DNA from: Achromobacter insuavis
GTDB taxonomy: Bacteria > Pseudomonadota > Gammaproteobacteria > Burkholderiales > Burkholderiaceae_B
NCBI RefSeq assembly: GCF_902859645.1
Contig: NZ_CADIJR010000005.1
Coordinates: 93,442-157,441 of the forward strand
DNA length: 64,000 nucleotides
Direction of reading: 5' to 3'
Positions 1 to 64,000 of this stretch are shown here, piece after piece. The position numbers were made by a program, and so were the translations under genes. The stretch's first letter is position 1. Every line of letters starts with the position of its first letter. The notes under the pieces were generated by a model that saw only the letters and a list, made by a program, of their open reading frames with translations, was not told the origin of the DNA and did not search any database.

Positions 1-1169
1 AACACCATCGCGTCCTGGCTGCGCGGACGGTCCTGGCCGATCGCGTGCATGTCCTGGTAGAACTCGTGGAACGAGGCGTGCGGCAGCCAGGCTTCGTCGA
101 AGTGCAGCGTGTCGACGTAGCTGCCCAGTTCCTTCTTGATCATCTCGACGTTGTAGATCACGCCGTCGTAGGTGCTCTGCGTCAGCGTCAGGATGCGCGG
201 GTTCTTGTTCACCGCTTCGCGCGCGAACGGGTTGGCCTCGATCTTCTTGCGGATGTTGTCCGGGTGGAACTCTTCCAGCGGGATCGGGCCGATGATGCCC
301 AGGTGGTTGCGCGTCGGGCGCAGGAACACCGGGATCGCGCCCGTCATGGTGATGGCGTGCAGGATCGACTTGTGGCAGTTGCGATCCACCACCACCACGT
401 CGCCGGCGGCGACGTTGGCGTGCCACACCACCTTGTTCGAGGTCGAGGTGCCGTTGGTCACGAAGAAACAGTGGTCGGCGTGGAAGATGCGCGCCGCGTT
501 CAGTTCGGACTCGGCCACCGGGCCGGTGTGGTCCAGCAGCTGGCCCAGTTCGTCGACGGCGTTGCAGACGTCGGCGCGCAGCATGTTCTCGCCGAAGAAC
601 TGGTGGAACATCTGGCCCACCGGGCTCTTCAGGAACGCCACGCCGCCCGAGTGGCCGGGGCAGTGCCAGGAATAGGAGCCATCCTGCGCGTACTTGACCA
701 GCTCGCGGAAGAACGGCGGCGGCAGGCTGTCGACGTAGCTGCGGGCTTCGCGGATGATGTGGCGCGCCACGAATTCGGGGGTGTCCTCGAACATGTGGAT
801 GAAGCCGTGCAGTTCGCGCAGGATGTCGTTCGGAATGTGTTCCGAGGTGCGCGTCTCGCCGTACAGGTAGATGGGGATGTCGGCGTTGCGGAAACGCAGT
901 TCGCCGATGAAGGTGCGCAGGTTCTTGATCGCGCTGGCCACGTCCTCGGGCGAATCCACGTCGAATTCTTCATCGTCGATCGACAGGATGAAGGCGCTGG
1001 CACGGCTCTGCTGCTGGGCGAACGAACTCAGGTCGCCGTAACTGGTCACCCCGATCACCTCGACGCCCTCGGCCTCGATCGCCGAAGACAAAGCACGGAT
1101 ACCCAGACCGGACGCGTTCTCGGAACGGTAGTCCTCGTCGATGATGAAGATGGGGAAGCGGAATTTCAT
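1..1169 (-). CDS. Orn/Lys/Arg decarboxylase, N-terminal part, cut by window start
   Basis: About 389 codons are visible and the C-terminal half lies outside the window. The protein starts MKFRFPIFIIDED, like the wing domain of bacterial biodegradative lysine, ornithine and arginine decarboxylases. It continues into the PLP fold with HCPGHSGGVAF, NGTSTSNK and HFDEAWLPHA. These are cytoplasmic PLP enzymes that decarboxylate basic amino acids for polyamine synthesis or acid resistance. The start is supported by an AGGAG about 8 bases upstream. The substrate cannot be decided because the PLP-lysine region and C-terminal domain are missing here. It stands alone, with a 244-base gap to the next gene. 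Confidence 0.9.
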   Translation of the reverse strand, partial: MKFRFPIFIIDEDYRSENASGLGIRALSSAIEAEGVEVIGVTSYGDLSSFAQQQSRASAFILSIDDEEFDVDSPEDVASAIKNLRTFIGELRFRNADIPIYLYGETRTSEHIPNDILRELHGFIHMFEDTPEFVARHIIREARSYVDSLPPPFFRELVKYAQDGSYSWHCPGHSGGVAFLKSPVGQMFHQFFGENMLRADVCNAVDELGQLLDHTGPVAESELNAARIFHADHCFFVTNGTSTSNKVVWHANVAAGDVVVVDRNCHKSILHAITMTGAIPVFLRPTRNHLGIIGPIPLEEFHPDNIRKKIEANPFAREAVNKNPRILTLTQSTYDGVIYNVEMIKKELGSYVDTLHFDEAWLPHASFHEFYQDMHAIGQDRPRSQDAMV

Positions 1170-1413
1170 GCAGGCGCTCCTGGGGGCAAGGCGAATCGGA
1201 CCGTGTTGGCGGACGCGAGTGTACTTCTAGTGAAAAACCGTCTGATGACAGGCGGGCGCGAGGTCCCCGCCGGCGGCGGGAATGGCCGAATTGTAGGGCC
1301 GTTTTTCTCCAGACCCTATGGTTTTCCCGAAGACCGTTGCAACGAGTCCGCGAGCGGCCCCCGCGGGGCGGCCGGCAGGACGCCGGCCAGGCCCCCGCGC
1401 GAGGCGCGCGGAC

Positions 1414-1866
1414 CTACCGCAGGGTGCGGGCCTCGCCCGCGTCCAGGGCCGCGATGAAGCGGTCGAAGTACGGCGGGATGGCCTCGGCGGCGCCATAGCG
1501 GATGCGCCGTTCGACCTTGGCGATGGCGCCGAAGCAGACCTCGGCCTCGGGCTCGCCGCAGACCAGCACCACCGGGTCCTCGTCGTCGCAGACCTCGTAC
1601 AGGCCGCCATGGGCGCGCCGGGCCACCTCGTAGAGGTAGGCGGCGGCGCCGACGGTCTGCATGGGGGTCAGGGGCAAGGTGCCCACATGCGCGGCTTCGA
1701 GCGCATCGTCTAGCGCATGGACGCTCGACGGCGTGTAGTCGAGCCCGGCTCCGGCGGAACCGGCGGCCTGGACGAAATCCTCGGCGGCGTGAGCCACGCG
1801 GGCCACGAACTCTTCCTGGACCTCGTCGCGCTCGGCCTCATGGTTTATCTTGAGGAAACCGAACAT
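1414..1866 (-). CDS. hypothetical protein, about 150 aa, acidic
   Basis: Soluble acidic protein starting MFGFLKINHEAERDEVQ, with no signal peptide or membrane segment. Two ATG codons are in tandem (ends 1869 and 1866); the AAAGGAG upstream is better spaced for the second, so that start is used. The C-terminal half (AAYLYEVARRAHGG, then VCFGAIAKVERRI, then IPPYFDRFIAAL) resembles small uncharacterised proteins that pair a 'GAYLGEV'-like stretch with a 'K(R/V)...Y' tail, but I cannot name the family. It is divergent from the acetyltransferase that starts at 1983. Coding is supported by the good ribosome site and a codon bias like that of its neighbours. Confidence 0.7.
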   Translation of the reverse strand: MFGFLKINHEAERDEVQEEFVARVAHAAEDFVQAAGSAGAGLDYTPSSVHALDDALEAAHVGTLPLTPMQTVGAAAYLYEVARRAHGGLYEVCDDEDPVVLVCGEPEAEVCFGAIAKVERRIRYGAAEAIPPYFDRFIAALDAGEARTLR

Positions 1867-1982
1867 CATTGGCTCCTTTGTGAAAACCGCAAGCGGCGTT
1901 GCTCCCATTATAGGCAGCCCCCGCGCCTATACTGGCCCAACGCGGCCCCGACCGTACCCTATTCCCAACACTGCCCCGTCCC

Positions 1983-2510
1983 GTGAATTCCGCAGCCGAG
2001 CCGCTTGTCCGACGTCTGATCCCCCTGGATGCCCAGGCGCTGCGCCACTTGCGCCTGGACGCCCTGCGCGAGACCCCGGAAGCGTTCGGATCGAGTTACG
2101 AAGAGGAACACACGCTGACACTGGACGACATACGCGGCTGGATCGCCCCCGCGGACGACAGCGCGATGTTCGGCGTGTTCTCGGAGGCGGCGCTGGCCGG
2201 CATCATCGGCGTCACCCGCCAACGCAAGCTGAAGATGCGCCACAAGGCGCACATCTGGAGCGTCTACGTGGCGCCCGGCTGGCGCGGCCGGGACCTGGCG
2301 CGGCAGCTGATGCGGGCGGCCATCGACCATGCCGGCGCCATGCGCGGCGTGCGCACCGTGCAGCTGAGCGTCACCGCCAACAACGCGGCGGCGCGCCAGT
2401 TGTACGCCAGCCTCGGCTTCGAGGAATACGGCCTCGAACGCGAAGCGCTGTGCGTCAACGGCGAGCTGTACGACGAGGTATTGATGGCGCTGGCGCTGCC
2501 GGGCCGCTAG
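1983..2510 (+). CDS. GNAT family N-acetyltransferase
   Basis: A 175-aa protein with the GNAT core: beta-4 IWSVYVAP, followed by the acetyl-CoA loop GWRGRDLARQL (R/Q-x-x-G-x-G/A type) and the C-terminal NNAAARQLYASLGFEEYG motif. It would transfer an acetyl group from acetyl-CoA to an amine of unknown identity, in the cytosol. The start is GTG at 1983; no in-frame ATG gives the full N-terminal strand. The 'ETPEAFGSSYEEE' region near residues 30-42 is typical of single-domain GNATs annotated only at family level. It is divergent from the hypothetical gene ending at 1866, with a shared promoter gap of about 115 bases. Confidence 0.88.
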   Translation: MNSAAEPLVRRLIPLDAQALRHLRLDALRETPEAFGSSYEEEHTLTLDDIRGWIAPADDSAMFGVFSEAALAGIIGVTRQRKLKMRHKAHIWSVYVAPGWRGRDLARQLMRAAIDHAGAMRGVRTVQLSVTANNAAARQLYASLGFEEYGLEREALCVNGELYDEVLMALALPGR

Positions 2511-2550
2511 GGCCTGCTCACGGCAAGGCGCCTCGCACAGGCCGCCAGCG

Positions 2551-3843
2551 TCAGGCGGCGCCGGCGCGGCGCCGCGAGCCGTAGGCCCAGACCTGGTTGC
2601 GGCCGCCGTCCTTGGCCTTGTAGAGCGCCTGGTCGGCCGCCTTGATGACCGCGTCCGGCGCGCGCAGCGTCTCGCCGCGCTCGGCCACCCCGATGCTGAC
2701 CGTGACCCGCAGCGGCCGCGCGTTGCGCCCGCGGCCGCCCCGGCGGCGCAGGCCGACCTGGTCCGCCTTGGGCCGCGCCGGCTTGTCGCGCAGCCGCATC
2801 TGGTAGGCCTCGATCGCGCGCCGCACGGTTTCCAGGTGCGGCATGGCCTCGATCGCGGTCTTGCCCGGGAACACCAGCGTGAATTCCTCGCCGCCGTAGC
2901 GGTAGGCATAGCCGCCGCCCGACACCCGCCGCAGTTGCGCCGCCACCATGCGCAGCACCTGGTCGCCGACGTCATGGCCGTGGGTGTCGTTGAATGCCTT
3001 GAAGTGATCGACGTCGGCCATCGCCAACGTATAGACGCGGCCCATGCGCTGCAGCCGCTCGTTGAGCGCGCGGCGGCCCGGCAGGCCGGTCAGTTCGTCG
3101 CGGAAGGCCATGTGATAGCCCTCGTGCGCCAGCGAAATAGACAGCGAGGTCAGCGCGGCGGAGGCCATCACGGCCAGCTCGATGGGATGGGCGCCGCCGC
3201 GCGGCAGCGCCCAGGCCATGCAGACGAAACCCAGCCATTGGCCGGCCTGCTGCGGGCGGCCGTAGCGCAACAGCAGCAGGGTCAGGGTCAGCCCGGTCAC
3301 CAGCAGCGCCGCCAGCGCCTCGGCCGGAATGCCGAGCCGGCCGAGCATGCCCTGCACCGCCAGCGTGCCGAACCACTGGCCCACGCCGTCCTTGCCGGCC
3401 AGCGTGATGGCCGCGGCGCCCACCGCCATCAGGCCGATGCGCGCGGCCAGGTCCCACAGCATGCCGGCGCGTTCCGGCCAGAGCGCGTTGATGGTGTAGG
3501 CCAGCGACCACCACACCAGCGCCGGCCCCAACGCCCACGGCGCCTCGCTGGCCAGCATCGGCCAGATAGCCACGGCCGTAAGCACGCCGAGCATCAACGC
3601 CAGCGTCTGCGAGCGCTGGTACATCAGGCAGATCGCCGCGCCGACCAGCGCCATGACCCACGGCACGAACGGCACGATCAGCGTCAGCGCCGGCGGCCAC
3701 TGGCGCCACAACAACAGCCCCACCGCCGCAATCACCGGCAGCGCGGGATAGAACAACAGGGGCAGCCAGGGGATATGGGGGTAACGCACGGATAGGCCTT
3801 GCTCACGCTTGCTGAGATGACGTCGCCAAATCGGCAAACACAT
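2551..3843 (-). CDS. membrane-bound diguanylate cyclase (GGDEF)
   Basis: A 430-aa protein with several hydrophobic helices in residues ~25-240 and a C-terminal GGDEF domain (about 255-420). The active-site motif is YRYGGEEF near residue 315, so cyclic-di-GMP synthesis from GTP is expected at the inner membrane. No RxxD inhibitory site is evident five residues before GGEEF. An Arg/Lys-rich insert (KPARPKADQVGLRRRGGRGR) interrupts the domain just before the conserved VTVSIGVA strand, which is unusual. The start is uncertain: ATG at 3843 has no clear ribosome site, and a GTG at 3789 beginning VRYPHIPW is an alternative that still keeps the membrane helices. Confidence 0.85.
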   Translation of the reverse strand: MCLPIWRRHLSKREQGLSVRYPHIPWLPLLFYPALPVIAAVGLLLWRQWPPALTLIVPFVPWVMALVGAAICLMYQRSQTLALMLGVLTAVAIWPMLASEAPWALGPALVWWSLAYTINALWPERAGMLWDLAARIGLMAVGAAAITLAGKDGVGQWFGTLAVQGMLGRLGIPAEALAALLVTGLTLTLLLLRYGRPQQAGQWLGFVCMAWALPRGGAHPIELAVMASAALTSLSISLAHEGYHMAFRDELTGLPGRRALNERLQRMGRVYTLAMADVDHFKAFNDTHGHDVGDQVLRMVAAQLRRVSGGGYAYRYGGEEFTLVFPGKTAIEAMPHLETVRRAIEAYQMRLRDKPARPKADQVGLRRRGGRGRNARPLRVTVSIGVAERGETLRAPDAVIKAADQALYKAKDGGRNQVWAYGSRRRAGAA

Positions 3844-3961
3844 ATGTCATTTTACGGTCGCGCCCCCAGGTTCTTTAGCGCCGCGCAAGCCGCTGGCGCA
3901 ATCGCAACGCGGCGTGCGCGCCATGCTATGTTCTGCGATCCCCCTCTTGTGGAAAGACCTC

Positions 3962-4810
3962 ATGCGCATCCTGGTCAACATCGACGTGCCCGATCTCGAG
4001 GCGGCCATCGACTTCTACAGCCGCGCCTTCGGCCTGGCGCTGCATCGCCGCCTCGGTCCCGGGGCCGCGGAAATGCTGGGCGCGTCGGCGCCGATCTACC
4101 TGCTGGAAAAGGCCGCCGGCACGCCCGCCGCGAGCGCCGCGCGGCAACCGCGCGACTACGCCCGCCATTGGACGCCGGTGCATCTGGATGTGGTGGTCGA
4201 CGACGTCGACAGCGCTGTCGAACGGGCGGTGGCGGCGGGCGCCACGCTGGAGGATCCCCCCGTTTCGCATGACTGGGGCCGCATCGCCCACCTGAGCGAT
4301 CCGTTCGGCCACGGCATCTGCCTGCTGCGGTTCCTGGGCCAGGGCTACGACGCGCTGACGGCCGGCGCGCTACGCGACGTCCCGGCCACCCCGGCCGATT
4401 TCGAGGCCCTGCTGGCCATGCGCATCGAGGCCATGCGCGACAGCCTGGAACGCCTGGGCCGCTTCGATCCCGAGCGGGCCCGCGCCCGCCTGCGCGACAC
4501 CTTCCGGCCGGATCACACCTGGATCATCGAGCGCGACGGCGCGCGCGTCGGTTTCTACGCGCTGCGTCCCGACGGCAACGGCCTGCGGCTGGATCATCTG
4601 TACGTGGTGCCCGCGGCACAAGGGCTGGGGGTGGGCGGCCAGGTGCTGGGCCGCCTGCTGGGGGATGCCGACCGGCGCGGCCTGCCGGTCAGCGTCGGCG
4701 CGCTGCGCGGCAGCGACTCGAACCGCTTCTATCGCCGCCACGGCTTCGCGCAGGTGTCGGAAAGCGAGTGGGACATCGAATACCTGCGCCCGGCGCCGGG
4801 GCGCCCCTGA
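3962..4810 (+). CDS. fusion of VOC (glyoxalase-like) and GNAT acetyltransferase domains
   Basis: Residues 1-~125 form a VOC domain: MRILVNIDVPDLEAAIDFY at the start and HLSDPFGHGICLLRF at the end. Residues ~135-282 form a GNAT domain with DHLYVVPAAQGLGVGGQVL (acetyl-CoA loop) and SNRFYRRHGF. The two domains sit in one frame without a stop or frameshift. The ATG at 3962 is chosen because GGAAAG lies upstream and the VOC strand starts there; the frame stays open further upstream. The VOC half may bind a small ligand or antibiotic while the GNAT half acetylates it, but neither substrate is known. It converges with dcd. Confidence 0.85.
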   Translation: MRILVNIDVPDLEAAIDFYSRAFGLALHRRLGPGAAEMLGASAPIYLLEKAAGTPAASAARQPRDYARHWTPVHLDVVVDDVDSAVERAVAAGATLEDPPVSHDWGRIAHLSDPFGHGICLLRFLGQGYDALTAGALRDVPATPADFEALLAMRIEAMRDSLERLGRFDPERARARLRDTFRPDHTWIIERDGARVGFYALRPDGNGLRLDHLYVVPAAQGLGVGGQVLGRLLGDADRRGLPVSVGALRGSDSNRFYRRHGFAQVSESEWDIEYLRPAPGRP

Positions 4811-4826
4811 CAGGCATCGAGGCAAG

Positions 4827-4852
4827 GCGGGGCGCGCCGGCCGGCGCCCCGC
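4827..4852. terminator. GC-rich hairpin between convergent genes
   Basis: Perfect 9-bp inverted repeat (GCGGGGCGC / GCGCCCCGC) around an 8-base loop, placed between the stop of the VOC-GNAT gene (4810) and the stop of dcd (4862). There is no T-run on either side, so it is only a possible bidirectional terminator or 3'-end stabiliser. Confidence 0.45.
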
Positions 4853-4861
4853 GGCTGGCTA

Positions 4862-5425
4862 TCAGGTGCGCGGCAGCGTGACGCCGCGCTGGCCCTGGTA
4901 CTTGCCGCCACGGTCGGCGTACGAGGTCTCGCAGATCTCGTCGCTTTCCAGGAACAGCATCTGGGCGCAGCCTTCGCCGGCATAGATCTTGGCCGGCAGC
5001 GGCGTGGTGTTCGAGAATTCCAGCGTGACGTGGCCTTCCCATTCGGGTTCCAGCGGCGTCACGTTGACGATGATGCCGCAGCGCGCGTAGGTGCTCTTGC
5101 CCAGGCAGATCGTCAGCACGCTGCGCGGAATGCGGAAGTATTCCACCGTGCGGGCCAGCGCGAACGAGTTGGGCGGGATGATGCAGACATCGCCCTTGAA
5201 GTCCACGAACGAGCCTTCGTCGAAATTCTTGGGGTCGACGATGGTGGAATTGATGTTCGTGAAGATCTTGAATTCGTCGGCGCAGCGCACGTCGTAGCCG
5301 TAGCTGCTGGTGCCGTAGCTGACGATGCGCCCGCCATTGGCCGTGCGGACCTGACCCGCTTCGAAGGGTTCGATCATGCCGGCTTCGGCCTGGCGGCGGA
5401 TCCAGCGGTCGCTTTTGATGCTCAT
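4862..5425 (-). CDS. dcd: dCTP deaminase
   Basis: A 187-aa protein starting [18 protein letters not shown] with the family hallmarks: [53 protein letters not shown] (substrate loop with catalytic Glu) and the C-terminal [14 protein letters not shown]. It deaminates dCTP to dUTP, the first step toward dTMP, as a cytosolic homotrimer. The length matches the usual ~188 aa of the proteobacterial enzyme. It is followed, 92 bases past its start side, by tamB's 3' end on the same strand, but the hairpin at 5484 suggests a separate transcript. Confidence 0.97.
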
Positions 5426-5483
5426 GGTGGCGAGAGTGCTTGGGGAAATGGAATGGGCGTCATTTTATCCCGAGCGCGCCGCC

Positions 5484-5503
5484 CCGTCCCCGAACGGGGA
5501 CGG
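5484..5503. terminator. hairpin after tamB
   Basis: Perfect 8-bp stem (CCGTCCCC / GGGGACGG) with a GAAC loop, lying just past the tamB stop codon (minus strand) and upstream of dcd. No T-run follows, so termination is inferred from position only. Confidence 0.4.
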
Positions 5504-5517
5504 AACGGCCACGGGCG

Positions 5518-8500
5518 TCAATCGCCGAAGAAGGTCCGGTAGACCAGCGCGATGCCATTGACCGAGCCGCCCTTCAGGTCCAGCGACAGGCCGCGCGCCA
5601 GCCGGTAGCTGGCCCGGCCGACCGTGTCGCTGCCCGCCAGCGCCTGCTCGACGCTGAGGGTGATGCCATTGGCGAACGACTTGCTGGCCACCAGGAACTG
5701 CGTCGCCAGCTGGCTGTCGCTGTCGCGGTTGACGTCGCCGGCCACGGTGCGGTCCGGCAGGATGCTGCCCGAGCTGCCCAGGTTGCCGGTGCGCACGCTG
5801 ACGTCATCCAGCCCGAACTGCTTGTAGAACGGCTGGCCGCCGCCCAGCAGCGCGGTGCCCACCGACAGCAGCAGCGCCGCGTCGCTGCCGCTTTCGTCCG
5901 GCCCCCGGCCCAGCAGCAGCCACGACAGTTTCTCGACGTCGCTGACATCCGGGTACGACACCAGGTCGATGCGCGGGCGCTGGGCGGTGCCAACGACCTT
6001 CACACCCGCCTCGACCTGTTCGCCGGTGCGCAGGGCCTCGATGTCCAGCAGCGGATTGTCCAGGCGGCCCTGGAAGGTCAGCGTGCCGCGCCGCAGCCGC
6101 AGCTTCTGCCCATAGGCCTCGATGCCGCCGCCGCGGGTGCGCAGCGCGCCCACGCCGGTCAGGCGGCCGTCGTTCAGCAGGATCTGGATCGACCCCAGCA
6201 GGCCGGCGTCCAGCCCCATGCCGGTGATGTAGAAGCGCGGCCCCATGTCGAACTTCAGGTTCATGCTGGTCTGCAACGGGGTCGACACGGCGCCGGGATC
6301 GTCGCCGGCGCGCCGCACCTTGACGTCATCGTCCAGCGAGGGCACGCCCTGCAGGATCTCCAGGCTGAACCAGCCGGCGTCCGCCTTCAGGTCGCCGACG
6401 ATGTCGATGCGCGGCATCGCGGCGGTCAGGTCGACGGTGCCGGACACCATGGCGTAGCGGTCCGAGCGCTGCAGCGCCGGGAAGCGGTACAGCGTCAGGC
6501 GCACGTTGCCGCCGCCGTCGATCAGGTTCCACTGGCCTTTGGCCTCGGCATAGCCGTCCTTGGCCTCGGGATTGGTGGTGATCCATTCCTTGGTGCGCCA
6601 TTCGGCCGGCATGACCCGCAGCGAGGCCGGGAAGCGCAGGCTGTCCAGCACCAGCCTGTCGCCATCCAGGCGCGCCGACAGCTTGCCCTCGATCAGGCGC
6701 ACGCCGTCGTCGATGCGCACCACCCGCAGCTTGTCGCCCTGGATCGCGCCGCTGGCGCTCCATTTGCCATTGAGCGTGCCCTGGGCCTCGAGGTTGGCCT
6801 TGACCTGGCCGCCGATTTCCATCGAATCGCCGACGAACAGGCCGACCCAGGCCAGGTCGGTGATGTCCGCGTCCAGCTTGGCGCGGATCGGCTGGCGCGG
6901 GTCCAGCGCCATGCCGCCCTTGGCGTCGATCGCCAGCACCGCCGTGCCGTTGCCGGCGATCTTGCCCATCTTGTCGGTGGCCAGGTCCAGCCTGGCGTCC
7001 AGGCGGCTGGCGTTGGCCGAGGTCGGCGTGGCCGTCAGGTCCAGCACCAGCGCCTTCACCCCCAGCGGCACGGGCGGATCGCCCGGAATCAGCAGATCGC
7101 CGTCGCGGCGCGCGATGCGGGCGCGGCCGGCCAGCCGGCCGTCGAATTTCAGGTCCCAGGACGCATCCAGCGCGATGCGGCGCTGGCTCTCGGCCACGGT
7201 GGCGTTGACGCGCTTCGGGCCCTTGCCCATCTTCGCCGCGGCCTCGGGGTCGACGGCGGCGATCACCTGGCGCGCCATGGCGGCCGTGATCACCAGGTTG
7301 TCGGCCTGCCCGGCGGTTTCCCAGCGCTTGGCGTCGCCGCGCGAACCCTTGTGGGCGATCGCCAGTTTTTCCTTGCCCGGCAGGGCCACGCCGATCACCG
7401 TCTGGCCCACTTGCCACTGCCATTGCGGCGCCACCGCCGCCGGCAGGTATGACAGCGTCACCGGCCGGTCGACCGACACGGTGAAGCCGGCGCTGTCGGC
7501 GCTCAGGCGCGAGACCGTGCCGCGCCAGCCGGTCAGGGCGGCATCGGGCTCGCCCGCCGCGCCCTGGCCCCAGCCGCCGGTGAAGGCGATGGCGGCCTGG
7601 GCGCGCGATTCGCCCAGCACGCCGGGACGCGGCCTGGCCGGGTTGTAGCCGGCGGTGATTTCGCCCTTGTGGGCGGCGACGGTGCCGCCGAGCTTGCCCT
7701 TGAGGTCGGCGCCGCCCGGGATGCCGGGCCAGAACGCGTCCAGCTGCGGCGCCTGCGCGTCCAGCGTCAGCGCGCCGTCGGCGCCGCCGATCTCGCCCTG
7801 CGCGCGGACCCGGTTCGGGCCCAGCTTCAGGTCCACGTCCAGGCCGTGGATGCGCAGGCCGGCCAACAGATCGGCGGCGGCCGGAGTGGCCGGGTTGGCG
7901 GCGGGCGCGGCGATATCCACCTGCGCCTTGACCGTGCCGGCCAGCACCTGCCTGTTCCAGCGCGCGCCGTCGTCGAAGCGCAGGTCGATCGCGGCCTGGC
8001 GCAACTGGCTGAGGTTCTCGAATTCGGCGCTCAATTGCGCATTGGCGCTGACCACGGCCGGCGGCAGCGCGTCGCCGAGCCAGGGCGCCAGATCCAGGCG
8101 CTGCGCCCCGAGCGTGCCGACGATGCGGTCGCGGCCCGGCTGGCCATCCACCGCCTGCAGGTCCAGGCGCGCCGACAGCGTCGACTGGTCCGGCAGCCGC
8201 GCGTCGGCCCGCGCGCTGCGCAGCACCAGCGGCGTGCGCGGCGCCAGGTCGGCCGCCACGTCCACGACCAGGCCGGCCCCGGCGCCATCCAGCTTGGCCT
8301 GGATGCTCTCGAGCGAGCCGGCCGCGTCCGCGCGCAGGATCACCTGGCAGACGGGCGCGGGCGGGCCGACGAATACGTTGGCGGCCGTTTCCTTGGCGGC
8401 CTGCGGCGAAGTGCCGGCGGGCGCTTTGCCGCTGGCGGCGGCCTTGGCGGCGTCGGCCTTGCCCCTGGCGGCGTCCGGCTTGGCCGCGCCGGCGCGGGGC

Positions 8501-9258
8501 TTGGGCGCGCCCGACGCCTTGGGCGTCTCGGACGGCGCTTTCGCCGGCGGCGCGAACCTGCCGCTCAGTTGATCGGCCTGGCACAGCGGCGATTCCGGAC
8601 CGGACCCGCGCGCGGTCACGTCCAGCCGCGCGGCGAACGGCCAGGGGTCGGCCAGCCCCAGCAGTTCGGCCTGCCCGCTCAGTTGGGCCTGGCCGATCTC
8701 GTGGCCCACGCGCAGATTGGCGATGCGCAACTGCGCGCCCTGCTGGCCGGCGGCGAACGTGGCGCTCAGGTCGCCCAGTTCGACCGGCAGCGGCTGGCCG
8801 TCCTGCAGCAGATGGAATTCGCCCAGCGCCAGCCGGTCCACGGCAATGTCCACCGGCAGCGCCGGCAGGCTGAAGGGTTCTTCAGGCTTGTCATCGGCCG
8901 GCGCATCCTCGCCGGCGGTCAGGCCGATCTCGACGTTGCTGGCCGAGAGTTCGCGCACGTGCAGCAGCCGGTTGCCCAGCGCGCGCCAATTCACGTTCAG
9001 GCGCAGGTCGCTGATGCCGATGCGGGTGCCGCTGACATTCAGGTCGAGCCGGCCGACCTCCAGCCCGCGCAGGACCGAGCCACGCACCGCCAGCGCCTGG
9101 CCGTCCAGTTGCTCGGCGGCGGTGGTCAGCAGCAGGCGCGACCCGGTCTGCGAGGCCAGCAGCCAGAACACGAAGCTGCACGCCAGCACGGCCAGCATCG
9201 CCAGCCCGGGCAACCACCAGACCAGCACGTGGCGCAGGAAGCGGCGCAGCCCCGTCAA
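5518..9258 (-). CDS. tamB: translocation and assembly module inner-membrane subunit TamB
   Basis: A 1246-aa protein with an N-terminal membrane anchor (about residues 9-33), a long repetitive beta-rich middle and a C-terminal TamB (DUF490) domain ending in VYRTFFGD. TamB spans the periplasm and works with TamA in outer-membrane assembly and phospholipid transport. Residues ~233-296 form a low-complexity Ala/Pro/Lys stretch (AKAPSETPKASGAPKPRAGA and following), unusual for the family and probably a disordered linker. Its start overlaps the tamA stop as ATGA (9255-9258), so the two are translationally coupled. A large open frame on the opposite strand is a GC artefact. Confidence 0.95.
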   Translation of the reverse strand: MTGLRRFLRHVLVWWLPGLAMLAVLACSFVFWLLASQTGSRLLLTTAAEQLDGQALAVRGSVLRGLEVGRLDLNVSGTRIGISDLRLNVNWRALGNRLLHVRELSASNVEIGLTAGEDAPADDKPEEPFSLPALPVDIAVDRLALGEFHLLQDGQPLPVELGDLSATFAAGQQGAQLRIANLRVGHEIGQAQLSGQAELLGLADPWPFAARLDVTARGSGPESPLCQADQLSGRFAPPAKAPSETPKASGAPKPRAGAAKPDAARGKADAAKAAASGKAPAGTSPQAAKETAANVFVGPPAPVCQVILRADAAGSLESIQAKLDGAGAGLVVDVAADLAPRTPLVLRSARADARLPDQSTLSARLDLQAVDGQPGRDRIVGTLGAQRLDLAPWLGDALPPAVVSANAQLSAEFENLSQLRQAAIDLRFDDGARWNRQVLAGTVKAQVDIAAPAANPATPAAADLLAGLRIHGLDVDLKLGPNRVRAQGEIGGADGALTLDAQAPQLDAFWPGIPGGADLKGKLGGTVAAHKGEITAGYNPARPRPGVLGESRAQAAIAFTGGWGQGAAGEPDAALTGWRGTVSRLSADSAGFTVSVDRPVTLSYLPAAVAPQWQWQVGQTVIGVALPGKEKLAIAHKGSRGDAKRWETAGQADNLVITAAMARQVIAAVDPEAAAKMGKGPKRVNATVAESQRRIALDASWDLKFDGRLAGRARIARRDGDLLIPGDPPVPLGVKALVLDLTATPTSANASRLDARLDLATDKMGKIAGNGTAVLAIDAKGGMALDPRQPIRAKLDADITDLAWVGLFVGDSMEIGGQVKANLEAQGTLNGKWSASGAIQGDKLRVVRIDDGVRLIEGKLSARLDGDRLVLDSLRFPASLRVMPAEWRTKEWITTNPEAKDGYAEAKGQWNLIDGGGNVRLTLYRFPALQRSDRYAMVSGTVDLTAAMPRIDIVGDLKADAGWFSLEILQGVPSLDDDVKVRRAGDDPGAVSTPLQTSMNLKFDMGPRFYITGMGLDAGLLGSIQILLNDGRLTGVGALRTRGGGIEAYGQKLRLRRGTLTFQGRLDNPLLDIEALRTGEQVEAGVKVVGTAQRPRIDLVSYPDVSDVEKLSWLLLGRGPDESGSDAALLLSVGTALLGGGQPFYKQFGLDDVSVRTGNLGSSGSILPDRTVAGDVNRDSDSQLATQFLVASKSFANGITLSVEQALAGSDTVGRASYRLARGLSLDLKGGSVNGIALVYRTFFGD

Positions 9259-11147
9259 AACGCGATCCCCAGCGAGAAGTGCAGGCGCAGGTCGCGCTCG
9301 CGCTGGCCATAGGCCACGTCCAGGAACAGCGGACCGGCCGGCGTGCGCACCCGCGCGCCGACGCCGTAGCCGACCGCCAGCGACATGTCGCCGAACGATT
9401 GTGCCGCGTCGCCCGCGTCGACGAACACGCCCATGCCCCAGCGTTCATTGAAGTAGTGGTCGTACTCGATGCTGCCGACCACCAGCGTGGGCGCGCCCAC
9501 GGTGGCCTTGTCTCGCTGCAGGCCGATGCTCTGGTACTTGTAGCCGCGGATCGAGCGCGCGCCGCCGGTGCGGAAGCCGAAATCGTCCGGCACCTGCACG
9601 TTGCCGTTGGCCCAGACGCGGCCGACCTCGCCGCGCACGGTCAGCACGTCCAGCTTGCCGATCGGCCACCACTTCTGGGCGCGGAAACGGGCGCGGGTGT
9701 AGGGCTCGCCGGTATCCAGCGTCACGCCCACGCCGCCGCCCAGCGCGATCAGGTTGCCTTCGCGCGGGTCGTACTTGTTGTCCACGTCGCGCCGCAGCCA
9801 CTCGCCGGTGGCGGTCAGCGTGGGCAGCGAATATTCGTCGCCGCCGTCGATCTTGACGTCATCGTGCGCCAGCAGCAGGCCCCAGCGGGTCTCGTAGGTG
9901 ACGCGGCTGTCGCCGGCGCCCTTGCGTTCCTGGCTGCGCGTGGCGCCCAGGGCGTAGCGGGTCACCGCCAGGCCCTGGATGTCGGAATGCTGCGCCAGCA
10001 CCCCGACGGAATCCTTGTAGCCGCGCTCGGTCGGCGGCAGCAGGATATCGGTGTAGACGCGCTGCTGCAGCCGGTCCACGCTGAAACCCGACTCCATCGT
10101 CACCGGCTGGCCGAACACCACGTTCTGGCGGTAGAGCGATTCCAGCCGCACGCCCGCCTCGTCATCGACGCCCAGCGACGCCGAGAAACGCTTGGGCGGC
10201 GCTTCCACCACCCGCACCTGCACCGGCAGCGTCACCTCGCCGTCGGAATCGTAGGCGGGCGGCGGCGGCGGCATGGCGCCGGACACCACCGGGTCGCCGG
10301 CCGGCGCGGCCTCGGCCGGGTTGGCCGCGCCCGGGGCGCGGGCCCGGTCCGACAACGGCTCGGTCGCCTGCGCGTCGCTGCCCGGCTGCCGCAGGGCCAC
10401 GAAGGCGCCGCGGAAGAAAGCCGTGGATTGCAGGTCCTGCTGCCATTCGTCCAGGCGGTTCTGGTCGTAGGGCGAGCCCGGCGAATAGCGCACGTAGCGG
10501 GTGATGAGCTTGGGCGGCACTCGCTCCAGGCCATCGGTGCTGAGTTCGCCCATGCGCACCTGCGGTCCGCTGTCGATGGTGACGCGCAACGCGGCCGAGG
10601 CCGTGTCGGCCTGCACATCGGCTTCGGACGCCGTCATGCGGGCCAGCATGAAGTCGCGCACCGAGGTCTCGTCCAGCAGGGCGGACTTGGCCTTGTTCCA
10701 GTCGGCGTTGATGAACGGCTGGCCGGGCTTGAGCAGCCAGTCGTCGCGCAGCTTCTGCACGCGCTGCGCGTATTCCGGCCGCGTGATGCGGCCGGTGAAG
10801 GTCAGGTCGACCGACGACACCGTGGTGCGCTTGCCCGGCACGATGCCGATGTCCCAGGTTTCGCCGCCGATATCGGTGCCGGCCTCGAGCGTGACGGTGG
10901 GGGAGAAATAGCCCTGGGTGGCCAGCGCCGCCAGCGTGGCGTCGCGCGCGCGGCGGCGCAGGCGGTTGATTTCACCGCCGTCCTGGTCTTCAGCCAGGCG
11001 CGCGATGGCGCCCACCGCCTCGGTGATCGCCTGCAGCGCCGCCGGCGGCACGCCGCCGGGATCCACGATGATTTCCGGACGCTTGGCCACGGCCTCGCCC
11101 GCTACTACGCAAAGTCCTGCCAAGAAGGCCCGGGCTGTCCACCGCAT
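9255..11147 (-). CDS. tamA: translocation and assembly module outer-membrane subunit TamA
   Basis: A 630-aa BamA/Omp85-family protein: signal peptide (cleavage after GEAVA, about residue 22), POTRA repeats (about 25-255, including GPQVRMGELSTDGLERVPPKL), then a 16-strand barrel with the FGFRTGGARSIRGYKYQSIG motif and a C-terminal strand ending in Phe (SLGIAF). It inserts outer-membrane proteins with TamB. Residues ~256-305 carry a Pro/Ala-rich insertion (GAMPPPPPAYDSDGE) just before the last POTRA strand and barrel. It lies 3 bases after apbC and overlaps tamB, so the three genes look co-transcribed. Confidence 0.95.
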   Translation of the reverse strand: MRWTARAFLAGLCVVAGEAVAKRPEIIVDPGGVPPAALQAITEAVGAIARLAEDQDGGEINRLRRRARDATLAALATQGYFSPTVTLEAGTDIGGETWDIGIVPGKRTTVSSVDLTFTGRITRPEYAQRVQKLRDDWLLKPGQPFINADWNKAKSALLDETSVRDFMLARMTASEADVQADTASAALRVTIDSGPQVRMGELSTDGLERVPPKLITRYVRYSPGSPYDQNRLDEWQQDLQSTAFFRGAFVALRQPGSDAQATEPLSDRARAPGAANPAEAAPAGDPVVSGAMPPPPPAYDSDGEVTLPVQVRVVEAPPKRFSASLGVDDEAGVRLESLYRQNVVFGQPVTMESGFSVDRLQQRVYTDILLPPTERGYKDSVGVLAQHSDIQGLAVTRYALGATRSQERKGAGDSRVTYETRWGLLLAHDDVKIDGGDEYSLPTLTATGEWLRRDVDNKYDPREGNLIALGGGVGVTLDTGEPYTRARFRAQKWWPIGKLDVLTVRGEVGRVWANGNVQVPDDFGFRTGGARSIRGYKYQSIGLQRDKATVGAPTLVVGSIEYDHYFNERWGMGVFVDAGDAAQSFGDMSLAVGYGVGARVRTPAGPLFLDVAYGQRERDLRLHFSLGIAF

Positions 11148-11150
11148 GCG

Positions 11151-12239
11151 TCAGGTCGGCTGCTGCACGACGATGGACGGGAATTTCCCGGCCATGTCCC
11201 GGGGCAATGCCGCGACGCCGGCCGCCAGCTTCCTGGCGATGGCGCGGTACAGCCCCGCGGCTTCGCTGCCCGGATCCGCCACCACGGTGGGCGTGCCCGC
11301 GTCGGTCTGCTCGCGGATCGCCAGCGTCAGCGGCAGGCTGCCGAGCCACGGGGTTTCATATTGCTGGGCCATGCGCTGGCCGCCGCCCTCGCCGAAGATG
11401 TGTTCGGCATGGCCGCATTGCGAGCAGATGTGGATGGCCATGTTCTCGACCACGCCGAGGATCGGCACCTCGACCTTCTGGAACATGCGCAGGCCCTTGC
11501 GGGCGTCCAGCAGCGCCACGTCCTGCGGCGTGGTGACGATGACCGCGCCCACCACCGGCACCTTCTGCGCCAGGGTCAGGGCGACGTCGCCGGTGCCCGG
11601 CGGCATGTCGACGATCAGGTAGTCGAGGTCGCGCCAATTGGTCTGGCGCAGCAGTTGTTCGAGCGCCTGGGTGACCATCGGGCCGCGCCAGATGGCGGGC
11701 GAATCGGCGTCGATCAGGAAACCGATGGAATTGGCCTGCAGGCCGTGGCCGGTGAGCGGCTCCATGCTCTTGTTGTCGAGGCTCTCGGGACGACCCGAGA
11801 CGCCCAGCATGGTCGGCACGCTGGGGCCGTAGATGTCGGCGTCCAGCAGGCCGACCTTGGCGCCCTCGGCGGCCAGGGCCAGCGCCAGGTTCACGGCCGT
11901 GGTGCTCTTGCCCACGCCGCCCTTGCCGGAGGCCACTGCAATAATGTTGCGCACATTGGGCAGCGGCTTCAGGCCCTTCTGCACCGCATGCGCCGCCACC
12001 TTCCAGGACACGCTCACCTGGGCCCCGGGCGCGCCAGCGGCGGCCAGCGCCGCCACGGCGATCTCGCTTACCTGATCGCGGACGGCATCGGCCGGATAGC
12101 CCAGTTCCAGCGCCACGGCGACGCGGCCGCCGTCGATCTGGATGTCACGATCTTTTACAGATACACCCAGATCCAGGCCGGTATTGGGGTCGTGCGCGGC
12201 GCGCAGGGCGGCGCGGATGTGTTCTATCGTTATACTCAT
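11151..12239 (-). CDS. apbC: Mrp/ApbC iron-sulfur cluster carrier ATPase
   Basis: A 362-aa protein with an N-terminal MIP18-like domain (to about residue 95), a deviant Walker A GKGGVGKSTTAVNLA near residue 105, DADIYGPSVP, VDMPPGTGDVALT and the cluster-binding CSQC (about 273). It assembles and transfers [4Fe-4S] clusters to apo-proteins in the cytosol in an ATP-dependent way. The length is normal for the two-domain form. It is the first gene of the apbC-tamA-tamB run and diverges from the small membrane protein at 12341, the usual position of apbC beside metG in Burkholderiales. Confidence 0.95.
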   Translation of the reverse strand: MSITIEHIRAALRAAHDPNTGLDLGVSVKDRDIQIDGGRVAVALELGYPADAVRDQVSEIAVAALAAAGAPGAQVSVSWKVAAHAVQKGLKPLPNVRNIIAVASGKGGVGKSTTAVNLALALAAEGAKVGLLDADIYGPSVPTMLGVSGRPESLDNKSMEPLTGHGLQANSIGFLIDADSPAIWRGPMVTQALEQLLRQTNWRDLDYLIVDMPPGTGDVALTLAQKVPVVGAVIVTTPQDVALLDARKGLRMFQKVEVPILGVVENMAIHICSQCGHAEHIFGEGGGQRMAQQYETPWLGSLPLTLAIREQTDAGTPTVVADPGSEAAGLYRAIARKLAAGVAALPRDMAGKFPSIVVQQPT

Positions 12240-12340
12240 GTCACTATGGTTCCGTAGGCAGCGCGGCTTCTGCGGGCCGCCATCCCCTAAAGGATAGCGG
12301 ATACACGGGAACCTTTCGCTGCGTTTTGCATCCGACCTTC

Positions 12341-12616
12341 ATGACCAATACTCTTATCCGCTTCTTCCGAGCCGTCTTATTCGCCGCCCTGGCCTTGATC
12401 GGCATGGCGATGGCGCTGGTCTTCATGCTGTCCACGGCGATCGCCGTGGCGATCCTGTACGTGGTCGCCAAGGTGCGCGGCAAGCCTTTCGGCGTGCGCG
12501 CCTACTGGAGCCAGCGCCAGGGCGCCCGTCCGGGTCCGTTCCAGTCCGCCACCGCCCCGTTCGCCACGCAGCCGCGCGGCGACGTGATCGACGTCGAGGC
12601 CCGCGAGATCCGCTGA
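12341..12616 (+). CDS. small membrane protein, about 91 aa
   Basis: Starts MTNTLIRFFRAVLFAALALI and has one long or two short hydrophobic helices (about residues 8-47), followed by a basic and proline-containing tail (VRAYWSQRQGARPGPF) ending VIDVEAREIR. A TTG at 12326 would add five residues but has no support. The C-terminal 'D-VIDVEAREI' tail is a pattern I associate with short proteins next to apbC in Burkholderiales, but no function is known. It is divergent from apbC, with about 100 bases between them. Confidence 0.7.
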   Translation: MTNTLIRFFRAVLFAALALIGMAMALVFMLSTAIAVAILYVVAKVRGKPFGVRAYWSQRQGARPGPFQSATAPFATQPRGDVIDVEAREIR

Positions 12617-12825
12617 GCGCGGCATCGCCGGCGCCCGCCGCGCCTCGCGGCGGCCGCGCCGCACCTGCTCGGCCGGTTCACCGGCACGCTGTCCCCCAAC
12701 CCGCCTGGCGCCGCGCGCGCGACCGGCGGGTTGCGTCGTTTCAGGGGGCCGCGTCCGCCCCCTGCGCGCCATTGCCCTAAAATGGCCGGCCAACCCCTTT
12801 TTCCCCTCAACCTCTATCGACAACC

Positions 12826-14892
12826 ATGTCTCGCACCCTTTTTGTCACCACTGCGCTGCCCTACGCCAACGGATCTTTCCACATCGGCCACATCATGGAG
12901 TACATCCAGGCCGATATCTGGGTTCGTTCGATGCGAATGGCGGGCCACACGGTGCACTTCGTGGGTGCGGACGACGCGCACGGCGCGCCGATCATGCTGA
13001 AGGCCGAGAAGGAAGGCATCACGCCGCAGGCCCTGGTGGCGCGCTACGCCGCCGAGCGCCCGCAATACCTGAACGGCTTCCACATCCGCTTCGACCACTG
13101 GCACACCACCGACTCGCCCGAGAACGTGGCGCTGTCGCATGACATCTATCGCGCGCTCAAGGCCCAGGGCCTGATCGAGACCCGCTCCATCGAGCAGTTT
13201 TACGATCCGGTCAAGGGCATGTTCCTGGCCGACCGCTACATCAAGGGCGAATGCCCCAAGTGCCACGCCAAGGACCAGTACGGCGATTCCTGCGAGGTCT
13301 GCGGCGCGGTCTACGCGCCCACCGAGCTGATCAATCCGTATTCGGCCCTGACCGGCGCCACGCCGGTGCTGAAGTCGTCGGACCACTTCTTCTTCAAGCT
13401 GTCCGACCCGCGCTGCGTCGAATTCCTGCAGCAATGGACCACCGGCAGCAACGCCAACGGCGGCAAGCACCTGCAGCCCGAAATGCTGGCCAAGACCCGC
13501 GAATGGCTGGGCGCCGAGGACGGCGAGGCCAAGCTCGGCGACTGGGACATCTCGCGCGATGCGCCCTATTTCGGCATCGAGATCCCGGACGCGCCGGGCA
13601 AGTACTTCTACGTCTGGCTGGACGCGCCGGTGGGCTACCTGGCCTCGCTCAAGTCGTACTGCGCCGTCAAAGGGCTGGACTTCGACGCCCTGCTCGACCC
13701 GGCCGGCAGCACCGAGCAGGTCCACTTCATCGGCAAGGACATCGTCTATTTCCACGCGCTGTTCTGGCCCGCGATGCTGAAGTTCGCCGGCCGCAAGACG
13801 CCGGACGCGGTCAACGTGCACGGCTTCATCACCGTCAGCGGCGAAAAGATGTCCAAAAGCCGCGGCACCGGCATCTCGCCGCTGCGCTACCTGGAACTCG
13901 GCATGAACGCCGAATGGATGCGCTACTACATTGCCGCCAAGCTGAACGCCCGGGTCGAAGACATGGACTTCAACCCCGAGGACTTCATCGCCCGCGTCAA
14001 CAGCGACCTGGTCGGCAAGTACGTCAACATCGCCAGCCGCGCCGCCAGTTTCATCACCAAGCATTTCGACGGCGCCCTGGCCTATTCGGGCGACACCGCC
14101 GCGCTGGCGGCCGAATACGCCGCGCAGGCCGAGTCGATCCGCGCCGCCTTCGAGGCGCGCGAGTACAACCGCGCCATCCGCGAGATCATGGCCTACGCCG
14201 ACCGCATCAACCAGGCGTTCGACACGGCCCAGCCGTGGGTGCTGGCCAAGGGCATCGCCACCGCCGACGACGCGCAGAAGGCCGCGCTGCAGGACATCTG
14301 CTCGCGTTCGCTGGCCGGCTTCAAGGCCCTGTCGGTGATGCTGGCGCCGGTGCTGCCGGCCCTGGCCGAGCGCGTCGCGCGCGAACTGTTCGCCGCCGAC
14401 GCCGACTTCACCTGGGCCGACGCCGCGGTGCTGCCGCAGCGCGTGGCGCCGTTCAAGCACCTGATGCAGCGCGTCGAGCCGCAGATGCTGGAAGACCTGT
14501 TCGAGCCGCCCGCCGCCCCCGCCGTGATCCCCGGCGGCGAGCCGCTGGCCGAGACCATCTCGATCGACGACTTCGCCCGCGTCGACCTGCGCATCGCGCA
14601 GATCGTCAACTGCGAGCACGTCGAAGGCTCGACCAAGCTGCTGCGCCTGACGCTGGACGTGGGCGAGGGACGCCACCGCAACGTCTTCTCGGGCATCAAG
14701 TCGGCCTACCAGCCCGAGGACCTGATCGGCAAGCTGACCGTCATGGTCGCCAACCTGGCGCCGCGCAAGATGAAGTTCGGCGTCTCCGAAGGCATGGTGC
14801 TGGCCGCCAGCCACGCCGACGAGGCGGTCGACGCCGGCATCTACGTGCTGGAGCCGTTCCCCGGCGCCAAGCCCGGCATGCGCGTGCGCTGA
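12826..14892 (+). CDS. metG: methionine-tRNA ligase
   Basis: A 688-aa class I synthetase. HIGH is at residues 19-22 (FHIGH), the zinc knuckle at about 143-157 (CPKCHAK...CEVCG), KMSKS at about 341 ([11 protein letters not shown]), and a C-terminal tRNA-binding (EMAP/TRBD) domain at about 585-688 ([20 protein letters not shown]). It charges initiator and elongator tRNA(Met) with methionine in the cytosol. The long form with C-terminal dimerisation domain is normal for beta-proteobacteria. It ends at a strong bidirectional terminator shared with trhO. Confidence 0.98.
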
Positions 14893-14910
14893 TCCTCACA
14901 ATCGCGCCAT

Positions 14911-14940
14911 GAAAAAGCCCGCCGATCGGCGGGCTTTTTC
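14911..14940. terminator. bidirectional intrinsic terminator (metG / trhO)
   Basis: Perfect palindrome GAAAAAGCCCGCCGATCGGC followed by its complement, giving a GC stem flanked by A-run and T-run on both strands. It lies between the stops of metG (+) and trhO (-) and can terminate both. Confidence 0.92.
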
Positions 14941-14996
14941 ATTGAGGCAGACCTTGACGGCGGTATCGCGCCGGGCGCGCCTGCCGGGGCCCGCGA

Positions 14997-15734
14997 TCAG
15001 TCCTGGCTCGGCGCCAGCGCCGGATCGAGCGAGATGCGTTCGTCGAACACGAAGCACTTGCCGTCGAACCCCGGCCCGCCGGTTTCCTCGAAGTACTTGA
15101 GGATGCCGCCGTCGAGCTGATAGACGTTGTCGATGCCGGCCTCGTTCATGTAGATCGCGGCCTTCTCGCAGCGGATGCCGCCGGTGCAGAAACTGACCAC
15201 GGTCTTGCCTTCCAGCTCGGCGCGGTGCGCCTGCACCGCCGCCGGGAACTGCGTGAAGCGGTCGATGCGCCAGTCGATGGCGTCGCGGAACGTGCCTTCG
15301 TCGACTTCGAAGGCGTTGCGCGTGTCAAGCATGACCACCGGACGGCCATTGTCGTCGGCGCCCTGCGCCAGCCAGCGCGCCAGCGTCTTCGCGTCCACAC
15401 CCGGCGCGCGGCCGGCCTCGGGCCGGATCGTCGGGTGGTCCATGCGGATGATCTCGCGCTTGATCTTCACCAGCAGCTTGCGGAACGGCACCTGCGCGCT
15501 GTGGCTGAACTTCACTTCCAGGTCGGCGAAGCGGGCGTCGCCACGCAGATCCCGCAGGAAGGCGTCGATACCGTCTGCCGTGCCCGCCAGGAACAGGTTG
15601 ATGCCTTCCTCGGCCAGCAGGATGGTGCCCTTCAGGCCGGCCGCCCCGGCCTCGGCCAGCAGCTGGGCGCGCAGCTCGGGCAGCGCCTCCAGCGAGACGA
15701 ATTTGTAGGCAGCGATATTGACGACGGAAGACAT
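14997..15734 (-). CDS. trhO: tRNA uridine(34) hydroxylase (rhodanese-like, YceA type)
   Basis: A 245-aa protein beginning [20 protein letters not shown] with an N-terminal ferredoxin-like/acylphosphatase-type domain ([17 protein letters not shown]) and a rhodanese domain (about 125-225) bearing the active-site loop [13 protein letters not shown] (Cys near 183 and 189). TrhO uses O2 to make 5-hydroxyuridine at tRNA position 34, the first step to cmo5U/mo5U. The short C-terminus lacks the Cys-rich extension of the 350-aa E. coli form, as in many beta-proteobacterial homologues. The gene is monocistronic and ends at the metG terminator. Confidence 0.9.
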
Positions 15735-15830
15735 GGCAAAGCGGGGATGGAACGGCGAAGCCCGTAATAGTAATCGCTGGGCCGCGCCGCCCGCTTGCCG
15801 CAGGTCAAGCGCGGCCGTGGACGCGACGGC

Positions 15831-16625
15831 TCAGCGCCGCACGATTTCCTGTTCCACCACCGTATCCAGCACCCAGCGCAGCCCCGAGGCGTCGGCGGGC
15901 GGATTGGGATCCCGGACCTCGACCACCCGCAGGCGGTAGCGGATGCCCGGCTGGAAATTGAAGCCGGTGATCTCGCCATACCAGAGCTGCCACGGCTGCG
16001 CCGCGCTGTCGCGCACCTGGTAGCACATGGCGCGGCCGGCGCCGGCATTGCACGGCACGCGTTCGGCATTGACGTAGACCAGCTTGGTCGGCCCCACCTG
16101 CCCGCCCGCGACGGGGTCGGTGCGGCGGCCGAAATCGAGCGTATCGCCGTTGCTCAGCGCCCAGGTCATGCGCTGCGGATTGTTGGTGTTGTCGAACGAG
16201 GTGGCCGTGATGCGCGTCAGCCCGGCCAGGAATTCCTGTTCGAGCTGCATGCTCACGGGCGCGCAGGCCATCATCGTCGCCACCGGGTTGGACTGGATGA
16301 TCAGCTGGCCGTTGGCCACCGTGTAGGGCGCGCTGTAGGTGTTGCAGCCGGCGAAGCCCGTGGCGCGCGTGGCGCCCTGGTCATGGATGAAGCCGATGGT
16401 GAGCGGGCGCGACCCCGAGGACGGGTGCGGGATCGAGCGCAGCGCGCCGCCCGGACGGGTCCAGCGCGCCAGGTCCCAGCTGGTCTGCGCCAGCACGTCC
16501 GACGCCGCGGCCGGCTGGAAGCGGGGATCGCGCCCGTCCGCGGTGCGCGGCGGGGATGCGCAGGCCGCCAACGTCAACGCCAGGGCGCACGGCGCGATCC
16601 AGCGCCAGGAAGTGGACAAGGCCAT
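15831..16625 (-). CDS. lipoprotein with META and DUF4377-like domains
   Basis: About 264 aa from the ATG at 16625, supported by GGGAGA seven bases upstream. The signal peptide ends in a lipobox LTLAAC, so the protein is predicted to be lipid-anchored. A META domain follows (QTSWDLARWTRPGGALRSI, FAGCNTYSAPYTVANGQL, MMACAPVSMQLEQEFLAGL) and then a C-terminal part (YVNAERVPCNAGAGRAMCYQVRD, WYGEITGFNFQPGIRYRLRV) that matches the DUF4377 pattern. META proteins such as HslJ are envelope stress and heat-shock linked, but no activity is known. Paired with a second META lipoprotein downstream in the map on the same strand. Confidence 0.85.
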   Translation of the reverse strand: MALSTSWRWIAPCALALTLAACASPPRTADGRDPRFQPAAASDVLAQTSWDLARWTRPGGALRSIPHPSSGSRPLTIGFIHDQGATRATGFAGCNTYSAPYTVANGQLIIQSNPVATMMACAPVSMQLEQEFLAGLTRITATSFDNTNNPQRMTWALSNGDTLDFGRRTDPVAGGQVGPTKLVYVNAERVPCNAGAGRAMCYQVRDSAAQPWQLWYGEITGFNFQPGIRYRLRVVEVRDPNPPADASGLRWVLDTVVEQEIVRR

Positions 16626-16715
16626 GGAACTCTCCCGCAAGAAACAAAGACGGCCCGCCGCCGGCACGCTTGCCGGGGGGCTCGGGCAGCGCCCATTGTA
16701 AGCGCGGCGCGACGC

Positions 16716-17246
16716 TCAGGGCGTGGGCGGATCCTGGCGGCGCTCGAACTCCAGCACGTCGCCGCCGCGCAGGTTGAAGGTCAGGTGGCGCGGCGCGCCA
16801 CCGCTGTCCAGCGTGAACGTGTCGATCGCGGTCAGGCCGCGCAGATAGTCGTCTTCCAGCTCGGCGCGCGGGGCCGGCACGCAGGCCATGCGGGTGGAGG
16901 CGGGCGCGTCGATGGACAGCTTGCCGGCCTGCAATTTGTACGTGCCCTTGTATTCATTGCAGCCGGAAAAGCCCTCGGCGCGGTACAGCTTGCCCTGCGC
17001 CAGGAAGGTCAGGCGGATCGGCTCGCCGTTGTCGCCATGCGGAATGTCGCGCAAGGCGCCGCCAGCGCGTGTCCAGCGCACCAGTTCCCAGCTGGTCTGG
17101 GCCAGCGAGTCGGCGCTGCTGGCGGCGTTGGCGGCCGCGGCGCCCTGGGCGCGCGCGCCCCCGGTCGACCCGGCGCAGCCGGCCAGCGCCACGGCCAGCA
17201 CCCCGATGCCAAGCAGGCGGCAACGCGAAGACAGGGAAGTAAACAT
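16716..17246 (-). CDS. META-domain lipoprotein
   Basis: A 176-aa protein starting MFTSLSSRCRLLGIGVLAVA with a lipobox VALAGC, so it is probably an envelope lipoprotein. The META domain (QTSWELVRWTRAGGALRDI, FSGCNEYKGTYKLQAGKL, MACVPAPRAELEDDYLRGL) resembles the one in the neighbouring gene, suggesting tandem duplication, with the neighbour gaining an extra C-terminal domain. An AGGAG 8 bases before the ATG fixes the start. It would be transcribed first (from about 17260) and could form an operon with the gene at 15831, 90 bases downstream. Confidence 0.85.
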   Translation of the reverse strand: MFTSLSSRCRLLGIGVLAVALAGCAGSTGGARAQGAAAANAASSADSLAQTSWELVRWTRAGGALRDIPHGDNGEPIRLTFLAQGKLYRAEGFSGCNEYKGTYKLQAGKLSIDAPASTRMACVPAPRAELEDDYLRGLTAIDTFTLDSGGAPRHLTFNLRGGDVLEFERRQDPPTP

Positions 17247-17500
17247 GGACAGCACTCCTGAAAAGACACACCCCCGACTGTAACCGCCATGGGACCCGCA
17301 CGTCCCGTGCCTCCCCCCGACAGCCGAATCCGAAAGCTGCACGCCGCCCCGTATGCGTTACGCCGGGCGCAGGGGGGCCTGCATCGAATGCCGCATGGCG
17401 GCGCGCCCGCGCCACGCGCAGAATCGACTGACCCCTTCCGCCCCGCCGGCGCAGACCGGCCGTGGAACCGGGCAGATCCATCCTTTCCGGAGACACGGCG

Positions 17501-18673
17501 ATGGGCATGCTGAGAACTTTGCTGGCGCTGTCCGTCGTGCTGGATCACCTGGGCGGCGGCACGACCGACTGGCTGGTGGGCGGACGCCTGGCGGTGCAGC
17601 TTTTCTACGTGATCTCGGGTTTCCTGATCTCCTATGTGCTGACGGCCACCGACCACTACCGCGGCGCGCCCGGCAGGTTCTACGCCAACCGCGCGCTGCG
17701 CCTGTACCCGGTCTACCTGGCCGTGGCCGCGCTGACGCTGCTGGCCTACATCGGCGGCGGCGCCGCGTTCTGGCGCGTCTACGACGGCCTGCCGCTGGCC
17801 GCCACGCTGTTCCTGGCGCTGTCGAACCTGCTGATCCTGGGGCAGGACTGGCTGATGTTCTTCGGCATCGACCAGGGCGCGCTGGCCTTCACTGGCAGCT
17901 TCGCGCGCAGCGACGTGCCGCTGTACCAGGGCCTGCTGGTGCCGCAGGCCTGGACGCTGGGCGTCGAAATGAGTTTCTACCTGATCGCCCCCTTCGTGCT
18001 GCATTCGCCGCGGCGCCTGCTGGTCCTGCTGGCGGCATCGCTGGCGCTGCGCGCGGCGCTGATCGCCAGCGGCATCGGCCTGAGCGATCCCTGGACCTAC
18101 CGCTTCTTCCCCACCGAACTGGCGCTGTTCCTGGCGGGATCCCTGTCGCACCAGGTGCTGCTGCCGCGTTGGCAGGCATGGAGCCGGCGCGCCGCCTGGC
18201 TGCCCGAACTGGGCACCGGCCTGCTGGCGCTGTACGTGCTGGTCCATTTTTCCATCGGCCTGCCGCACACGCTGCGCGACGGCCTGGCGGTGCTGCTGTT
18301 CGCGGCGCTGCTGCCGCTGGCCTTCCTGTTCCAGTCGCGCCACCGGCTGGACAAGATCATCGGCGAGCTGAGCTACCCGATCTACATCTGCCACGCGCTG
18401 GTCATCCTGTTCTTCGGCTGGCTGCTCGACGGCACCCAGCTGCGCCAGCCGGCCATGTTCACGGCCCTGGTGGTGGCGGGCTGTATCGGCTTTGCCGCGT
18501 TGCTCAACAGCCTGATCGCCGATCCGGTGGAACGCCTGCGCCGGCGCCTGCGCGCGGCCCCGCCGCCGGCGGACACGGGCACGGCGGCCGCGCCCGATGC
18601 GTCGCGCAGGAAGGCGCCGCGGCAACGAGCCGCCGCATCCGCCGCCGTGGGGACTATTCGCCGCGCGCCTTGA
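17501..18673 (+). CDS. acyltransferase 3 family membrane protein (OafA/YrhL-like)
   Basis: A 390-aa polytopic membrane protein with about ten hydrophobic helices. The N-terminal LRTLLALSVVLDHLG has the catalytic-type His of the family, followed by GRLAVQLFYVISGFLISYVL, YANRALRLYPVYL (R-x-x-R/LYP) and LGVEMSFYLIAPF. Such proteins transfer acyl groups across the inner membrane onto surface polysaccharides or other carbohydrates; the acceptor here is unknown. The start is set by CCGGAGA eight bases upstream. The C-terminal ~45 residues are a Pro/Ala/Arg-rich cytosolic tail. Its 3' end overlaps the convergent XRE gene by 20 bases. Confidence 0.88.
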   Translation: MGMLRTLLALSVVLDHLGGGTTDWLVGGRLAVQLFYVISGFLISYVLTATDHYRGAPGRFYANRALRLYPVYLAVAALTLLAYIGGGAAFWRVYDGLPLAATLFLALSNLLILGQDWLMFFGIDQGALAFTGSFARSDVPLYQGLLVPQAWTLGVEMSFYLIAPFVLHSPRRLLVLLAASLALRAALIASGIGLSDPWTYRFFPTELALFLAGSLSHQVLLPRWQAWSRRAAWLPELGTGLLALYVLVHFSIGLPHTLRDGLAVLLFAALLPLAFLFQSRHRLDKIIGELSYPIYICHALVILFFGWLLDGTQLRQPAMFTALVVAGCIGFAALLNSLIADPVERLRRRLRAAPPPADTGTAAAPDASRRKAPRQRAAASAAVGTIRRAP

Positions 18674-19049
18674 TGTAGGCCGCCAGCACCTGTTCGATCT
18701 GGCGCTTTTCCTGTTGGCTCAGGCGCGCATAGGTGGCGTACGACACCGTTTCGAACGGCCAGGGCGGCTGCTCGGGACGGTCGCTCGCGTTCGTGGCAGG
18801 CTCGGCATAAGCGGGGTTGAGCATCGGCCCTTCGCCGGTGCTGAGCCACATGGGATTGACCCGCAGTGCCCGGGTCAGCTTGATGAGCGCGTCGCTGGAA
18901 GGCTGCAGACGTTGGCCGCTCTCATAGTTGCCGATAGCGCTTTGCGACAGGTTGCTCGCGACTGCCAAGTCTTTCTGTGTCCATCCCTGAAGCATTCTTG
19001 CATTGCGCAGACGATGGCTAAACGTGTCCAATCGATCAACCTGAGACAT
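18654..19049 (-). CDS. XRE-family transcriptional regulator
   Basis: A 131-aa protein. The helix-turn-helix is in residues ~10-65 (RNARMLQGWTQKDLAVASNL, SQSAIGNYESGQR), followed by ALRVNPMWLSTGEGP, a pattern seen in Cro/CI-like regulators of Burkholderiales. The C-terminal part is short and helical (LSQQEKRQIEQVLAAYIKARGE). The start at 19049 lacks an obvious ribosome site and lies in an A+T-rich leader, so a leaderless or weakly translated message is possible. It overlaps the acyltransferase stop by 20 bases. Target operators are not evident. Confidence 0.85.
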   Translation of the reverse strand: MSQVDRLDTFSHRLRNARMLQGWTQKDLAVASNLSQSAIGNYESGQRLQPSSDALIKLTRALRVNPMWLSTGEGPMLNPAYAEPATNASDRPEQPPWPFETVSYATYARLSQQEKRQIEQVLAAYIKARGE

Positions 19050-19725
19050 TAATATGAATTTATTTATTTGATTAAAACATCTCAATACTGCCGCCAAATA
19101 AACGGATTACACCCCAATTCCGGGGCTAATCCGTAAATCGCGGGCCCGCTCCGGCCCGTGTCGGCACGCCGTCCCCGGCCAGCGCCGGGAGCCGCGGGGA
19201 ATCGAAAAAACCCCTTGCTATCATCGGCTTGCGTCCATGCGCCTGGGCCGGCCCCGCCTCCCTCCTCCAAGGTCCGCAAGCGCCAGGCCGGGCATTAAGG
19301 CCGGCCCGAGTTTATGGGCATTCAGCGATTAAAAATAGAAAATAATGTATCGGTAATACTTAATATTTTATTGTCGCAACTGCATAAACAAACAGTGTTT
19401 CAAGCGCTTCGGACGGATATGCGGCGAAGCCCGTGTTACCAGCAGAAACTACAGAAACGTATCTTCACAAAAAAACACGCCCGTGTTTAAATGAAACACG
19501 GGCGTGACTTCCATGCGGAATCGGATCATCGGCGGCCAGAGCGCAACGCGCTTGCGCCAGGCGCCGTCCCAGACCCCGACCGTAGCCTCAGCGGGCCGTG
19601 GCCCCGGCACGGATCAACAGTTCAGACCTTCGCCCGCCACCAGACAACATCGCCAGATGCCGCCACATCATGGCGCAGCAGAGGGAGAGGGGCATGACAC
19701 GCAACGCAGGCGCAGGCGGGCATCC
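19050..19725. other. 676-bp gene-free region with A+T-rich patches
   Basis: No convincing gene is present. Bases 19050-19085 and 19320-19395 are strongly A+T-rich against the GC-rich background, as expected of promoters or horizontally acquired DNA. The first is the leader of the XRE gene. The stretch 19200-19222 (a run of A, CCCC, then TTGCTATCAT) may hold a plus-strand promoter-like element. A strong hairpin lies at 19476-19506, and 19507-19725 is the leader of the response-regulator gene. Confidence 0.5.
19467..19506 (-). terminator. intrinsic terminator on the minus strand
   Basis: Perfect 13-bp stem (CACGCCCGTGTTT / AAACACGGGCGTG, 19476-19488 with 19494-19506) and a 5-base loop. On the minus strand it is followed by a run of seven Ts; on the plus strand no T-run follows. 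It therefore ends a minus-strand transcript, yet no minus-strand gene lies to its right for more than 3 kb. Confidence 0.75.
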
Positions 19726-20541
19726 ATGAACAATACGCTGGATGTCATCTTTCTCGGCCTGGAGGACGCCAGGCACGCCCGGCTGGTCGAAGCCCTGTCC
19801 CACCTCGGATTCAGCGTGCGCCGCTGCCATGACCTGGCCGACGTCTACGACCGCTATTCCCGCCGCCCCAGCCCGTTGGTCATCCTGGAAGCGCCGCTGC
19901 CCGACATCCACAATGCCGCGGTGCGGCTGCGCGCCATCGATCGCGGCCTGGGCATCGTCGCCATCGCGCCTTTCGGCAATGAAGAGAACCGCATCCGCAC
20001 CCTGCTCTGTGGCGCCGATGCCTGCCTGCCGCCCGATGTCACCGGGCTGGAGCTGGCGGCCGTGCTGCAGGCGCTGGTGCGGCGCGCGGTGGGCCTGGAC
20101 ATGTCCGACCAGATGGCCGACGGCGCGGCCGACGAGCCGCAGCAGGAAGCCTGGCGGCTGGTCAACAAGGGCTGGACGCTGATCAGCCCGAGGGGCTACA
20201 GCCTCGGCCTGACCACGGGAGAGCGCGATTTCCTGACCCGGCTGGTGAACGCGCCGGACCGCAAGGTCAGCCGCGATGCGTTCTACCCGGACGGCGCCGA
20301 GGACGCCGACGGCGCCATCACGCGGCGCCGCTTCGTCGACGTGATGATCAGCCGGCTGCGGCGCAAGGCAGCCGCCCATCACATGACGCTGCCGATCCGC
20401 GCCGTGCATGGCTGGGGCTATATGTTCGCGGCGGACATCACGCTGGAACTGGAACCGCGGGAGGGGGGAGAGGAAGGTCGTCCGGAAGGACAGGGAGACT
20501 GGCGCCGCTATACGCTGGATGCGAACGCGCCCTCTTACTGA
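19726..20541 (+). CDS. OmpR-type response regulator with degenerate receiver domain
   Basis: A 271-aa protein. Residues ~1-120 have a receiver-like fold (MNNTLDVIFLGLEDARH...) but the usual DD pair after the first strand reads GLED, the phospho-acceptor position in PLVILEAPLPD is Glu instead of Asp, and the conserved Lys region is ADACLPPDVT. Residues ~145-245 form an intact OmpR winged helix (GYSLGLTTGERDFLTRL, DVMISRLRRKA, IRAVHGWGYMF). It probably binds DNA without phosphorylation control; Glu may mimic the phosphorylated state. The ATG at 19726 begins the first strand; the frame is open upstream but there the sequence is not protein-like. No histidine kinase is adjacent. Confidence 0.8.
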   Translation: MNNTLDVIFLGLEDARHARLVEALSHLGFSVRRCHDLADVYDRYSRRPSPLVILEAPLPDIHNAAVRLRAIDRGLGIVAIAPFGNEENRIRTLLCGADACLPPDVTGLELAAVLQALVRRAVGLDMSDQMADGAADEPQQEAWRLVNKGWTLISPRGYSLGLTTGERDFLTRLVNAPDRKVSRDAFYPDGAEDADGAITRRRFVDVMISRLRRKAAAHHMTLPIRAVHGWGYMFAADITLELEPREGGEEGRPEGQGDWRRYTLDANAPSY

Positions 20542-20573
20542 TACGCTACGGGCCAGGAGGCTGGCGCCAGGCG

Positions 20574-20611
20574 AAAAAAACGCGGCGCTGCCCCGAAGGT
20601 AAGACGCCGCG
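20574..20611 (-). terminator. intrinsic terminator with UUCG-type loop
   Basis: On the minus strand CGCGGCG pairs with CGCCGCG, the inner part contains CCTTCGGGG (a stable UUCG tetraloop), and a run of seven Ts follows. It faces away from the response regulator, whose plus-strand end has no T-run here, so it belongs to a minus-strand transcript. Confidence 0.85.
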
Positions 20612-20880
20612 CTAAAACAACACGTGAGCCTGGAGTCATCAGCCGGCACTGATGCCTTCTACCTAGATCACGCGATTCCAACATTCGTGCCTCGTACAAC
20701 TCACGCACGGGCTAGCCGTGAGCCCGGTTGGGGTCTCTAGTCCCCGCCCAAGCTGCAGCGTGATTAACGCCCGGGGATTTCGTCCGCCCTAGCAGCTGGC
20801 GGGCTTGTCGCCCGTATCAGCGGCGTTCCTTTCGGATAGCCGCGTGATGAAGGAAGTTTAGGACGTCGGCCGCAATTCAA
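20574..20880 (-). ncRNA. candidate structured non-coding RNA
   Basis: This interval has no credible reading frame yet ends, on the minus strand, in a strong intrinsic terminator. On that strand it can form several helices: GGGG-ACTAGAGA-CCCC (near 20730-20745), CATCAG/CTGATG (near 20636-20655), CTCACG/CGTGAG (near 20700-20722), and a longer-range pairing ATCACGC/GCGTGAT (near 20760 and 20670). The 5' end is placed roughly from the A+T-rich segment at 20880-20930. I tested it by eye against tmRNA, RNase P RNA, 6S and SRP RNA signatures and found none. It could also be the untranslated tail of an unseen transcript. Confidence 0.45.
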
Positions 20881-20970
20881 GTAATTCTTTGTTGATAGCC
20901 TTCTATACATATTGGATATAGCAAGCCATGCATGGGGGCCGATAGAATGCTGCCAAAGGACGCCCCCGCC

Positions 20971-22182
20971 ATGCCCTCTCTGCTGACCCGCGCCGCGCGC
21001 CGATTGCGCCGCACCATCGCCCTCGTTCCGCCCAACTGGTGCCTCGCCATCCTGGTGGCGCTGGATGGGTATGCCTTCATGCATCCGGTGCTGCGCGAAG
21101 TGCGCGCCCGCGAGTATTCCTTCTGGCTCGCGCTCGACAACTGGCATGACGTGATGCAGGTGGTCGGCCTGCTGGAGATCCCGCGGCTGGTGCTGGGCGT
21201 GGGCCTGCAGATCATCGCGCTCGGGCTGATCCTGAAGGCGCGCATCGCCTGGGCCTTCTCGCTGGTGCTGCTGATCGGTATCGGCACCTTCGCCATCCTG
21301 GGCGACGGCGGACGCGCCGGGCTGGGCATCTATACCCTGGTGCTGGTGGTCGCGCTGATCGCGTACTGGCGCCGCTTCGACCGCGCCAGCGTCACCGCGG
21401 GCTCGCTGTTCGCGCTGGTCAGCATCGTATCGCTGCTGATCTACGCGGTCTTCGGCACGCTCTACCTGGGCGATGAATTCAATCCGCCGATCAAGGACGC
21501 GGCGACCGCGCTGTATTTCTCGATCGTCTCGATGTCGACGGTGGGCTATGGCGACATCACGCCGCACAGCAACGCGGCGCGGCTGTTCACCGCGTCGATT
21601 ATCATCCTTGGCATCACCGTCTTCGCCACCTCCATCAGCGCGATCGCCGGCCCGGTGATCGGCGGCAACCTGAAACGGCTGGTCAAGGGCCGGTTTTCCA
21701 ACGCCATGAGAAAGAACCACATCATCATCGCCGGCGCCACGCCCCTGGCCATGAGCGTCTACGACGGCCTGCGCCGCCGGGGCGACGAGGTCACGGTCAT
21801 CGTGCCGGCCGGCGTGCCGCAGGAATACCCGGCCGCCACCGACCTGATCGAGGGCGATCCGTCCAGCGTCGAGGTGCTGCGCAGCGCGGGCGTGGCCCGC
21901 GCGCGCTACGTGCTGGCGCTGCGCGAGGACGACGCCGAGAACGCCTTCATCGTGCTGGCCGCCAAGGAGGCCACCGGCGACGACGGCGCCAAGACGGTGG
22001 CGCTGGTCAACACCAGCAAGCACCTGGAGAAGATCCGCCGGGTGCAGCCGGACCTGGTGTTCTCGGTGCAATTGCTCGGCGCCGAACTGCTGACCCGCGC
22101 CATCAACGGCGAGCCGCTGGACAGCCAGTCGATCACCGAGCTGTTCTTCGCCAAGGCCACGCCGCAGACCAAGGCCGGCTGA
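20971..22182 (+). CDS. kch: voltage-gated potassium channel, Kch type
   Basis: A 403-aa protein. Six hydrophobic helices fill residues ~20-230, with the pore signature MSTVGYGDITP at about 187-197 and the S6-like ITVFATSISAIAGPVIGG. A cytosolic RCK/TrkA-N domain follows (HIIIAGATPLAMSVYDGL, LIEGDPSSVEVLRSAGVARARYVLAL, EDDAENAFIVLAAKE). The order and spacing match E. coli Kch (417 aa). It conducts K+ across the inner membrane under ligand or voltage control. AAAGGA precedes the ATG at 20971; an ATG at 20947 (MLPKDAPAM) is possible. Its promoter region is shared with the candidate minus-strand RNA. Confidence 0.93.
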   Translation: MPSLLTRAARRLRRTIALVPPNWCLAILVALDGYAFMHPVLREVRAREYSFWLALDNWHDVMQVVGLLEIPRLVLGVGLQIIALGLILKARIAWAFSLVLLIGIGTFAILGDGGRAGLGIYTLVLVVALIAYWRRFDRASVTAGSLFALVSIVSLLIYAVFGTLYLGDEFNPPIKDAATALYFSIVSMSTVGYGDITPHSNAARLFTASIIILGITVFATSISAIAGPVIGGNLKRLVKGRFSNAMRKNHIIIAGATPLAMSVYDGLRRRGDEVTVIVPAGVPQEYPAATDLIEGDPSSVEVLRSAGVARARYVLALREDDAENAFIVLAAKEATGDDGAKTVALVNTSKHLEKIRRVQPDLVFSVQLLGAELLTRAINGEPLDSQSITELFFAKATPQTKAG

Positions 22183-22240
22183 GGCCGCCCGCCGCGGCGA
22201 TGGCGCGGTTGCTGGCCGCGCCAGTCCCTTCCCCTACGCG

Positions 22241-22633
22241 CTAGCCGCAACGATAGACGTTGCCCGACAGCGTGACGTTGGTCTGTTCCTGGTGGTCCTT
22301 GCCGCCCGTCTGCCCGGCGCGCTGCGTCAGCAGGTAGACCACATTCCCCCCCAGCGCCGCGGCGCGGTTCTTCAGGTCGTTGCGCGCGCCCGTCTCCAGG
22401 TCGGCGTTGGAGGTGATCGCTCCCGCCAGGAAGTTGCCCTGGCTGCCGGTGACATCGCCCAGGAACGCACAGTCCTTGCCGGGCTCGTTATGGGTGATGC
22501 GCACGTTGGCGGCGGCGCCGGGCGCCAGCGCGGTGGGCGCGCAGGCGGCCAATGGCACGGCGCAGGCCAGCAGGGAAACGACGCGCGGCGCGGCGCGGGC
22601 AATCGCAAACAGGACAGGCATGACGACAGGCAT
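22241..22633 (-). CDS. DUF4156 family lipoprotein
   Basis: A 130-aa protein with a hydrophobic leader ending in a lipobox (PLAACAP) and then NVRITHNEPGKDCAFLGDV, GNFLAGAITSNADLETGARNDL and LGGNVVYLL, the conserved core of DUF4156 (small enterobacterial-type lipoproteins of unknown role). Two ATG codons are candidates, at 22633 and 22621; neither has a strong ribosome site. It converges with kch and lies downstream of the HTH gene on the same strand, but a hairpin at 22657 separates them. Confidence 0.8.
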   Translation of the reverse strand: MPVVMPVLFAIARAAPRVVSLLACAVPLAACAPTALAPGAAANVRITHNEPGKDCAFLGDVTGSQGNFLAGAITSNADLETGARNDLKNRAAALGGNVVYLLTQRAGQTGGKDHQEQTNVTLSGNVYRCG

Positions 22634-22656
22634 CCATCAAAGGGACGTGGGGAATC

Positions 22657-22683
22657 CTGCGCGCGGGTGGCCCCCGCGCGCAG
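22657..22683. terminator. GC hairpin downstream of the HTH gene
   Basis: Perfect 11-bp stem CTGCGCGCGGG / CCCGCGCGCAG with a TGGCC loop, between the HTH stop (22710, minus strand) and the DUF4156 start. There is no T-run; the role is inferred from its position. Confidence 0.4.
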
Positions 22684-22709
22684 GGCGGTGAAAAATCGGG
22701 AGGGTCCGG

Positions 22710-22943
22710 TCAGTCGGCGCCGGCGTCGTCCGGCGGCGCGCCGGGCTGGTACTCGAGCAGGTCGCCAGGCTGGCATTGCAGCACTTCGCAGATGCGTTCC
22801 AGCGTGTCGAAGCGCATGCCCTTGACCTTGCCCGACTTGAGCAACGACAGGTTCGGCTCGGTGATGCCGATCTCCTGGGCCAGCTGGCGCGCCTTCATCT
22901 TGCGCTGCGCCAGCATCACATCCAGCCTTACGACGATGGCCAT
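22710..22943 (-). CDS. small HTH regulator (YozG/Cro-CI type) paired with DUF2975
   Basis: A 77-aa protein, almost entirely one helix-turn-helix: MAIVVRLDVMLAQRKMKARQ, then LAQEIGITEPNLSLLKSGKVKGMRFDTLERICEVLQCQPGDLLEY. This is the compact XRE type usually encoded directly after a DUF2975 membrane protein. Its ATG overlaps the DUF2975 stop (TGATG at 22941-22945), so translation is coupled. A membrane partner that influences a small DNA-binding protein suggests envelope-linked signalling, but the signal is unknown. Family pairing is recognised; the regulon is not. Confidence 0.88.
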   Translation of the reverse strand: MAIVVRLDVMLAQRKMKARQLAQEIGITEPNLSLLKSGKVKGMRFDTLERICEVLQCQPGDLLEYQPGAPPDDAGAD

Positions 22944-23632
22944 CAGATGAATCCCCGGTTCTCTTCGGCGACATGGGCCGCCTCTTCCATGGCCCAGGCC
23001 AGCGAGAACAGCAGGCCGCCCAGCAGGGCCAGCAGGATGTCGCTGACGTCGATGTCGATCAGCATGTGCCGCCCGCCCGGCCCGTTGGCCAGCGTCAGGG
23101 CCAGCACCAGCACGGTCTTCAACACCGGCACCGCCACGCTGAAGGCCGTGACCAGCGCGGCGATGCCGCGCAGGCGGCGCGCGGTGGCGACGGTGAGCAC
23201 GTCGCCGCGACCGAAGTCGGTGAACATGGCGTAGGCATGCGCGATGCCCCGCAGCGCCAGGCCGGCGAGCACGCCGAACAGCGCGAAGCCCAGCACGCGG
23301 TAGCCGAAGCCCAATTGCAGGCGCGGCGCGTTCAACGTCGGCGACAGGCTGATGCGCAGGGCCTCGCCATCGGTCGGCGTGGGCGACGGCGTCACGCCCA
23401 GGAACGAATAGATGCCGCGAGCCAGCACCGCCTCGGACGTGAAGAACCACATGCCGATCATCGCGGCGACCAGCAGCACCGCCGCGGCGATGAGCAGGCC
23501 GCGCATCCAGCGGGACAGGCCGCGAATGCGTTCAAGCCGGTTGCGGGCCTGCCTGGCGGGGGCCTTCTGCCGGGCGGTAGGGGGTGTCAGCGCTGCAGCC
23601 ACGGGGTCTCCAGAACACGTTGCGAGGGTCAT
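22943..23632 (-). CDS. DUF2975 domain membrane protein
   Basis: A 229-aa protein from the ATG at 23632. Four hydrophobic helices: about residues 48-68 (LLIAAAVLLVAAMIGMWFF), 115-135 (GYRVLGFALFGVLAGLAL), 150-180 (ALVTAFSVAVPVLKTVLVLAL) and 195-215 (ILLALLGGLLFSLAWAMEE). The last helix with 'LLFSLAWAMEEA..VAEEN.GFI' is the DUF2975 signature. The first ~45 residues are basic and cytosolic. It is co-transcribed and overlapping with the HTH gene. The 5' region is A+T-rich and shared with the divergent small exported protein at 23698. Confidence 0.85.
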   Translation of the reverse strand: MTLATCSGDPVAAALTPPTARQKAPARQARNRLERIRGLSRWMRGLLIAAAVLLVAAMIGMWFFTSEAVLARGIYSFLGVTPSPTPTDGEALRISLSPTLNAPRLQLGFGYRVLGFALFGVLAGLALRGIAHAYAMFTDFGRGDVLTVATARRLRGIAALVTAFSVAVPVLKTVLVLALTLANGPGGRHMLIDIDVSDILLALLGGLLFSLAWAMEEAAHVAEENRGFI

Positions 23633-23697
23633 AAAGTTGCTGTAGTGTAGCAACAAATTATCGTAAAACAATAATTTTTTATCCTAAGAGGTAAATC

Positions 23698-23931
23698 ATG
23701 CGGCTTGCCCTCGCGCTCGCCTCGCTACTCGTCGCGCTGCTGCTTGTCTCGCTGGCCCTGCCGGATGCCTGCGGCGACTGTGCGCCGGCGTCGGCCTGCC
23801 GCGGCGACGACGACGCGCAGTCGCCGCGCGTCGCCGCCGTCTGGTCGCTGAGCCATCGCTTTTCGCTGTTGAACCTGCCGCGCCTGTCGTTCCCGTCGCC
23901 GCGCGAGGCGCCCCGCATCTGCTGGAGCTAG
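23698..23931 (+). CDS. small exported protein, 77 aa, unrecognised
   Basis: Starts with a clear signal-peptide-like leader (MRLALALASLLVALLLVSLA, then LPDACGDC), preceded by a good ribosome site (AAGAGGT seven bases upstream). The mature part has three Cys residues in its first 20 positions (CGDC...AC), then a Ser/Pro/Leu-rich tail ending in Cys-Trp-Ser. It is divergent from the DUF2975-HTH operon and shares its A+T-rich promoter. No known family; it may be a target or partner of that pair. The downstream gene converges within 7 bases. Confidence 0.6.
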   Translation: MRLALALASLLVALLLVSLALPDACGDCAPASACRGDDDAQSPRVAAVWSLSHRFSLLNLPRLSFPSPREAPRICWS

Positions 23932-23937
23932 CGCGCG

Positions 23938-25530
23938 TCACGCGGGTTCCGGCGCGCCCGCATCCGCCACCGGCGGCCGCGCCGCGTTCTCGGCATACCA
24001 GCGGACAAAGTCGGCCGAACGCATCGGCCGCGCGAACAGGTAGCCCTGGATGAAGGCCACGCCGCGCGCCGTCAGGTAGGTGAACTGCTCCGGCATCTCG
24101 ACGCCCTCGGCCACCACGGCCAGGCCCAGCCGGTGCGACAGCGTGATGATCACGTCGAGCACGGGCGTTTCCTCGCCGCCGGGCTCGATGGCCTGCACGA
24201 ACCCCTTGTCGATCTTGAGATAGTCGACCGGGAATTTCTGCAGGTACGACAGCGAACAATGCCCCGTGCCGAAATCGTCGATGGCCACGAACACGCCCTG
24301 TTCGCGCAGCGTGTCGATGTTCCTGCGGGCCTGGCCGCTGTCCGAGATCAGGCTGCGCTCGGTGATCTCCAGCACCATCAGCGACGGCCGGATGGCGCTC
24401 CGGAAGGCCTGCACGTCCTCCACCAGCGCGGGGCAGGACAGGTGTTCCGGTGCCACGTTCACGGCGATGTGGAAATCCGGCGGCGTGGCCCAGCCCTGCA
24501 TGTCGCGCTGGATCAGCTTGAGCAGGTGCTGCGTCAGCGGCACGATCATGTTGTCGGCCTCGGCCGCCGCGATGAAGATGTCCGGCCGCACCGGGCCCAC
24601 GCCCGGCCGGGTCCAGCGCATCAACGCCTCGACGCCTTCGCAGCGGCCGGTGCGGTTGCCGTACACCGGCTGGTATTCGACGTGGAATTCGTCGGCCGCC
24701 ATCGCGCGGCGCAGTTGTTCCTTGAACGATTGCCGGCTCACCTGCAGGCGATAGGCGCCGAACGCCAGCAACGCGCCGCACAGCAGGGCCACCGGCAGAT
24801 ATCCCACCAGCAATTGCTGCCAGGCGCGCACCACCGCCTCGGGCGGCGCCATCACGCGGATGGCGAGATCGCCGCGCCCGGCGACCGAATGCGTCGATCC
24901 GGCCATCTGCTCGAGCCCCGCCGCCGACCAGCCATCGTTGTGGATCGGCGCGCCATTGCCCAGCCTGACCTCCACTTGATAAGCGCCCAGCGACGAGACC
25001 GCGTTGAGCACGTCCTGCACATAGCGGCCGTCCACCACCACCACGCCGCCGCGGCCGTCGCCGCCGGCCATGCCCAGCAACAGGGCCGGCCGGTCCGGCG
25101 CCAGCGGCGTGCCGGCCACGCTGGTGAACCATTGCGTCGGCGGCGTGCCGACGGGCCAGCGATGGAACACGCCGGAGTCGTAGTCCACCTCGCCCAGCGC
25201 GGACGAACAGTAGATGTGCGTGCGCTCGACCAGCAGCAGGGAACGGAAATAGGGATTGAGCGTGCCCCAGCGGTACAAGTCGGGACGCGCCTCCTCGCAG
25301 GATCTGGCCGCCAGGTCGGTGACCCGCGGCAGGATGTCCAGCGCGCGCGCCAGTATCTGCTCGGTCTGGACCCGCACGATCTGGGCCGCCGTGGCCGCGT
25401 CGGCGCGTTCGCTGCGCTGCGCGTGCAGCCAGGTCCAGGCGACGCAGGCGAGCACGGGCAACACCAGGGCCAGGGCCACGGGGAAATAGCGCCAGGACGG
25501 CACGCGAACCGTCATTCCGGAGGTAGGCAC
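23938..25530 (-). CDS. CSS-motif EAL cyclic-di-GMP phosphodiesterase
   Basis: A 530-aa protein: N-terminal membrane helix (about 13-35), a periplasmic CSS domain with RSCEEARPDLYRWGTLNPYF and HIYCSSALGEVDYD, a second helix (about 245-265) and a cytosolic EAL domain (about 275-520). Catalytic residues are all present: EYQPVY, VEALMRW (EAL), AVNVAPEHL, LEITERS, AIDDFGTG, LKIDKGF, VAEGVE. It should hydrolyse c-di-GMP, with activity tuned by the redox state of the periplasmic cysteines, as known for PdeC-type proteins. With the GGDEF protein at 2551 the window carries both synthesis and breakdown. Confidence 0.94.
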   Translation of the reverse strand: MPTSGMTVRVPSWRYFPVALALVLPVLACVAWTWLHAQRSERADAATAAQIVRVQTEQILARALDILPRVTDLAARSCEEARPDLYRWGTLNPYFRSLLLVERTHIYCSSALGEVDYDSGVFHRWPVGTPPTQWFTSVAGTPLAPDRPALLLGMAGGDGRGGVVVVDGRYVQDVLNAVSSLGAYQVEVRLGNGAPIHNDGWSAAGLEQMAGSTHSVAGRGDLAIRVMAPPEAVVRAWQQLLVGYLPVALLCGALLAFGAYRLQVSRQSFKEQLRRAMAADEFHVEYQPVYGNRTGRCEGVEALMRWTRPGVGPVRPDIFIAAAEADNMIVPLTQHLLKLIQRDMQGWATPPDFHIAVNVAPEHLSCPALVEDVQAFRSAIRPSLMVLEITERSLISDSGQARRNIDTLREQGVFVAIDDFGTGHCSLSYLQKFPVDYLKIDKGFVQAIEPGGEETPVLDVIITLSHRLGLAVVAEGVEMPEQFTYLTARGVAFIQGYLFARPMRSADFVRWYAENAARPPVADAGAPEPA

Positions 25531-25619
25531 ATGGTCCTCGCAGCTTCAGTCGTTGGGGAGTTACGCAAGGATACAGGGCGGCGCGGCGCCGCGCATCCGG
25601 CCGGTCACCCGGACCGCCA

Positions 25620-26222
25620 CTACAGCAACCCACAGATCAACGCCACGTGGGCCTCGCGCCGTTCCGGCAGGTTCAGGCGCTCGTCCGGCCCCAGCAGGAT
25701 CGCCATGAAGATGGCGTGGACCACCGGCGACAGCAGCAGCCACGGATGGCGCAGCGCGGCGCCGTCGCCGCACAGGCCGCGCTCGCGCGCCAGTTGCAGC
25801 AGGTGGGCGATATCGGCCTGGTGGGCGTCGGCGGTGTCCTGGCGCCAGCGCCGCGCCAGGTGCGGCACGCGGCCGCTTTCGGCCAGCAGCAGGCGCATGG
25901 CGGTGATCATGGCCGGATTGGCCAGGCTGGCGTGCAGGTGGTTGACGAGGCGTTCGGCCAGGTGCCGGGGCGTGGCCGAGCCCTCGACCAGGGCGCGGGC
26001 GTCCAGCCGGGGCGGACTCAGGTAGCGCGCCAGCAGCGCCTCGAACACCTCTTCCTTGCTGGCGAAATGCGCGTACAGGCCGCCCTTGGACAGGCCGGCG
26101 CGGGCGGCGATGTCGTCCATCCGGGCGCCGGCATAGCCGGCGGCCGAGAATTCCTGTAGCGCGGCGTCGAGGATCTGCCCGACGCGCACGGTTGGGGGGA
26201 GACGCTGACGTTGCGTGCTCAT
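25620..26222 (-). CDS. TetR-family transcriptional regulator
   Basis: A 200-aa protein from the ATG at 26222, with GGGAG eight bases upstream. The N-terminal helix-turn-helix reads ILDAALQEFSAAGYAGARMD, DIAARAGLSKGGLYAHFASKEEVF. The C-terminal ligand-binding part is divergent (LLLAESGRVPHLARRWRQD). It is divergent from phaC and is the obvious candidate regulator of the phaC-exporter-phaB operon; a TetR-like dyad lies at 26285. The effector is unknown; an exporter operon suggests an exported toxic compound. Confidence 0.9.
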   Translation of the reverse strand: MSTQRQRLPPTVRVGQILDAALQEFSAAGYAGARMDDIAARAGLSKGGLYAHFASKEEVFEALLARYLSPPRLDARALVEGSATPRHLAERLVNHLHASLANPAMITAMRLLLAESGRVPHLARRWRQDTADAHQADIAHLLQLARERGLCGDGAALRHPWLLLSPVVHAIFMAILLGPDERLNLPERREAHVALICGLL

Positions 26223-26284
26223 CACCACTGCTCCCTGTGCGAATTGGCGCGCGGTGTCGCCACCGGCCAACGCATCCATTAAAA

Positions 26285-26300
26285 ACCGACCAGTCAGTCG
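26285..26300. promoter_or_regulatory. possible TetR operator
   Basis: ACCGACCAGTCAGTCG is an imperfect dyad of the type bound by TetR/AcrR regulators (ACCGACC...GTCGGT-like). It lies between the divergent TetR gene and phaC, six bases from the FNR box. Assigned from position and pattern only. Confidence 0.45.
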
Positions 26301-26305
26301 CTAAC

Positions 26306-26319
26306 TTGATTTTGATCAA
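26306..26319 (+). promoter_or_regulatory. FNR/Anr box upstream of phaC
   Basis: TTGATTTTGATCAA is an exact match to the FNR-family consensus TTGAT-N4-ATCAA. It lies 133 bases before the phaC ATG and about 84 bases from the TetR start. Oxygen-limitation control of the PHB/exporter operon by an FNR/Anr protein is inferred. A fixed -10 element cannot be assigned with certainty. Confidence 0.8.
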
Positions 26320-26451
26320 GGATTGCGCAGGACGGCGGCGGCACAATGGTTACGAGGTCGGATCTGTCCGACGCCGAGCCACAAGCCCGGTTGCGCGACG
26401 ATCCGCCCCCCACCCGCGGCACTCCCGCCGCCCGTGCGCCTCGGAGCCATC

Positions 26452-27972
26452 ATGCCGAACAAGCCCCCGCCAGTCCCCCAGCAGGTTGCGGCGCACGCAG
26501 GCCGGTTCGATGACGACGCCTGGCGGCAGTGGCCCTATGCGCTGTGGTCGCAGGGCTTTCTGCAGGCCCAGCGCGGCTGGGACGCGTTTGCCCGCGCTCT
26601 GCCCCTGGCCGATGACCATCAACGCGCGCTGGCGGCCTTCGCGGCGCGCCAGTGGCTGGAGCCGCTGGCCCCCGACAATATTCCCTGCGCCAATCCGCTG
26701 GTGCTGCGCCAGACCGTCCGCGAAGGCGGCGCCAACCTGCTGCGCGGCGCGCGCCATGCCTGGGAAGACGGCCTGCGCCAGCTGGGCGGCCTGCCGCCGG
26801 CCGGCGCCGAACATTTCCGCCCCGGCCGCGAAGTGGCGACGACGCCCGGCCAGGTGGTGCTGCGCAACCCGCTGGCCGAGCTGATCCAGTACCGCCCCAC
26901 GACCGCCCGGACCCGGCCCGAGCCGATCTTCATCGTGCCGGCCTGGATCATGAAGTACTACATCTTGGACCTGTCGCCCCACAATTCGCTGATCGCCTAT
27001 CTGGTCGGCCAGGGCTACACGGTGTTCTGCGTGTCCTGGAAGAACCCCACGGCGGCCGAGCGCGACCTGGGCATGGACGACTATCTGCGCCTGGGCGTGC
27101 GCGAGCCGCTGGCGGCGATCGAGGCGATCGTCCCCGGCGCGGCCGTGCATGCGATGGGCTACTGCCTGGGCGGCACGCTGCTGGCGATGGCCGCCAGCGC
27201 CATGGCGCGCGACGGCGACCGGCGCCTGGCCAGCCTGACGCTGCTGGCGGCGCAGACCGATTTCAGCGAACCCGGCGAACTGGGGCTGTTCATCGACCCG
27301 TTCCAGGTCGCGCTGCTGGAAGCGCAGATGGCGGCGCTGGGCTACTTCCCGGCGCAGCAGATGAGCGGCGCGTTCCAGCTGCTGCGCTCGCAGCAGCTGG
27401 TGTGGTCGCGCATGACTTCGGAATACCTGCTGGGCCAGCGCCGCCCCATGACCGACCTGCAGGCCTGGAACGCCGACGCCACCCGCATGCCGGCGCGCAT
27501 GCATAGCGAATACCTGCGCCGCCTGTTCCTGGACAACGACCTGGCCGCGGGCCGCTACCCGGTGGAGGGCCGCGCGGTGCAGCTGCGCGACCTGACCCTG
27601 CCGACGTTCTGCGTCGGCACCGAGACCGACCACGTGGCGCCATGGCGTTCGGTCTACAAGCTGCACGACCTGTCGCCCGCGCCGCTGACCTTCGTGCTGA
27701 CCAGCGGCGGCCACAACGCCGGCATCGTCAGTGAACCCGGCCATCCGCGCCGGCGTTTCCGCAGCCTGCTGCGGCCGGCCGGCGACGCGGCGCTCGCGCC
27801 CGACGACTGGCTGGCGGCGGCGACCGCGCACGCGGGCTCCTGGTGGCCGCATTGGCGCGCCTGGCTCGATGCGCTGTCCGGCCCGCCCGCCAGGCCGCCC
27901 GCACTGGGCGCCGCGCGCAAGGGCTATCCCCCGCTGGGCGAAGCGCCCGGCGTCTACGTAATGGAGAAATGA
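26452..27972 (+). CDS. phaC: poly(3-hydroxyalkanoate) synthase
   Basis: A 506-aa alpha/beta-hydrolase-fold polymerase. The lipase-like box is GYCLGG with catalytic Cys near residue 237; Asp in TETDHVAPW (about 391) and His in SGGHNAGIV (about 420) complete the triad. It also has PAWIMKYYILDLSPHNSLI and YLVGQGYTVFCVSWKNP, typical of PhaC. It polymerises hydroxyacyl-CoA into PHB granules. It is shorter than the usual ~590-aa class I enzyme because the N-terminal region is reduced. GGAG six bases upstream fixes the start. It is the first gene of a seven-gene run that encloses an exporter and ends with phaB. Confidence 0.93.
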   Translation: MPNKPPPVPQQVAAHAGRFDDDAWRQWPYALWSQGFLQAQRGWDAFARALPLADDHQRALAAFAARQWLEPLAPDNIPCANPLVLRQTVREGGANLLRGARHAWEDGLRQLGGLPPAGAEHFRPGREVATTPGQVVLRNPLAELIQYRPTTARTRPEPIFIVPAWIMKYYILDLSPHNSLIAYLVGQGYTVFCVSWKNPTAAERDLGMDDYLRLGVREPLAAIEAIVPGAAVHAMGYCLGGTLLAMAASAMARDGDRRLASLTLLAAQTDFSEPGELGLFIDPFQVALLEAQMAALGYFPAQQMSGAFQLLRSQQLVWSRMTSEYLLGQRRPMTDLQAWNADATRMPARMHSEYLRRLFLDNDLAAGRYPVEGRAVQLRDLTLPTFCVGTETDHVAPWRSVYKLHDLSPAPLTFVLTSGGHNAGIVSEPGHPRRRFRSLLRPAGDAALAPDDWLAAATAHAGSWWPHWRAWLDALSGPPARPPALGAARKGYPPLGEAPGVYVMEK

Positions 27973-27975
27973 GTC

Positions 27976-29445
27976 ATGACCCGCCGTCCCCTTCCGCCCT
28001 GGCGCGCCGCCCGATTGGCGCCGGCCGTCCTGGCCGTGCTGCTGGCGCAGGGTTGCGTGTCCATGGCCCCGCCCTATGCGCGTCCCGACCTGCCGGTGGC
28101 CGCCGCCTACCCGGAGCAGGCCGGCGCCGACACCGCCACGCGCGACGCGGCCCGCATCGGTTGGCGCGACTACTTCGCCGACCCGGCGCTGCAGGGTCTC
28201 ATCACCGACGCGCTGGCGTACAACCGCGACCTGCGCACGGCGCTCTTGCGGGTCGAGGAAGCGCGCGCGCTCTACGGCATCCAGCGCGCCGACCAGTTCC
28301 CCACCCTTGGCGCGCAGGCCGACGGCACCCGCGGCCGCCCCCCCGGCGACCTGAACCTGACCGGCCAGCCGCAAGTGGCCAGCCAATACCAGGTAGGCCT
28401 GGGCATGGCGACCTGGGAACTCGATTTCTGGGGCCGCGTGCGCAGCCTGAAGGACGCCGCGCTGGAAAACTACCTGGCGTCCGACGCCGCCGCCGAGGCC
28501 GCCACGCTGAGCCTGGTGGCGCAGGTGGCCGACGGCTACCTGTCGCTGCGCGAACTGGACGAACGCCTGGCGCTGACGCGCGAGACCATCGCCTCGCGCG
28601 AGGAATCGCTGCGCATCTTCCGCCGCCGCTACGAAGTCGGTTCGATCTCGAAGCTGGACCTGACCCAGGTCGAGACCCTGTGGCAGCAGGCCCGGGCGCT
28701 CGGCGCCGATCTGGAGCGCGAACGCGCCACCCAGGCCCACGCGCTGGAGCTGCTGACCGGCAAGCCGCTGGCGCTGCCGCTGCCGCAAGCCGGCCTGGAT
28801 GACGACAGCGTGATGCGCGACCTGCCCGCCGGCCTGCCCTCGGACCTGCTGGCGAACCGCCCCGACATCGTCGCGGCCGAACACCAGCTGCGCGCGGCCA
28901 ATGCCAACATCGGCGCGGCCCGCGCCGCCTTCTTCCCGCGCATCACGCTGACCGGCGCCTTCGGCACCGCCAGCGCCGAACTGGACGGCCTGTTCGGCAG
29001 CGGCAGCCGCGCCTGGAATTTCGCGCCCAGCATCGACCTGCCGATCTTCGACGCCGGCCGCCGCGGCGCCAACCTGGACCTGGCCGAAGTGCGCCGCGAC
29101 CAGGCCGTGGCCGGCTACGAACGCGCCATCCAGAGCGCGTTCAAGGATGTCGCCGACGCGCTGTCGGCGCGCCGCTGGCTGGCCGAACAGGTGCAGGTGC
29201 TGCGCGCCACCGTCGCCGCGCAGGCCGAGCGCGCGCGCCTGGCCAAGCTGCGCTACGACCATGGCGCCTCGCCCTACCTGGAAGTGCTGGACGCCCAACG
29301 CGACCTGCTGGCGGCCCAGCAAACGCTGGTGCAGACGCGCCGCGCGCTGCTGTCGGCCCGGGTCGGCCTGTACGCCGCGCTGGGCGGCGGCACGCAGGCG
29401 CCCCCCGCCCCCCAGGCTGCCGCCCCCGCCGCCCCGAGCCGATAA
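27976..29445 (+). CDS. outer-membrane efflux lipoprotein (TolC/NodT family)
   Basis: A 489-aa protein with a signal peptide and lipobox (LLAQGCVSM) and two OEP repeats ([43 protein letters not shown]; and [35 protein letters not shown]). It forms the trimeric outer-membrane channel of a tripartite exporter. The start follows the phaC stop by 3 bases, and the HlyD gene follows by 16 bases, so it is in the same operon. NodT-type channels usually serve RND pumps; here the partner is an ABC transporter. Confidence 0.92.
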
Positions 29446-29461
29446 ACACAGGACCCGCACC

Positions 29462-30529
29462 ATGAAGCTGCCTACCCGAAAACTGATTCCCGTCCTCGCG
29501 ATCCTGGCCCTGGCCGTCGCCGGCTACTACGGCTGGCGCATGCTGTCCGACACCGGCCCCGGCGCCGGCTTCGTCAGCGGCAATGGCCGCATCGAGGCCA
29601 CCGAGGTCGACGTCGCCACCAAGCTGGCCGGCCGCGTGCAGGACGTGCTGGTGGCCGAGGGCGACTTCGTCGCCGCCGGCCAGCCGCTGGCCCGCATGCA
29701 GATCGACACGCTGCAGGCGCAGCGCGAGGAAGCGCGCGCCCAGCACCAGCAGGCCATCAACAACGCCGCCAGCGCCAGCGCCCAGATCGCGCAGCGCGAG
29801 AGCGACAAGCTGGCCGCCGAGGCCGTGGTGGCGCAGCGCGAAAGCGAGCTGGACGCCGCGCGCCGGCGCCTGGCGCGCTCCGAGACGCTGTCCAGGGAAG
29901 GCGCCTCGTCGATCCAGGAACTGGATGACGACCGCGCCCGCATGCGCAGCGCGCAGGCCGCCGTCAACGCCGCGCGCGCCCAGGTCAAGGCGGCGCAGGC
30001 GGCCATCGACGCGGCCAAGGCGGCCCAGGTGGGCGCCCAGTCCGCGGTCAACGCCGCGCTGGCCACCATCGCCCGCATCGAGGCCGACATCACCGACAGC
30101 GAACTGCGCGCGCCGCGCGACGGCCGCGTGCAATACCGCGTGGCGCAGGCCGGCGAAGTGCTGGGCGCGGGCGGCAAGGTGCTGAACATGGTCGACCTGG
30201 CCGACGTCTACATGACCTTCTTCCTGCCCGAGCAGGCCGCCGGCCGCGTGGCGCTGGGACAGGACGTGCGCATCGTGCTGGACGCCGCGCCGCAATACGT
30301 GATCCCGGCCAAGGTGTCGTTCGTGGCCAGCACCGCGCAGTTCACGCCCAAGACCGTCGAAACCGCCACCGAGCGCCAGAAGCTGATGTTCCGCGTCAAG
30401 GCGCAGATCGATCCCGAACTACTGCGGCAGCACCTGCAACAGGTCAAGACCGGCCTGCCCGGCGTGGCCTGGCTGAAGCTGGACGGCGACGCGCAATGGC
30501 CCGCCAACCTTGAAGTCAAGGTGCCGTGA
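29462..30529 (+). CDS. HlyD-family periplasmic adaptor (YhiI-like)
   Basis: A 355-aa protein with an N-terminal membrane anchor ([17 protein letters not shown]), a biotinyl-lipoyl domain ([20 protein letters not shown]), a long Ala/Gln-rich coiled-coil hairpin (about residues 80-190) and a beta-barrel domain. It links the inner-membrane ABC transporter to the outer-membrane channel. The ribosome site is CAGGA. Its stop overlaps the start of the ABC gene (ATGA, 30526-30529). The order HlyD-RbbA-YhhJ is that of E. coli yhiI-rbbA-yhhJ. Confidence 0.92.
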
Positions 30530-33288
30530 TGACCGCGACCACGACAGCCTCCCCCGCCCCGGTGGTCAAGCTGTCGGGGGTGACGCTGCGCTATGGCAAG
30601 ACGCTGGCGCTGGACGACATCTCCCTGGACATCCCCGCCGGCCGCATGGTGGGCCTGATCGGCCCCGACGGCGTGGGCAAGTCGAGCCTGCTGGCGCTGG
30701 CCGCCGGGTCGCGCGCGGTGCAGGCCGGCACGGTCGAGGTGCTGGACGGCGACATGGCCAGCAAGGCGCACCGCGACGCGGTCTGCCCGCGCATCGCCTA
30801 CATGCCGCAGGGCCTGGGCAAGAACCTCTACCCGACCCTGTCGGTGGAAGAGAACCTGCAATTCTTCGGCCGCCTGTTCGGCCACGGCGAGGCCGAGCGC
30901 CGCCGCCGCATCGACAGCCTGACGCAAAGCACCGGCATGGCGTCGTTCCTGTCGCGGCCGGCCGGCAAGCTGTCCGGCGGCATGAAGCAGAAGCTGGGCC
31001 TGTGCTGCGCGCTGATCCATGACCCCGACCTGCTGATCCTGGACGAGCCCACCACCGGCGTCGACCCGCTGGCGCGGGCGCAGTTCTGGGACCTGATCAA
31101 CGACATCCGCCGCGACCGCCCCGGCATGAGCGTGATCGTCGCCACCGCGTACATGGACGAGGCCCAGCGCTTCGACTGGCTGATCGCGATGGACGCGGGC
31201 CGCGTGCTGGCCACCGGCACGCCGGATGCGTTGCGCCAGCGCACCGACACCGACACGCTGGAAGCCGCCTTCATCGCGCTGCTGCCCGAGGAAAAGCGGC
31301 GCGGCCACAAGCCCGTCGAGATCCCGCCGCTGACGCTGGACGACGACGCCGTCATCGCCATCGAGGCGCGCGACCTGACCATGCGCTTCGGCGACTTCGT
31401 CGCGGTCGATCACGTCAACTTCCGCATCCGCAAGGGCGAGATCTTCGGTTTCCTGGGCTCGAACGGCTGCGGCAAGTCCACCACCATGAAGATGCTGACC
31501 GGCCTGCTGCCGGCCAGCGAGGGCAAGGCCTGGCTGTTCGGCGCCGAGGTCGACCCGCGCAACATCGACACGCGCCGCCGCGTCGGCTACATGTCGCAGG
31601 CGTTCTCGCTGTATGGCGAACTGACGGTGCGGCAGAACCTGGTGCTGCATGCGCGGCTGTTCCACGTTCCCGAGGCCGAGATTCCCGGCCGGGTCGACGA
31701 GATGGCGGCGCGCTTCGACCTGGGCGACGTGCTGGACGAACTGCCCGAGAAACTGCCGATGGGCGTGCGCCAGCGCCTGTCGCTGGCGGTCGCGATGGTG
31801 CACAAGCCCGAGCTGCTGATCCTGGACGAACCGACCTCGGGCGTGGACCCGGTGGCGCGCGACAATTTCTGGCGCCTGCTGATCGCGCTGGCGCGGCGCG
31901 ACCAGGTCACCATCTTCATCTCGACCCACTTCATGAACGAGGCGCAGCGCTGCGACCGCATGTCGCTGATGCACGCGGGCAAGGTGCTGGTCAGCGCCGC
32001 GCCCGACGAGATCACGCGGATGCGCGGCGCCAGGACGCTGGAAGAGGCCTTCATCGCCTATCTGATCGACGCCGGGGCCGGCACCCAGCCGGGCCAGGCC
32101 CAGACAGAGGCGGAAGCGCCCGCGCCGGCCGCCGCCCCGGAGCCACCGGCGCACGAGACCCGCGGCGTCAGCCTGCAGCGCACCTTCAGCTACATGTGGC
32201 GCGAGGCGCTGGAACTGCGCCGCGACCCGGTGCGCGCCACGCTGGCGCTGGCCGGCTCGCTGCTGCTGATGTTCGTGATGGGCTTTGGCATCAGCCTGGA
32301 CGTGGAAGACCTGCGCTACGCGGTGATGGACCGCGACCAGACCACGCTGAGCCAGAACTACAGCCTGAACCTGGCGGGCTCGCGCTATTTCATCGAACAG
32401 CCGCCGATCAGCAGTTACCAGGACATGGACGCGCGCATGCGCAGCGGTGAACTGTCGCTGGCGATCGAGATTCCGCAAGGCTTCGCGCGCGACGCCGAGC
32501 GCGGCCGCAACGCGCAGGTCGGCGTCTGGATCGACGGCGCCATGCCGCAGCGCGCCGAGACCATCCGCGGCTACGTGCTCGGCATGCACCAGGGCTGGCT
32601 GCAGCAGCAGGCGCGCGAACGGCTGGGGGCCGGCGCCACGCAGCAGGTCGGCATCGAGACGCGCTTTCGCTACAACCCGGACGTGCGCAGCCTGCCGGCC
32701 ATGGTGCCGGCCGTGATCCCGCTGCTGTTGCTGATGATGCCGGCGATGCTGACGGCGCTGGCGGTGGTGCGCGAGAAGGAGCTTGGCTCGATCATCAATC
32801 TGTACGTCACGCCGGTGACGCGGCTGGAATTCCTGCTGGGCAAGCAGGCGCCCTACGTGGCGCTGGCGATGCTCAACTTCCTGCTGATGACGCTGCTGGC
32901 GGTGACGCTGTTCGGCGTGCCGATCACCGGCAGCTTCCTCACGCTGCTGGCGGCCGCGTTGATCTACAACGTGGTCGCCACCGCCATCGGCCTGCTGGCC
33001 TCGACCTTCACGCGCAGCCAGATCGCGGCGCTGTTCTTCACCATGATCGGCACCCTGGTGCCGGCGGTGCAGTTCGCCGGCCTGCTCAACCCGGTGTCGT
33101 CGCTGGAAGGCGCCGGCAAGCTGATCGGCCAGGTCTACCCCGCCACCCACATGCTCACGATTAGCCGCGGCGTGTTCAGCAAGGCGCTGGATTTCTCCAA
33201 CCTGCAGGGCTCGTTCTGGCCCCTGCTCGTCGCGATCCCCGTGATCCTGGGCGCCTCGGTGCTGCTCTTGAAGAAACAGGAGACCTGA
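30526..33288 (+). CDS. rbbA: ABC exporter with two ATPase domains and fused permease (RbbA-like)
   Basis: A 920-aa protein. First ATPase: Walker [10 protein letters not shown] (about 46), signature [11 protein letters not shown] (about 149), Walker [13 protein letters not shown]. Second ATPase: Walker [11 protein letters not shown] (about 311), Walker [13 protein letters not shown], but the signature is degenerate ([11 protein letters not shown] instead of LSGGQ). An ABC-2 permease with six helices fills residues ~560-915. E. coli RbbA has the same architecture and was first named as a ribosome-bound ATPase, but here the HlyD, TolC and YhhJ neighbours make it a subunit of an exporter. The substrate is unknown. 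Confidence 0.92.
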
Positions 33289-33291
33289 ACC

Positions 33292-34419
33292 ATGCCGCGA
33301 CATACCGCCAATATCTTCCGGCTGGGCGTGAAGGAACTGTGGAGCCTGGCGCGCGACCCGATGATGCTGGTCCTGATCTTCGTGTCGTTCACGCTGATGA
33401 TCTACACGGCCGCCACCGCCGTGCCCGAGTCGCTGCACAACGCCGCGATCGCGGTGGTGGACGAGGACGCCTCGCCGCTGTCGGCGCGCATCACCTCGGC
33501 CTTCTACCCGCCGCACTTCACCCGGCCAGAAATGATCACCTCGGCCGAGGCCGACGCCGGCATGGACGCCGGACGCTACACCTTCGCCGTCAACATCCCG
33601 CCCAACTTCCAGCGCGACGTGCTGGCCGGCAAGCCGGCCGAGATCCAGCTGAACGTGGACGCCACCCGCATGAGCCAGGCGTTCACCGGCAGCAGCTACA
33701 TCCAGCAGATCATCACCGACGAGATCAATGAATTCGTCAAGCGCTACCGCAAGCCGACCGAGCTGCCGGTGGACCTGGCCGTGCGCATGCGCTTCAACCC
33801 CAATCTGACGCAGGCCTGGTTCGGCAGCCTGATGGAGATCATCAACAACGTCACGATGCTGTCGATCATCCTGACCGGCGCGGCCCTGATCCGCGAGCGC
33901 GAGCACGGCACCATCGAGCACCTGCTGGTCATGCCTGTTACACCGACCGAGATCATGCTGGCGAAAGTCTGGTCCATGGGGCTGGTCGTCCTGGTGTCGG
34001 CTGCGCTATCGTTGACATTCGTCGTGCGTGGCCTGCTGCAGGTGCCGGTCGAGGGATCGGTGGCGCTGTTCCTGGCCGGGGTGGCGCTGCACTTGTTCGC
34101 GACCACCTCCATGGGCATCTTCATGGCCACCCTCGCACGCAGCATGCCGCAATTCGGCATGCTGCTGGTGCTGGTGCTGCTGCCGCTGCAGATGCTGTCG
34201 GGCGGCACCACGCCGCGCGAAAGCATGCCGGATTTCGTGCAGAACATCATGCTGGCCGCCCCCACCACCCATTTCGTGGAACTCGGCCAGGCCATTCTTT
34301 TCCGCGGCGCGGGCTTGAGCGTCGTGTGGCAGCCCTTCCTGGCGCTGGCGCTGATCGGCAGCGTCCTGTTCGCCTTCTCGTTGACCCGATTCCGCAAGAC
34401 CCTCAGCCAGATGGCGTGA
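33292..34419 (+). CDS. ABC-2 type permease (YhhJ-like)
   Basis: A 375-aa membrane protein with one helix near the N-terminus (MMLVLIFVSFTLMIYTAATA), a large periplasmic loop (about 45-170) and five helices in the C-terminal half, including the ABC-2 signature GTIEHLLVMPVTPTEIMLAK. It pairs with the permease half of RbbA to complete the exporter. It starts 3 bases after rbbA and is followed by the phasin-like gene. The arrangement matches E. coli yhhJ. Confidence 0.92.
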   Translation: MPRHTANIFRLGVKELWSLARDPMMLVLIFVSFTLMIYTAATAVPESLHNAAIAVVDEDASPLSARITSAFYPPHFTRPEMITSAEADAGMDAGRYTFAVNIPPNFQRDVLAGKPAEIQLNVDATRMSQAFTGSSYIQQIITDEINEFVKRYRKPTELPVDLAVRMRFNPNLTQAWFGSLMEIINNVTMLSIILTGAALIREREHGTIEHLLVMPVTPTEIMLAKVWSMGLVVLVSAALSLTFVVRGLLQVPVEGSVALFLAGVALHLFATTSMGIFMATLARSMPQFGMLLVLVLLPLQMLSGGTTPRESMPDFVQNIMLAAPTTHFVELGQAILFRGAGLSVVWQPFLALALIGSVLFAFSLTRFRKTLSQMA

Positions 34420-34466
34420 GGCCTGTGCATTCGTTGCCCCTTACCACTCTCTTAAAAGGACGCATG

Positions 34467-34937
34467 ATGAAGAAGACAACCGCCCCCACGCCCCAGGACC
34501 TCGCCGGCGCCAACGCCGCCTATTGCCAACGACTGGGCGAGCTGGCGCGCGAAAGCCAGCAGCGCTGGCTGCAGCTGGGCCAGCGCCTGGCCAGCGACGG
34601 CACCGGCCAGTACCTGTCGACCCTGGCGCCGCTCAAGCTCGACGGCAACTGGCAGAACATCGCCCCCGCGCTGGGCGAGGTCACGCGCAAGCAATGGCAG
34701 TGCCAGCTCGAGGCCAGCCAGGCCATCACCCACGCCGCGCTGGAAGACCAGGCGGCGCTGGCCGCCGGCGTCAGCGAAGCCGTGAGCGGCTGGCTGCGCA
34801 ACGCCTCGGCCGCGGCCAGCGGCGGCCTGACCGACTCGCCGCTGACACGCATGTGGTCGTCGTATTGCGACCAGATGACCTCGGCCTGCTCGGCCATGCG
34901 CGAAGCCAGCCAGTTCGGAGCCCGCCATGGCGACTAA
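34467..34937 (+). CDS. phasin-like protein
   Basis: A 156-aa (157 aa from the preceding ATG at 34464) helical, Ala/Gln/Leu-rich protein without a signal peptide: ELARESQQRWLQLGQRLA, EVTRKQWQCQLEASQAITHA, AALAAGVSEAVSGWLRNAS. Composition, length and position between a PHB synthase operon and phaB suggest a granule-associated phasin. The AAAAGGA is better spaced for the second ATG. The stop overlaps phaB by 11 bases. I do not see a fully diagnostic motif, so this rests on context. Confidence 0.75.
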   Translation: MKKTTAPTPQDLAGANAAYCQRLGELARESQQRWLQLGQRLASDGTGQYLSTLAPLKLDGNWQNIAPALGEVTRKQWQCQLEASQAITHAALEDQAALAAGVSEAVSGWLRNASAAASGGLTDSPLTRMWSSYCDQMTSACSAMREASQFGARHGD

Positions 34938-35673
34938 ACGCACCGCGCTCATCACAGGCGGCGCGGGCTGCCTGGGCCGCGCCATCGCCCGGGCCCTGCA
35001 CGACGCCGGCCACGACGTCATCGTCACCTGCCATTCCAGCGAAGCGGCCACGCGCGAATGGCTCGACGAAGAGGCGGCCGCCGGCCGCCGCTACGACATG
35101 GTCAAGGTCGACGTGGCCGACTACGACGCCTGCCAGGCGCTGGCGCGGCGCCTGGCCGACGACGGCCGCGAGATCGACATCCTGATCAACAACGCCGGCA
35201 TCACGCGCGACGCCAGCCTGCGCAAGATGAGCTACGAGAACTGGAACGACGTCCTGCGCAGCAACCTGGACTCGATGTTCAACATGACGCAGCCCCTGTG
35301 CGGGCCGATGGCCGACCGCGGCTGGGGACGCATCGTCAACATCTCGTCGGTGAACGGCTCCAAGGGCGCCTTCGGGCAGACCAACTATGCCGCGTCGAAA
35401 GCCGGCATCCACGGTTTCACCAAGGCGCTGGCGCTGGAGCTGGCCAGGAAGAACGTCACGGTCAACACCGTGTCGCCCGGCTACCTGGCCACGCGCATGG
35501 TCAAGGCCGTGCCCGAGGACGTGCTCAAGGAGAAGATCCTGCCGCAGATTCCGCTGGGCCGGCTGGGCGAGCCCGACGAGATCGCCGCGCTGGTGGCGTT
35601 CATCTGCAGCGACGCGGCGGCGTTCATGACCGGCAGCAATGTCGCCATGAACGGCGGCCAGCACATGTATTGA
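34927..35673 (+). CDS. phaB: acetoacetyl-CoA reductase
   Basis: A 248-aa short-chain dehydrogenase: NADPH motif TGGAGCLGRA (about 10-19), NNAGITRDASLRKMSYENWN, ISSVNGSKGAFGQTNYAASK with catalytic Tyr-x-x-x-Lys near 154, and SPGYLATRMVKAVPEDVL. 'NNAGITRD' and the 'FGQTNYAASKAG' stretch are typical of PhaB. It reduces acetoacetyl-CoA to (R)-3-hydroxybutyryl-CoA, the monomer for phaC at the head of the same operon. No phaA thiolase is present here. The gene is followed by a strong hairpin at 35679. Confidence 0.93.
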   Translation: MATKRTALITGGAGCLGRAIARALHDAGHDVIVTCHSSEAATREWLDEEAAAGRRYDMVKVDVADYDACQALARRLADDGREIDILINNAGITRDASLRKMSYENWNDVLRSNLDSMFNMTQPLCGPMADRGWGRIVNISSVNGSKGAFGQTNYAASKAGIHGFTKALALELARKNVTVNTVSPGYLATRMVKAVPEDVLKEKILPQIPLGRLGEPDEIAALVAFICSDAAAFMTGSNVAMNGGQHMY

Positions 35674-35678
35674 CGCGC

Positions 35679-35720
35679 GCCGGGCGACGGGCGGCGGCGC
35701 GATGCCGCCCGTCGCCCGGC
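35679..35720. terminator. 17-bp GC hairpin between phaB and a convergent LysR gene
   Basis: Perfect inverted repeat: GCCGGGCGACGGGCGGC (35679-35695) and its complement (35704-35720), with an 8-base loop. It is placed exactly between two convergent stops (35673 and 35738). No T-run follows on either strand; it is likely a bidirectional 3'-end structure. Confidence 0.6.
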
Positions 35721-35737
35721 CTGTCGCCCCGCCGGCC

Positions 35738-36634
35738 TCACGCCGGCGGCGGCGCCAGTTCCTCGACCAGGAAGTCCACCAGCGCGCGCACCTTGGCCAC
35801 CATGTGACGCCGCGACGGGTACACCGCGTACACGTCCGTCTCCACCGGCGTCCAGTCCGGCAGCACGGCGCGCAACGTGCCGCGCTCCAGGTCGTCGCGC
35901 ACATACACCCGCGGCACCAGACTGACGCCGAATCCGGCCCGCAAGGCATCGCACACCGCCAGGCTGGAACTGACCTTGTAGCGGCCGCGCGCCGGGATGC
36001 GCTCGACCTGCGCGCCGCGCCGGAAGGTCCATTCGTCCGCATGCCCCGACAGCGTGAAGCGCACGCACTCCAGGCGCCGCAGGTCGGCGGGCTGCGCCGG
36101 CTCGCCATGCTGGTCGAAGTACGCCGGCGCGCCGCACAGCACGTGTTCCAGCGCCATCAGCTTGCGCGCCACCAGGCTCGAATCCTCCAGCCGGTCGCTG
36201 CCGCGGATGGCCACGTCGAAGCCTTCCTTGACCAGGTCGATGCGGCGGTCCTCCAGATGCAGGTCGAGCGACAGGCGCGGGTAACGCGCCAGGAACCGGG
36301 GCATGGCGGCCGACAGCAGCGTCAGACTCAGCGACATCGGCGCGCTGACCCGCAACGTGCCGCCGGGCTCCTGCTGCAGCGGACCCAGCGCCTGCTCGGC
36401 GTCGCGCAGATCGTCGAGGATGCGGGCCACCTGCTCGTAGTACTGCCGCCCCGCCTCGGTCAGGCTCATGCGGCGCGTGGTGCGGTTCAGCAGCCGCGCC
36501 GCGACGTGCGCCTCGAGCTCGGCGATGTTCTTGCTGACGGCCGCGGGCGACAGGCGCAACTGGCGCGAGGCCGCGGCGAACCCGCCCTGCTCGACCACCT
36601 GGCGAAAGACCTTGAGCGCGGTGAGATGATCCAT
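35738..36634 (-). CDS. LysR-family regulator
   Basis: A 298-aa protein with an N-terminal winged helix (MDHLTALKVFRQVVEQGGFA, SPAAVSKNIAELEAHVAARLL, RMSLTEAGRQYYEQV) and a C-terminal periplasmic-binding-like effector domain (LRVSAPMSLSLTLL, GFDVAIRGSDRLEDSSLVAR). It belongs to the large subgroup that controls a divergent gene, here the EamA transporter starting at 36781. The 146-base gap between them is A+T-rich and contains a dyad with TCGA repeats, but I cannot name an operator. The effector is unknown. Confidence 0.92.
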   Translation of the reverse strand: MDHLTALKVFRQVVEQGGFAAASRQLRLSPAAVSKNIAELEAHVAARLLNRTTRRMSLTEAGRQYYEQVARILDDLRDAEQALGPLQQEPGGTLRVSAPMSLSLTLLSAAMPRFLARYPRLSLDLHLEDRRIDLVKEGFDVAIRGSDRLEDSSLVARKLMALEHVLCGAPAYFDQHGEPAQPADLRRLECVRFTLSGHADEWTFRRGAQVERIPARGRYKVSSSLAVCDALRAGFGVSLVPRVYVRDDLERGTLRAVLPDWTPVETDVYAVYPSRRHMVAKVRALVDFLVEELAPPPA

Positions 36635-36780
36635 GGGACGGCCCTTTTTTTATTTACTGCCAGTGAATGATGTCGCGACCGGAATCGATATTATCGTTCG
36701 ATGGCGATTCAATTAGCCTGTCGGTATCGAAGCCGCCGGCCCGCCCTCCCTGGCGCCAGCCGGCCTGAAGGAATCCCGCC

Positions 36781-37719
36781 ATGTCCCGCAGCGCCGACCT
36801 GCTCCTGACCGCCGCCGCCCCCGCCATCTGGGGCAGCACCTATGTCGTCACTACCCTGATGCTGCCGCAGGGCTATCCGCTGACGGTGGCGATGCTGCGG
36901 GCGCTGCCCGCCGGCCTGCTGCTGTTGCTGGCCGTGCGCCAGCTGCCGCACGGCATCTGGTGGCTGCGCACCGCGATCCTGGGCGCGCTGAACTTCTCCG
37001 TGTTCTGGGCGCTGCTGTTCGTGGCCGCCTACCGCCTGCCGGGCGGCGTGGCCGCGACCCTGGGCGCGATCCAGCCGCTGGTCGTGATCCTGCTGGCGCG
37101 CGCCTTGCTGGGCACGCCGGTGCGCGGACTGGCGGTGCTGGCGGCGCTGGCCGGCATCGGCGGCGTGGCGCTGCTGGTGCTCGGCCCCAAGGCGGCGCTG
37201 GATCCGGTGGGCGTGGCCGCCGGGCTGGCCAGCGCCGCGTCGATGGCGCTGGGCACCGTGCTGAGCCGCCGCTGGCAGCCGCCGGTGTCGGCGCTGACCT
37301 TCACTTCGTGGCAGCTGACGGCGGGCGGCGTGCTGCTGCTGCCGGTGGCGCTCCTGGCCGAACCCGCGCTGCCGCCGGTGACCGCGCTCAACGTGCTGGG
37401 CATCGCCTACCTGGGGCTGATCGGCGCGGCGCTGACCTACGTGATCTGGTTCCGCGGCATCGCGCGCCTGGAGCCCGCCGTGGTGTCGTCGCTGGGCTTC
37501 CTGAGTCCGGTCTCGGCGGTGCTGCTGGGCTGGGCCCTGCTCGACCAGCGCCTGAGCGCGGCGCAGATGGCCGGCATGGCGATCGTGGTGGGCAGCGTGT
37601 GGTTGAGCCAGCGGGCGCAGCGCCGCGCGACGCTCACTGGCGCAGGCGCTCCAGCAGGAAATCCACAAACGTCCGCACCCGCAGCGACACGTGGCGCACA
37701 TGGGGATAAAGCAGGGTGA
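36781..37719 (+). CDS. EamA/DMT-family transporter
   Basis: A 312-aa inner-membrane protein with ten helices in two EamA repeats (LLTAAAPAIWGSTYVVTTLM; and ALNVLGIAYLGLIGAALTYV, then IWFRGIARLEPAVVSSLGF). DMT exporters move amino acids, metabolites or drugs; the substrate is unknown. The last ~25 residues (GAGAPAGNPQTSAPAATRGA) are not membrane-like and come from sequence that also encodes the end of the LysR gene at 37634 on the other strand: the two overlap by 86 bases. Either the frame has lost an earlier stop or the overlap is real. Confidence 0.9.
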   Translation: MSRSADLLLTAAAPAIWGSTYVVTTLMLPQGYPLTVAMLRALPAGLLLLLAVRQLPHGIWWLRTAILGALNFSVFWALLFVAAYRLPGGVAATLGAIQPLVVILLARALLGTPVRGLAVLAALAGIGGVALLVLGPKAALDPVGVAAGLASAASMALGTVLSRRWQPPVSALTFTSWQLTAGGVLLLPVALLAEPALPPVTALNVLGIAYLGLIGAALTYVIWFRGIARLEPAVVSSLGFLSPVSAVLLGWALLDQRLSAAQMAGMAIVVGSVWLSQRAQRRATLTGAGAPAGNPQTSAPAATRGAHGDKAG

Positions 37720-38545
37720 ACGCGCGCGAAGCGCCGCCGAATGCCTGCATGACTTCAACCAGATCGCCGCGCCGCAGGTCTTCCCGTACCGAGAAGCGAT
37801 AGGCCTGGAACAATCCGGCGCCATGGCGCGCCAGGCTGACCCCGCCCAGCACGTCGCCCGAACAGCTGGTGCCGCCTGCCGTCGGCACCTCGATCTGTCG
37901 GCCATCGCGCATGAAGATCCAGGGAATGTTGCGACCGGTGCTGGGCAGTTCGAACTGGATGCAGTCGTGCTCCCGCAGATCGTCCAGGGTGCGCGGCGTG
38001 CCCGCCCGCCGCAAATAGCCGGGCGCGGCGACCAGCACCATCTCCGCGTCCTCGAGCTTGCGCGCCACCAAATTGGAATCGGGCGGCAGGCGTCCCCGGA
38101 TCGCCAGGTCGTAGCCTTCCTCGGCAAAGTCAATGTTGCGGTTGCTGATGTGGACATCGACCTGCACCAGCGGGTAGCGCTGGCGGAACTCGCCCAGCAG
38201 CGGCAGCACGCGATGATGCGCGTAAGGCGTGGGCAGGCTGATGCGCAGCTTGCCGGCCGGCTCGGCCTGCTGGCCGGTCACTTCGCGCTCTGCTTCGTTC
38301 AGCAGGGCCAGGGCCGAACGGCATTGCTCCATGTAGCGCTGGCCCGCCGCGGTCAGGCGGATCTGCCGCGTGGTGCGCACGAACAAGCGCACGCCCAGCC
38401 GTTCTTCGAGCCGCGACACCGACCGGCTGACCGCGGCCGGCGTCACCCCGGCGGCATTGGCGGCGGCGGTGAAACTCTGCAGTTCGGCCGCCAGGCAGAA
38501 CAGTTCGACACTGCCCAGCATCAGGTCTTCGAAACGGCGTTGCAT
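37634..38545 (-). CDS. LysR-family regulator of the divergent SDR gene
   Basis: A 303-aa LysR protein: HTH SVELFCLAAELQSFTAAANA, AGVTPAAVSRSVSRLEERLG, and an effector domain with GKLRISLPTPYAHHRVLP and DLAIRGRLPPDSNLVARKL. AGGGGCC precedes the ATG. It is divergent from the SDR-tautomerase pair at 38659 and its leader holds a palindrome at 38563. Its C-terminus overlaps the EamA gene by 86 bases. The protein is full-length and intact, so the EamA tail is the likelier oddity. Confidence 0.92.
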   Translation of the reverse strand: MQRRFEDLMLGSVELFCLAAELQSFTAAANAAGVTPAAVSRSVSRLEERLGVRLFVRTTRQIRLTAAGQRYMEQCRSALALLNEAEREVTGQQAEPAGKLRISLPTPYAHHRVLPLLGEFRQRYPLVQVDVHISNRNIDFAEEGYDLAIRGRLPPDSNLVARKLEDAEMVLVAAPGYLRRAGTPRTLDDLREHDCIQFELPSTGRNIPWIFMRDGRQIEVPTAGGTSCSGDVLGGVSLARHGAGLFQAYRFSVREDLRRGDLVEVMQAFGGASRAFTLLYPHVRHVSLRVRTFVDFLLERLRQ

Positions 38546-38562
38546 GGCAGGCCCCTATTCAT

Positions 38563-38573
38563 TACACGGTGTA
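38563..38573. promoter_or_regulatory. palindromic LysR-type operator
   Basis: TACACGGTGTA is an odd-length perfect dyad in the gap between the LysR gene (start 38545) and the SDR gene (start 38659). Its T-N-A spacing, extended to ATTACACGGTGTATT (T-N11-A), fits LysR binding. It sits 18 bases from the LysR ATG, where autoregulation is common. Confidence 0.55.
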
Positions 38574-38658
38574 TTCATTGATTTGATATTTGGTGTGTTT
38601 ATCACGTTTCGAGTCATAAGTAGAGTGGCGCTACCCCCTCTTATCTCGGAGTCCACAC

Positions 38659-39396
38659 ATGTCCAAGCAACCCAAGACCATCATCGTGACCGGCGCCTCC
38701 AGCGGCATCGGCCTGGCCATCGCCCGCGCCTATCTGGAGCGCGGCGACAACGTCGTGGGCAATGCCCGCAGCGCCGAGCGCCTGGCGCAGGCCGCCCGCC
38801 AGCTGGGCAATCCGCCGCGTTTCCTGGGCGTGGCCGGCGACATCGGCCACCCCGACACCGCGCGCGCCCTGTTCGACCGCGCCACGCAGGCCTTTGGCAA
38901 GGTCGACGTGCTCGTCAACAATGCCGGCATCTTCATCGCCAAGCCGCTGGGTGAATACACCCCCGACGACGCCGACGCGCTGTTCGGCACCAATCTCAAG
39001 GGCTTCTTCTACCCGTCGCAGCAAGCCGCCGCCCACATGGCCGCCCACGGCGGCGGGCACATCGTCAACATCACCGCCAGCATCGCGCTGCAGCCGCAGC
39101 AGCAGGTGCCGGCGCTGCTGCCGGTGCTGGTCAAGGGCGGCCTGAACCAGGCGACGCAGGCGCTGGCGCTGGAACTGGCGCCGCACAATATCCGCGTCAA
39201 CGCCGTCGCCCCGGGTATCATCGAAACGCCCATGCATGACGGCGGCGACACGGATTTCCTGGACCGCCTGTCGCCGTCCGGCCGCCGCGGACACACCAGC
39301 GACGTGGTCGATGCGGTGCTGTACCTGACCGACTCGTCGTTCACGTCCGGCGCCATCGTCCCCGTCGACGGTGGCGCCGCGGCCGGCCGCTGGTAA
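38659..39396 (+). CDS. SDR-family oxidoreductase without the catalytic Tyr
   Basis: A 245-aa Rossmann protein: NAD(P) motif VTGASSGIGLAIA (residues 10-22), NNAGIFIAKPLGEYTPDD, HIVNITASIALQPQQQ and SPSGRRGHTSDVVDAVLYLT. At the usual Y-x-x-x-K position the sequence reads ALLPVLVKGGLNQAT, so the catalytic Tyr is Pro while the Lys is kept. Such SDRs may bind cofactor without classical reduction, or use another acid. It is followed at 58 bases by a tautomerase, with which it may form a unit under the divergent LysR. Confidence 0.9.
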   Translation: MSKQPKTIIVTGASSGIGLAIARAYLERGDNVVGNARSAERLAQAARQLGNPPRFLGVAGDIGHPDTARALFDRATQAFGKVDVLVNNAGIFIAKPLGEYTPDDADALFGTNLKGFFYPSQQAAAHMAAHGGGHIVNITASIALQPQQQVPALLPVLVKGGLNQATQALALELAPHNIRVNAVAPGIIETPMHDGGDTDFLDRLSPSGRRGHTSDVVDAVLYLTDSSFTSGAIVPVDGGAAAGRW

Positions 39397-39454
39397 GCCC
39401 GTTGACCCGCCCCGCCGGCGCGCGCGCCGGCCTATCCCGCATCGAGGAATCCGC

Positions 39455-39673
39455 ATGCCTTACATCAACATCCAGATCACCCGCGAAGGCGCCACGCGCG
39501 AGCAGAAAGCCGAGCTGATCAAGGGCGCCACCGACCTGGTGGTGCGCGTGCTCGGCAAGGACCCGCAAGCCACGTTCGTGGTCATCGAGGAAGTCGACAC
39601 AGACAGTTGGGGCGTCGGTGGCGAAACCGTCACGGCGCTGCGCCAACGGCAACGCGCCGCGCCATCGACTTGA
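39455..39673 (+). CDS. 4-oxalocrotonate tautomerase family protein
   Basis: A 72-aa protein starting MPYINIQITREGATREQKAE, so Pro-1 would be the catalytic base after Met removal. The 'GKDPQATFVVIEEVDTDSWGVGGE' core is typical of the short 4-OT group. It catalyses keto-enol shifts; the substrate is unknown. GAGG eight bases upstream supports the start. The protein is slightly longer than the 62-aa classic form. It follows the SDR and ends at a terminator with a T-run. Confidence 0.9.
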   Translation: MPYINIQITREGATREQKAELIKGATDLVVRVLGKDPQATFVVIEEVDTDSWGVGGETVTALRQRQRAAPST

Positions 39674-39717
39674 ACGGTCCGACCTGGCGCCGGGTGCACT
39701 CTCCAGCCGGCCGGATC

Positions 39718-39752
39718 AAGCGGCGCAGCTTCATTGCTGCGCCGCTTTTTTT
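39718..39752 (+). terminator. intrinsic terminator after the tautomerase
   Basis: A 12-bp stem AAGCGGCGCAGC / GCTGCGCCGCTT with a 6-base loop (TTCATT), followed by seven Ts on the plus strand. It lies 44 bases past the tautomerase stop. Confidence 0.9.
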
Positions 39753-39978
39753 GTAACGCCATGATCTGGCCCTTTCATGCCGTTGACGCGGTTTCCCCTG
39801 TGGCGATGCGGTCCCGGATCCACCCACGCCCCAAACTGATCCGCTTTTTTCAGCGTCGTCTGAATCTGTACTGCACAGCGCCGCCGGCCTATCTTGGCGC
39901 TACAGGCATCGGCCTGTCCGCGCACGCCGCCCGTTGGCGGCAGGATCGCGCGGGCCTTGAAGTCAGGAATCACCCGCC
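39753..39978 (+). promoter_or_regulatory. leader region of the cytochrome bd operon
   Basis: About 226 bases without a gene, after the tautomerase terminator and before cydA. I see no FNR/Anr box. A weak AGGA lies well upstream of the cydA ATG. The promoter is inferred to lie here, but no -10/-35 pair is clear. Confidence 0.4.
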
Positions 39979-41415
39979 ATGGATAGCGACGCGTTACTGC
40001 TTGCCCGAATACAGTTCGGATTCACCATTTCCTTCCACATCATCTTTCCGGCCATCACCATCGGCCTGGCCAGCTACCTGGCCGTGCTCGAAGGCTGCTG
40101 GCTGCGCACCCGCAACACCGTCTACCGCGACCTCTACCACTTCTGGACCAAGATCTTCGCCGTCAACTTCGGCATGGGCGTGGTGTCCGGACTGGTGATG
40201 GCGTACCAGTTCGGCACCAATTGGAGCTTCTTTTCCGATTTCGCCGGCAGCGTCACCGGGCCCCTGCTGGCCTACGAAGTGCTGACCGCGTTTTTCCTGG
40301 AGGCCGGCTTTCTCGGCGTGATGCTGTTCGGCTGGTCGCGCGTGGGCCCGGGCCTGCACTTCTTCTCGACCATCATGGTGGCGCTGGGCACGCTGGTGTC
40401 GGCCACCTGGATCCTGGCGTCCAACAGCTGGATGCAGACCCCCGCGGGCTACGAGATCCTGGACGGCCGCGTGGTGCCGACCGACTGGCTGGCGGTGATC
40501 TTCAACCCCTCGTTCCCCTATCGCCTGGCGCACATGGGCATCGCCGCATTCCTGGCCACCGCGCTGATGGTGGGCGCGTCCGGCGCCTGGCACCTGCTGC
40601 GCGGCGACCGCAGCCCGGCGGTGAAAAAGATGTTCGCGATGGCGATGGCCATGCTGGCGATCTCGGCGCCGCTGCAGGCGGTGGTGGGCGACTTCCACGG
40701 CCTGAACACGCTCAAGCACCAGCCCGCCAAGATCGCCGCGATCGAGGGCCATTGGGACAACGAACCGGGCGCGGGCGTGCCGCTGACGCTGTTCGGCATT
40801 CCCGACATGGAACGCGAAGAGACCCGCTACGCGCTCAACGTGCCGCGCCTGGGCAGCCTGATCCTCACGCACAGCTGGGACGGCCAGTTCCCCGGCCTGA
40901 AGTCGTATCCGCGCGAGGACCGGCCCAACGCCACCGTGGTGTTCTGGTCGTTCCGCGTGATGGCGGGGCTGGGCATGCTGATGATCCTGCTGGCGGCCTG
41001 GGCGCTGTGGGCGCGCTGGCGCGGCCGGCTGTACCAGTCGCGCGCGCTGCAGCGCTTCGCGCTGTGGATGGGGCCGTCCGGGCTGGTGGCCATCCTGGCC
41101 GGCTGGTACGTGACCGAGATCGGCCGCCAGCCCTGGGTCGTCTATGGCGTGATGCGCACGGCCGACGCCGCCACCCGCCACGGCCTGGGCGAACTGACGC
41201 TGACGCTGGCGCTGTTCGTGGCGGTGTACCTGTTCGTGTTCGGCGCCGGCGTGTCGTACATGCTGCGCCTGATCCGCATGGGGCCGACGCCGGCGCCCGG
41301 CCACGCGCCGCTGTCCGGCGGCCCGGGCGAACCGCGCCAGCCGTCGCGGCCGCTGTCGGCCGCGTCCACCTCGGCGGACGCCACGTCCGCGCAACCTGGA
41401 TTCAAAGGAGCCTGA
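39979..41415 (+). CDS. cydA: cytochrome bd-type quinol oxidase subunit I (CioA type)
   Basis: A 478-aa membrane protein. The b595-heme ligand His is in ISFHIIFPAITIGL (about residue 20); the b558 ligand is in RLAHMGIAAFLATA (about 185); and GWYVTEIGRQPWVVYG is the subunit I signature (about 375). The quinol loop is short (ETRYALNVPRLGSLILT), as in cyanide-insensitive CioA and unlike the long-loop E. coli CydA. It oxidises quinol and reduces O2 at low oxygen without proton pumping. cydB starts 5 bases after its stop. Confidence 0.93.
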   Translation: MDSDALLLARIQFGFTISFHIIFPAITIGLASYLAVLEGCWLRTRNTVYRDLYHFWTKIFAVNFGMGVVSGLVMAYQFGTNWSFFSDFAGSVTGPLLAYEVLTAFFLEAGFLGVMLFGWSRVGPGLHFFSTIMVALGTLVSATWILASNSWMQTPAGYEILDGRVVPTDWLAVIFNPSFPYRLAHMGIAAFLATALMVGASGAWHLLRGDRSPAVKKMFAMAMAMLAISAPLQAVVGDFHGLNTLKHQPAKIAAIEGHWDNEPGAGVPLTLFGIPDMEREETRYALNVPRLGSLILTHSWDGQFPGLKSYPREDRPNATVVFWSFRVMAGLGMLMILLAAWALWARWRGRLYQSRALQRFALWMGPSGLVAILAGWYVTEIGRQPWVVYGVMRTADAATRHGLGELTLTLALFVAVYLFVFGAGVSYMLRLIRMGPTPAPGHAPLSGGPGEPRQPSRPLSAASTSADATSAQPGFKGA

Positions 41416-41419
41416 CGCC

Positions 41420-42427
41420 ATGGGCATCGACCTTGCATTGATATGGGCCGTCATCATCCTGTTCGGCGTGATGATGTACGTGGTGATGGACGGCTTCGAC
41501 CTGGGCATCGGCATCCTCTTTCCGCTGATCGCCGACGCCGAGGAGCGCGACGCCATGGTCAACACCGTCGCCCCCGTGTGGGACGGCAACGAGACCTGGC
41601 TGGTGCTGGGCGGCGCGGGGCTGCTGGCCGCGTTTCCGCTGGCGTACTCGGTGATCCTGAGCGCGCTGCACCTGCCGCTGGTGTTCATGCTGCTGGGGCT
41701 GATCTTCCGCGGCGTGGCGTTCGAGTTCCGCTTCAAGGCCGACCCGCGCCACCGCGCGCTGTGGGACCGCGCCTTCGTGCTGGGCTCGCTCTGCGCCACC
41801 TTCTTCCAGGGCGTGACGCTGGGCGCCTACATCGAAGGCATCCCGGTGGTCGACCGCGTCTACCAGGGCGGGCCGTGGGACTGGATCAGCCCGTTCTCGC
41901 TGTTCACCGGCGCGGGCCTGGTGGTGGCGTACGCGCTGCTGGGCTGCACCTGGCTCATCATGAAGACCGAGGGCCGCCTGCATCGCCACATGTGCGCGCT
42001 GGCGCGGCCGCTGACGCTGGCGCTGCTGGCGGTGATCGCCGCGCTCAGCCTGTGGACGCCGCTGGCGCAGCCGCATATCGCGCAGCGCTGGTTCAGCCTG
42101 CCCAACATGTTCTGGTTCCTGCCGGTGCCGCTGCTGGTGGCGGCCGCCGGCATCGACCTGATGCGCCGCGTGCGCGGCGCGCCGGCCGCGGGGCCGTTCG
42201 TGCTGGCGCTGTGCCTGGTGTTCCTGGGCTACAGCGGCCTGGGCATCAGCATCTGGCCCGCCGTGATTCCGCCGGACGTGTCGATCTGGACCGCGGCCGC
42301 GCCGCCGCAGAGCCTGGGCTTCGCCCTGGTCGGCGCGCTCGCCATCATTCCGATTATCCTGATGTACACCGCCTGGTCCTACTACGTGTTCCGCGGCAAG
42401 GTGCGCACCGGCGAGGCGTTTCACTGA
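41420..42427 (+). CDS. cydB: cytochrome bd-type quinol oxidase subunit II (CioB type)
   Basis: A 335-aa protein with eight or nine helices. It has the N-terminal YVVMDGFDLGIGILFP, WDGNETWLVLGGAGLLAAFP, GVAFEFRFKAD and the C-terminal LGISIWPAVIPPDVSIWTAA, the subunit II signatures. It completes the oxidase with cydA. The stop codon overlaps the ATG of the DUF2474 small subunit by one base (TGATG), so the three genes are one operon. Confidence 0.94.
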   Translation: MGIDLALIWAVIILFGVMMYVVMDGFDLGIGILFPLIADAEERDAMVNTVAPVWDGNETWLVLGGAGLLAAFPLAYSVILSALHLPLVFMLLGLIFRGVAFEFRFKADPRHRALWDRAFVLGSLCATFFQGVTLGAYIEGIPVVDRVYQGGPWDWISPFSLFTGAGLVVAYALLGCTWLIMKTEGRLHRHMCALARPLTLALLAVIAALSLWTPLAQPHIAQRWFSLPNMFWFLPVPLLVAAAGIDLMRRVRGAPAAGPFVLALCLVFLGYSGLGISIWPAVIPPDVSIWTAAAPPQSLGFALVGALAIIPIILMYTAWSYYVFRGKVRTGEAFH

Positions 42428-42567
42428 TGGCCGCGCCGACCTCCCTGCCCTCCTGGCGCGGCCGGCTGCTGTGGCTGCTGTTGATCTGGGCCGGCGGCGT
42501 GGCGTCGCTGGGCCTGGCCGCGGGCGCGCTGCGGCTGGTGATGCGCGCCATCGGCATGTCGACCTGA
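42427..42567 (+). CDS. DUF2474 small subunit of bd oxidase
   Basis: A 46-aa single-span protein (MAAPTSLPSWRGRLLWLLLI, then WAGGVASLGLAAGALRLVMR). Its ATG shares one base with the cydB stop. Short membrane proteins of this kind follow cioAB/cydAB genes and are thought to stabilise the oxidase like CydX. It is only this short; the frame is open further on the 5' side but is not protein-like there. Assigned by length, hydrophobicity and position. Confidence 0.85.
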   Translation: MAAPTSLPSWRGRLLWLLLIWAGGVASLGLAAGALRLVMRAIGMST

Positions 42568-42592
42568 ACCGCCGTCTTCCCCGGATCCCCTT

Positions 42593-44002
42593 ATGAAGCG
42601 CTATGAACGGTTGACCGAAGAAATCACCGCCTCGATCCTGTCCGGCCTGCTGCAGGCGGGCGACCGGCTGCCCTCGGTGCGCCAGACCAGCGCCAGCCGC
42701 GGCGTCAGTCCGTCGACGGTGTTCAAGGCCTACTACCTGCTGGAAGCGCGCGGCCTGATCCGCGCGCGCGACCGCTCGGGCTACTACGTGCTGCGCGCCT
42801 CGCAGGCCACGCTGCCCGAGCCCGACGACCTGTCCAGCGCCGCCGCGGGCCGCCATCCCGTCGATGTCAGCGACAACGTGCTGCAGGTGCTCAACGCCAC
42901 CTTGCGGCGCGACATGCTGCCGTTCGGCTCGGCCTTTCCCAGCCCGTCGCTGCTGCCCTATGGCCGGCTGGCGCGCTACATGGCGACCACGGTGCAGCAG
43001 CTGGACCCGTGGGGCTCCATCGACGATCTCAGCCCCGGCGACCCGGCCCTGCGCCGTGCCATCGCCCTGCGCTACCTGGCCGACGGCCTGACGGTGCCGG
43101 TGGACGACATCATCATCACCAACGGCGCGCTCGACGCGCTCAACCTGTGCCTGAGCGCGGTCACGCGGCCCGGCGACGCGGTGATCGTGGAATCGCCCAC
43201 GTTCTATGCCGCGCTGCAGTCGCTCGAACGCAACCAGCTGCACGCCATCGAGGTGGCCACGCATCCGCGCGAAGGCATCGACCTGCGGGCGCTGGAACAG
43301 GCCATCGTGCAACACCAGCCGCGCGCCTGCTGGCTGATGACGACCTTCCAGAATCCGCTCGGCAGCCTCATGCCCGAGGCCAAGAAGGAAGCGCTGGTCA
43401 GGCTGCTGACGCGCCACGGCGTGGCGCTGATCGAGGACGACGTCTACGGCGAACTGTATTTCGGCGCCAACCGGCCGCGGCCGGCCAAGGCCTTCGATGC
43501 CGACGGCATGGTGATGCACTGCTCGTCGTTCTCGAAGACGCTGGCGCCGGGCTACCGCGTCGGCTGGGTCGCGGCCGGGCGCTACACCCGCGCCATCATG
43601 CGCAACAAGCTCACCACCAGCCTGGCCACCGCCGCGCCGACACAGGCGGCGATTGCCGCCTACCTGGCCCAGGGCGGCTACGACCGCCACCTGCGCCAGT
43701 TCCGCCAGACGCTGGCCTTGCAGCAAGGCGAGATGCTGCAGGCGGTGGCGCGCTACTTTCCCAAGGGCACGCGCGCCACGCGGCCGCTGGGCGGCTACTT
43801 CACCTGGGTCGAACTGCCCGCGCACATCGACACCTTGCGCCTGCATCGCGCGGCGCTGGACCACGGCATCAGCATCGCGCCAGGGCCGCTGTTTTCATCG
43901 TCCGGCGCGTTCGGCAACTTCCTGCGATTGAATTGCGGCCACCCCTGGAACGCGGAGATGGAGCAAGGCATGGCGACGCTCGGCAAGCTCATGGCGACAT
44001 GA
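42593..44002 (+). CDS. MocR/GntR-type PLP-dependent regulator
   Basis: A 469-aa fusion: a GntR winged helix (residues ~1-70, MKRYERLTEEITASILSGLL, then RGVSPSTVFKAYYLLEARGL) joined to an aminotransferase-fold domain (about 100-465). The PLP-binding Lys is in SSFSKTLAPGYRVGW near residue 314, with ESPTFYAALQSLERN and TTFQNPLGSLM. MocR regulators bind PLP and a ligand to control transport or amino-acid genes. It is plus-strand, 25 bases after the bd oxidase operon, and could read through from it or start from its own promoter. Target genes are not evident. Confidence 0.92.
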   Translation: MKRYERLTEEITASILSGLLQAGDRLPSVRQTSASRGVSPSTVFKAYYLLEARGLIRARDRSGYYVLRASQATLPEPDDLSSAAAGRHPVDVSDNVLQVLNATLRRDMLPFGSAFPSPSLLPYGRLARYMATTVQQLDPWGSIDDLSPGDPALRRAIALRYLADGLTVPVDDIIITNGALDALNLCLSAVTRPGDAVIVESPTFYAALQSLERNQLHAIEVATHPREGIDLRALEQAIVQHQPRACWLMTTFQNPLGSLMPEAKKEALVRLLTRHGVALIEDDVYGELYFGANRPRPAKAFDADGMVMHCSSFSKTLAPGYRVGWVAAGRYTRAIMRNKLTTSLATAAPTQAAIAAYLAQGGYDRHLRQFRQTLALQQGEMLQAVARYFPKGTRATRPLGGYFTWVELPAHIDTLRLHRAALDHGISIAPGPLFSSSGAFGNFLRLNCGHPWNAEMEQGMATLGKLMAT

Positions 44003-44104
44003 AATCCGCCATATTGATACAGATGGAAACCCCGCCCCGGCGCCCATCCCTTAGAGTGCGAAGCCTTCAACATCAGGACGGTGCCGCGTCGCGGCGCGTT
44101 GCTC

Positions 44105-44827
44105 ATGACGGCTTCCTTTCCCCGTGTTCTACCGCGCCATGCGCTGGGTTGCTACCTCGGCGCGGCCGCGCTGCTGTACCTGTTCAGCGCGCAGCTGCTG
44201 GCCATCATTGACATCTGGCTGCTGCCGCGCGGCCTGCTGGTCGAGATGCTGCGCTATCGCGCCATGTGGCTGGTCTTCTTCCTGACGCTGCCCACCGTGG
44301 GCTACCTGCTGTGGCGCGGTTCGGACCTGGTCGCCTGGTGGCGCGCGCCCGCCGCCCTGACGCTGGATGACCGCGCGCTGCACCTGGGCGCACGCACGGT
44401 GGCGTTCAGCGACATCGCATCGCTGCGTCATCGACACAATCGCGATCATCTGCTGCTCACGCTGGCCAACGGCGAACGCGTGCGCTTGCGCCTGGCTATC
44501 TGGGAAGGCGCCGACGAACTGCTGGAGCTTCTGGACGCGCGCGTCGGCGGCGATCTCGAAGCCGACGCCCGGCGCCGCATCGATGCCGGCGCCACCGTCG
44601 CCTTCGGCGCCCTCGGCATGAACGCGGCCGGGCTGGTGCACAAGGGCCAGCAGATTCCGTGGACGGCGATCGACACGATCCGCACGCAGTCCGACAGCGA
44701 GGGCATGGAGACCGACGAAACGCTGATCATCGTCGCGCAGGGCAAGACCCACAAGATCGACCGCTCCCGCATCGACAACGAGCCCGTGATGCTGGCCTGT
44801 CTGCAGCGCTACCTTCCCGCCGCCTGA
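44105..44827 (+). CDS. membrane protein with two PH-like domains, uncharacterised
   Basis: A 240-aa protein from the ATG at 44105 (a GTG at 44081 would add 8 residues). Two hydrophobic helices come first (ALGCYLGAAALLYLFSAQLL and MWLVFFLTLPTVGYLLW), then two similar beta-rich stretches: ALTLDDRALHLGARTVAFSD (about 85-150) and NAAGLVHKGQQIPWTAIDTI (about 180-235). Both look like the STM3941/YcxB type of PH-like domain, but the assignment is tentative. No ribosome site is strong. A related, smaller gene follows at 44882. Confidence 0.65.
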   Translation: MTASFPRVLPRHALGCYLGAAALLYLFSAQLLAIIDIWLLPRGLLVEMLRYRAMWLVFFLTLPTVGYLLWRGSDLVAWWRAPAALTLDDRALHLGARTVAFSDIASLRHRHNRDHLLLTLANGERVRLRLAIWEGADELLELLDARVGGDLEADARRRIDAGATVAFGALGMNAAGLVHKGQQIPWTAIDTIRTQSDSEGMETDETLIIVAQGKTHKIDRSRIDNEPVMLACLQRYLPAA

Positions 44828-44881
44828 CTCCCGACTCCCGCCCTTCGTGGCGGCCTCTCATCCCACCTCCGCAGCCTCGAC

Positions 44882-45358
44882 ATGGAAATCTACAGCTCCG
44901 CCTCGCACCAAGCCCAAACGCTGGCCGACCGTCCGGTGTACTACTCGCGCAACCGCCTCATCGCCGGCGCCGTCATCTGGACGGTGGGCGCGGTGGCGTT
45001 CGGCGCCCTGGCCGCCCGCGCCCGCGGCAATCTCGGCGGCATGGCGTTCTTCGCGGCCATCGCCGCCATCGGCGTATGGCTGGTGATCCGCTGCCTGATG
45101 CGCGCCTTCGGCCCGGCCCAGCCGGTGTTCACCTTCACCCGCGAAGGCTTGCGGGTGAAGGACGGCACCGTCATCCCGTGGCAGGCGATCAACGAGAACA
45201 CCTACGTCAACCAGACCTACGTCGGCATCCCCACCGCCCGCCAGATCCAGTTGAAGACCTCGCTGCCGGACCGCAAGCGCGTGCTGATCCAGGCGATGGC
45301 GCTGGAGATCAGCGGCGACGAATACCTGGCCTTGTGCGACGCCTACCAGGCGCGCTGA
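44882..45358 (+). CDS. membrane protein with one PH-like domain, uncharacterised
   Basis: A 158-aa protein with two hydrophobic segments (AGAVIWTVGAVAFGALAAR and MAFFAAIAAIGVWLVIRC) followed by a PH-like stretch: PVFTFTREGLRVKDGTVIPW and QAINENTYVNQTYVGIPT. It resembles a single unit of the two-domain protein upstream, so the pair probably arose from a shared ancestor. The start is the ATG at 44882; the ribosome site is weak. Function is unknown. It converges with the Bug receptor gene, separated by a long hairpin. Confidence 0.65.
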   Translation: MEIYSSASHQAQTLADRPVYYSRNRLIAGAVIWTVGAVAFGALAARARGNLGGMAFFAAIAAIGVWLVIRCLMRAFGPAQPVFTFTREGLRVKDGTVIPWQAINENTYVNQTYVGIPTARQIQLKTSLPDRKRVLIQAMALEISGDEYLALCDAYQAR

Positions 45359-45380
45359 ACGGCCAGCCGACGCGCTTCTA

Positions 45381-45410
45381 GCGGACAAAGGCCCACGGGG
45401 GCTTGTCCGC
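45381..45410. terminator. long hairpin between convergent genes
   Basis: GCGGACAA pairs with TTGTCCGC, with a mostly paired inner part (one mismatch), between the stops at 45358 (+) and 45419 (-). There is no T-run, so termination is inferred by position. Confidence 0.5.
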
Positions 45411-45418
45411 CTCGCGCC

Positions 45419-46396
45419 TCAATTGGCGGTCGCGCCGGAGTCCTTGACCGCCTGCGCCCACGCCGCGATCTCCTGGCCGATGAACGCGGTGAACGCGGCG
45501 GTATGCAAGTTCGACGCCTGCGCGCCCTCTTCCATCAGGCGCTGCCTGACCGCCGGCGCCGCCAGCGCGCCGCCCAGGGCCTCATTCAACCGCGCCACCA
45601 CCGCGTCCGGCGTGCCCGCCGGCGCCACCACGCCATGCCACGACAGCGCCTGGAAGCCCGCCAGGCCTGATTCCGCCATGGTCGGGATCTCGGGCAACGC
45701 CGGCGAGCGCTGCGGCGAGGTCACCGCCAGCGCGCGCAGCGTGCCTGCCTTCACGTGCGGCAGCACGCCCGGAATCGTCGTGAACATGAAGTCGATCTGG
45801 CCGCCGATCAAATCGGTGATGGCCGGGCTGCCGCCCTTGTACGGCACATGCGTGAACTGCAGGCCGGCGGCGCGCTTGAACATCTCGCCGGCCAGGTGGC
45901 CCGGCGTGCCGGCCCCGGCCGATCCCATGTTGCTGCGATCGCCCCGCGCCTTGACGTAAGCGATCAGCTCGGACACGGTGGCGGCCTTCACGTTAGGGCC
46001 GACCACCAGCACGTTGGGCACGGTGGCCAGCAGCGTGACCGGCGTGAAGTCCCTGACGGCGTCATACGAAATGCGCGAGTACAGCGACGGGTTGATGCCA
46101 TGCGTGCTGGCGGTCGCCAGCAGCAGCGTATAGCCATCGGGCGCGGCCGATGCCACCTGCTTGGCGGCGATGGTGCCGTTGGCGCCGCCCTTGTTGTCGA
46201 TCACGATGGTCTGCCCCAGCGTCTTCGCCGCCTCGGCCGCCACCGTGCGGGCCAGGATGTCGGAGGTGCCGCCGGCCGAATGCGGCACGACCAGCGTGAT
46301 GGGCTTGGCGGGATAGGTCTGCGCGTGCGCGGCCGGCAGGGCCGGCAGCAGACAGGCGGCGGCGAATGCCGCATGGGCAAGGCGATAAGGGAACAT
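45419..46396 (-). CDS. Bug-family (TctC-like) periplasmic solute receptor
   Basis: A 325-aa protein from the ATG at 46396, with AGGAG upstream. The signal peptide ends at AHA-QTYPAK. It then has YPAKPITLVVPHSAGGTSDI, GQTIVIDNKGGANGTIAAKQ, ATASTHGINPSLY and GAGTPGHLAGEMF, all typical of the Bug superfamily abundant in Bordetella. Such receptors bind carboxylates for tripartite TctABC-type uptake or sensing. It is the last gene of the tcu-like operon; no tctA/tctB is adjacent, so membrane partners must be elsewhere. The ligand may be a tricarboxylate such as tricarballylate or citrate. Confidence 0.94.
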   Translation of the reverse strand: MFPYRLAHAAFAAACLLPALPAAHAQTYPAKPITLVVPHSAGGTSDILARTVAAEAAKTLGQTIVIDNKGGANGTIAAKQVASAAPDGYTLLLATASTHGINPSLYSRISYDAVRDFTPVTLLATVPNVLVVGPNVKAATVSELIAYVKARGDRSNMGSAGAGTPGHLAGEMFKRAAGLQFTHVPYKGGSPAITDLIGGQIDFMFTTIPGVLPHVKAGTLRALAVTSPQRSPALPEIPTMAESGLAGFQALSWHGVVAPAGTPDAVVARLNEALGGALAAPAVRQRLMEEGAQASNLHTAAFTAFIGQEIAAWAQAVKDSGATAN

Positions 46397-46481
46397 GCGA
46401 GTCTCCTGAGGATATTGGAATCGCGGCGCCTTCGAGGACGCCGTCATGCACGGGCCGGCCGGGCGGTGGCCGCCGCGCGGC

Positions 46482-47687
46482 TCAATCGGCGCCCAACCGC
46501 AACTTGTCGGGCTGCCGCTTTTCGATCGCCCACTTCAACAGCGCGGCCGAGCGATAGATGCCATGGGCGAACTTGCCGTAGGGCAGGGTCAGGAACAGCG
46601 CCATCACCACGCCCAGGTGCACCGCCAGCAGCAGCGCCATGGCGCCGGTATCGCGGCCGGCCAGCAGCGCCAGGCCGGTGGCGCTGGTCAGGAACAGCAA
46701 AGCGATGAAGCCCCGGTCCATCGGCTTCTGCGCCGCGTCGCCCTGCAGCGGATGGCGTTTCAGGTTCAGCCACAGCAGGCCCGCCGGCCCGATCAACAGG
46801 CCGATGCCGCCCGCCGTGCCCAGCAGCACCGGCGCGCTCCAGAACGGATACGGCGCCTGCTGCCCCAGCAGGTAGTGATACAGCGTGGCCACGCAGGTGG
46901 CGGCGAAGCACAGCATGAAGCCGTAGAACGTGAAGTGGTGAAAGCGCCTGCGCCACGGCGTGAAGGCGTCATCGGCGTTGTTGCAACCCTGGCCGTGGCC
47001 GCCATCCAGGTAGCGCAGGCGCAGCGCATCGTGCGCGGCCTCGGCCACCGCCGCGCCGCTGGCCGCGCCGGGGCTGACATCGCGCCAGAAGCGCGCCGCG
47101 CCGATGCCCAGCGCCAGCATGGCGCAGCCGAACACCGCGCCGAACATCAGCGCCAGCGTGTTGTGCGGAAACACCGCGTAGAAATTGCCCGCCAGCGGCG
47201 CGTGGAACAGGCCGCCCGTCAGCATCACCGTCAACGCCAGGAACAACGCCAGCCCCGCCGCCGTGGCCAGCGACAGCGTCAGCCCGTTGCGCTGGTACAG
47301 CTTGCCCAGCGCGGCCGGAAACGCGTATTCGGTATAGGTCTGCAATCGCACCTTGGCCATGGCTTGCGGCACGTTCACCGCGAACTCGTGCGGCGGCGCG
47401 TACTGGCAGGCGTGCAGACAGGCGCCGCAGTTGTGGCACAGGTTGGCCAGGTAGTTCAGGTCGGCCTTGCCGAACTCCAGCCGCCGCGTCATGGCCGGAA
47501 ACACGGCGCAGAAGCCTTCGCAGTAGCGACAGGCGTTGCAGATCTGCATGACGCGCGCCACCTCGGTTTCGTCCGGGCTGAGCACGGCGGCGCCACGGCC
47601 ATGCCAGCGCACCGGCTGTTCGATCATCGCCGGGGCCGGCTGCGCGAACGATTGGGCCTCGCGGGCCAGGGTCTCAAGCTGCCGCAT
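46482..47687 (-). CDS. tcuB: TcuB-like iron-sulfur/heme membrane protein
   Basis: A 401-aa protein with two 4Fe-4S motifs near the N-terminus ([15 protein letters not shown] and [19 protein letters not shown]), then six membrane helices with conserved His residues ([15 protein letters not shown]). In Salmonella, TcuB reoxidises the FAD of TcuA and passes electrons to the quinone pool. The gene starts inside the tcuA 3' end (14-base overlap), so the two are translationally coupled. The Bug receptor gene follows 85 bases later. Confidence 0.9.
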
Positions 47688-49089
47688 GCGATGCTCCTGC
47701 GTGATGCGATTGGCGCGCGGCGGCCGCGGCGCGGGTGCCAGCGATGCGGCCGAAGGCGGTGCCGATGGACATGCCCACCCCCGCCGTGTAGCCCTTGCCC
47801 AGCACGTTGCCTGCCATCATCTCGCCCGCCACGAACAGGTTGTCGCTGGGCACGCCGTTGAAACGGACCGCGGCGGTCTCATCCACCTTCAGGCCCAGAT
47901 AGGTGAACGTGATGCCGGGCCGCAGCGCGTAGCCGTAGAACGGCGCGGTGTCGATGGGCCGGGCCCAGTGCGTCTTGGCGGGCGCCAGGCCCTCGGTGCG
48001 GCAGTCGTCCAGCGTCGTGTGGTCGAAGGTGCCGGTTCTACAGGCCTGGTTGTATTCGCGGAGGGTGCGCGCGAACGCCACGGGGTCCAGCCCCAGCCGC
48101 CGCCCCAGTTCCGGCACGGAATCGGCGGTGACGCCCGGAAACACCGGTGGCATGAAGCGGCCGACGGCCTTGGCGTCGATGATGGAATAGGCGATCTGCC
48201 CCGGCTGCATGGCGGTCAGGCGGCCCCAGATGGCGTAGCGCTTGGGCCAGAAATCCTCGCCCTCGTCGTAGAAGCGTTGCGCGTCGCGGTTGACCACCAC
48301 GCCCAGCGAGACGCAGTCGATGCGGGTGCAGATGCCGCCGTCGTACAGCGGCGCGCGCGCGTCGATCGCCACGCAGTGCGACTGCGACGGATCGCCGATG
48401 CGGTCGGCGCCCGCGTCCAGCATGAACTTGAGCAGCACGCCCTGGTTGTAGCGGGTGCCGCGGATGAGGAAGTTGTCGGCCGGCCATTCGCCGCGCTCGT
48501 TCTGGCCCCACGCCTCACGCAGCCAGTCGCGGTTGGACTCGAAACCGCCGGCCGCCAGCACACAGGCGCGCGCCTCGATGCGCTCGGCGCCGATGCGGGC
48601 GGCCTTGAAGCGGCCGTTCTCCAGTTCCAGCGCGTCCACCGGCGCGCCGTAGCGGATGCGCACGCCCAGGGCCTCGGCGCTGCGGTAATAGGCGTTCACC
48701 AGCGCCTTGCCGCCGCCCATGAAGAAGGCGTTGGTGCGGGCCACGTGCAGCGCGCCCGACAGCGGCGGCTGGAAATGGACGCCGTGGCGCCGCATCCAGT
48801 CGCGACAGGTGGCGGACGCGCGGATCACCAGCCGCGCCAGCTTTTCGTCGGTCTGGCCGCCGGTGACCTTGAGCAGGTCCTGCCAGTATTCCTCTTCCGG
48901 ATAGGCGTCCACCAGCACGTCCTGCGGCGCGTCGTGCATGCAGCGCAGGTTGCGCGTGTGCTGCGAATTGCCGCCGCGCCATTCGCGCGGCGCGGCCTCC
49001 AGCAGCAACACGCTGGCGCCGGCCTCGCGCGCCATCAGGGCCGCGCACAGCGCCGCATTGCCCCCGCCCACCACCAATACATCGACCAT
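47674..49089 (-). CDS. tcuA: FAD-dependent tricarballylate dehydrogenase-like
   Basis: A 471-aa flavoprotein with an N-terminal dinucleotide motif ([20 protein letters not shown]), [33 protein letters not shown] and a C-terminal [19 protein letters not shown]. TcuA oxidises tricarballylate to cis-aconitate in the cytosol, so the product can enter the TCA cycle. The match to the fumarate-reductase/succinate-dehydrogenase flavoprotein fold is clear; the exact substrate rests on the TcuB partner and regulator. It is preceded by a LysR gene 55 bases upstream in the same direction. Confidence 0.88.
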
Positions 49090-49144
49090 GTCTTCGTTCC
49101 CGGATCAAGGAACGGACTGTAGGCCGGCGCCGCGCGCCGCGATA

Positions 49145-50122
49145 TCAGCGCGGCGTCAACGGGTCTTCATGATTCGTGAAGGGTGCGGCCTCCGATCCGG
49201 CCGCGTGCAACGTCGTCACCGCCCACCTGCCGTCGCGCGCCAGGGTGCGCGACACGTCCGCCAGCACCAGGCGCGCGGCCAGCGCGGCGGGCGACAGCTC
49301 GTCATCCGACAGGCTGGCCAGCAGGTTGGGCCGGAACAGGTCGGCGTCGTCGATCCGCGCCATGGCCAGCTGCCCCGGCGCGATGCGCGCGGTGGCCGAA
49401 CTGGGCTGGATGGTGGCGGCATAGCCCAGTTGCACCACGTCCATCAGCAGCGCCAGGCCATCGACCTCGGCCACCACGCGCGGCGTCAGGCCGCGTTGCT
49501 GGAACGCCTGGCTGACCAGGGCGCGCAGCCCGTGGCGGCCGCTGGGCAGCACCAGCGGCAGGCCGGCGATGGCCTCCAGGCGGGTGGTGGGGCCGGCGGG
49601 CAGGCCGGCCATGCCGCGCCCGGCGCACAGGTACAGCGGCTCGTCCAGCAGCGGCATCACGCTCCAGCGGCGCGCCGCCTCGGCGTGGAACACGACGGCC
49701 AGGTCGAGCTGGCGGCCGTTGAGCATGTCGGCCAGGTGGCCCGACAGCGCCTCGACCAGATGCAGGCGGATATCCGGATAGCGCTGGTTCATGGCCTGCA
49801 CGAACGGCGCCCCCAGGATGGACGCGGTGGTAGACGACAGGCCGACGCTGACATGGCCGGCCAGGCGCGCCTGCTGCGCGGCGTGGACGGCGTCGTCGGC
49901 ATGGCGCAGCGCGAGCTGGGCCTGGCGGAAGAACGCCAGCCCCGCGTCGGTCGGCACCACGCCGCTGGCGCTGCGTTGCAGCAGCCGCGTGGCCAGCTCG
50001 CCTTCGAGCCGGCTGATCTGCTGGCTGAGCGCGGAGGTCACCATGCCCAGCGACATCGCCGCGCGGCCGATGCTGCCGGCTTCGACGACGCGGACGAAAT
50101 AACGAAGCTGGCGCAGTTCCAT
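49145..50122 (-). CDS. LysR-family regulator of the tcu-like operon
   Basis: A 325-aa protein with the HTH MELRQLRYFVRVVEAGSIGR, AAMSLGMVTSALSQQISRLE, and an effector domain (HVSVGLSSTTASILGAPFVQ, DLAVVFHAEAARRWSVMPL) of the Nac/Cbl-like subgroup. It sits directly before tcuA on the same strand, as tcuR does in Salmonella, and probably controls tcuAB and the Bug gene. The last ~20 residues are not conserved and follow the last helix. Confidence 0.9.
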   Translation of the reverse strand: MELRQLRYFVRVVEAGSIGRAAMSLGMVTSALSQQISRLEGELATRLLQRSASGVVPTDAGLAFFRQAQLALRHADDAVHAAQQARLAGHVSVGLSSTTASILGAPFVQAMNQRYPDIRLHLVEALSGHLADMLNGRQLDLAVVFHAEAARRWSVMPLLDEPLYLCAGRGMAGLPAGPTTRLEAIAGLPLVLPSGRHGLRALVSQAFQQRGLTPRVVAEVDGLALLMDVVQLGYAATIQPSSATARIAPGQLAMARIDDADLFRPNLLASLSDDELSPAALAARLVLADVSRTLARDGRWAVTTLHAAGSEAAPFTNHEDPLTPR

Positions 50123-50194
50123 GGCGGGCCCGGACTAAGGATGACCCGCCGATTGTAGGACGCGGGGCAAGCCGGCCGCTCGCCCCGCCACGCG

Positions 50195-51094
50195 TCAGTA
50201 GCGCGCGTCCTTCGGCTTCTTGCCGTCCGGCCAGTCCTTCTCCTTGGGCGGGAAGTCCGGCCGCGGCATGTGGGTGAAGTACTCGGCCACGTCGACCGCG
50301 TCCTGGTCGGACAGCACCGCGCCCTCGCCCCAGTTGCCATGGGTGTTGACCCCCATCGGCATGCTGTTGCGGATGAAGGCCGCCGCCTTGTAGGTGCGGG
50401 CCAGCCCGGCGCCGATGTTGAACGATTCGTCGCCCCACAGCGGCGGGAACACGATGTTGCCGGCGCCGTCGCGCTTGCCCTCGCCGTTGGCGCCGTGGCA
50501 GGCCGCGCACTGCGCCGCGTACAGGGTCTTGCCGCGCGCCGAGTCAGGCACCAGCTTGGTGTCGATGGGCCAGGCGTTCTTGATCTGCACCTGGGCGCCA
50601 TGCGGCACATCCTGCGCCAGCCACTTCATGTAGGCCAGCATCGCCGCCATTTCGGGCGAGGCCTTGTCCAGCGGCTTGCCGTTCATCGAGCGTTGGAAAC
50701 AGCCGTTGATGCGATCCGCCAGCGTCACTTCGCGGCCCGCGCGCGGGTTGAACTGCGGGAACGAATTGACCGAATTGATGTACGGCGCGCCCAACGGCTT
50801 CTTGCCCTGCTGCACGTGGCAGCTGCTGCAGTTGAGGCTGGCGCCGGTGTTGTTCGGCAGCAGCCGGCGGGTTTCGTTGAGCAGGCGCTGGCCGTAGCGG
50901 ATCTGCTCGGCGTTGGGCTCCTTGTCGATCAGGGTGTCGGACGGAATGGTGTAGTCGGCCAGCCGCTTGCCGTCCTTGTCGAGCACGGCGAAGGTCTTGG
51001 GCTCGCCCGCCGGCGCGGGCGGAGCCGCCAGCGCGGCCAGGCCGCCGCCCGCCATCAGCGCCACCGCGGCGGCGATCTTGTACAGCTTATTCAT
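50195..51094 (-). CDS. exported diheme cytochrome c (TsdA-like)
   Basis: A 299-aa protein with a signal peptide (to AALA, about residue 23), two heme motifs (CSSCH near residue 90, CAACHG near 194) and DRINGCFQRSMNGKPL (about 125-140), which resembles the thiosulfate dehydrogenase TsdA and its catalytic Cys region. TsdA enzymes form or split tetrathionate in the periplasm. The start is supported by GGGAGG. It overlaps the triheme cytochrome gene by 8 bases, so the two are one operon. Family assignment is good; thiosulfate as substrate is inferred. Confidence 0.82.
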   Translation of the reverse strand: MNKLYKIAAAVALMAGGGLAALAAPPAPAGEPKTFAVLDKDGKRLADYTIPSDTLIDKEPNAEQIRYGQRLLNETRRLLPNNTGASLNCSSCHVQQGKKPLGAPYINSVNSFPQFNPRAGREVTLADRINGCFQRSMNGKPLDKASPEMAAMLAYMKWLAQDVPHGAQVQIKNAWPIDTKLVPDSARGKTLYAAQCAACHGANGEGKRDGAGNIVFPPLWGDESFNIGAGLARTYKAAAFIRNSMPMGVNTHGNWGEGAVLSDQDAVDVAEYFTHMPRPDFPPKEKDWPDGKKPKDARY

Positions 51095-52439
51095 GCTTGC
51101 CTCCCGACACGATGTTCGGCTTCTTGCTGGCCAGGAAGCCGCGGATGTGAGCGACCTCGTCGCTGGCGATCGGCGGCGCCTGGTTGGTCCAGGCCGTGCG
51201 GATGAAGTTGATGACGTCGGTGATGTCCTGGTCGCTCAGGTGGTTGAAGCGCGGCATCGCGAAGGCCATGGCGTCATGGTCGTTGGCGGGCATCTTGCCG
51301 CCTTCCAGGGTGATCTGGATGATCGACTGCGGGTTCTGCGCGAAGATCGCGGAGTTGCCCGCCAGCGCCGGGAAAATGCGCGCCATGCCCTGGCCGTCGG
51401 CCCGGTGGCAGATGACGCAATGCTCCATGTAGATCACCGCGCCGCGCGAGTCGTAGCGGCCGGCCAGCAGCGACGCGGTGGTGTTGTCCGCCTTGGCGGG
51501 GAATACCGGCACCTTGCCCGGCACCGGCGGCAGCTGCTTCAGGTAGGCCGCGATGCTGGCCAGGTCGTCATCGGTGAAATAACGCGTGCTGTGCTCGACC
51601 ACGTCGGCCATGGCGCCGAACACCGCCACCCGGTCGGTACGGCCGGTCTTCAGGAACAGCGCGATATCGGCCGCGCTCCAGGAGGCCAGGCCGCGGGCCT
51701 CGCCACGCAGGCTCTTGGCGCGCCAGCCGTCGATCACGGCGCCCGACAGGAAGGCGTCGCCGTCGGCCATCGACAGCGCCTTTTCCTGGTAGGCCAGGCC
51801 GCGCGGCGTGTGGCAGGCGCCGCAGTGGCCCGGGCCTTCCACCAGGTAGGCGCCGCGCTTGACCTGCTCGTCGGCGCCCGCCGGCGCGGCGAAGTCGCGC
51901 TTGCCGGCGAACAGCAGCTGCCACCAGGCCATGGGCCAGCGCATGTTCAGGGGCCACGGGATAGTCGAATCGGCGCTGGGCTTGGCGACCGGCGCGACGT
52001 CGGCCATGAAGTAGGCGTAGAGCGCCTGGATGTCGCGGTCGGGCATGATGGCGTACGACGGATACGGCATGGCCGGATAGAGCGCCGCGCCGTCCTTGCG
52101 GATGCCGTACTGCACCGCGTTCTTGAAATCGGCGTAGCTGTAGGCGCCGATGCCGCTGGCCTTGTCGGGCGTGATATTGGACGAATAGATGGTGCCGACC
52201 GGCGTCTGCATCGCCAGGCCGCCCGCGAAGGGCTTGTCGCCCGGCACGCTATGACAGGCGACACAGTCGGCGGTGCGCGCGATATAGGCGCCGGCTTCGG
52301 CCAGCCGGCGGTCCTGCGGATCGACGCTGGCCGTGGTGTCCGTCTTGCGGCTGGCGGTCAGCAGATGGGCGCCGCCGATGCCGCCGCCTATCCCCAGCAG
52401 CGCCACCAGCGCCACCGCCTTGATCCCGAAATGCTTCAT
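51087..52439 (-). CDS. exported triheme cytochrome c (dehydrogenase subunit II type)
   Basis: A 450-aa protein from the ATG at 52439 (GGAGGG upstream). One membrane-type leader comes first (IKAVALVALLGIGGGIGGAH), then heme motifs CVACH (about 59), CGACH (about 204) and CVICH (about 340). Triheme proteins of this shape usually carry electrons from a membrane dehydrogenase (alcohol, gluconate or aldehyde) to the oxidase. Here it is paired with a TsdA-like protein and no dehydrogenase, so it may accept electrons from that protein. It could also be an orphan subunit. Confidence 0.88.
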   Translation of the reverse strand: MKHFGIKAVALVALLGIGGGIGGAHLLTASRKTDTTASVDPQDRRLAEAGAYIARTADCVACHSVPGDKPFAGGLAMQTPVGTIYSSNITPDKASGIGAYSYADFKNAVQYGIRKDGAALYPAMPYPSYAIMPDRDIQALYAYFMADVAPVAKPSADSTIPWPLNMRWPMAWWQLLFAGKRDFAAPAGADEQVKRGAYLVEGPGHCGACHTPRGLAYQEKALSMADGDAFLSGAVIDGWRAKSLRGEARGLASWSAADIALFLKTGRTDRVAVFGAMADVVEHSTRYFTDDDLASIAAYLKQLPPVPGKVPVFPAKADNTTASLLAGRYDSRGAVIYMEHCVICHRADGQGMARIFPALAGNSAIFAQNPQSIIQITLEGGKMPANDHDAMAFAMPRFNHLSDQDITDVINFIRTAWTNQAPPIASDEVAHIRGFLASKKPNIVSGGKHE

Positions 52440-52692
52440 TTGACCCTCCGTTGCGTGCCGGGCAGCGCGCACGTCGGGTGTTCGTACTGCGTCGTCCAGC
52501 TTATGGAGGCAGCTTACGCTTTTAAGTAATAAACATATTACCGAAAAGCATGAAAGTATCGGGGTTGTTTGACCCGGCGCAAACAGGCCGAATCTTGGAG
52601 ACTCGTTAACACGAGAATAGTCCGGTGTTGGGCCAATTTTGCCGGGACCGGCGGGGCGTCAGGCCCCGGCCGTCCCCGGCGCACACCGCCCG

Positions 52693-53391
52693 TCAGGCCG
52701 GAATCGTCAGACCCTTGGCCACCGCCGGACGCGCCACGAAGGCCTCCAGCACGCGCGCGACGTTCTTGAATTGCGAGAACTCGACCAGCTCGCCGGCGCC
52801 GTAGAAACCGACCAGATTGCGCACCCACGGCAGGATGGCGATGTCGGCGATGGTGTACTGGTCGCCCATGACCCAGTCGCGGCCTTCCAGGCGCTTGTCC
52901 AGCACGCCCAGCAGGCGCTTGGATTCGGCCACGTAGCGGTCGCGCGGACGCTTGTCCTCGTAGTCCTTGCCGGCGAACTTATGGAAAAAGCCCAACTGGC
53001 CGAACATCGGGCCGATGCCGCCCATCTGGAACATCACCCATTGCAGGGTCTCGTAGCGCCCGGCGGTGTCGGCGGGGATGAACTGGCCGGTCTTGCTGGC
53101 CAGGTAGATCAGGATGGCGCCGGACTCGAACAGCGCCAGCGGCTTGCCGTCCGGCCCATTGGGATCGAGGATGGCGGGGATCTTGTTGTTCGGGCTGAGC
53201 GACAGGAATTCCGGCGAGAACTGGTCCTGCGTATCGAAACTGACCCGGTGCGGCTCATACGGCAGGCCCAGCTCTTCCAGCAGGATCGACACCTTGACGC
53301 CATTGGGCGTGGGCAGCGAATACAGCTGGATGCGGTCGGGATGCTGGGCGGGCCATTTCCGGGTGATGGCGAACGAGTCGAGGGAAGACAT
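52693..53391 (-). CDS. glutathione S-transferase (nu-class, YghU/YfcG-like)
   Basis: A 232-aa protein from the ATG at 53391. The thioredoxin-fold half (IQLYSLPTPNGVKVSILLEE, NNKIPAILDPNGPDGKPLAL, FESGAILIYLASK) is followed by the helical half (GRDWVMGDQYTIADIAILPW). 'YSLPTPNGVKV' and 'FESGAILIYLA' are typical of nu-class GSTs such as YghU and YfcG, which bind glutathione or GSSG and reduce disulfides or peroxides. The gene stands alone. An AGGAG with about 10-base spacing fixes the start. Confidence 0.93.
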   Translation of the reverse strand: MSSLDSFAITRKWPAQHPDRIQLYSLPTPNGVKVSILLEELGLPYEPHRVSFDTQDQFSPEFLSLSPNNKIPAILDPNGPDGKPLALFESGAILIYLASKTGQFIPADTAGRYETLQWVMFQMGGIGPMFGQLGFFHKFAGKDYEDKRPRDRYVAESKRLLGVLDKRLEGRDWVMGDQYTIADIAILPWVRNLVGFYGAGELVEFSQFKNVARVLEAFVARPAVAKGLTIPA

Positions 53392-53610
53392 GCGGGGGAG
53401 CTCCTGGAGATCCGGTGGCGATGAGGGGTGGCGATCGTGGCGGGTGCGGCCTCTGGCCGGCGCCCCGCGGCGCGTCGGGCAAATGTAGCGCAAATCACCC
53501 ACCGGCAAGCGCCTTGTGGCCGCGCCGCGGGCACTCGCGCTGCAACGGTCTGTTCCAGGGAAAACCGCGCCGTCGGCAGGGGATTCCGGCCGGCGGCGGC
53601 GGCCCGCCGC

Positions 53611-55338
53611 TCAGCGCGCCGCGTCGGCCCGGGCCCAGGCCGGCAGGTCCGCCCGCGCCTGCCGCAGGAAGGCGGTGGCGGTGATGACGTCGGCGTCGTT
53701 GCGGCGGTCCTCGGTCATGGCCGGCACCTGCTGGCGGAAATCCCGCCACAGGCTGGCGGTGCCCTGCCCCAGCGCCGCCGCCGGGCCTTGCGGATAGCGC
53801 AGGTCGACCGCCTGGGCGCCGTGCATCAGTTCCACCGCCAGCAGCCGGGTCAGGGCCGCGATCTGGCCGGTCACGCGCAACCCGGTCAGCGGCGCATTGG
53901 TGCCGACGTCCTCGATATTGCCGGCCTGCGGCTGCACGTCGGTCACGACCGGCCCGGCCAGGGCGCGCACGTCCGCCGCCAGCGACGACACCGTCTTCTG
54001 GATCGGGCCGTAGCCGATGGCGCCATTGCCCGGACTGAGAAAGCGCGGCAACCGCGTGAAGGCCGGGTCCGTCAGACGCAAGGTGCGTTGCGCCGACAGT
54101 TGCGCCACCTGCGACAGCGCCACGCCGGCGCCTTGCAGCGGCAGCACCCAGGCGCTGGGATCGAACCCGGCGCTGGGCATGACGGCGCCACGCACCGGAC
54201 CCTCGGTCACGTAGTACTGGATTTCATAGTCGGGCGCGCCGGCCGCCGGCGCGGCGTCCAGCACCACCGTCGGGTTGTCGTCGGAACTGTTGATCTGCAC
54301 CTGCAGCTGCCGGTCCAGCAGCGCCAGCAGGTCGCGCGCCGCGCCGTGCACCTGGCTCACCGTGCGAAAACTCAGCGGGTCCTGCAAGGGCCGCTGCGGA
54401 TCGCGCTTCCACAACGCGCTGCCGCGCAGCAGGCCCAGCATGCGCTCGGCGGTCTGGCGCTGGCCGGCGTAAGGCCGTTGCGATTGCGCGGGCGCCAGCA
54501 AGGGCGCCAGGTTGCCGTCCAGGCCTTCGAGCGACAGCGCCGCCACCGCGTCGGCCTGTGCCAGCAGCGCGCGCGCATCGTGCGCGGCCAGCACCGCCAG
54601 CGCGGCGCCATAGGCGTTCGAGCTGACCATCGACAGCGCGTCCTTGCCGAACGGACGCACCGCCACCAGGCCGGCCTCGCGCAGGGCCTGCCCGGCGCTC
54701 ATGCGATGGCCGCCGTGCCAGGCCTCGCCCTCGCCCATCATCACCAGGCCGATCTGCGGCAGGATGGTGATGTCGGCCTGGCCGACCGAGCCTTCGCCCA
54801 GCATCACCGGCGTCACGTCGCGGTTGAGAAACGCGGCGTACTGCTCCAGCACCGCCGGCTGCATGCCGGCGCCGCCAAACAGCGCCGTGTTCAGGCGGAT
54901 CAGCATGGCGGCGCGGGTCACGTCGCGCGGCGCCTCGGCGCCGTAGGCCGCGCTGTGCGAATGCAGCAGGTTGCGGTTGAACTGTTCGGACAGGCGCCGC
55001 ACCTCGGGCGAGATCTCGCCGCCCTGAAAGATGGTCTGGTCCTTGTTCAGGCCCACGCCACGGTTCAGGCCGTACACCGGCTTGTCCAGGCGCGCATAGG
55101 CCAGCAGCAAGTCGTAGGCGCGCGCCGCCCGCCGCGCCGCGGCCGGCGCGATGGCGACGGCGCAATCCTGCCGCGCCACCGCCAGCACCTGCGCCGCCGT
55201 CAGCGATTTGCCGTCCAGCGTGACGCTGCAATCGCCGGCCGCCTGCGCGGCCGCGCCCAGCAACAGTGTCGCCAGCAGCGCCATCCGGCCGCACGCGCGC
55301 GCCGCGCGTCGGTGGGTATCAACACGCAAAGACTTCAT
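53611..55338 (-). CDS. exported histidine-ammonia-lyase-like protein lacking the MIO motif
   Basis: A 575-aa protein of the HAL/PAL/TAL fold. The N-terminus is a signal peptide (MKSLRVDTHRRAARACGRMA, hydrophobic stretch, cleavage near AQA-AGD), unusual for this family. It has the substrate-loop Tyr (VYGLNRGVGLNKD, about 89), NRNLLHSHSAAYG and SSDDNPTVV. Where canonical enzymes read GSVGASGDL, this one reads GSVGQADI (about 180-187): one residue is missing and Ala-Ser-Gly, which cyclises into the MIO cofactor, is absent. MIO-dependent deamination is therefore unlikely. A good GGAGG fixes the start. It is last in the DUF917-urocanase-MFS-MBL run. Confidence 0.85.
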   Translation of the reverse strand: MKSLRVDTHRRAARACGRMALLATLLLGAAAQAAGDCSVTLDGKSLTAAQVLAVARQDCAVAIAPAAARRAARAYDLLLAYARLDKPVYGLNRGVGLNKDQTIFQGGEISPEVRRLSEQFNRNLLHSHSAAYGAEAPRDVTRAAMLIRLNTALFGGAGMQPAVLEQYAAFLNRDVTPVMLGEGSVGQADITILPQIGLVMMGEGEAWHGGHRMSAGQALREAGLVAVRPFGKDALSMVSSNAYGAALAVLAAHDARALLAQADAVAALSLEGLDGNLAPLLAPAQSQRPYAGQRQTAERMLGLLRGSALWKRDPQRPLQDPLSFRTVSQVHGAARDLLALLDRQLQVQINSSDDNPTVVLDAAPAAGAPDYEIQYYVTEGPVRGAVMPSAGFDPSAWVLPLQGAGVALSQVAQLSAQRTLRLTDPAFTRLPRFLSPGNGAIGYGPIQKTVSSLAADVRALAGPVVTDVQPQAGNIEDVGTNAPLTGLRVTGQIAALTRLLAVELMHGAQAVDLRYPQGPAAALGQGTASLWRDFRQQVPAMTEDRRNDADVITATAFLRQARADLPAWARADAAR

Positions 55339-55355
55339 CTTGCCTCCGGCGGTGC

Positions 55356-56504
55356 TTATGGTTGCTTCAAGGGAATACGCATCAAATCCTGGCCCAGCAC
55401 CACCGGACCCTTGAAGGTCTCGCGGGCATGCAGCCAATGGTCGGCCGGCGCATCGCCCGGCACCAGGTGCGACAGCACCAGCTTGCGGACGCCTGCCTGC
55501 GTCGCCGCCTCGCCGGCCTGCTGCGGCGTGGTGTGCGCCTCCAGCAGTTGCCGCGCCAGCGCCTGCTGGCGCGCGTCCCAGGGCTTGGGGCCGACGATGT
55601 GGTCGACCCAGGCGGGATCGATGGCCTCGTGCACCAGGATGTCGGCGCCGCGCGCCAGCTTGACCAGGTTGGGGCTGAGCGCGGTGTCGCCCGAGAACAC
55701 CACCGAGCCCGACGCGGTGTCGAAGCGGTAGGCGAAGTTGGGGTACACCAGCCCGTGCGGCACCAGGATCGCGCTGACCGTCACGCGCTCGTCGCGCCAG
55801 ACCTCGAAGGGTTCCATCGGCGGCGCCGGGTTGGCGTTCGGGTCTTTCACCACACCGGCCGGCACGGCGATGTCATGCGCCTGGAAAAAGCCGCGCACGT
55901 CCGGCACGCCCTCGCTGCGCACGCGGATGTTGAGGTCGGCGGCCATGCCGGCGACCACCGAGTCCACCAGGTCCACGGTGCCCGCGCCCGGGTTCTCGGC
56001 ATGGATAACCGGATCGCCCGCCAGGCCAGGCGCCAGCGGCGGCAGCGCGCCGCGGCGTCCCGGCCCGTAGATCTGCAACGACGCCTTGGCGCGGCGGCGC
56101 GCGCTGGGGTCGTACATCAGCAGGCTGGCCAGGTCGATGATGTGGTCGGTGTGCAGGTGCGTCAGGAACACGGCCTGCTCGGCGCCGGGCTTGATGCCGG
56201 CGCGGCGCAGTTGCCGGTAGGCGCCCGAGCCCAGGTCGACGAGGTAGGCCTTGCCGTCCACCACCAGCGCCGACGAGATGCCGTGGGGCGCGTCGTTGCC
56301 GTACCAGGTCGGCCCGCCGGCCACGCCCAGCAGCACCAGTTCGGCGCCCTGCCCCGCTTGCGCGGCTGGCGCGGCCAGCATCGCCGCCACGCCCAGCGCC
56401 GCGGCGGCGCGACCCAGCCAGCGGCGCAGGCCGCCGACGGCCGAACGGCGCGCCGGCAAGCCTGCATGCGCCACGTTCACGAACCGCTTGCCGGCCTCAG
56501 ACAT
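55356..56504 (-). CDS. exported MBL-fold metallo-hydrolase
   Basis: A 382-aa protein with a twin-Arg-containing leader (RRWLGRAAAALGVAAMLAAP, cleavage near AQA-GQG), so it is exported, perhaps by Tat. The metallo-beta-lactamase metal motif is THLHTDHIIDLASL (about 112-125), with FSGDTALSPNLVKLA and VLSHLVPGD further on. It belongs to the RNase Z/arylsulfatase-like MBL group; the substrate is unknown. It starts 8 bases inside the MFS gene and ends 18 bases before the lyase-like gene, so it is co-transcribed with them. It may hydrolyse a ring or ester of the substrate of that pathway. Confidence 0.85.
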   Translation of the reverse strand: MSEAGKRFVNVAHAGLPARRSAVGGLRRWLGRAAAALGVAAMLAAPAAQAGQGAELVLLGVAGGPTWYGNDAPHGISSALVVDGKAYLVDLGSGAYRQLRRAGIKPGAEQAVFLTHLHTDHIIDLASLLMYDPSARRRAKASLQIYGPGRRGALPPLAPGLAGDPVIHAENPGAGTVDLVDSVVAGMAADLNIRVRSEGVPDVRGFFQAHDIAVPAGVVKDPNANPAPPMEPFEVWRDERVTVSAILVPHGLVYPNFAYRFDTASGSVVFSGDTALSPNLVKLARGADILVHEAIDPAWVDHIVGPKPWDARQQALARQLLEAHTTPQQAGEAATQAGVRKLVLSHLVPGDAPADHWLHARETFKGPVVLGQDLMRIPLKQP

Positions 56505-57837
56505 GGTTCTTCTGCGGCAGCACGGTCAAGGCCACCAGGGCCACCACGCAGGCGCCCATCACATACAGCGCCGGCGCGAAGGCCACGCCGGTGGTGTAGG
56601 TGATCCAGGTCAGGATGGCCGGCGCGAAGCCGCCCAGCACCGTCACCGCGGTGTTGTAGGCCAGGGACATGCCGGACGAGCGCACCGCCGTCGGGAACAC
56701 TTCCGACAGCGCCGACGGCGCGGTGCCGACGTACAGCGCCACCAGCAGGCAGAACGACGACTGCACCACGATCAGCGCGAACTGCGTGTGGTTGGCCTGC
56801 AGCCACATCATCAGCGGATACACCGCGATCAGCAGCAGCAGCGCCGACGCGCGCAGCACGGTGCGGCGGCCGTAGCGGTCGGACAGCGTGCCCGAGAAGA
56901 AGCAGCCGCCGATCAGGAACAGGTTGCCCACCAAGGCGCCCAGGAAGGCCTGCGAGCTGGTGAAGCCCATGCTCTTCTGCACATAGATCGGCATGAAGAT
57001 GATCAGCGCGTACGGCCCGATGGCCCACAGCACCGACATGCACAGACCGGTGAACAGCTCGCGCGGATAGTCGCGCAGCACGCTCAAGAGCGGCGCCTTG
57101 GCGGGCTTGCCGCTGGCGGCCTGGCGCTGCTGTTCCTCGCGGAAATGCGGCGTCTCGTCGAGCGCGCGGCGCATCCACAGCCCCACCGGCGCGATCGACA
57201 GGCCGACGATGAACGGAATGCGCCAGCCCCATTCGCCCACCTGGTCTTCGGTCAGCAGCGTGGTCACCAGCGTGGCGACCAGCGCGCCCAGCAGGTTGGA
57301 GATGCCCATGCTGGCCTGCAGCCACGAGGCGTACTGGCCGCGCTTGCCGGCCGGCGCGTGCTCGACCAGGAAGGCGGTGGCGCCGCCCACTTCGCCGCCG
57401 GCCGAGAAGCCCTGCAGCATGCGGCCGCACACGATCAGCAGCGGCGCGCCCACGCCGATGGCGGCGTACGGCGGCGCGATGGCGATGAGCAGCGTGCCCA
57501 GCGCCATCAGCATGATGGTCAGCGTCAGCGCCGCCTTGCGGCCGGCGCGGTCGCCATACGCGCCCAGCATCAGCGCGCCCAGCGGCCGCACCACGAAGCC
57601 CAGCCCGAAGGCCAGGAACGAGGCCATCAGCTGCACCGTCGGATCTTCGTTGTGGAAGAAGTTCTGCCCGATATACACCGCGAACAGCGCGTAGACCGAA
57701 AAGTCGTACCACTCCAGGGCGTTGCCGATCGAAGCGGCGATGACCGCCTTCTTGGCGCCCTTGTGCTCATCGGCGCCTGCGTGGGCGGCATTGCCCCCCA
57801 CCATCCCCGCGCCCGGGTTGATTGCGATGTTTTTCAT
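56497..57837 (-). CDS. MHS-family MFS transporter
   Basis: A 446-aa protein with twelve helices and metabolite:H+ symporter motifs: IGNALEWYDFSVYALFAVYI, FGLGFVVRPLGALMLGAYGD, RAGRKAALTLTIMLM and GRMLQGFSAGGEVGG. This group carries organic acids, betaines and similar small ions (ProP, ShiA, CitA). In this cluster it would import the pathway's substrate or the product of the periplasmic lyase. It overlaps the MBL gene by 8 bases and follows the urocanase-like gene by 50 bases. Confidence 0.93.
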   Translation of the reverse strand: MKNIAINPGAGMVGGNAAHAGADEHKGAKKAVIAASIGNALEWYDFSVYALFAVYIGQNFFHNEDPTVQLMASFLAFGLGFVVRPLGALMLGAYGDRAGRKAALTLTIMLMALGTLLIAIAPPYAAIGVGAPLLIVCGRMLQGFSAGGEVGGATAFLVEHAPAGKRGQYASWLQASMGISNLLGALVATLVTTLLTEDQVGEWGWRIPFIVGLSIAPVGLWMRRALDETPHFREEQQRQAASGKPAKAPLLSVLRDYPRELFTGLCMSVLWAIGPYALIIFMPIYVQKSMGFTSSQAFLGALVGNLFLIGGCFFSGTLSDRYGRRTVLRASALLLLIAVYPLMMWLQANHTQFALIVVQSSFCLLVALYVGTAPSALSEVFPTAVRSSGMSLAYNTAVTVLGGFAPAILTWITYTTGVAFAPALYVMGACVVALVALTVLPQKNHV

Positions 57838-57887
57838 TGACGTTCCCGTTGATTCGCCCCGTGTCCGGGGCTGTTATGTCCTGCCGT

Positions 57888-59543
57888 TCAAACCCGCGCC
57901 GCCATCGTGTCGATGCGGTCGATACCCTTCTTTCCGACTTCGTCCAGCGCTTCTTCGTAGCCGGCGTCGGCATAGCGCAGTACGCCGCTGGCGGTGTCGT
58001 TGGTCAGCGACAGCGACAGGCGCTGCGCCGCCGCGTCGGTGCCGTCCGCCACCACCGTCACGCCGGCGCTGGTCATGTAGCCGCTGTAGCCGCCGCCGCC
58101 CGAATGGATCGCCACCAGGTCGGCGCTGGACGAACAGTTGATCATCGCGTTCAGCAGCGGCCAGTCGGCGATGGCGTCGGAGCCGTCGCGCATGTTCTCG
58201 GTCATGATGTTCGGATGCGCCATGGCGCCGGCGTCCAGGTGGTCGCGGGTGAACGCCACCGGCGCGGCCAGAATGCCCTCGCGCACCATGCGGTTCACTT
58301 CCAGCGCCAGTTCCGTGCGCTCGCCGTGGCCGAGCCAGGCGATGCGCGCGGGCAGGCCCTCGAACGGCACCGACTCGCGCGCCAGCCGGATCCAGTTGGA
58401 CACGATCAGGTTGTCGGGGAAGCGCCGCAGCAGGAAGTCGTCGATCTTGCGGATGTCCTCGGGATCGTTGGACAGCGCGATCCAGCGGAACGGGCCGATG
58501 GCGCGCGCGAACAACGGGCGCAGGAAGGCCTCGGTGAAGACGGGGATCTCGAAGGCGCGCTCGACGCCGCCTTGCTTCGCATGGGTGCGGATCAGGTTGC
58601 CGTTGTCGAACACCACCGCGCCGCGGTCCTTAAAACCCAGCATCGCGGTGACGTGGCGCACGATCGAGCGGCGGCTGGCGTCCATCAGGCCTGCCATGTC
58701 CTCGCGGCGCATGCGCGCGACCTGCTCCAGCGTGTGGCCGGCGGGCACGTAGCCGTAGACCAGGTCATGCGCCGAGGTCTGGTCGGTGACGATGTCGGGC
58801 ACGATGCCGCGCGCCAGGATCTCGGGATACACGTCGGCGGCGTTGCCGAGCAGGCCCACCGACAGCGGGCGGCGCGCCGCCTGCGCGTCGCGGATCAGCG
58901 CCAGCGCCTCGTCCAGCGTGTCGGCGCGGCATTCCAGGAAGCCGGCCTTGATGCGTTTCTCGATGCGTTCCGAATCGATCTCGACCGTCAGGATGGCGGC
59001 GTTGGCCATGCGGCCCGCCAGCGGCTGGGCGCCGCCCATGCCGCCCATGCCCGCGGTCAGGATGAAGCGGCCGCGCAGGTCGTTGTCGAAATGGCGCTCG
59101 GCGATGCGCGAGAAGATCTCGTAAGTGCCCTGGATCACGCCCTGCGAGCCGATGTACTGCCAGTCGCCGGCGGTCAGGCCGCCCCAGCAGATCAGGTTGT
59201 CGTCCTGCATGCGGTAGAAATTCTCGGCATGCGCCCACTGCCCCACCATGTTGCAGTTGGCCATGATCACGATCGGCGCCTGCGGATGGGTGCGCAGCAC
59301 GCCGATGGGCTTGCCGGACTGCACGATCAGGGTCTGGTCCTCTTCCAGCGTCATCAGCGCGCGCACGATGGCGTCGTGCGACGGCCAGTCGCGCGCGGCG
59401 CGGCCCAGCGCCGCGTAGACCACCAGGTTGGCGGGGTCCTCGCCCACCGCCAGCACGTTCTCCAGGAGGCGCAGCAGCGCTTCCTGGCGCCAGCCCTTGC
59501 AACGCAGCGTGGTGCCGCCCGGCACCTTGAATTCACGTTTCAT
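57888..59543 (-). CDS. urocanase-family protein lacking the signature Cys
   Basis: A 551-aa protein clearly of the HutU fold (MKREFKVPGGTTLRCKGWRQ, CWGGLTAGDWQYIGSQGVIQ, AGMGGMGGAQPLAG, RDHLDAGAMAHPNIMTENM, LLNAMINCSSSADLVAIH). The urocanase signature normally reads F-Q-G-L-P-x-R-I-C-W; here it is FEGLPARIAWLG (about 395-406), so the Cys is Ala and Gln is Glu. The HHGGGVGMG stretch is replaced by HSGGGGYSG (about 483). It is NAD-dependent by family, but its substrate is probably an altered urocanate such as thiourocanate. It lies 10 bases downstream of DUF917. Confidence 0.85.
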   Translation of the reverse strand: MKREFKVPGGTTLRCKGWRQEALLRLLENVLAVGEDPANLVVYAALGRAARDWPSHDAIVRALMTLEEDQTLIVQSGKPIGVLRTHPQAPIVIMANCNMVGQWAHAENFYRMQDDNLICWGGLTAGDWQYIGSQGVIQGTYEIFSRIAERHFDNDLRGRFILTAGMGGMGGAQPLAGRMANAAILTVEIDSERIEKRIKAGFLECRADTLDEALALIRDAQAARRPLSVGLLGNAADVYPEILARGIVPDIVTDQTSAHDLVYGYVPAGHTLEQVARMRREDMAGLMDASRRSIVRHVTAMLGFKDRGAVVFDNGNLIRTHAKQGGVERAFEIPVFTEAFLRPLFARAIGPFRWIALSNDPEDIRKIDDFLLRRFPDNLIVSNWIRLARESVPFEGLPARIAWLGHGERTELALEVNRMVREGILAAPVAFTRDHLDAGAMAHPNIMTENMRDGSDAIADWPLLNAMINCSSSADLVAIHSGGGGYSGYMTSAGVTVVADGTDAAAQRLSLSLTNDTASGVLRYADAGYEEALDEVGKKGIDRIDTMAARV

Positions 59544-59553
59544 CAGCGCCCCC

Positions 59554-60645
59554 TCAGCGACCCAGCGCGTAGCCGGTGAAGTCCATGCCCAGCGCCTTCT
59601 CGACGATCGGATAGACCGAGGCGTCGGTGACGCTGGAGGACAGCGGGATGTGCTGCTTGGACACGTGCAGGATGGACACCTGCAGGCCCTCGCGCAACTT
59701 GCCGGCGCTGACCGGATTGCCGTCGGCGTCCAGCGTGGTGATGACGTCCGGATAGCAGGCGATGCGCTCGCCCTGCGCGTCGGTCACGGCCATGTGCTCG
59801 TTCATGACGTGGATGACGCGCTTGCCCGCGCCCTCGCCGATCTCGACCGTGCCGATGTCGAAGGCTTCCTCGGTGTACTTGAGCGTGTTGCGCACCACTT
59901 TGCCGGAACCGATGATCTCGCCCTGCGTGGCCTTGCAGATGGCGTCGATCACGGCGCTGCCGCCCTTGGGCTGCGCCGCCAGGATGGCTTCGCCCAGCGC
60001 CAGCGCGCGGCTGATGCCGCCCAGCGCGGCGTGGCGCCGCACGTACGAGGCGCGGATCGGATTGCGGCAGCTGGCGATGAAGCCGCCGGCCATGTCGGCG
60101 GCCTTGCGCAGCACCGGCGATACCTTGCCGGTGGCGCCGTGCACGGTCAGTTCCATATAGGCGTTGTTGGCGCGGTTGCCGCCCACGGCGCACTGGATCA
60201 TCGGCTCGGGGCTGCCGGCCAGGCCCAGCGAGCCCATGTCGCCGGTGGGATGGGCGCGGATGTCGCCCACCGCGTCCACCACCTTGGTGCCCAGCACCGC
60301 CGACGGCAGCCAGCCGTTGAGCGTGCTGGACATGCCGTTCTGGCCGATGATGAGGCCATACAGGCGCTCGCCCAGCGCATCCTGCAGGCGCTCGGCCGCC
60401 TTGACGTAGTCGATGCCCAGCATCTGCCAGTCGGTCAGGCCGCCGGGCGCGCCGATGGCGGCGGCGGTGGCGATCCAGGCGTCATCGGGCACTTCGTCCA
60501 TCGACACCAGTTCGGGCCGGCCGATGGTCACGGCCAGCGATCCCAGTTCGCGGCCATGCTCGGCCCAGCCGCCCCCGCCACAGGCAAACACCGAACCGCC
60601 CCTGACCGCGGCCTCGACATCCTGCATCGTCAAGATTCTTCCCAT
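59554..60645 (-). CDS. DUF917 domain protein
   Basis: A 363-aa cytosolic protein starting MGRILTMQDVEAAVRGGSVF, with the Gly-rich CGGGG (residues 22-26), LDADGNPVSAGKLREG and a C-terminal LGMDFTGYALGR. DUF917 proteins are metal-type hydrolase-like proteins often encoded beside hydantoinases. In ergothioneine breakdown a desulfhydrase acts between the hydratase and the hydantoinase; this gene is the best candidate for that ring-processing step. It is first of the minus-strand operon and starts near an operator dyad at 60764. GGAAGGG supports its start. Confidence 0.85.
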   Translation of the reverse strand: MGRILTMQDVEAAVRGGSVFACGGGGWAEHGRELGSLAVTIGRPELVSMDEVPDDAWIATAAAIGAPGGLTDWQMLGIDYVKAAERLQDALGERLYGLIIGQNGMSSTLNGWLPSAVLGTKVVDAVGDIRAHPTGDMGSLGLAGSPEPMIQCAVGGNRANNAYMELTVHGATGKVSPVLRKAADMAGGFIASCRNPIRASYVRRHAALGGISRALALGEAILAAQPKGGSAVIDAICKATQGEIIGSGKVVRNTLKYTEEAFDIGTVEIGEGAGKRVIHVMNEHMAVTDAQGERIACYPDVITTLDADGNPVSAGKLREGLQVSILHVSKQHIPLSSSVTDASVYPIVEKALGMDFTGYALGR

Positions 60646-60763
60646 TGCTGCGCCCTTCCTTTCCCGATTGCGTTTAGCGGCTCCAACGGCATGCGCGCTG
60701 GATAGACGAGGGCATCATAGGAACCAATCCCGTTAATGTCGTATTACCTTTTATGCCTTGTTC

Positions 60764-60778
60764 ATAACATTGGGTTAA
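60764..60778. promoter_or_regulatory. TTAAC-N5-GTTAA-like dyad upstream of the DUF917 operon
   Basis: ATAACATTGGGTTAA: half-sites (T/A)TAAC and GTTAA with a 5-base spacer. It matches the dyad at 61763-61777 in the promoter of the LysR and hydantoinase genes. It lies about 120 bases upstream of the DUF917 start and 84 bases past the LysR stop. Confidence 0.6.
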
Positions 60779-60861
60779 TAGCGGGGTGCGCCCCGAGAGA
60801 GGGGCAATCCGGGGGCAGAACGGACCTAGGGATATCCCCAGGCGCCGGCGGGGGGAAAAGA

Positions 60862-61758
60862 TCAGGCGCCGGCGGGCTGGTCCAGCGTCACCAGCACGTC
60901 GATGAAGGCCTGCGCCAGGCGCGACAGCGGCTGCAATTGCAGGTGGAACACATTGACCGGCGCGTTGACCGTATCGGCGATCGGCACCGTCACCACGTCC
61001 GACCAGATCGGGCCGGCCACGGTGATCTCGTCCACCAGCGCCACGCCGGCGCCGGCCTGCACCAGGGCGCAGGCCACGTGCGCCTGCTGCACCTCGATGC
61101 GCGGCTCGGGCTGCGCGTCCTCGGCGCCGAACAGCTTGTGCACCAGCATGCCGAAGGGAATGTCGGCGCTGTAGCCGATCAGCGGCTCGCGCGCCAGCTC
61201 GGCGGCGGTGACCTGGCGGCGTCCGGCCAGCGGATGGCCGGCGGGCAGCACCGCCACGATGCGGTTCTCGTACAGCGGCCGGGTCGCCAGGCTGGGATGG
61301 TTCACCGGCATGTAGGCCACGCCCAGTTCGACCTGCTGGGTCAGCAGCGACTGCTCCATCACCGCCGGGATCAGCGTCTGCAGCACGATGCGGATTTCCG
61401 GGTGTAGTTGACGAAAGCGGGCGATGGCGCGCGGCAGCAGCGACTGGCCCAGGCTCGGGCTACAGGACAGGCGCAACTGGCCCTCGCGGTTCTCCGCCAG
61501 GTTGTCGGCCACCTCGTTGACGCGCTGCACGTTCTGGTAGAGCGCGGTCACTTCGACGAACAGCCGCCGCGCTTCCGGCGTGGGGTAGAGCCGCCCCTTG
61601 ATGCGCTCGAACAGCATCAGGCCCAGGCGCTGCTCGGTGTAGGCGATCAGCCGGCTGACGGCGGGTTGCGACACGAACAGCAGCTTGGAGGCGCCGCTGA
61701 TCGAGCCGCTCAACATGATGGCGCGGAAGACCTCGATCTGGCGCAGATTCAATTTCAT
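60862..61758 (-). CDS. LysR-family regulator between the two arms of the cluster
   Basis: A 298-aa protein with the HTH MKLNLRQIEVFRAIMLSGSI, SGASKLLFVSQPAVSRLIAY and an effector domain (GQLRLSCSPSLGQSLLPRAI, ELGVAYMPVNHPSLATRPL). The ATG is at the edge of an operator region. It is divergent from the hydantoinase gene and lies 216 bases beyond the DUF917 start, so it can control both arms. The two similar dyads support that. The effector is probably a pathway substrate or intermediate. Confidence 0.92.
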   Translation of the reverse strand: MKLNLRQIEVFRAIMLSGSISGASKLLFVSQPAVSRLIAYTEQRLGLMLFERIKGRLYPTPEARRLFVEVTALYQNVQRVNEVADNLAENREGQLRLSCSPSLGQSLLPRAIARFRQLHPEIRIVLQTLIPAVMEQSLLTQQVELGVAYMPVNHPSLATRPLYENRIVAVLPAGHPLAGRRQVTAAELAREPLIGYSADIPFGMLVHKLFGAEDAQPEPRIEVQQAHVACALVQAGAGVALVDEITVAGPIWSDVVTVPIADTVNAPVNVFHLQLQPLSRLAQAFIDVLVTLDQPAGA

Positions 61759-61799
61759 ATGCTTAACCTGATGTTAATTCCCATGCACATATAAGCATA
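61758..61799. promoter_or_regulatory. LysR operator region: two nested inverted repeats
   Basis: TTAACCTGATGTTAA (61763-61777) is a T-N11-A dyad of the LysR type. A second pair, TATGCTTA (61758-61765) and TAAGCATA (61792-61799), surrounds it. Both lie between the LysR ATG and the hydantoinase start. Confidence 0.65.
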
Positions 61800-61859
61800 A
61801 GACGTTTTGAATCGTGCTTACTACACTGCCCTTCAGTTCTTCATTGGATGGAAGTGGTC

Positions 61860-63215
61860 ATGAGCGATTTCGATTGGGTGGTGCGCGGCAATATCGTCGA
61901 TCCGCACGGCATCGTGGAAAACGGCTGGCTGGCCGTGCAGGGCGGCAAGATCGCCGCGCGCGGCACCGGCGCGGCCCCCGCGGCGCGTGACAGCGTCGAC
62001 GCCAGCGGGCAGTGGATCATCCCCGGCGTGGTCGACGGCCAGGTGCACTCCGGCAGCCAGGCCAACCAGGAAGGCCTGGGCTGGGCCTCGCGCGCCGCCG
62101 CCGCCGGCGGCGTCACGGTCATGGTCGACATGCCCTACGACGATCCCGAGCCGGTCGCCTCGCGCCCGCACCTGGACGCCAAGATCGCCGAGGTCGAGCG
62201 CGACTGCCACGTCGACGTGGGGCTGTTCGGCACCCTGAACAAGGAACACGGCCTGGCCGCCGCCGCCGGCCTGATCGAGGGCGGCGTCTGTGCCTTCAAG
62301 TTCTCCACCTTCGAAGCCACGCCCGGCCGCTTCCCGCGCATCGAGGAAGACGACCTGTACGAGGCCTTCCGCCTGATCGCGCCGTCCGGCCTGGTGTGCG
62401 GCGTGCACAACCAGATGCAGGAGATGACGCGCAAGAACATCGCGCGCCTGATCGAGGCCGACGACACCGGCTGGGACGCCTTCATGCGCGCCCACACGCC
62501 GCTGATCGAGAACCTGGCCACCGCGCTGATCTACGAGATCGGCGCCGAGACCGGCGCCCGCGCCCACGCGGTGCACGTATCGACCTCGCGCGGCTTCGAG
62601 ATCTGCAACATGTTCCGCCGCAACGGCCACCGCGCCAGCATCGAGACCTGCGTGCAATACCTGATGCTGAACCACGAGGAACACACCCGCCGCTTCGGCG
62701 CCAAGACCAAGCACTATCCGCCGATCCGCCCCAAGGCCGAGGTCGAGCTGCTGTGGACCCACATCGCCAACGACGAATGCACCTTCGTGTCGTCGGATCA
62801 CGTCAGCTGGGGCCTGGAGCGCAAGCAAAACCCCAACGTCTTCAAGAACTCGTCCGGCGGCCCGGGCCTGGAAACGCTGCTGCCGGCCTTCTGGACCGGT
62901 TGCGAGGAACACGGCATCTCGCCGTCGATGGTGGTGCGCCAGCTGTGCGACAACCCCGCGCGCCACTTCCTGCTGGACGACCGCAAGGGCACGCTGGAAG
63001 TCGGCAAGGATGCCGACATCGTCATCCTGACGCCGGAGCGCTACGCCTACGACCCGTCCACCAGCCTGTCGGCGGTGCAATGGAGTTCGTTCGAGGGCCG
63101 CGAGTTCACGGTGCGCGTGGCCGGCACCTGGTGCCGCGGCCAGCAGGTCTATGATGGCCGCCGCATCGTCAACAACAAGGGCGACGGCCGCTTCCTGCGT
63201 CCGCGCAAGGCATGA
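61860..63215 (+). CDS. hydantoinase/dihydropyrimidinase-like amidohydrolase
   Basis: A 451-aa TIM-barrel amidohydrolase. Metal-site elements: DGQVHSGSQ (about 58), Lys in VCAFKFSTFE (about 147, the expected carboxylated Lys), GVHNQ (about 181), VHVSTSRG (about 238) and SSDHVSWG (about 313). The first His of the usual H-x-H pair is Gln (DGQVH), so one metal site may be altered. It should open a hydantoin or dihydropyrimidine ring. The ATG at 61860 has GGAAG six bases upstream; an ATG at 61848 is possible. The stop overlaps the next gene as ATGA. Confidence 0.88.
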   Translation: MSDFDWVVRGNIVDPHGIVENGWLAVQGGKIAARGTGAAPAARDSVDASGQWIIPGVVDGQVHSGSQANQEGLGWASRAAAAGGVTVMVDMPYDDPEPVASRPHLDAKIAEVERDCHVDVGLFGTLNKEHGLAAAAGLIEGGVCAFKFSTFEATPGRFPRIEEDDLYEAFRLIAPSGLVCGVHNQMQEMTRKNIARLIEADDTGWDAFMRAHTPLIENLATALIYEIGAETGARAHAVHVSTSRGFEICNMFRRNGHRASIETCVQYLMLNHEEHTRRFGAKTKHYPPIRPKAEVELLWTHIANDECTFVSSDHVSWGLERKQNPNVFKNSSGGPGLETLLPAFWTGCEEHGISPSMVVRQLCDNPARHFLLDDRKGTLEVGKDADIVILTPERYAYDPSTSLSAVQWSSFEGREFTVRVAGTWCRGQQVYDGRRIVNNKGDGRFLRPRKA

Positions 63216-64000
63216 ACGGCATGGCCATGTCCTTTCCTCCGTTGAACGCCGAACGCCTGTGGTCGCGCGTCGAGACCCTGTCGCGCTACACCCTGCCCGA
63301 CCAGCCCTGGACCCGCCGCGCCTTTTCGCCGCTGTTCCTCGAAGCGCGCGACTGGCTGCGCGGTGAATTCGAGGCCGCGGGCCTGGCCACGCGCCTGGAC
63401 GCCGGCGGCAACCTGATCGGCACCCGCGCCGGCCGCAACGCGCAGCTCAAGCCCATCGCCACCGGCTCGCACTGCGACACCGTCATGAGCGGCGGCCGCT
63501 TCGACGGCATCATCGGCGTGCTGGCCGGCATCGAGGTCGCCCACACGATGCGGGAACATGGCATCGAATTGGAGCATCCCTTCGAGGTCATCGACTTCCT
63601 GTCCGAAGAACCCAGCGACTACGGCATCTCCTGCGTCGGCAGCCGCGCTTTGAGCGGCCAGCTCAGCGCCGACATGCTGGCCGCCCGCAACGCCGACGGC
63701 GAGACGCTGGCGCAGGGCATCGCCCGCATCGGCGGCGATCCGGTCGCGCTGGCCCGGCCCTTGCGTGGCCCCGACGGCACCGCCGCCTTCGTCGAGCTGC
63801 ACATCGAGCAAGGCCCGGTGCTGGAAAGCCGCCAGCTGCCCATCGGCGTGGTCACCAACATCGTCGGCATCCGCCGCGTGCTGATCACGGTCGAAGGCCA
63901 GCCCGACCACGCCGGCACCACGCCCATGGACATCCGCCGCGACGCCCTGGTGGGCGCGGCCCGCATCATCGACGCCGCCAGCCGCCAGGCCAGCGCCGCC
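63212..64000 (+). CDS. M20-family N-carbamoyl-amino-acid hydrolase, 3' end cut by window
   Basis: At least 263 residues are visible. M20 metal ligands are intact: GSHCDTV (about 84), the Asp in GGRFDGIIG, SEEPSDYG (about 131) and VELHIEQGP (about 194). PDHAGTTPMDIRRDAL (about 231) is typical of N-carbamoyl-L-amino acid hydrolases and allantoate amidohydrolases. It would release CO2 and NH3 from the product of the hydantoinase, giving an amino acid such as glutamate. The start is fixed by the ATGA overlap (63212-63215). Confidence 0.9.
   Translation, partial: MNGMAMSFPPLNAERLWSRVETLSRYTLPDQPWTRRAFSPLFLEARDWLRGEFEAAGLATRLDAGGNLIGTRAGRNAQLKPIATGSHCDTVMSGGRFDGIIGVLAGIEVAHTMREHGIELEHPFEVIDFLSEEPSDYGISCVGSRALSGQLSADMLAARNADGETLAQGIARIGGDPVALARPLRGPDGTAAFVELHIEQGPVLESRQLPIGVVTNIVGIRRVLITVEGQPDHAGTTPMDIRRDALVGAARIIDAASRQASAA

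Follow-up and report, generated by a model that had tools for sequence, protein, structure and literature searches.

Does the gene cluster at the end of an Achromobacter insuavis contig break down ergothioneine, and does the first step take place outside the cytoplasm? Ergothioneine is an antioxidant obtained from the diet, and bacteria that degrade it release trimethylamine. A five-step bacterial catabolism of the compound was reportedly described by Beliaeva, Leisinger and Seebeck in 2021. The pathway itself is already known, being published and modelled in NCBIfam; what looks new here is limited to where step one takes place and to the carrier. We analysed a window of 64,000 nucleotides, by which we mean the whole stretch of DNA studied. 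It quite probably holds a complete cluster of the known five-step type, with the first step moved to the periplasm.

Gene content and enzyme families

All named genes are open reading frames at the positions given in Table 1. Five minus-strand genes are tightly packed, with 10 bp between ErtC and ErtB, 50 bp between ErtB and the MHS carrier gene, and an 8-bp overlap of the MBL and MHS genes; the lyase ATG, preceded by GGAGG, lies 17 bp past the MBL stop. The LysR gene shares the strand of this run and is divergent from the hydantoinase/M20 pair, of which the M20 gene is incomplete since the window ends where the contig does (157441 bases). Open frames and Pfam domains bear out the genes and places of the original prediction, including the LysR gene before the hydantoinase-carbamoylase pair. 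The five closely packed genes are those of the single operon that it proposed, and a GST-family gene possibly also belongs to it. The latter gene occurs both in clusters like that of the window and in reduced ones (L054, L055, L192, L193, L195-L199); the neighbourhood comparison found none beside other Achromobacter clusters of this type. A promoter and terminator scan gave one promoter-like and six terminator-like sites, not above chance (0.9 and 4.8 in shuffles).

Table 1. Genes of the cluster, with window coordinates and basis of assignment
Feature	Position	Strand	Basis and remarks
GST-family gene 3′ of lyase, possibly operon member	52693..53424	-	Pfam; start uncertain, open frame to 53508
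Aromatic lyase (ergothionase-like)	53611..55338	-	Pfam; 575 aa, ATG 55338, signal peptide ~residues 1-33
MBL-fold hydrolase, export-type N-terminus	55356..56504	-	Pfam; zinc-site-like motifs HLHTDH, SGDT, SHL
MFS/MHS carrier, candidate importer of thiourocanate or later acid	56497..57837	-	Pfam; NCBIfam matches below cut-off
ErtB, thiourocanate hydratase (Pfam urocanase)	57888..59543	-	NF058530
ErtC, thiohydantoin desulfurase (Pfam S-Me-THD/DUF917)	59554..60645	-	NF058529
LysR, likely cluster regulator	60862..61758	-	Pfam and kept position
ErtD, hydantoin-5-propionate amidohydrolase (Pfam amidohydrolase)	61848..63215	+	NF058538
ErtE, N-carbamyl-L-glutamate amidohydrolase (Pfam M20), cut by contig end	63212..64000	+	NF058540

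Of 43 genomes of the genus searched, 17 have a desulfurase that passes its model cut-off, and 14 of these share the gene content and order seen here, so the cluster is not a chance assembly, and the LysR position is kept in Achromobacter, Comamonas and B. arboris clusters. Gene calling in the relatives was home-made and is rough; statements on gene starts do not depend on it.

ErtB passes the thiourocanate hydratase equivalog (1041 bits; cut-off 930), ErtC the thiohydantoin desulfurase equivalog (594.5; 440) and ErtD its own (702; 600). The truncated ErtE scores 436 bits over 256 of 418 model positions (cut-off 520), and its full-length orthologue in A. ruhlandii (L054) scores 672.7. The HAL-like lyase is nearest the Treponema denticola ergothionase in sequence and predicted fold, in a comparison that left the Burkholderia HME13 enzyme outside, and elimination of trimethylamine from ergothioneine is its putative function. 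Each step assigned beforehand (ergothionase, thiourocanate hydratase, thiohydantoin desulfurase, hydantoin hydrolase and N-carbamyl-glutamate hydrolase) is backed by a curated family model or by the closest solved structure. At the level of sequence, this supports the reading that the cluster encodes ergothioneine degradation in Achromobacter. A PDB search with ErtC gave a single distant, uninformative match.

Export signals, the MBL protein and the carrier

To score signal peptides we used a home-made rule with controls, not SignalP; at the threshold of 5.4 it flags one of 235 cytoplasmic proteins. The lyase and the MBL protein both have signal-peptide-like N-termini under this rule. Counting distinct sequences only, 71 of 76 non-Bacillota lyases with the NKD motif are flagged, versus none of 17 from Bacillota. 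L184 has an N-terminus that is present and hydrophobic yet falls outside the rule. Nor do all Gram-negatives seem to export the enzyme: the lyases of L046, L200-L202 and L204 are unflagged within complete Ert clusters. The MBL signal is flagged in all 27 places where it was scored (repeated genomes counted). Cysteine is nearly absent from the 76 non-Bacillota lyases (medians 0 and 7); its content follows the same split as export, and may reflect shared history. Signal scoring, cysteine depletion and gene context together back the proposed export of both proteins, and the lyase is probably exported, so that elimination of trimethylamine probably precedes uptake of the product.

In the set of open-access papers searched, we found no joint mention of ergothionase and a signal peptide, and no phrase that describes an ergothionase or ammonia-lyase as periplasmic or secreted; papers on the pathway outside this set may mention export. 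In PMC4621440, 'ergothionase' and 'periplasm' occur in unrelated passages.

MBL orthologues of at least 82% identity occur in 15 of 268 family genomes, and the next match is at 39%. Partial PDB matches are to 8gyg, named an arylsulfatase (1.6e-24), and to RNase Z and PNGM-1 (1.7e-13 and weaker); a single-sequence fold prediction had a pLDDT of 35.6. The three plasmid relatives inspected (42-47%) sit among organic-acid catabolism genes, one of them directly adjoining an MFS carrier. The MBL protein would accompany this lyase subgroup as an exported accessory, and neither these matches nor these neighbours point to its reaction.

ProP, which imports betaines, is itself an MHS carrier. The window carrier is below every NCBIfam cut-off (TIGR00883, 386 bits against 443; TcuC, 351 against 445; ProP, 288 against 544), and its single distant PDB match was uninformative. 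In an all-cytoplasmic version of the same pathway, this carrier would import ergothioneine itself, as ProP does betaines, and the hydrophobic N-termini would play no part in export. In its favour are the relation to ProP and the Bacillota ergothionases of the same clade, which are signal-free and have betaine-import genes near 12 of 17. We consider it unlikely, given the cleavable-type signals and cysteine scarcity of the non-Bacillota relatives and the pairing of Shewanella relatives with a signal-bearing reductase, itself the cysteine exception (median 10.5 per 1000). Also against it, the MHS carrier is retained where lyase and ErtB are lost. Two Achromobacter lineages have independently lost lyase, MBL and hydratase (ErtB); in both, the carrier and the desulfurase (ErtC) remain under purifying selection, so an anionic intermediate is probably what the carrier brings in.

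Among gene neighbours, betaine importers occur close to 12 of 22 unflagged lyases versus one of 71 flagged, and most flagged lyases have organic-acid carriers or else a urocanate-reductase-like flavoprotein in their vicinity. The tree shows few changes of export state, so this association is not statistically independent; testing export against carrier type on the phylogeny yielded 4 pairs and no power. Counting against the periplasmic reading, the unflagged lyase of Sporolactobacillus (L127) has both an MHS carrier and betaine ABC genes as neighbours.

With a periplasmic first step, ergothioneine would enter the periplasm, where an exported MIO-free ergothionase would eliminate trimethylamine to give thiourocanate, an anion. 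This would pass to the cytoplasm through the MHS carrier, be hydrated by ErtB and lose its sulfur to ErtC; ErtD would open the hydantoin and ErtE remove the carbamoyl group to yield glutamate, with LysR as the likely regulator. A wider scheme is possible rather than probable. In many Gram-negatives a periplasmic ergothionase would make an exchangeable acid; acid carriers would take this up, a periplasmic urocanate-reductase-like enzyme would respire it (in Shewanella/Sutterellaceae), or it would be released, and some Achromobacter species, having dropped the front end and hydratase twice, would cross-feed on the thiohydantoin of others. Should many Gram-negatives carry out step one in the periplasm, trimethylamine and thiourocanate would arise outside the cytoplasm, where other cells can share them, and uptake, cross-feeding and trimethylamine production would need to be studied differently.

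Substrate of the cluster

We infer that the substrate is ergothioneine. Oxidised ergothioneine (sulfonate or sulfinate), or a different histidine betaine, might instead be the main substrate of the exported lyase, the cluster serving that compound. The T. denticola ergothionase is reported to accept ergothioneine sulfonate as well, and sister lyases of the same clade (L037, L038, L050, L053) adjoin genes for a urocanase-type hydratase, a TctC receptor, OCD or a YeiH-type exporter, not ErtC; the L037 hydratase is over the hutU cut-off and below the thiourocanate one. This seems slightly less likely still than the all-cytoplasmic pathway, as the next enzymes in the window are thiourocanate hydratase and thiohydantoin desulfurase equivalogs, whose chemistry needs the thione sulfur. 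The S-methyl-ergothioneine models in NCBIfam are below cut-off (hydratase, 753 versus 880; desulfurase, 274 versus 450).

The lyase keeps a lysine missing from S-methyl-type lyases and from L041, a lyase adjoining urocanase and betaine-import genes; as a point against, 14 of 46 diagnostic columns mismatch. Hercynine and methylhistidine, offered as alternative substrates by the original prediction, are unlikely because ErtB and ErtC match their equivalogs and this discriminating lysine is kept; the same scores and lysine test disfavour ordinary histidine. It is very improbable that these are simply divergent enzymes of an ordinary histidine (Hut) cluster or a general hydantoin one: ErtB does pass the hutU equivalog (705 bits; cut-off 375) and the lyase matches the HutH one below cut-off (279; 539), but the thiourocanate model scores higher over a stricter cut-off, the same genome has a separate HutU/HutH-like pair on contig C19, and the lyase lacks the MIO-forming ASG triad. 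As predicted, it departs from the canonical histidine-pathway motif, with GSVGQAD where the HutH of the same genome has GSVGASGD, and the lyase and ErtB are closer to their counterparts in the ergothioneine route than to HutH and HutU. PMC13405746 states that ergothionase lacks MIO.

Comparison with known systems

All five enzyme families are common to the window and the five-step catabolism mentioned above. In the window the lyase carries a predicted signal peptide, and the operon also holds the MHS carrier and the MBL protein with its export-type N-terminus. With the T. denticola ergothionase (PDB 6s7j) the lyase shares 34-36% identity, the fold, lysines 63 and 383 (solved-chain numbering) and the lack of an ASG triad. 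The 6s7j chain lacks an N-terminal extension and contains 8 cysteines in the compared stretch, whereas the window lyase has an export signal and 2 core cysteines.

The Shewanella/Ferrimonas and Sutterellaceae lyases belong to the same clade of predicted exported lyases, and adjoin a reductase of the flavocytochrome-c type, in most cases together with a cytochrome c3-like gene; the L130 reductase is nearest urocanate reductase 6t85. We found no ErtB or ErtC near these loci. The same is true of Bordetella trematum (L036/L065), where MBL and lyase are present, which counts against the proposed scheme. Paenibacillus/Cohnella operons (L110, L117, L128, L129; L133) keep lyase, ErtB and ErtC together as in the window, and ErtB and ErtC of L110 exceed their cut-offs; unlike in the window, their lyases are signal-free and accompanied by OpuAC/ProW-type betaine ABC genes.

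Probable export of the lyase

The window cluster encodes a known pathway whose first step, that of the HAL-like lyase, is probably periplasmic. LysR, ErtC (thiohydantoin desulfurase, DUF917), ErtB (thiourocanate hydratase), an MHS carrier, an MBL-fold protein, the lyase and a GST gene run in that order on the minus strand; ErtD (hydantoin-5-propionate amidohydrolase) and the 5′ part of ErtE (N-carbamyl-L-glutamate amidohydrolase) are on the plus strand, divergent from LysR, and the contig ends at window base 64000. Past the GST gene (47674-52472), likewise on the minus strand, lie a TcuA-like FAD protein, a LysR gene and two c-type cytochromes, one carrying a SoxA/TsdA domain. The lyase, 97% identical to that of Achromobacter ruhlandii LMG 1866, the closest named record, most likely starts at ATG 55338, with GGAGG upstream, 17 bases past the MBL stop.

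Signal peptides were called by a rule requiring a charged n-region, a hydrophobic run without polar residues and a small-residue cleavage site, with any upstream start allowed, run identically on lyases and control families. The original prediction of export signals on the lyase and the MBL protein is borne out: the lyase N-terminus MKSLRVDTHRRAARACGRMALLATLLLGAAAQA has the look of a signal peptide, and the rule was positive for MBL in 27/27. It was positive at 86 of 120 lyase places (a count that takes in HutH-type rows), at 1 of 235 places in seven cytoplasmic control families, and for exported TctC (32/34), TRAP (2/2) and betaine (7/7) receptors, as well as reductases (37/37) and cytochromes (32/32). 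Of the lyases examined, 93 distinct ones have the NKD motif, which includes a lysine; 71 of the 76 from outside Bacillota were flagged versus 0 of 17 from Bacillota. One of the five misses, L069, is truncated by a contig end; the other four, L035, L052, L058 and L184, have hydrophobic N-termini that fall outside the rule. Twelve lyases without NKD were excluded from the 93: L041, L042, L046, L200-L202, L204, three HutH-type and two flagged S-methyl-type. Export is not universal, since five of these (L046, from Shinella, L200-L202 and L204) have no signal, yet lie inside complete Gram-negative Ert clusters; they look cytoplasmic.

Cysteine content is an orthogonal view on export. Lyase cores have a median of 0 cysteines (range 0-2) in the 76 non-Bacillota NKD lyases and of 7 (range 1-11) in the 17 from Bacillota. 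Medians per 1000 residues are 9-18 for ErtB-ErtE of Gram-negative loci, 6.0 for OCD, 6.8 for LysR and 0 for both MBL and TctC receptors; the signal-bearing reductase, at 10.5, is an exception to the pattern. Two cysteines are present in the core of the window lyase, one near the mature start and the other 22 residues further, and a disulfide between them is possible; the pair is found in 27/27 rows at ≥66% identity (repeated genomes counted) and 0/11 rows at 60-63%.

Carriers and reduced clusters

Carriers were sought within 8 kb of each lyase, as betaine importers (OpuAC/ProW-type ABC or BCCT) or acid-type carriers or receptors (MHS, TRAP, TctC). Betaine importers were near 12 of 22 unflagged versus 1 of 71 flagged lyases, the sole flagged case being a 33% match in Agrobacterium that is nearer to a HutH-type lyase. 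The flagged lyases had an acid-type carrier or receptor nearby in 28 cases, a reductase (≥28% identity) in 36 and none of these in 6; the unflagged had an acid-type carrier in 5 (in L127 and in four of the misses) and none in 6. These counts are not independent, because export state switched few times on the tree (4 pairs, no power), and the TctC part of the association is weak because TctC receptors are common in genomes of this kind. Clusters in which MHS sits alongside ErtB and a lyase with a flagged N-terminus come from Achromobacter, Comamonas, Burkholderia arboris and Paracoccus denitrificans. ErtBCDE occurs with TRAP genes in Paracoccus aminophilus and Thalassospira, in which stretches no lyase was found.

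A desulfurase over the cut-off was found in 17 of 43 genus genomes, 1 of 369 class genomes (our own) and 6 of 398 phylum genomes (our own counted). Lyase, MBL and ErtB accompany it in 14 of the 17; the other three (L196, L197, L199) lack all three genes and retain MHS, ErtC, LysR, ErtD and GST, with open frames checked for ErtC and MHS in each and for LysR in L197. ErtE is complete in L196, truncated in L197 and past the contig end in L199. An ErtB 3′ remnant persists, with edges in L197 that differ from those in L196 and L199, and the four-gene tree requires two losses, a single clade of reduced loci being rejected (p-AU 5.2e-21). These three genomes yielded no other thiourocanate hydratase (best 50%, the same as for HutU) and no other ergothionase (best 28-29% over length; one partial match at 37%). 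Between L196 and L199, dN/dS is 0.037 for ErtC, 0.030 for MHS, 0.041 for ErtD and 0.065 for LysR. That MHS is retained where lyase and ErtB are both absent points to an acid as its putative cargo, for instance thiohydantoin or thiourocanate; the reduced strains may instead use another thiohydantoin as substrate.

MBL orthologues (≥82%) are in 15 of 268 family genomes, namely the 14 intact genus genomes and Bordetella trematum (G113, L065), the next match being 39%; in all 15 MBL adjoins the lyase. It is also in two Comamonas records (about 80% identity). The stretches searched in B. arboris and P. denitrificans yielded no MBL, which is therefore accessory.

Related lyases elsewhere

The Shewanella, Ferrimonas and Paraferrimonas loci pair an ergothionase-clade lyase bearing a signal with a signal-bearing flavoprotein and a cytochrome c3-like gene. 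The one such flavoprotein tested is closest to urocanate reductase (PDB 6t85), and thiourocanate could possibly be respired in the periplasm of these genera. Signal-bearing lyases of the clade also occur in Sutterellaceae. Close to them lie reductase-like genes, 29-58% identical to that of Shewanella, joined at L100 and L121 by one for a cytochrome c3-like protein. Legionella maceachernii (L073) has another such lyase, its core 48% identical, with no Ert neighbours found in that stretch.

Enterococcus lyases (L083, L090, L114) have no signal peptide; L083 and L114, the two in the tree, are nested within the exported clade, and the lyase was likely transferred into Gram-positives and lost its signal. 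Lyase paralogues at L035, L037, L038, L050 and L066-L072 are mostly signal-bearing, with TctC receptor, ornithine-cyclodeaminase-like and PhnD-like genes alongside and, at some, a urocanase-like gene; a YeiH-type putative sulfate exporter is at Polaromonas L050 and Paracoccus L053. Oxidised ergothioneine may be the paralogues' substrate. The lyase of L041 (G024), which lacks both the signal and the NKD lysine, is a candidate hercynine trimethylamine-lyase; a urocanase-like gene adjoins it, as do betaine ABC genes.

Window genes scored and related loci.
Feature	Location	Detail
ErtB	window	NCBIfam equivalog model 1041 bits, cut-off 930
ErtC	window	NCBIfam equivalog model 594.5 bits, cut-off 440
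ErtD	window	NCBIfam equivalog model 702 bits, cut-off 600
ErtE	window, incomplete at contig end	NCBIfam 436 bits, cut-off 520; full A. ruhlandii orthologue (L054) 672.7
Lyase paralogue L035	own genome, C4:80339-81952	
Shewanella/Ferrimonas/Paraferrimonas loci	L075-L077, L079-L082, L084-L089, L091-L094, L097, L098	
Shewanella/Ferrimonas/Paraferrimonas loci, continued	L101, L102, L104, L106-L109, L112, L118, L119, L130	
Sutterellaceae loci	L100, L120-L123, L131	Parasutterella, Turicimonas, Sutterella, Duodenibacillus, Mesosutterella

Chemistry of the cluster

Two other genomes of the genus hold a second kind of cluster, of S-methyl-ergothioneine type (L205, L206), in which the lyase is signal-bearing and has A-R in place of N62-K63. 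Of the two, L205 was scored, and its ErtB and ErtC pass the NCBIfam cut-offs for the S-methyl versions, which the window genes do not reach. The hydratase, desulfurase and hydantoinase steps proposed for the window hold up, with ErtB, ErtC and ErtD above their equivalog cut-offs. Our genome also has a separate HutU/HutH-like pair on contig C19, with ASG in the lyase. Five-step bacterial ergothioneine breakdown was reportedly published by Beliaeva et al. 2021; the equivalog scores and the separate C19 pair together identify that route as the predicted chemistry of the window cluster.
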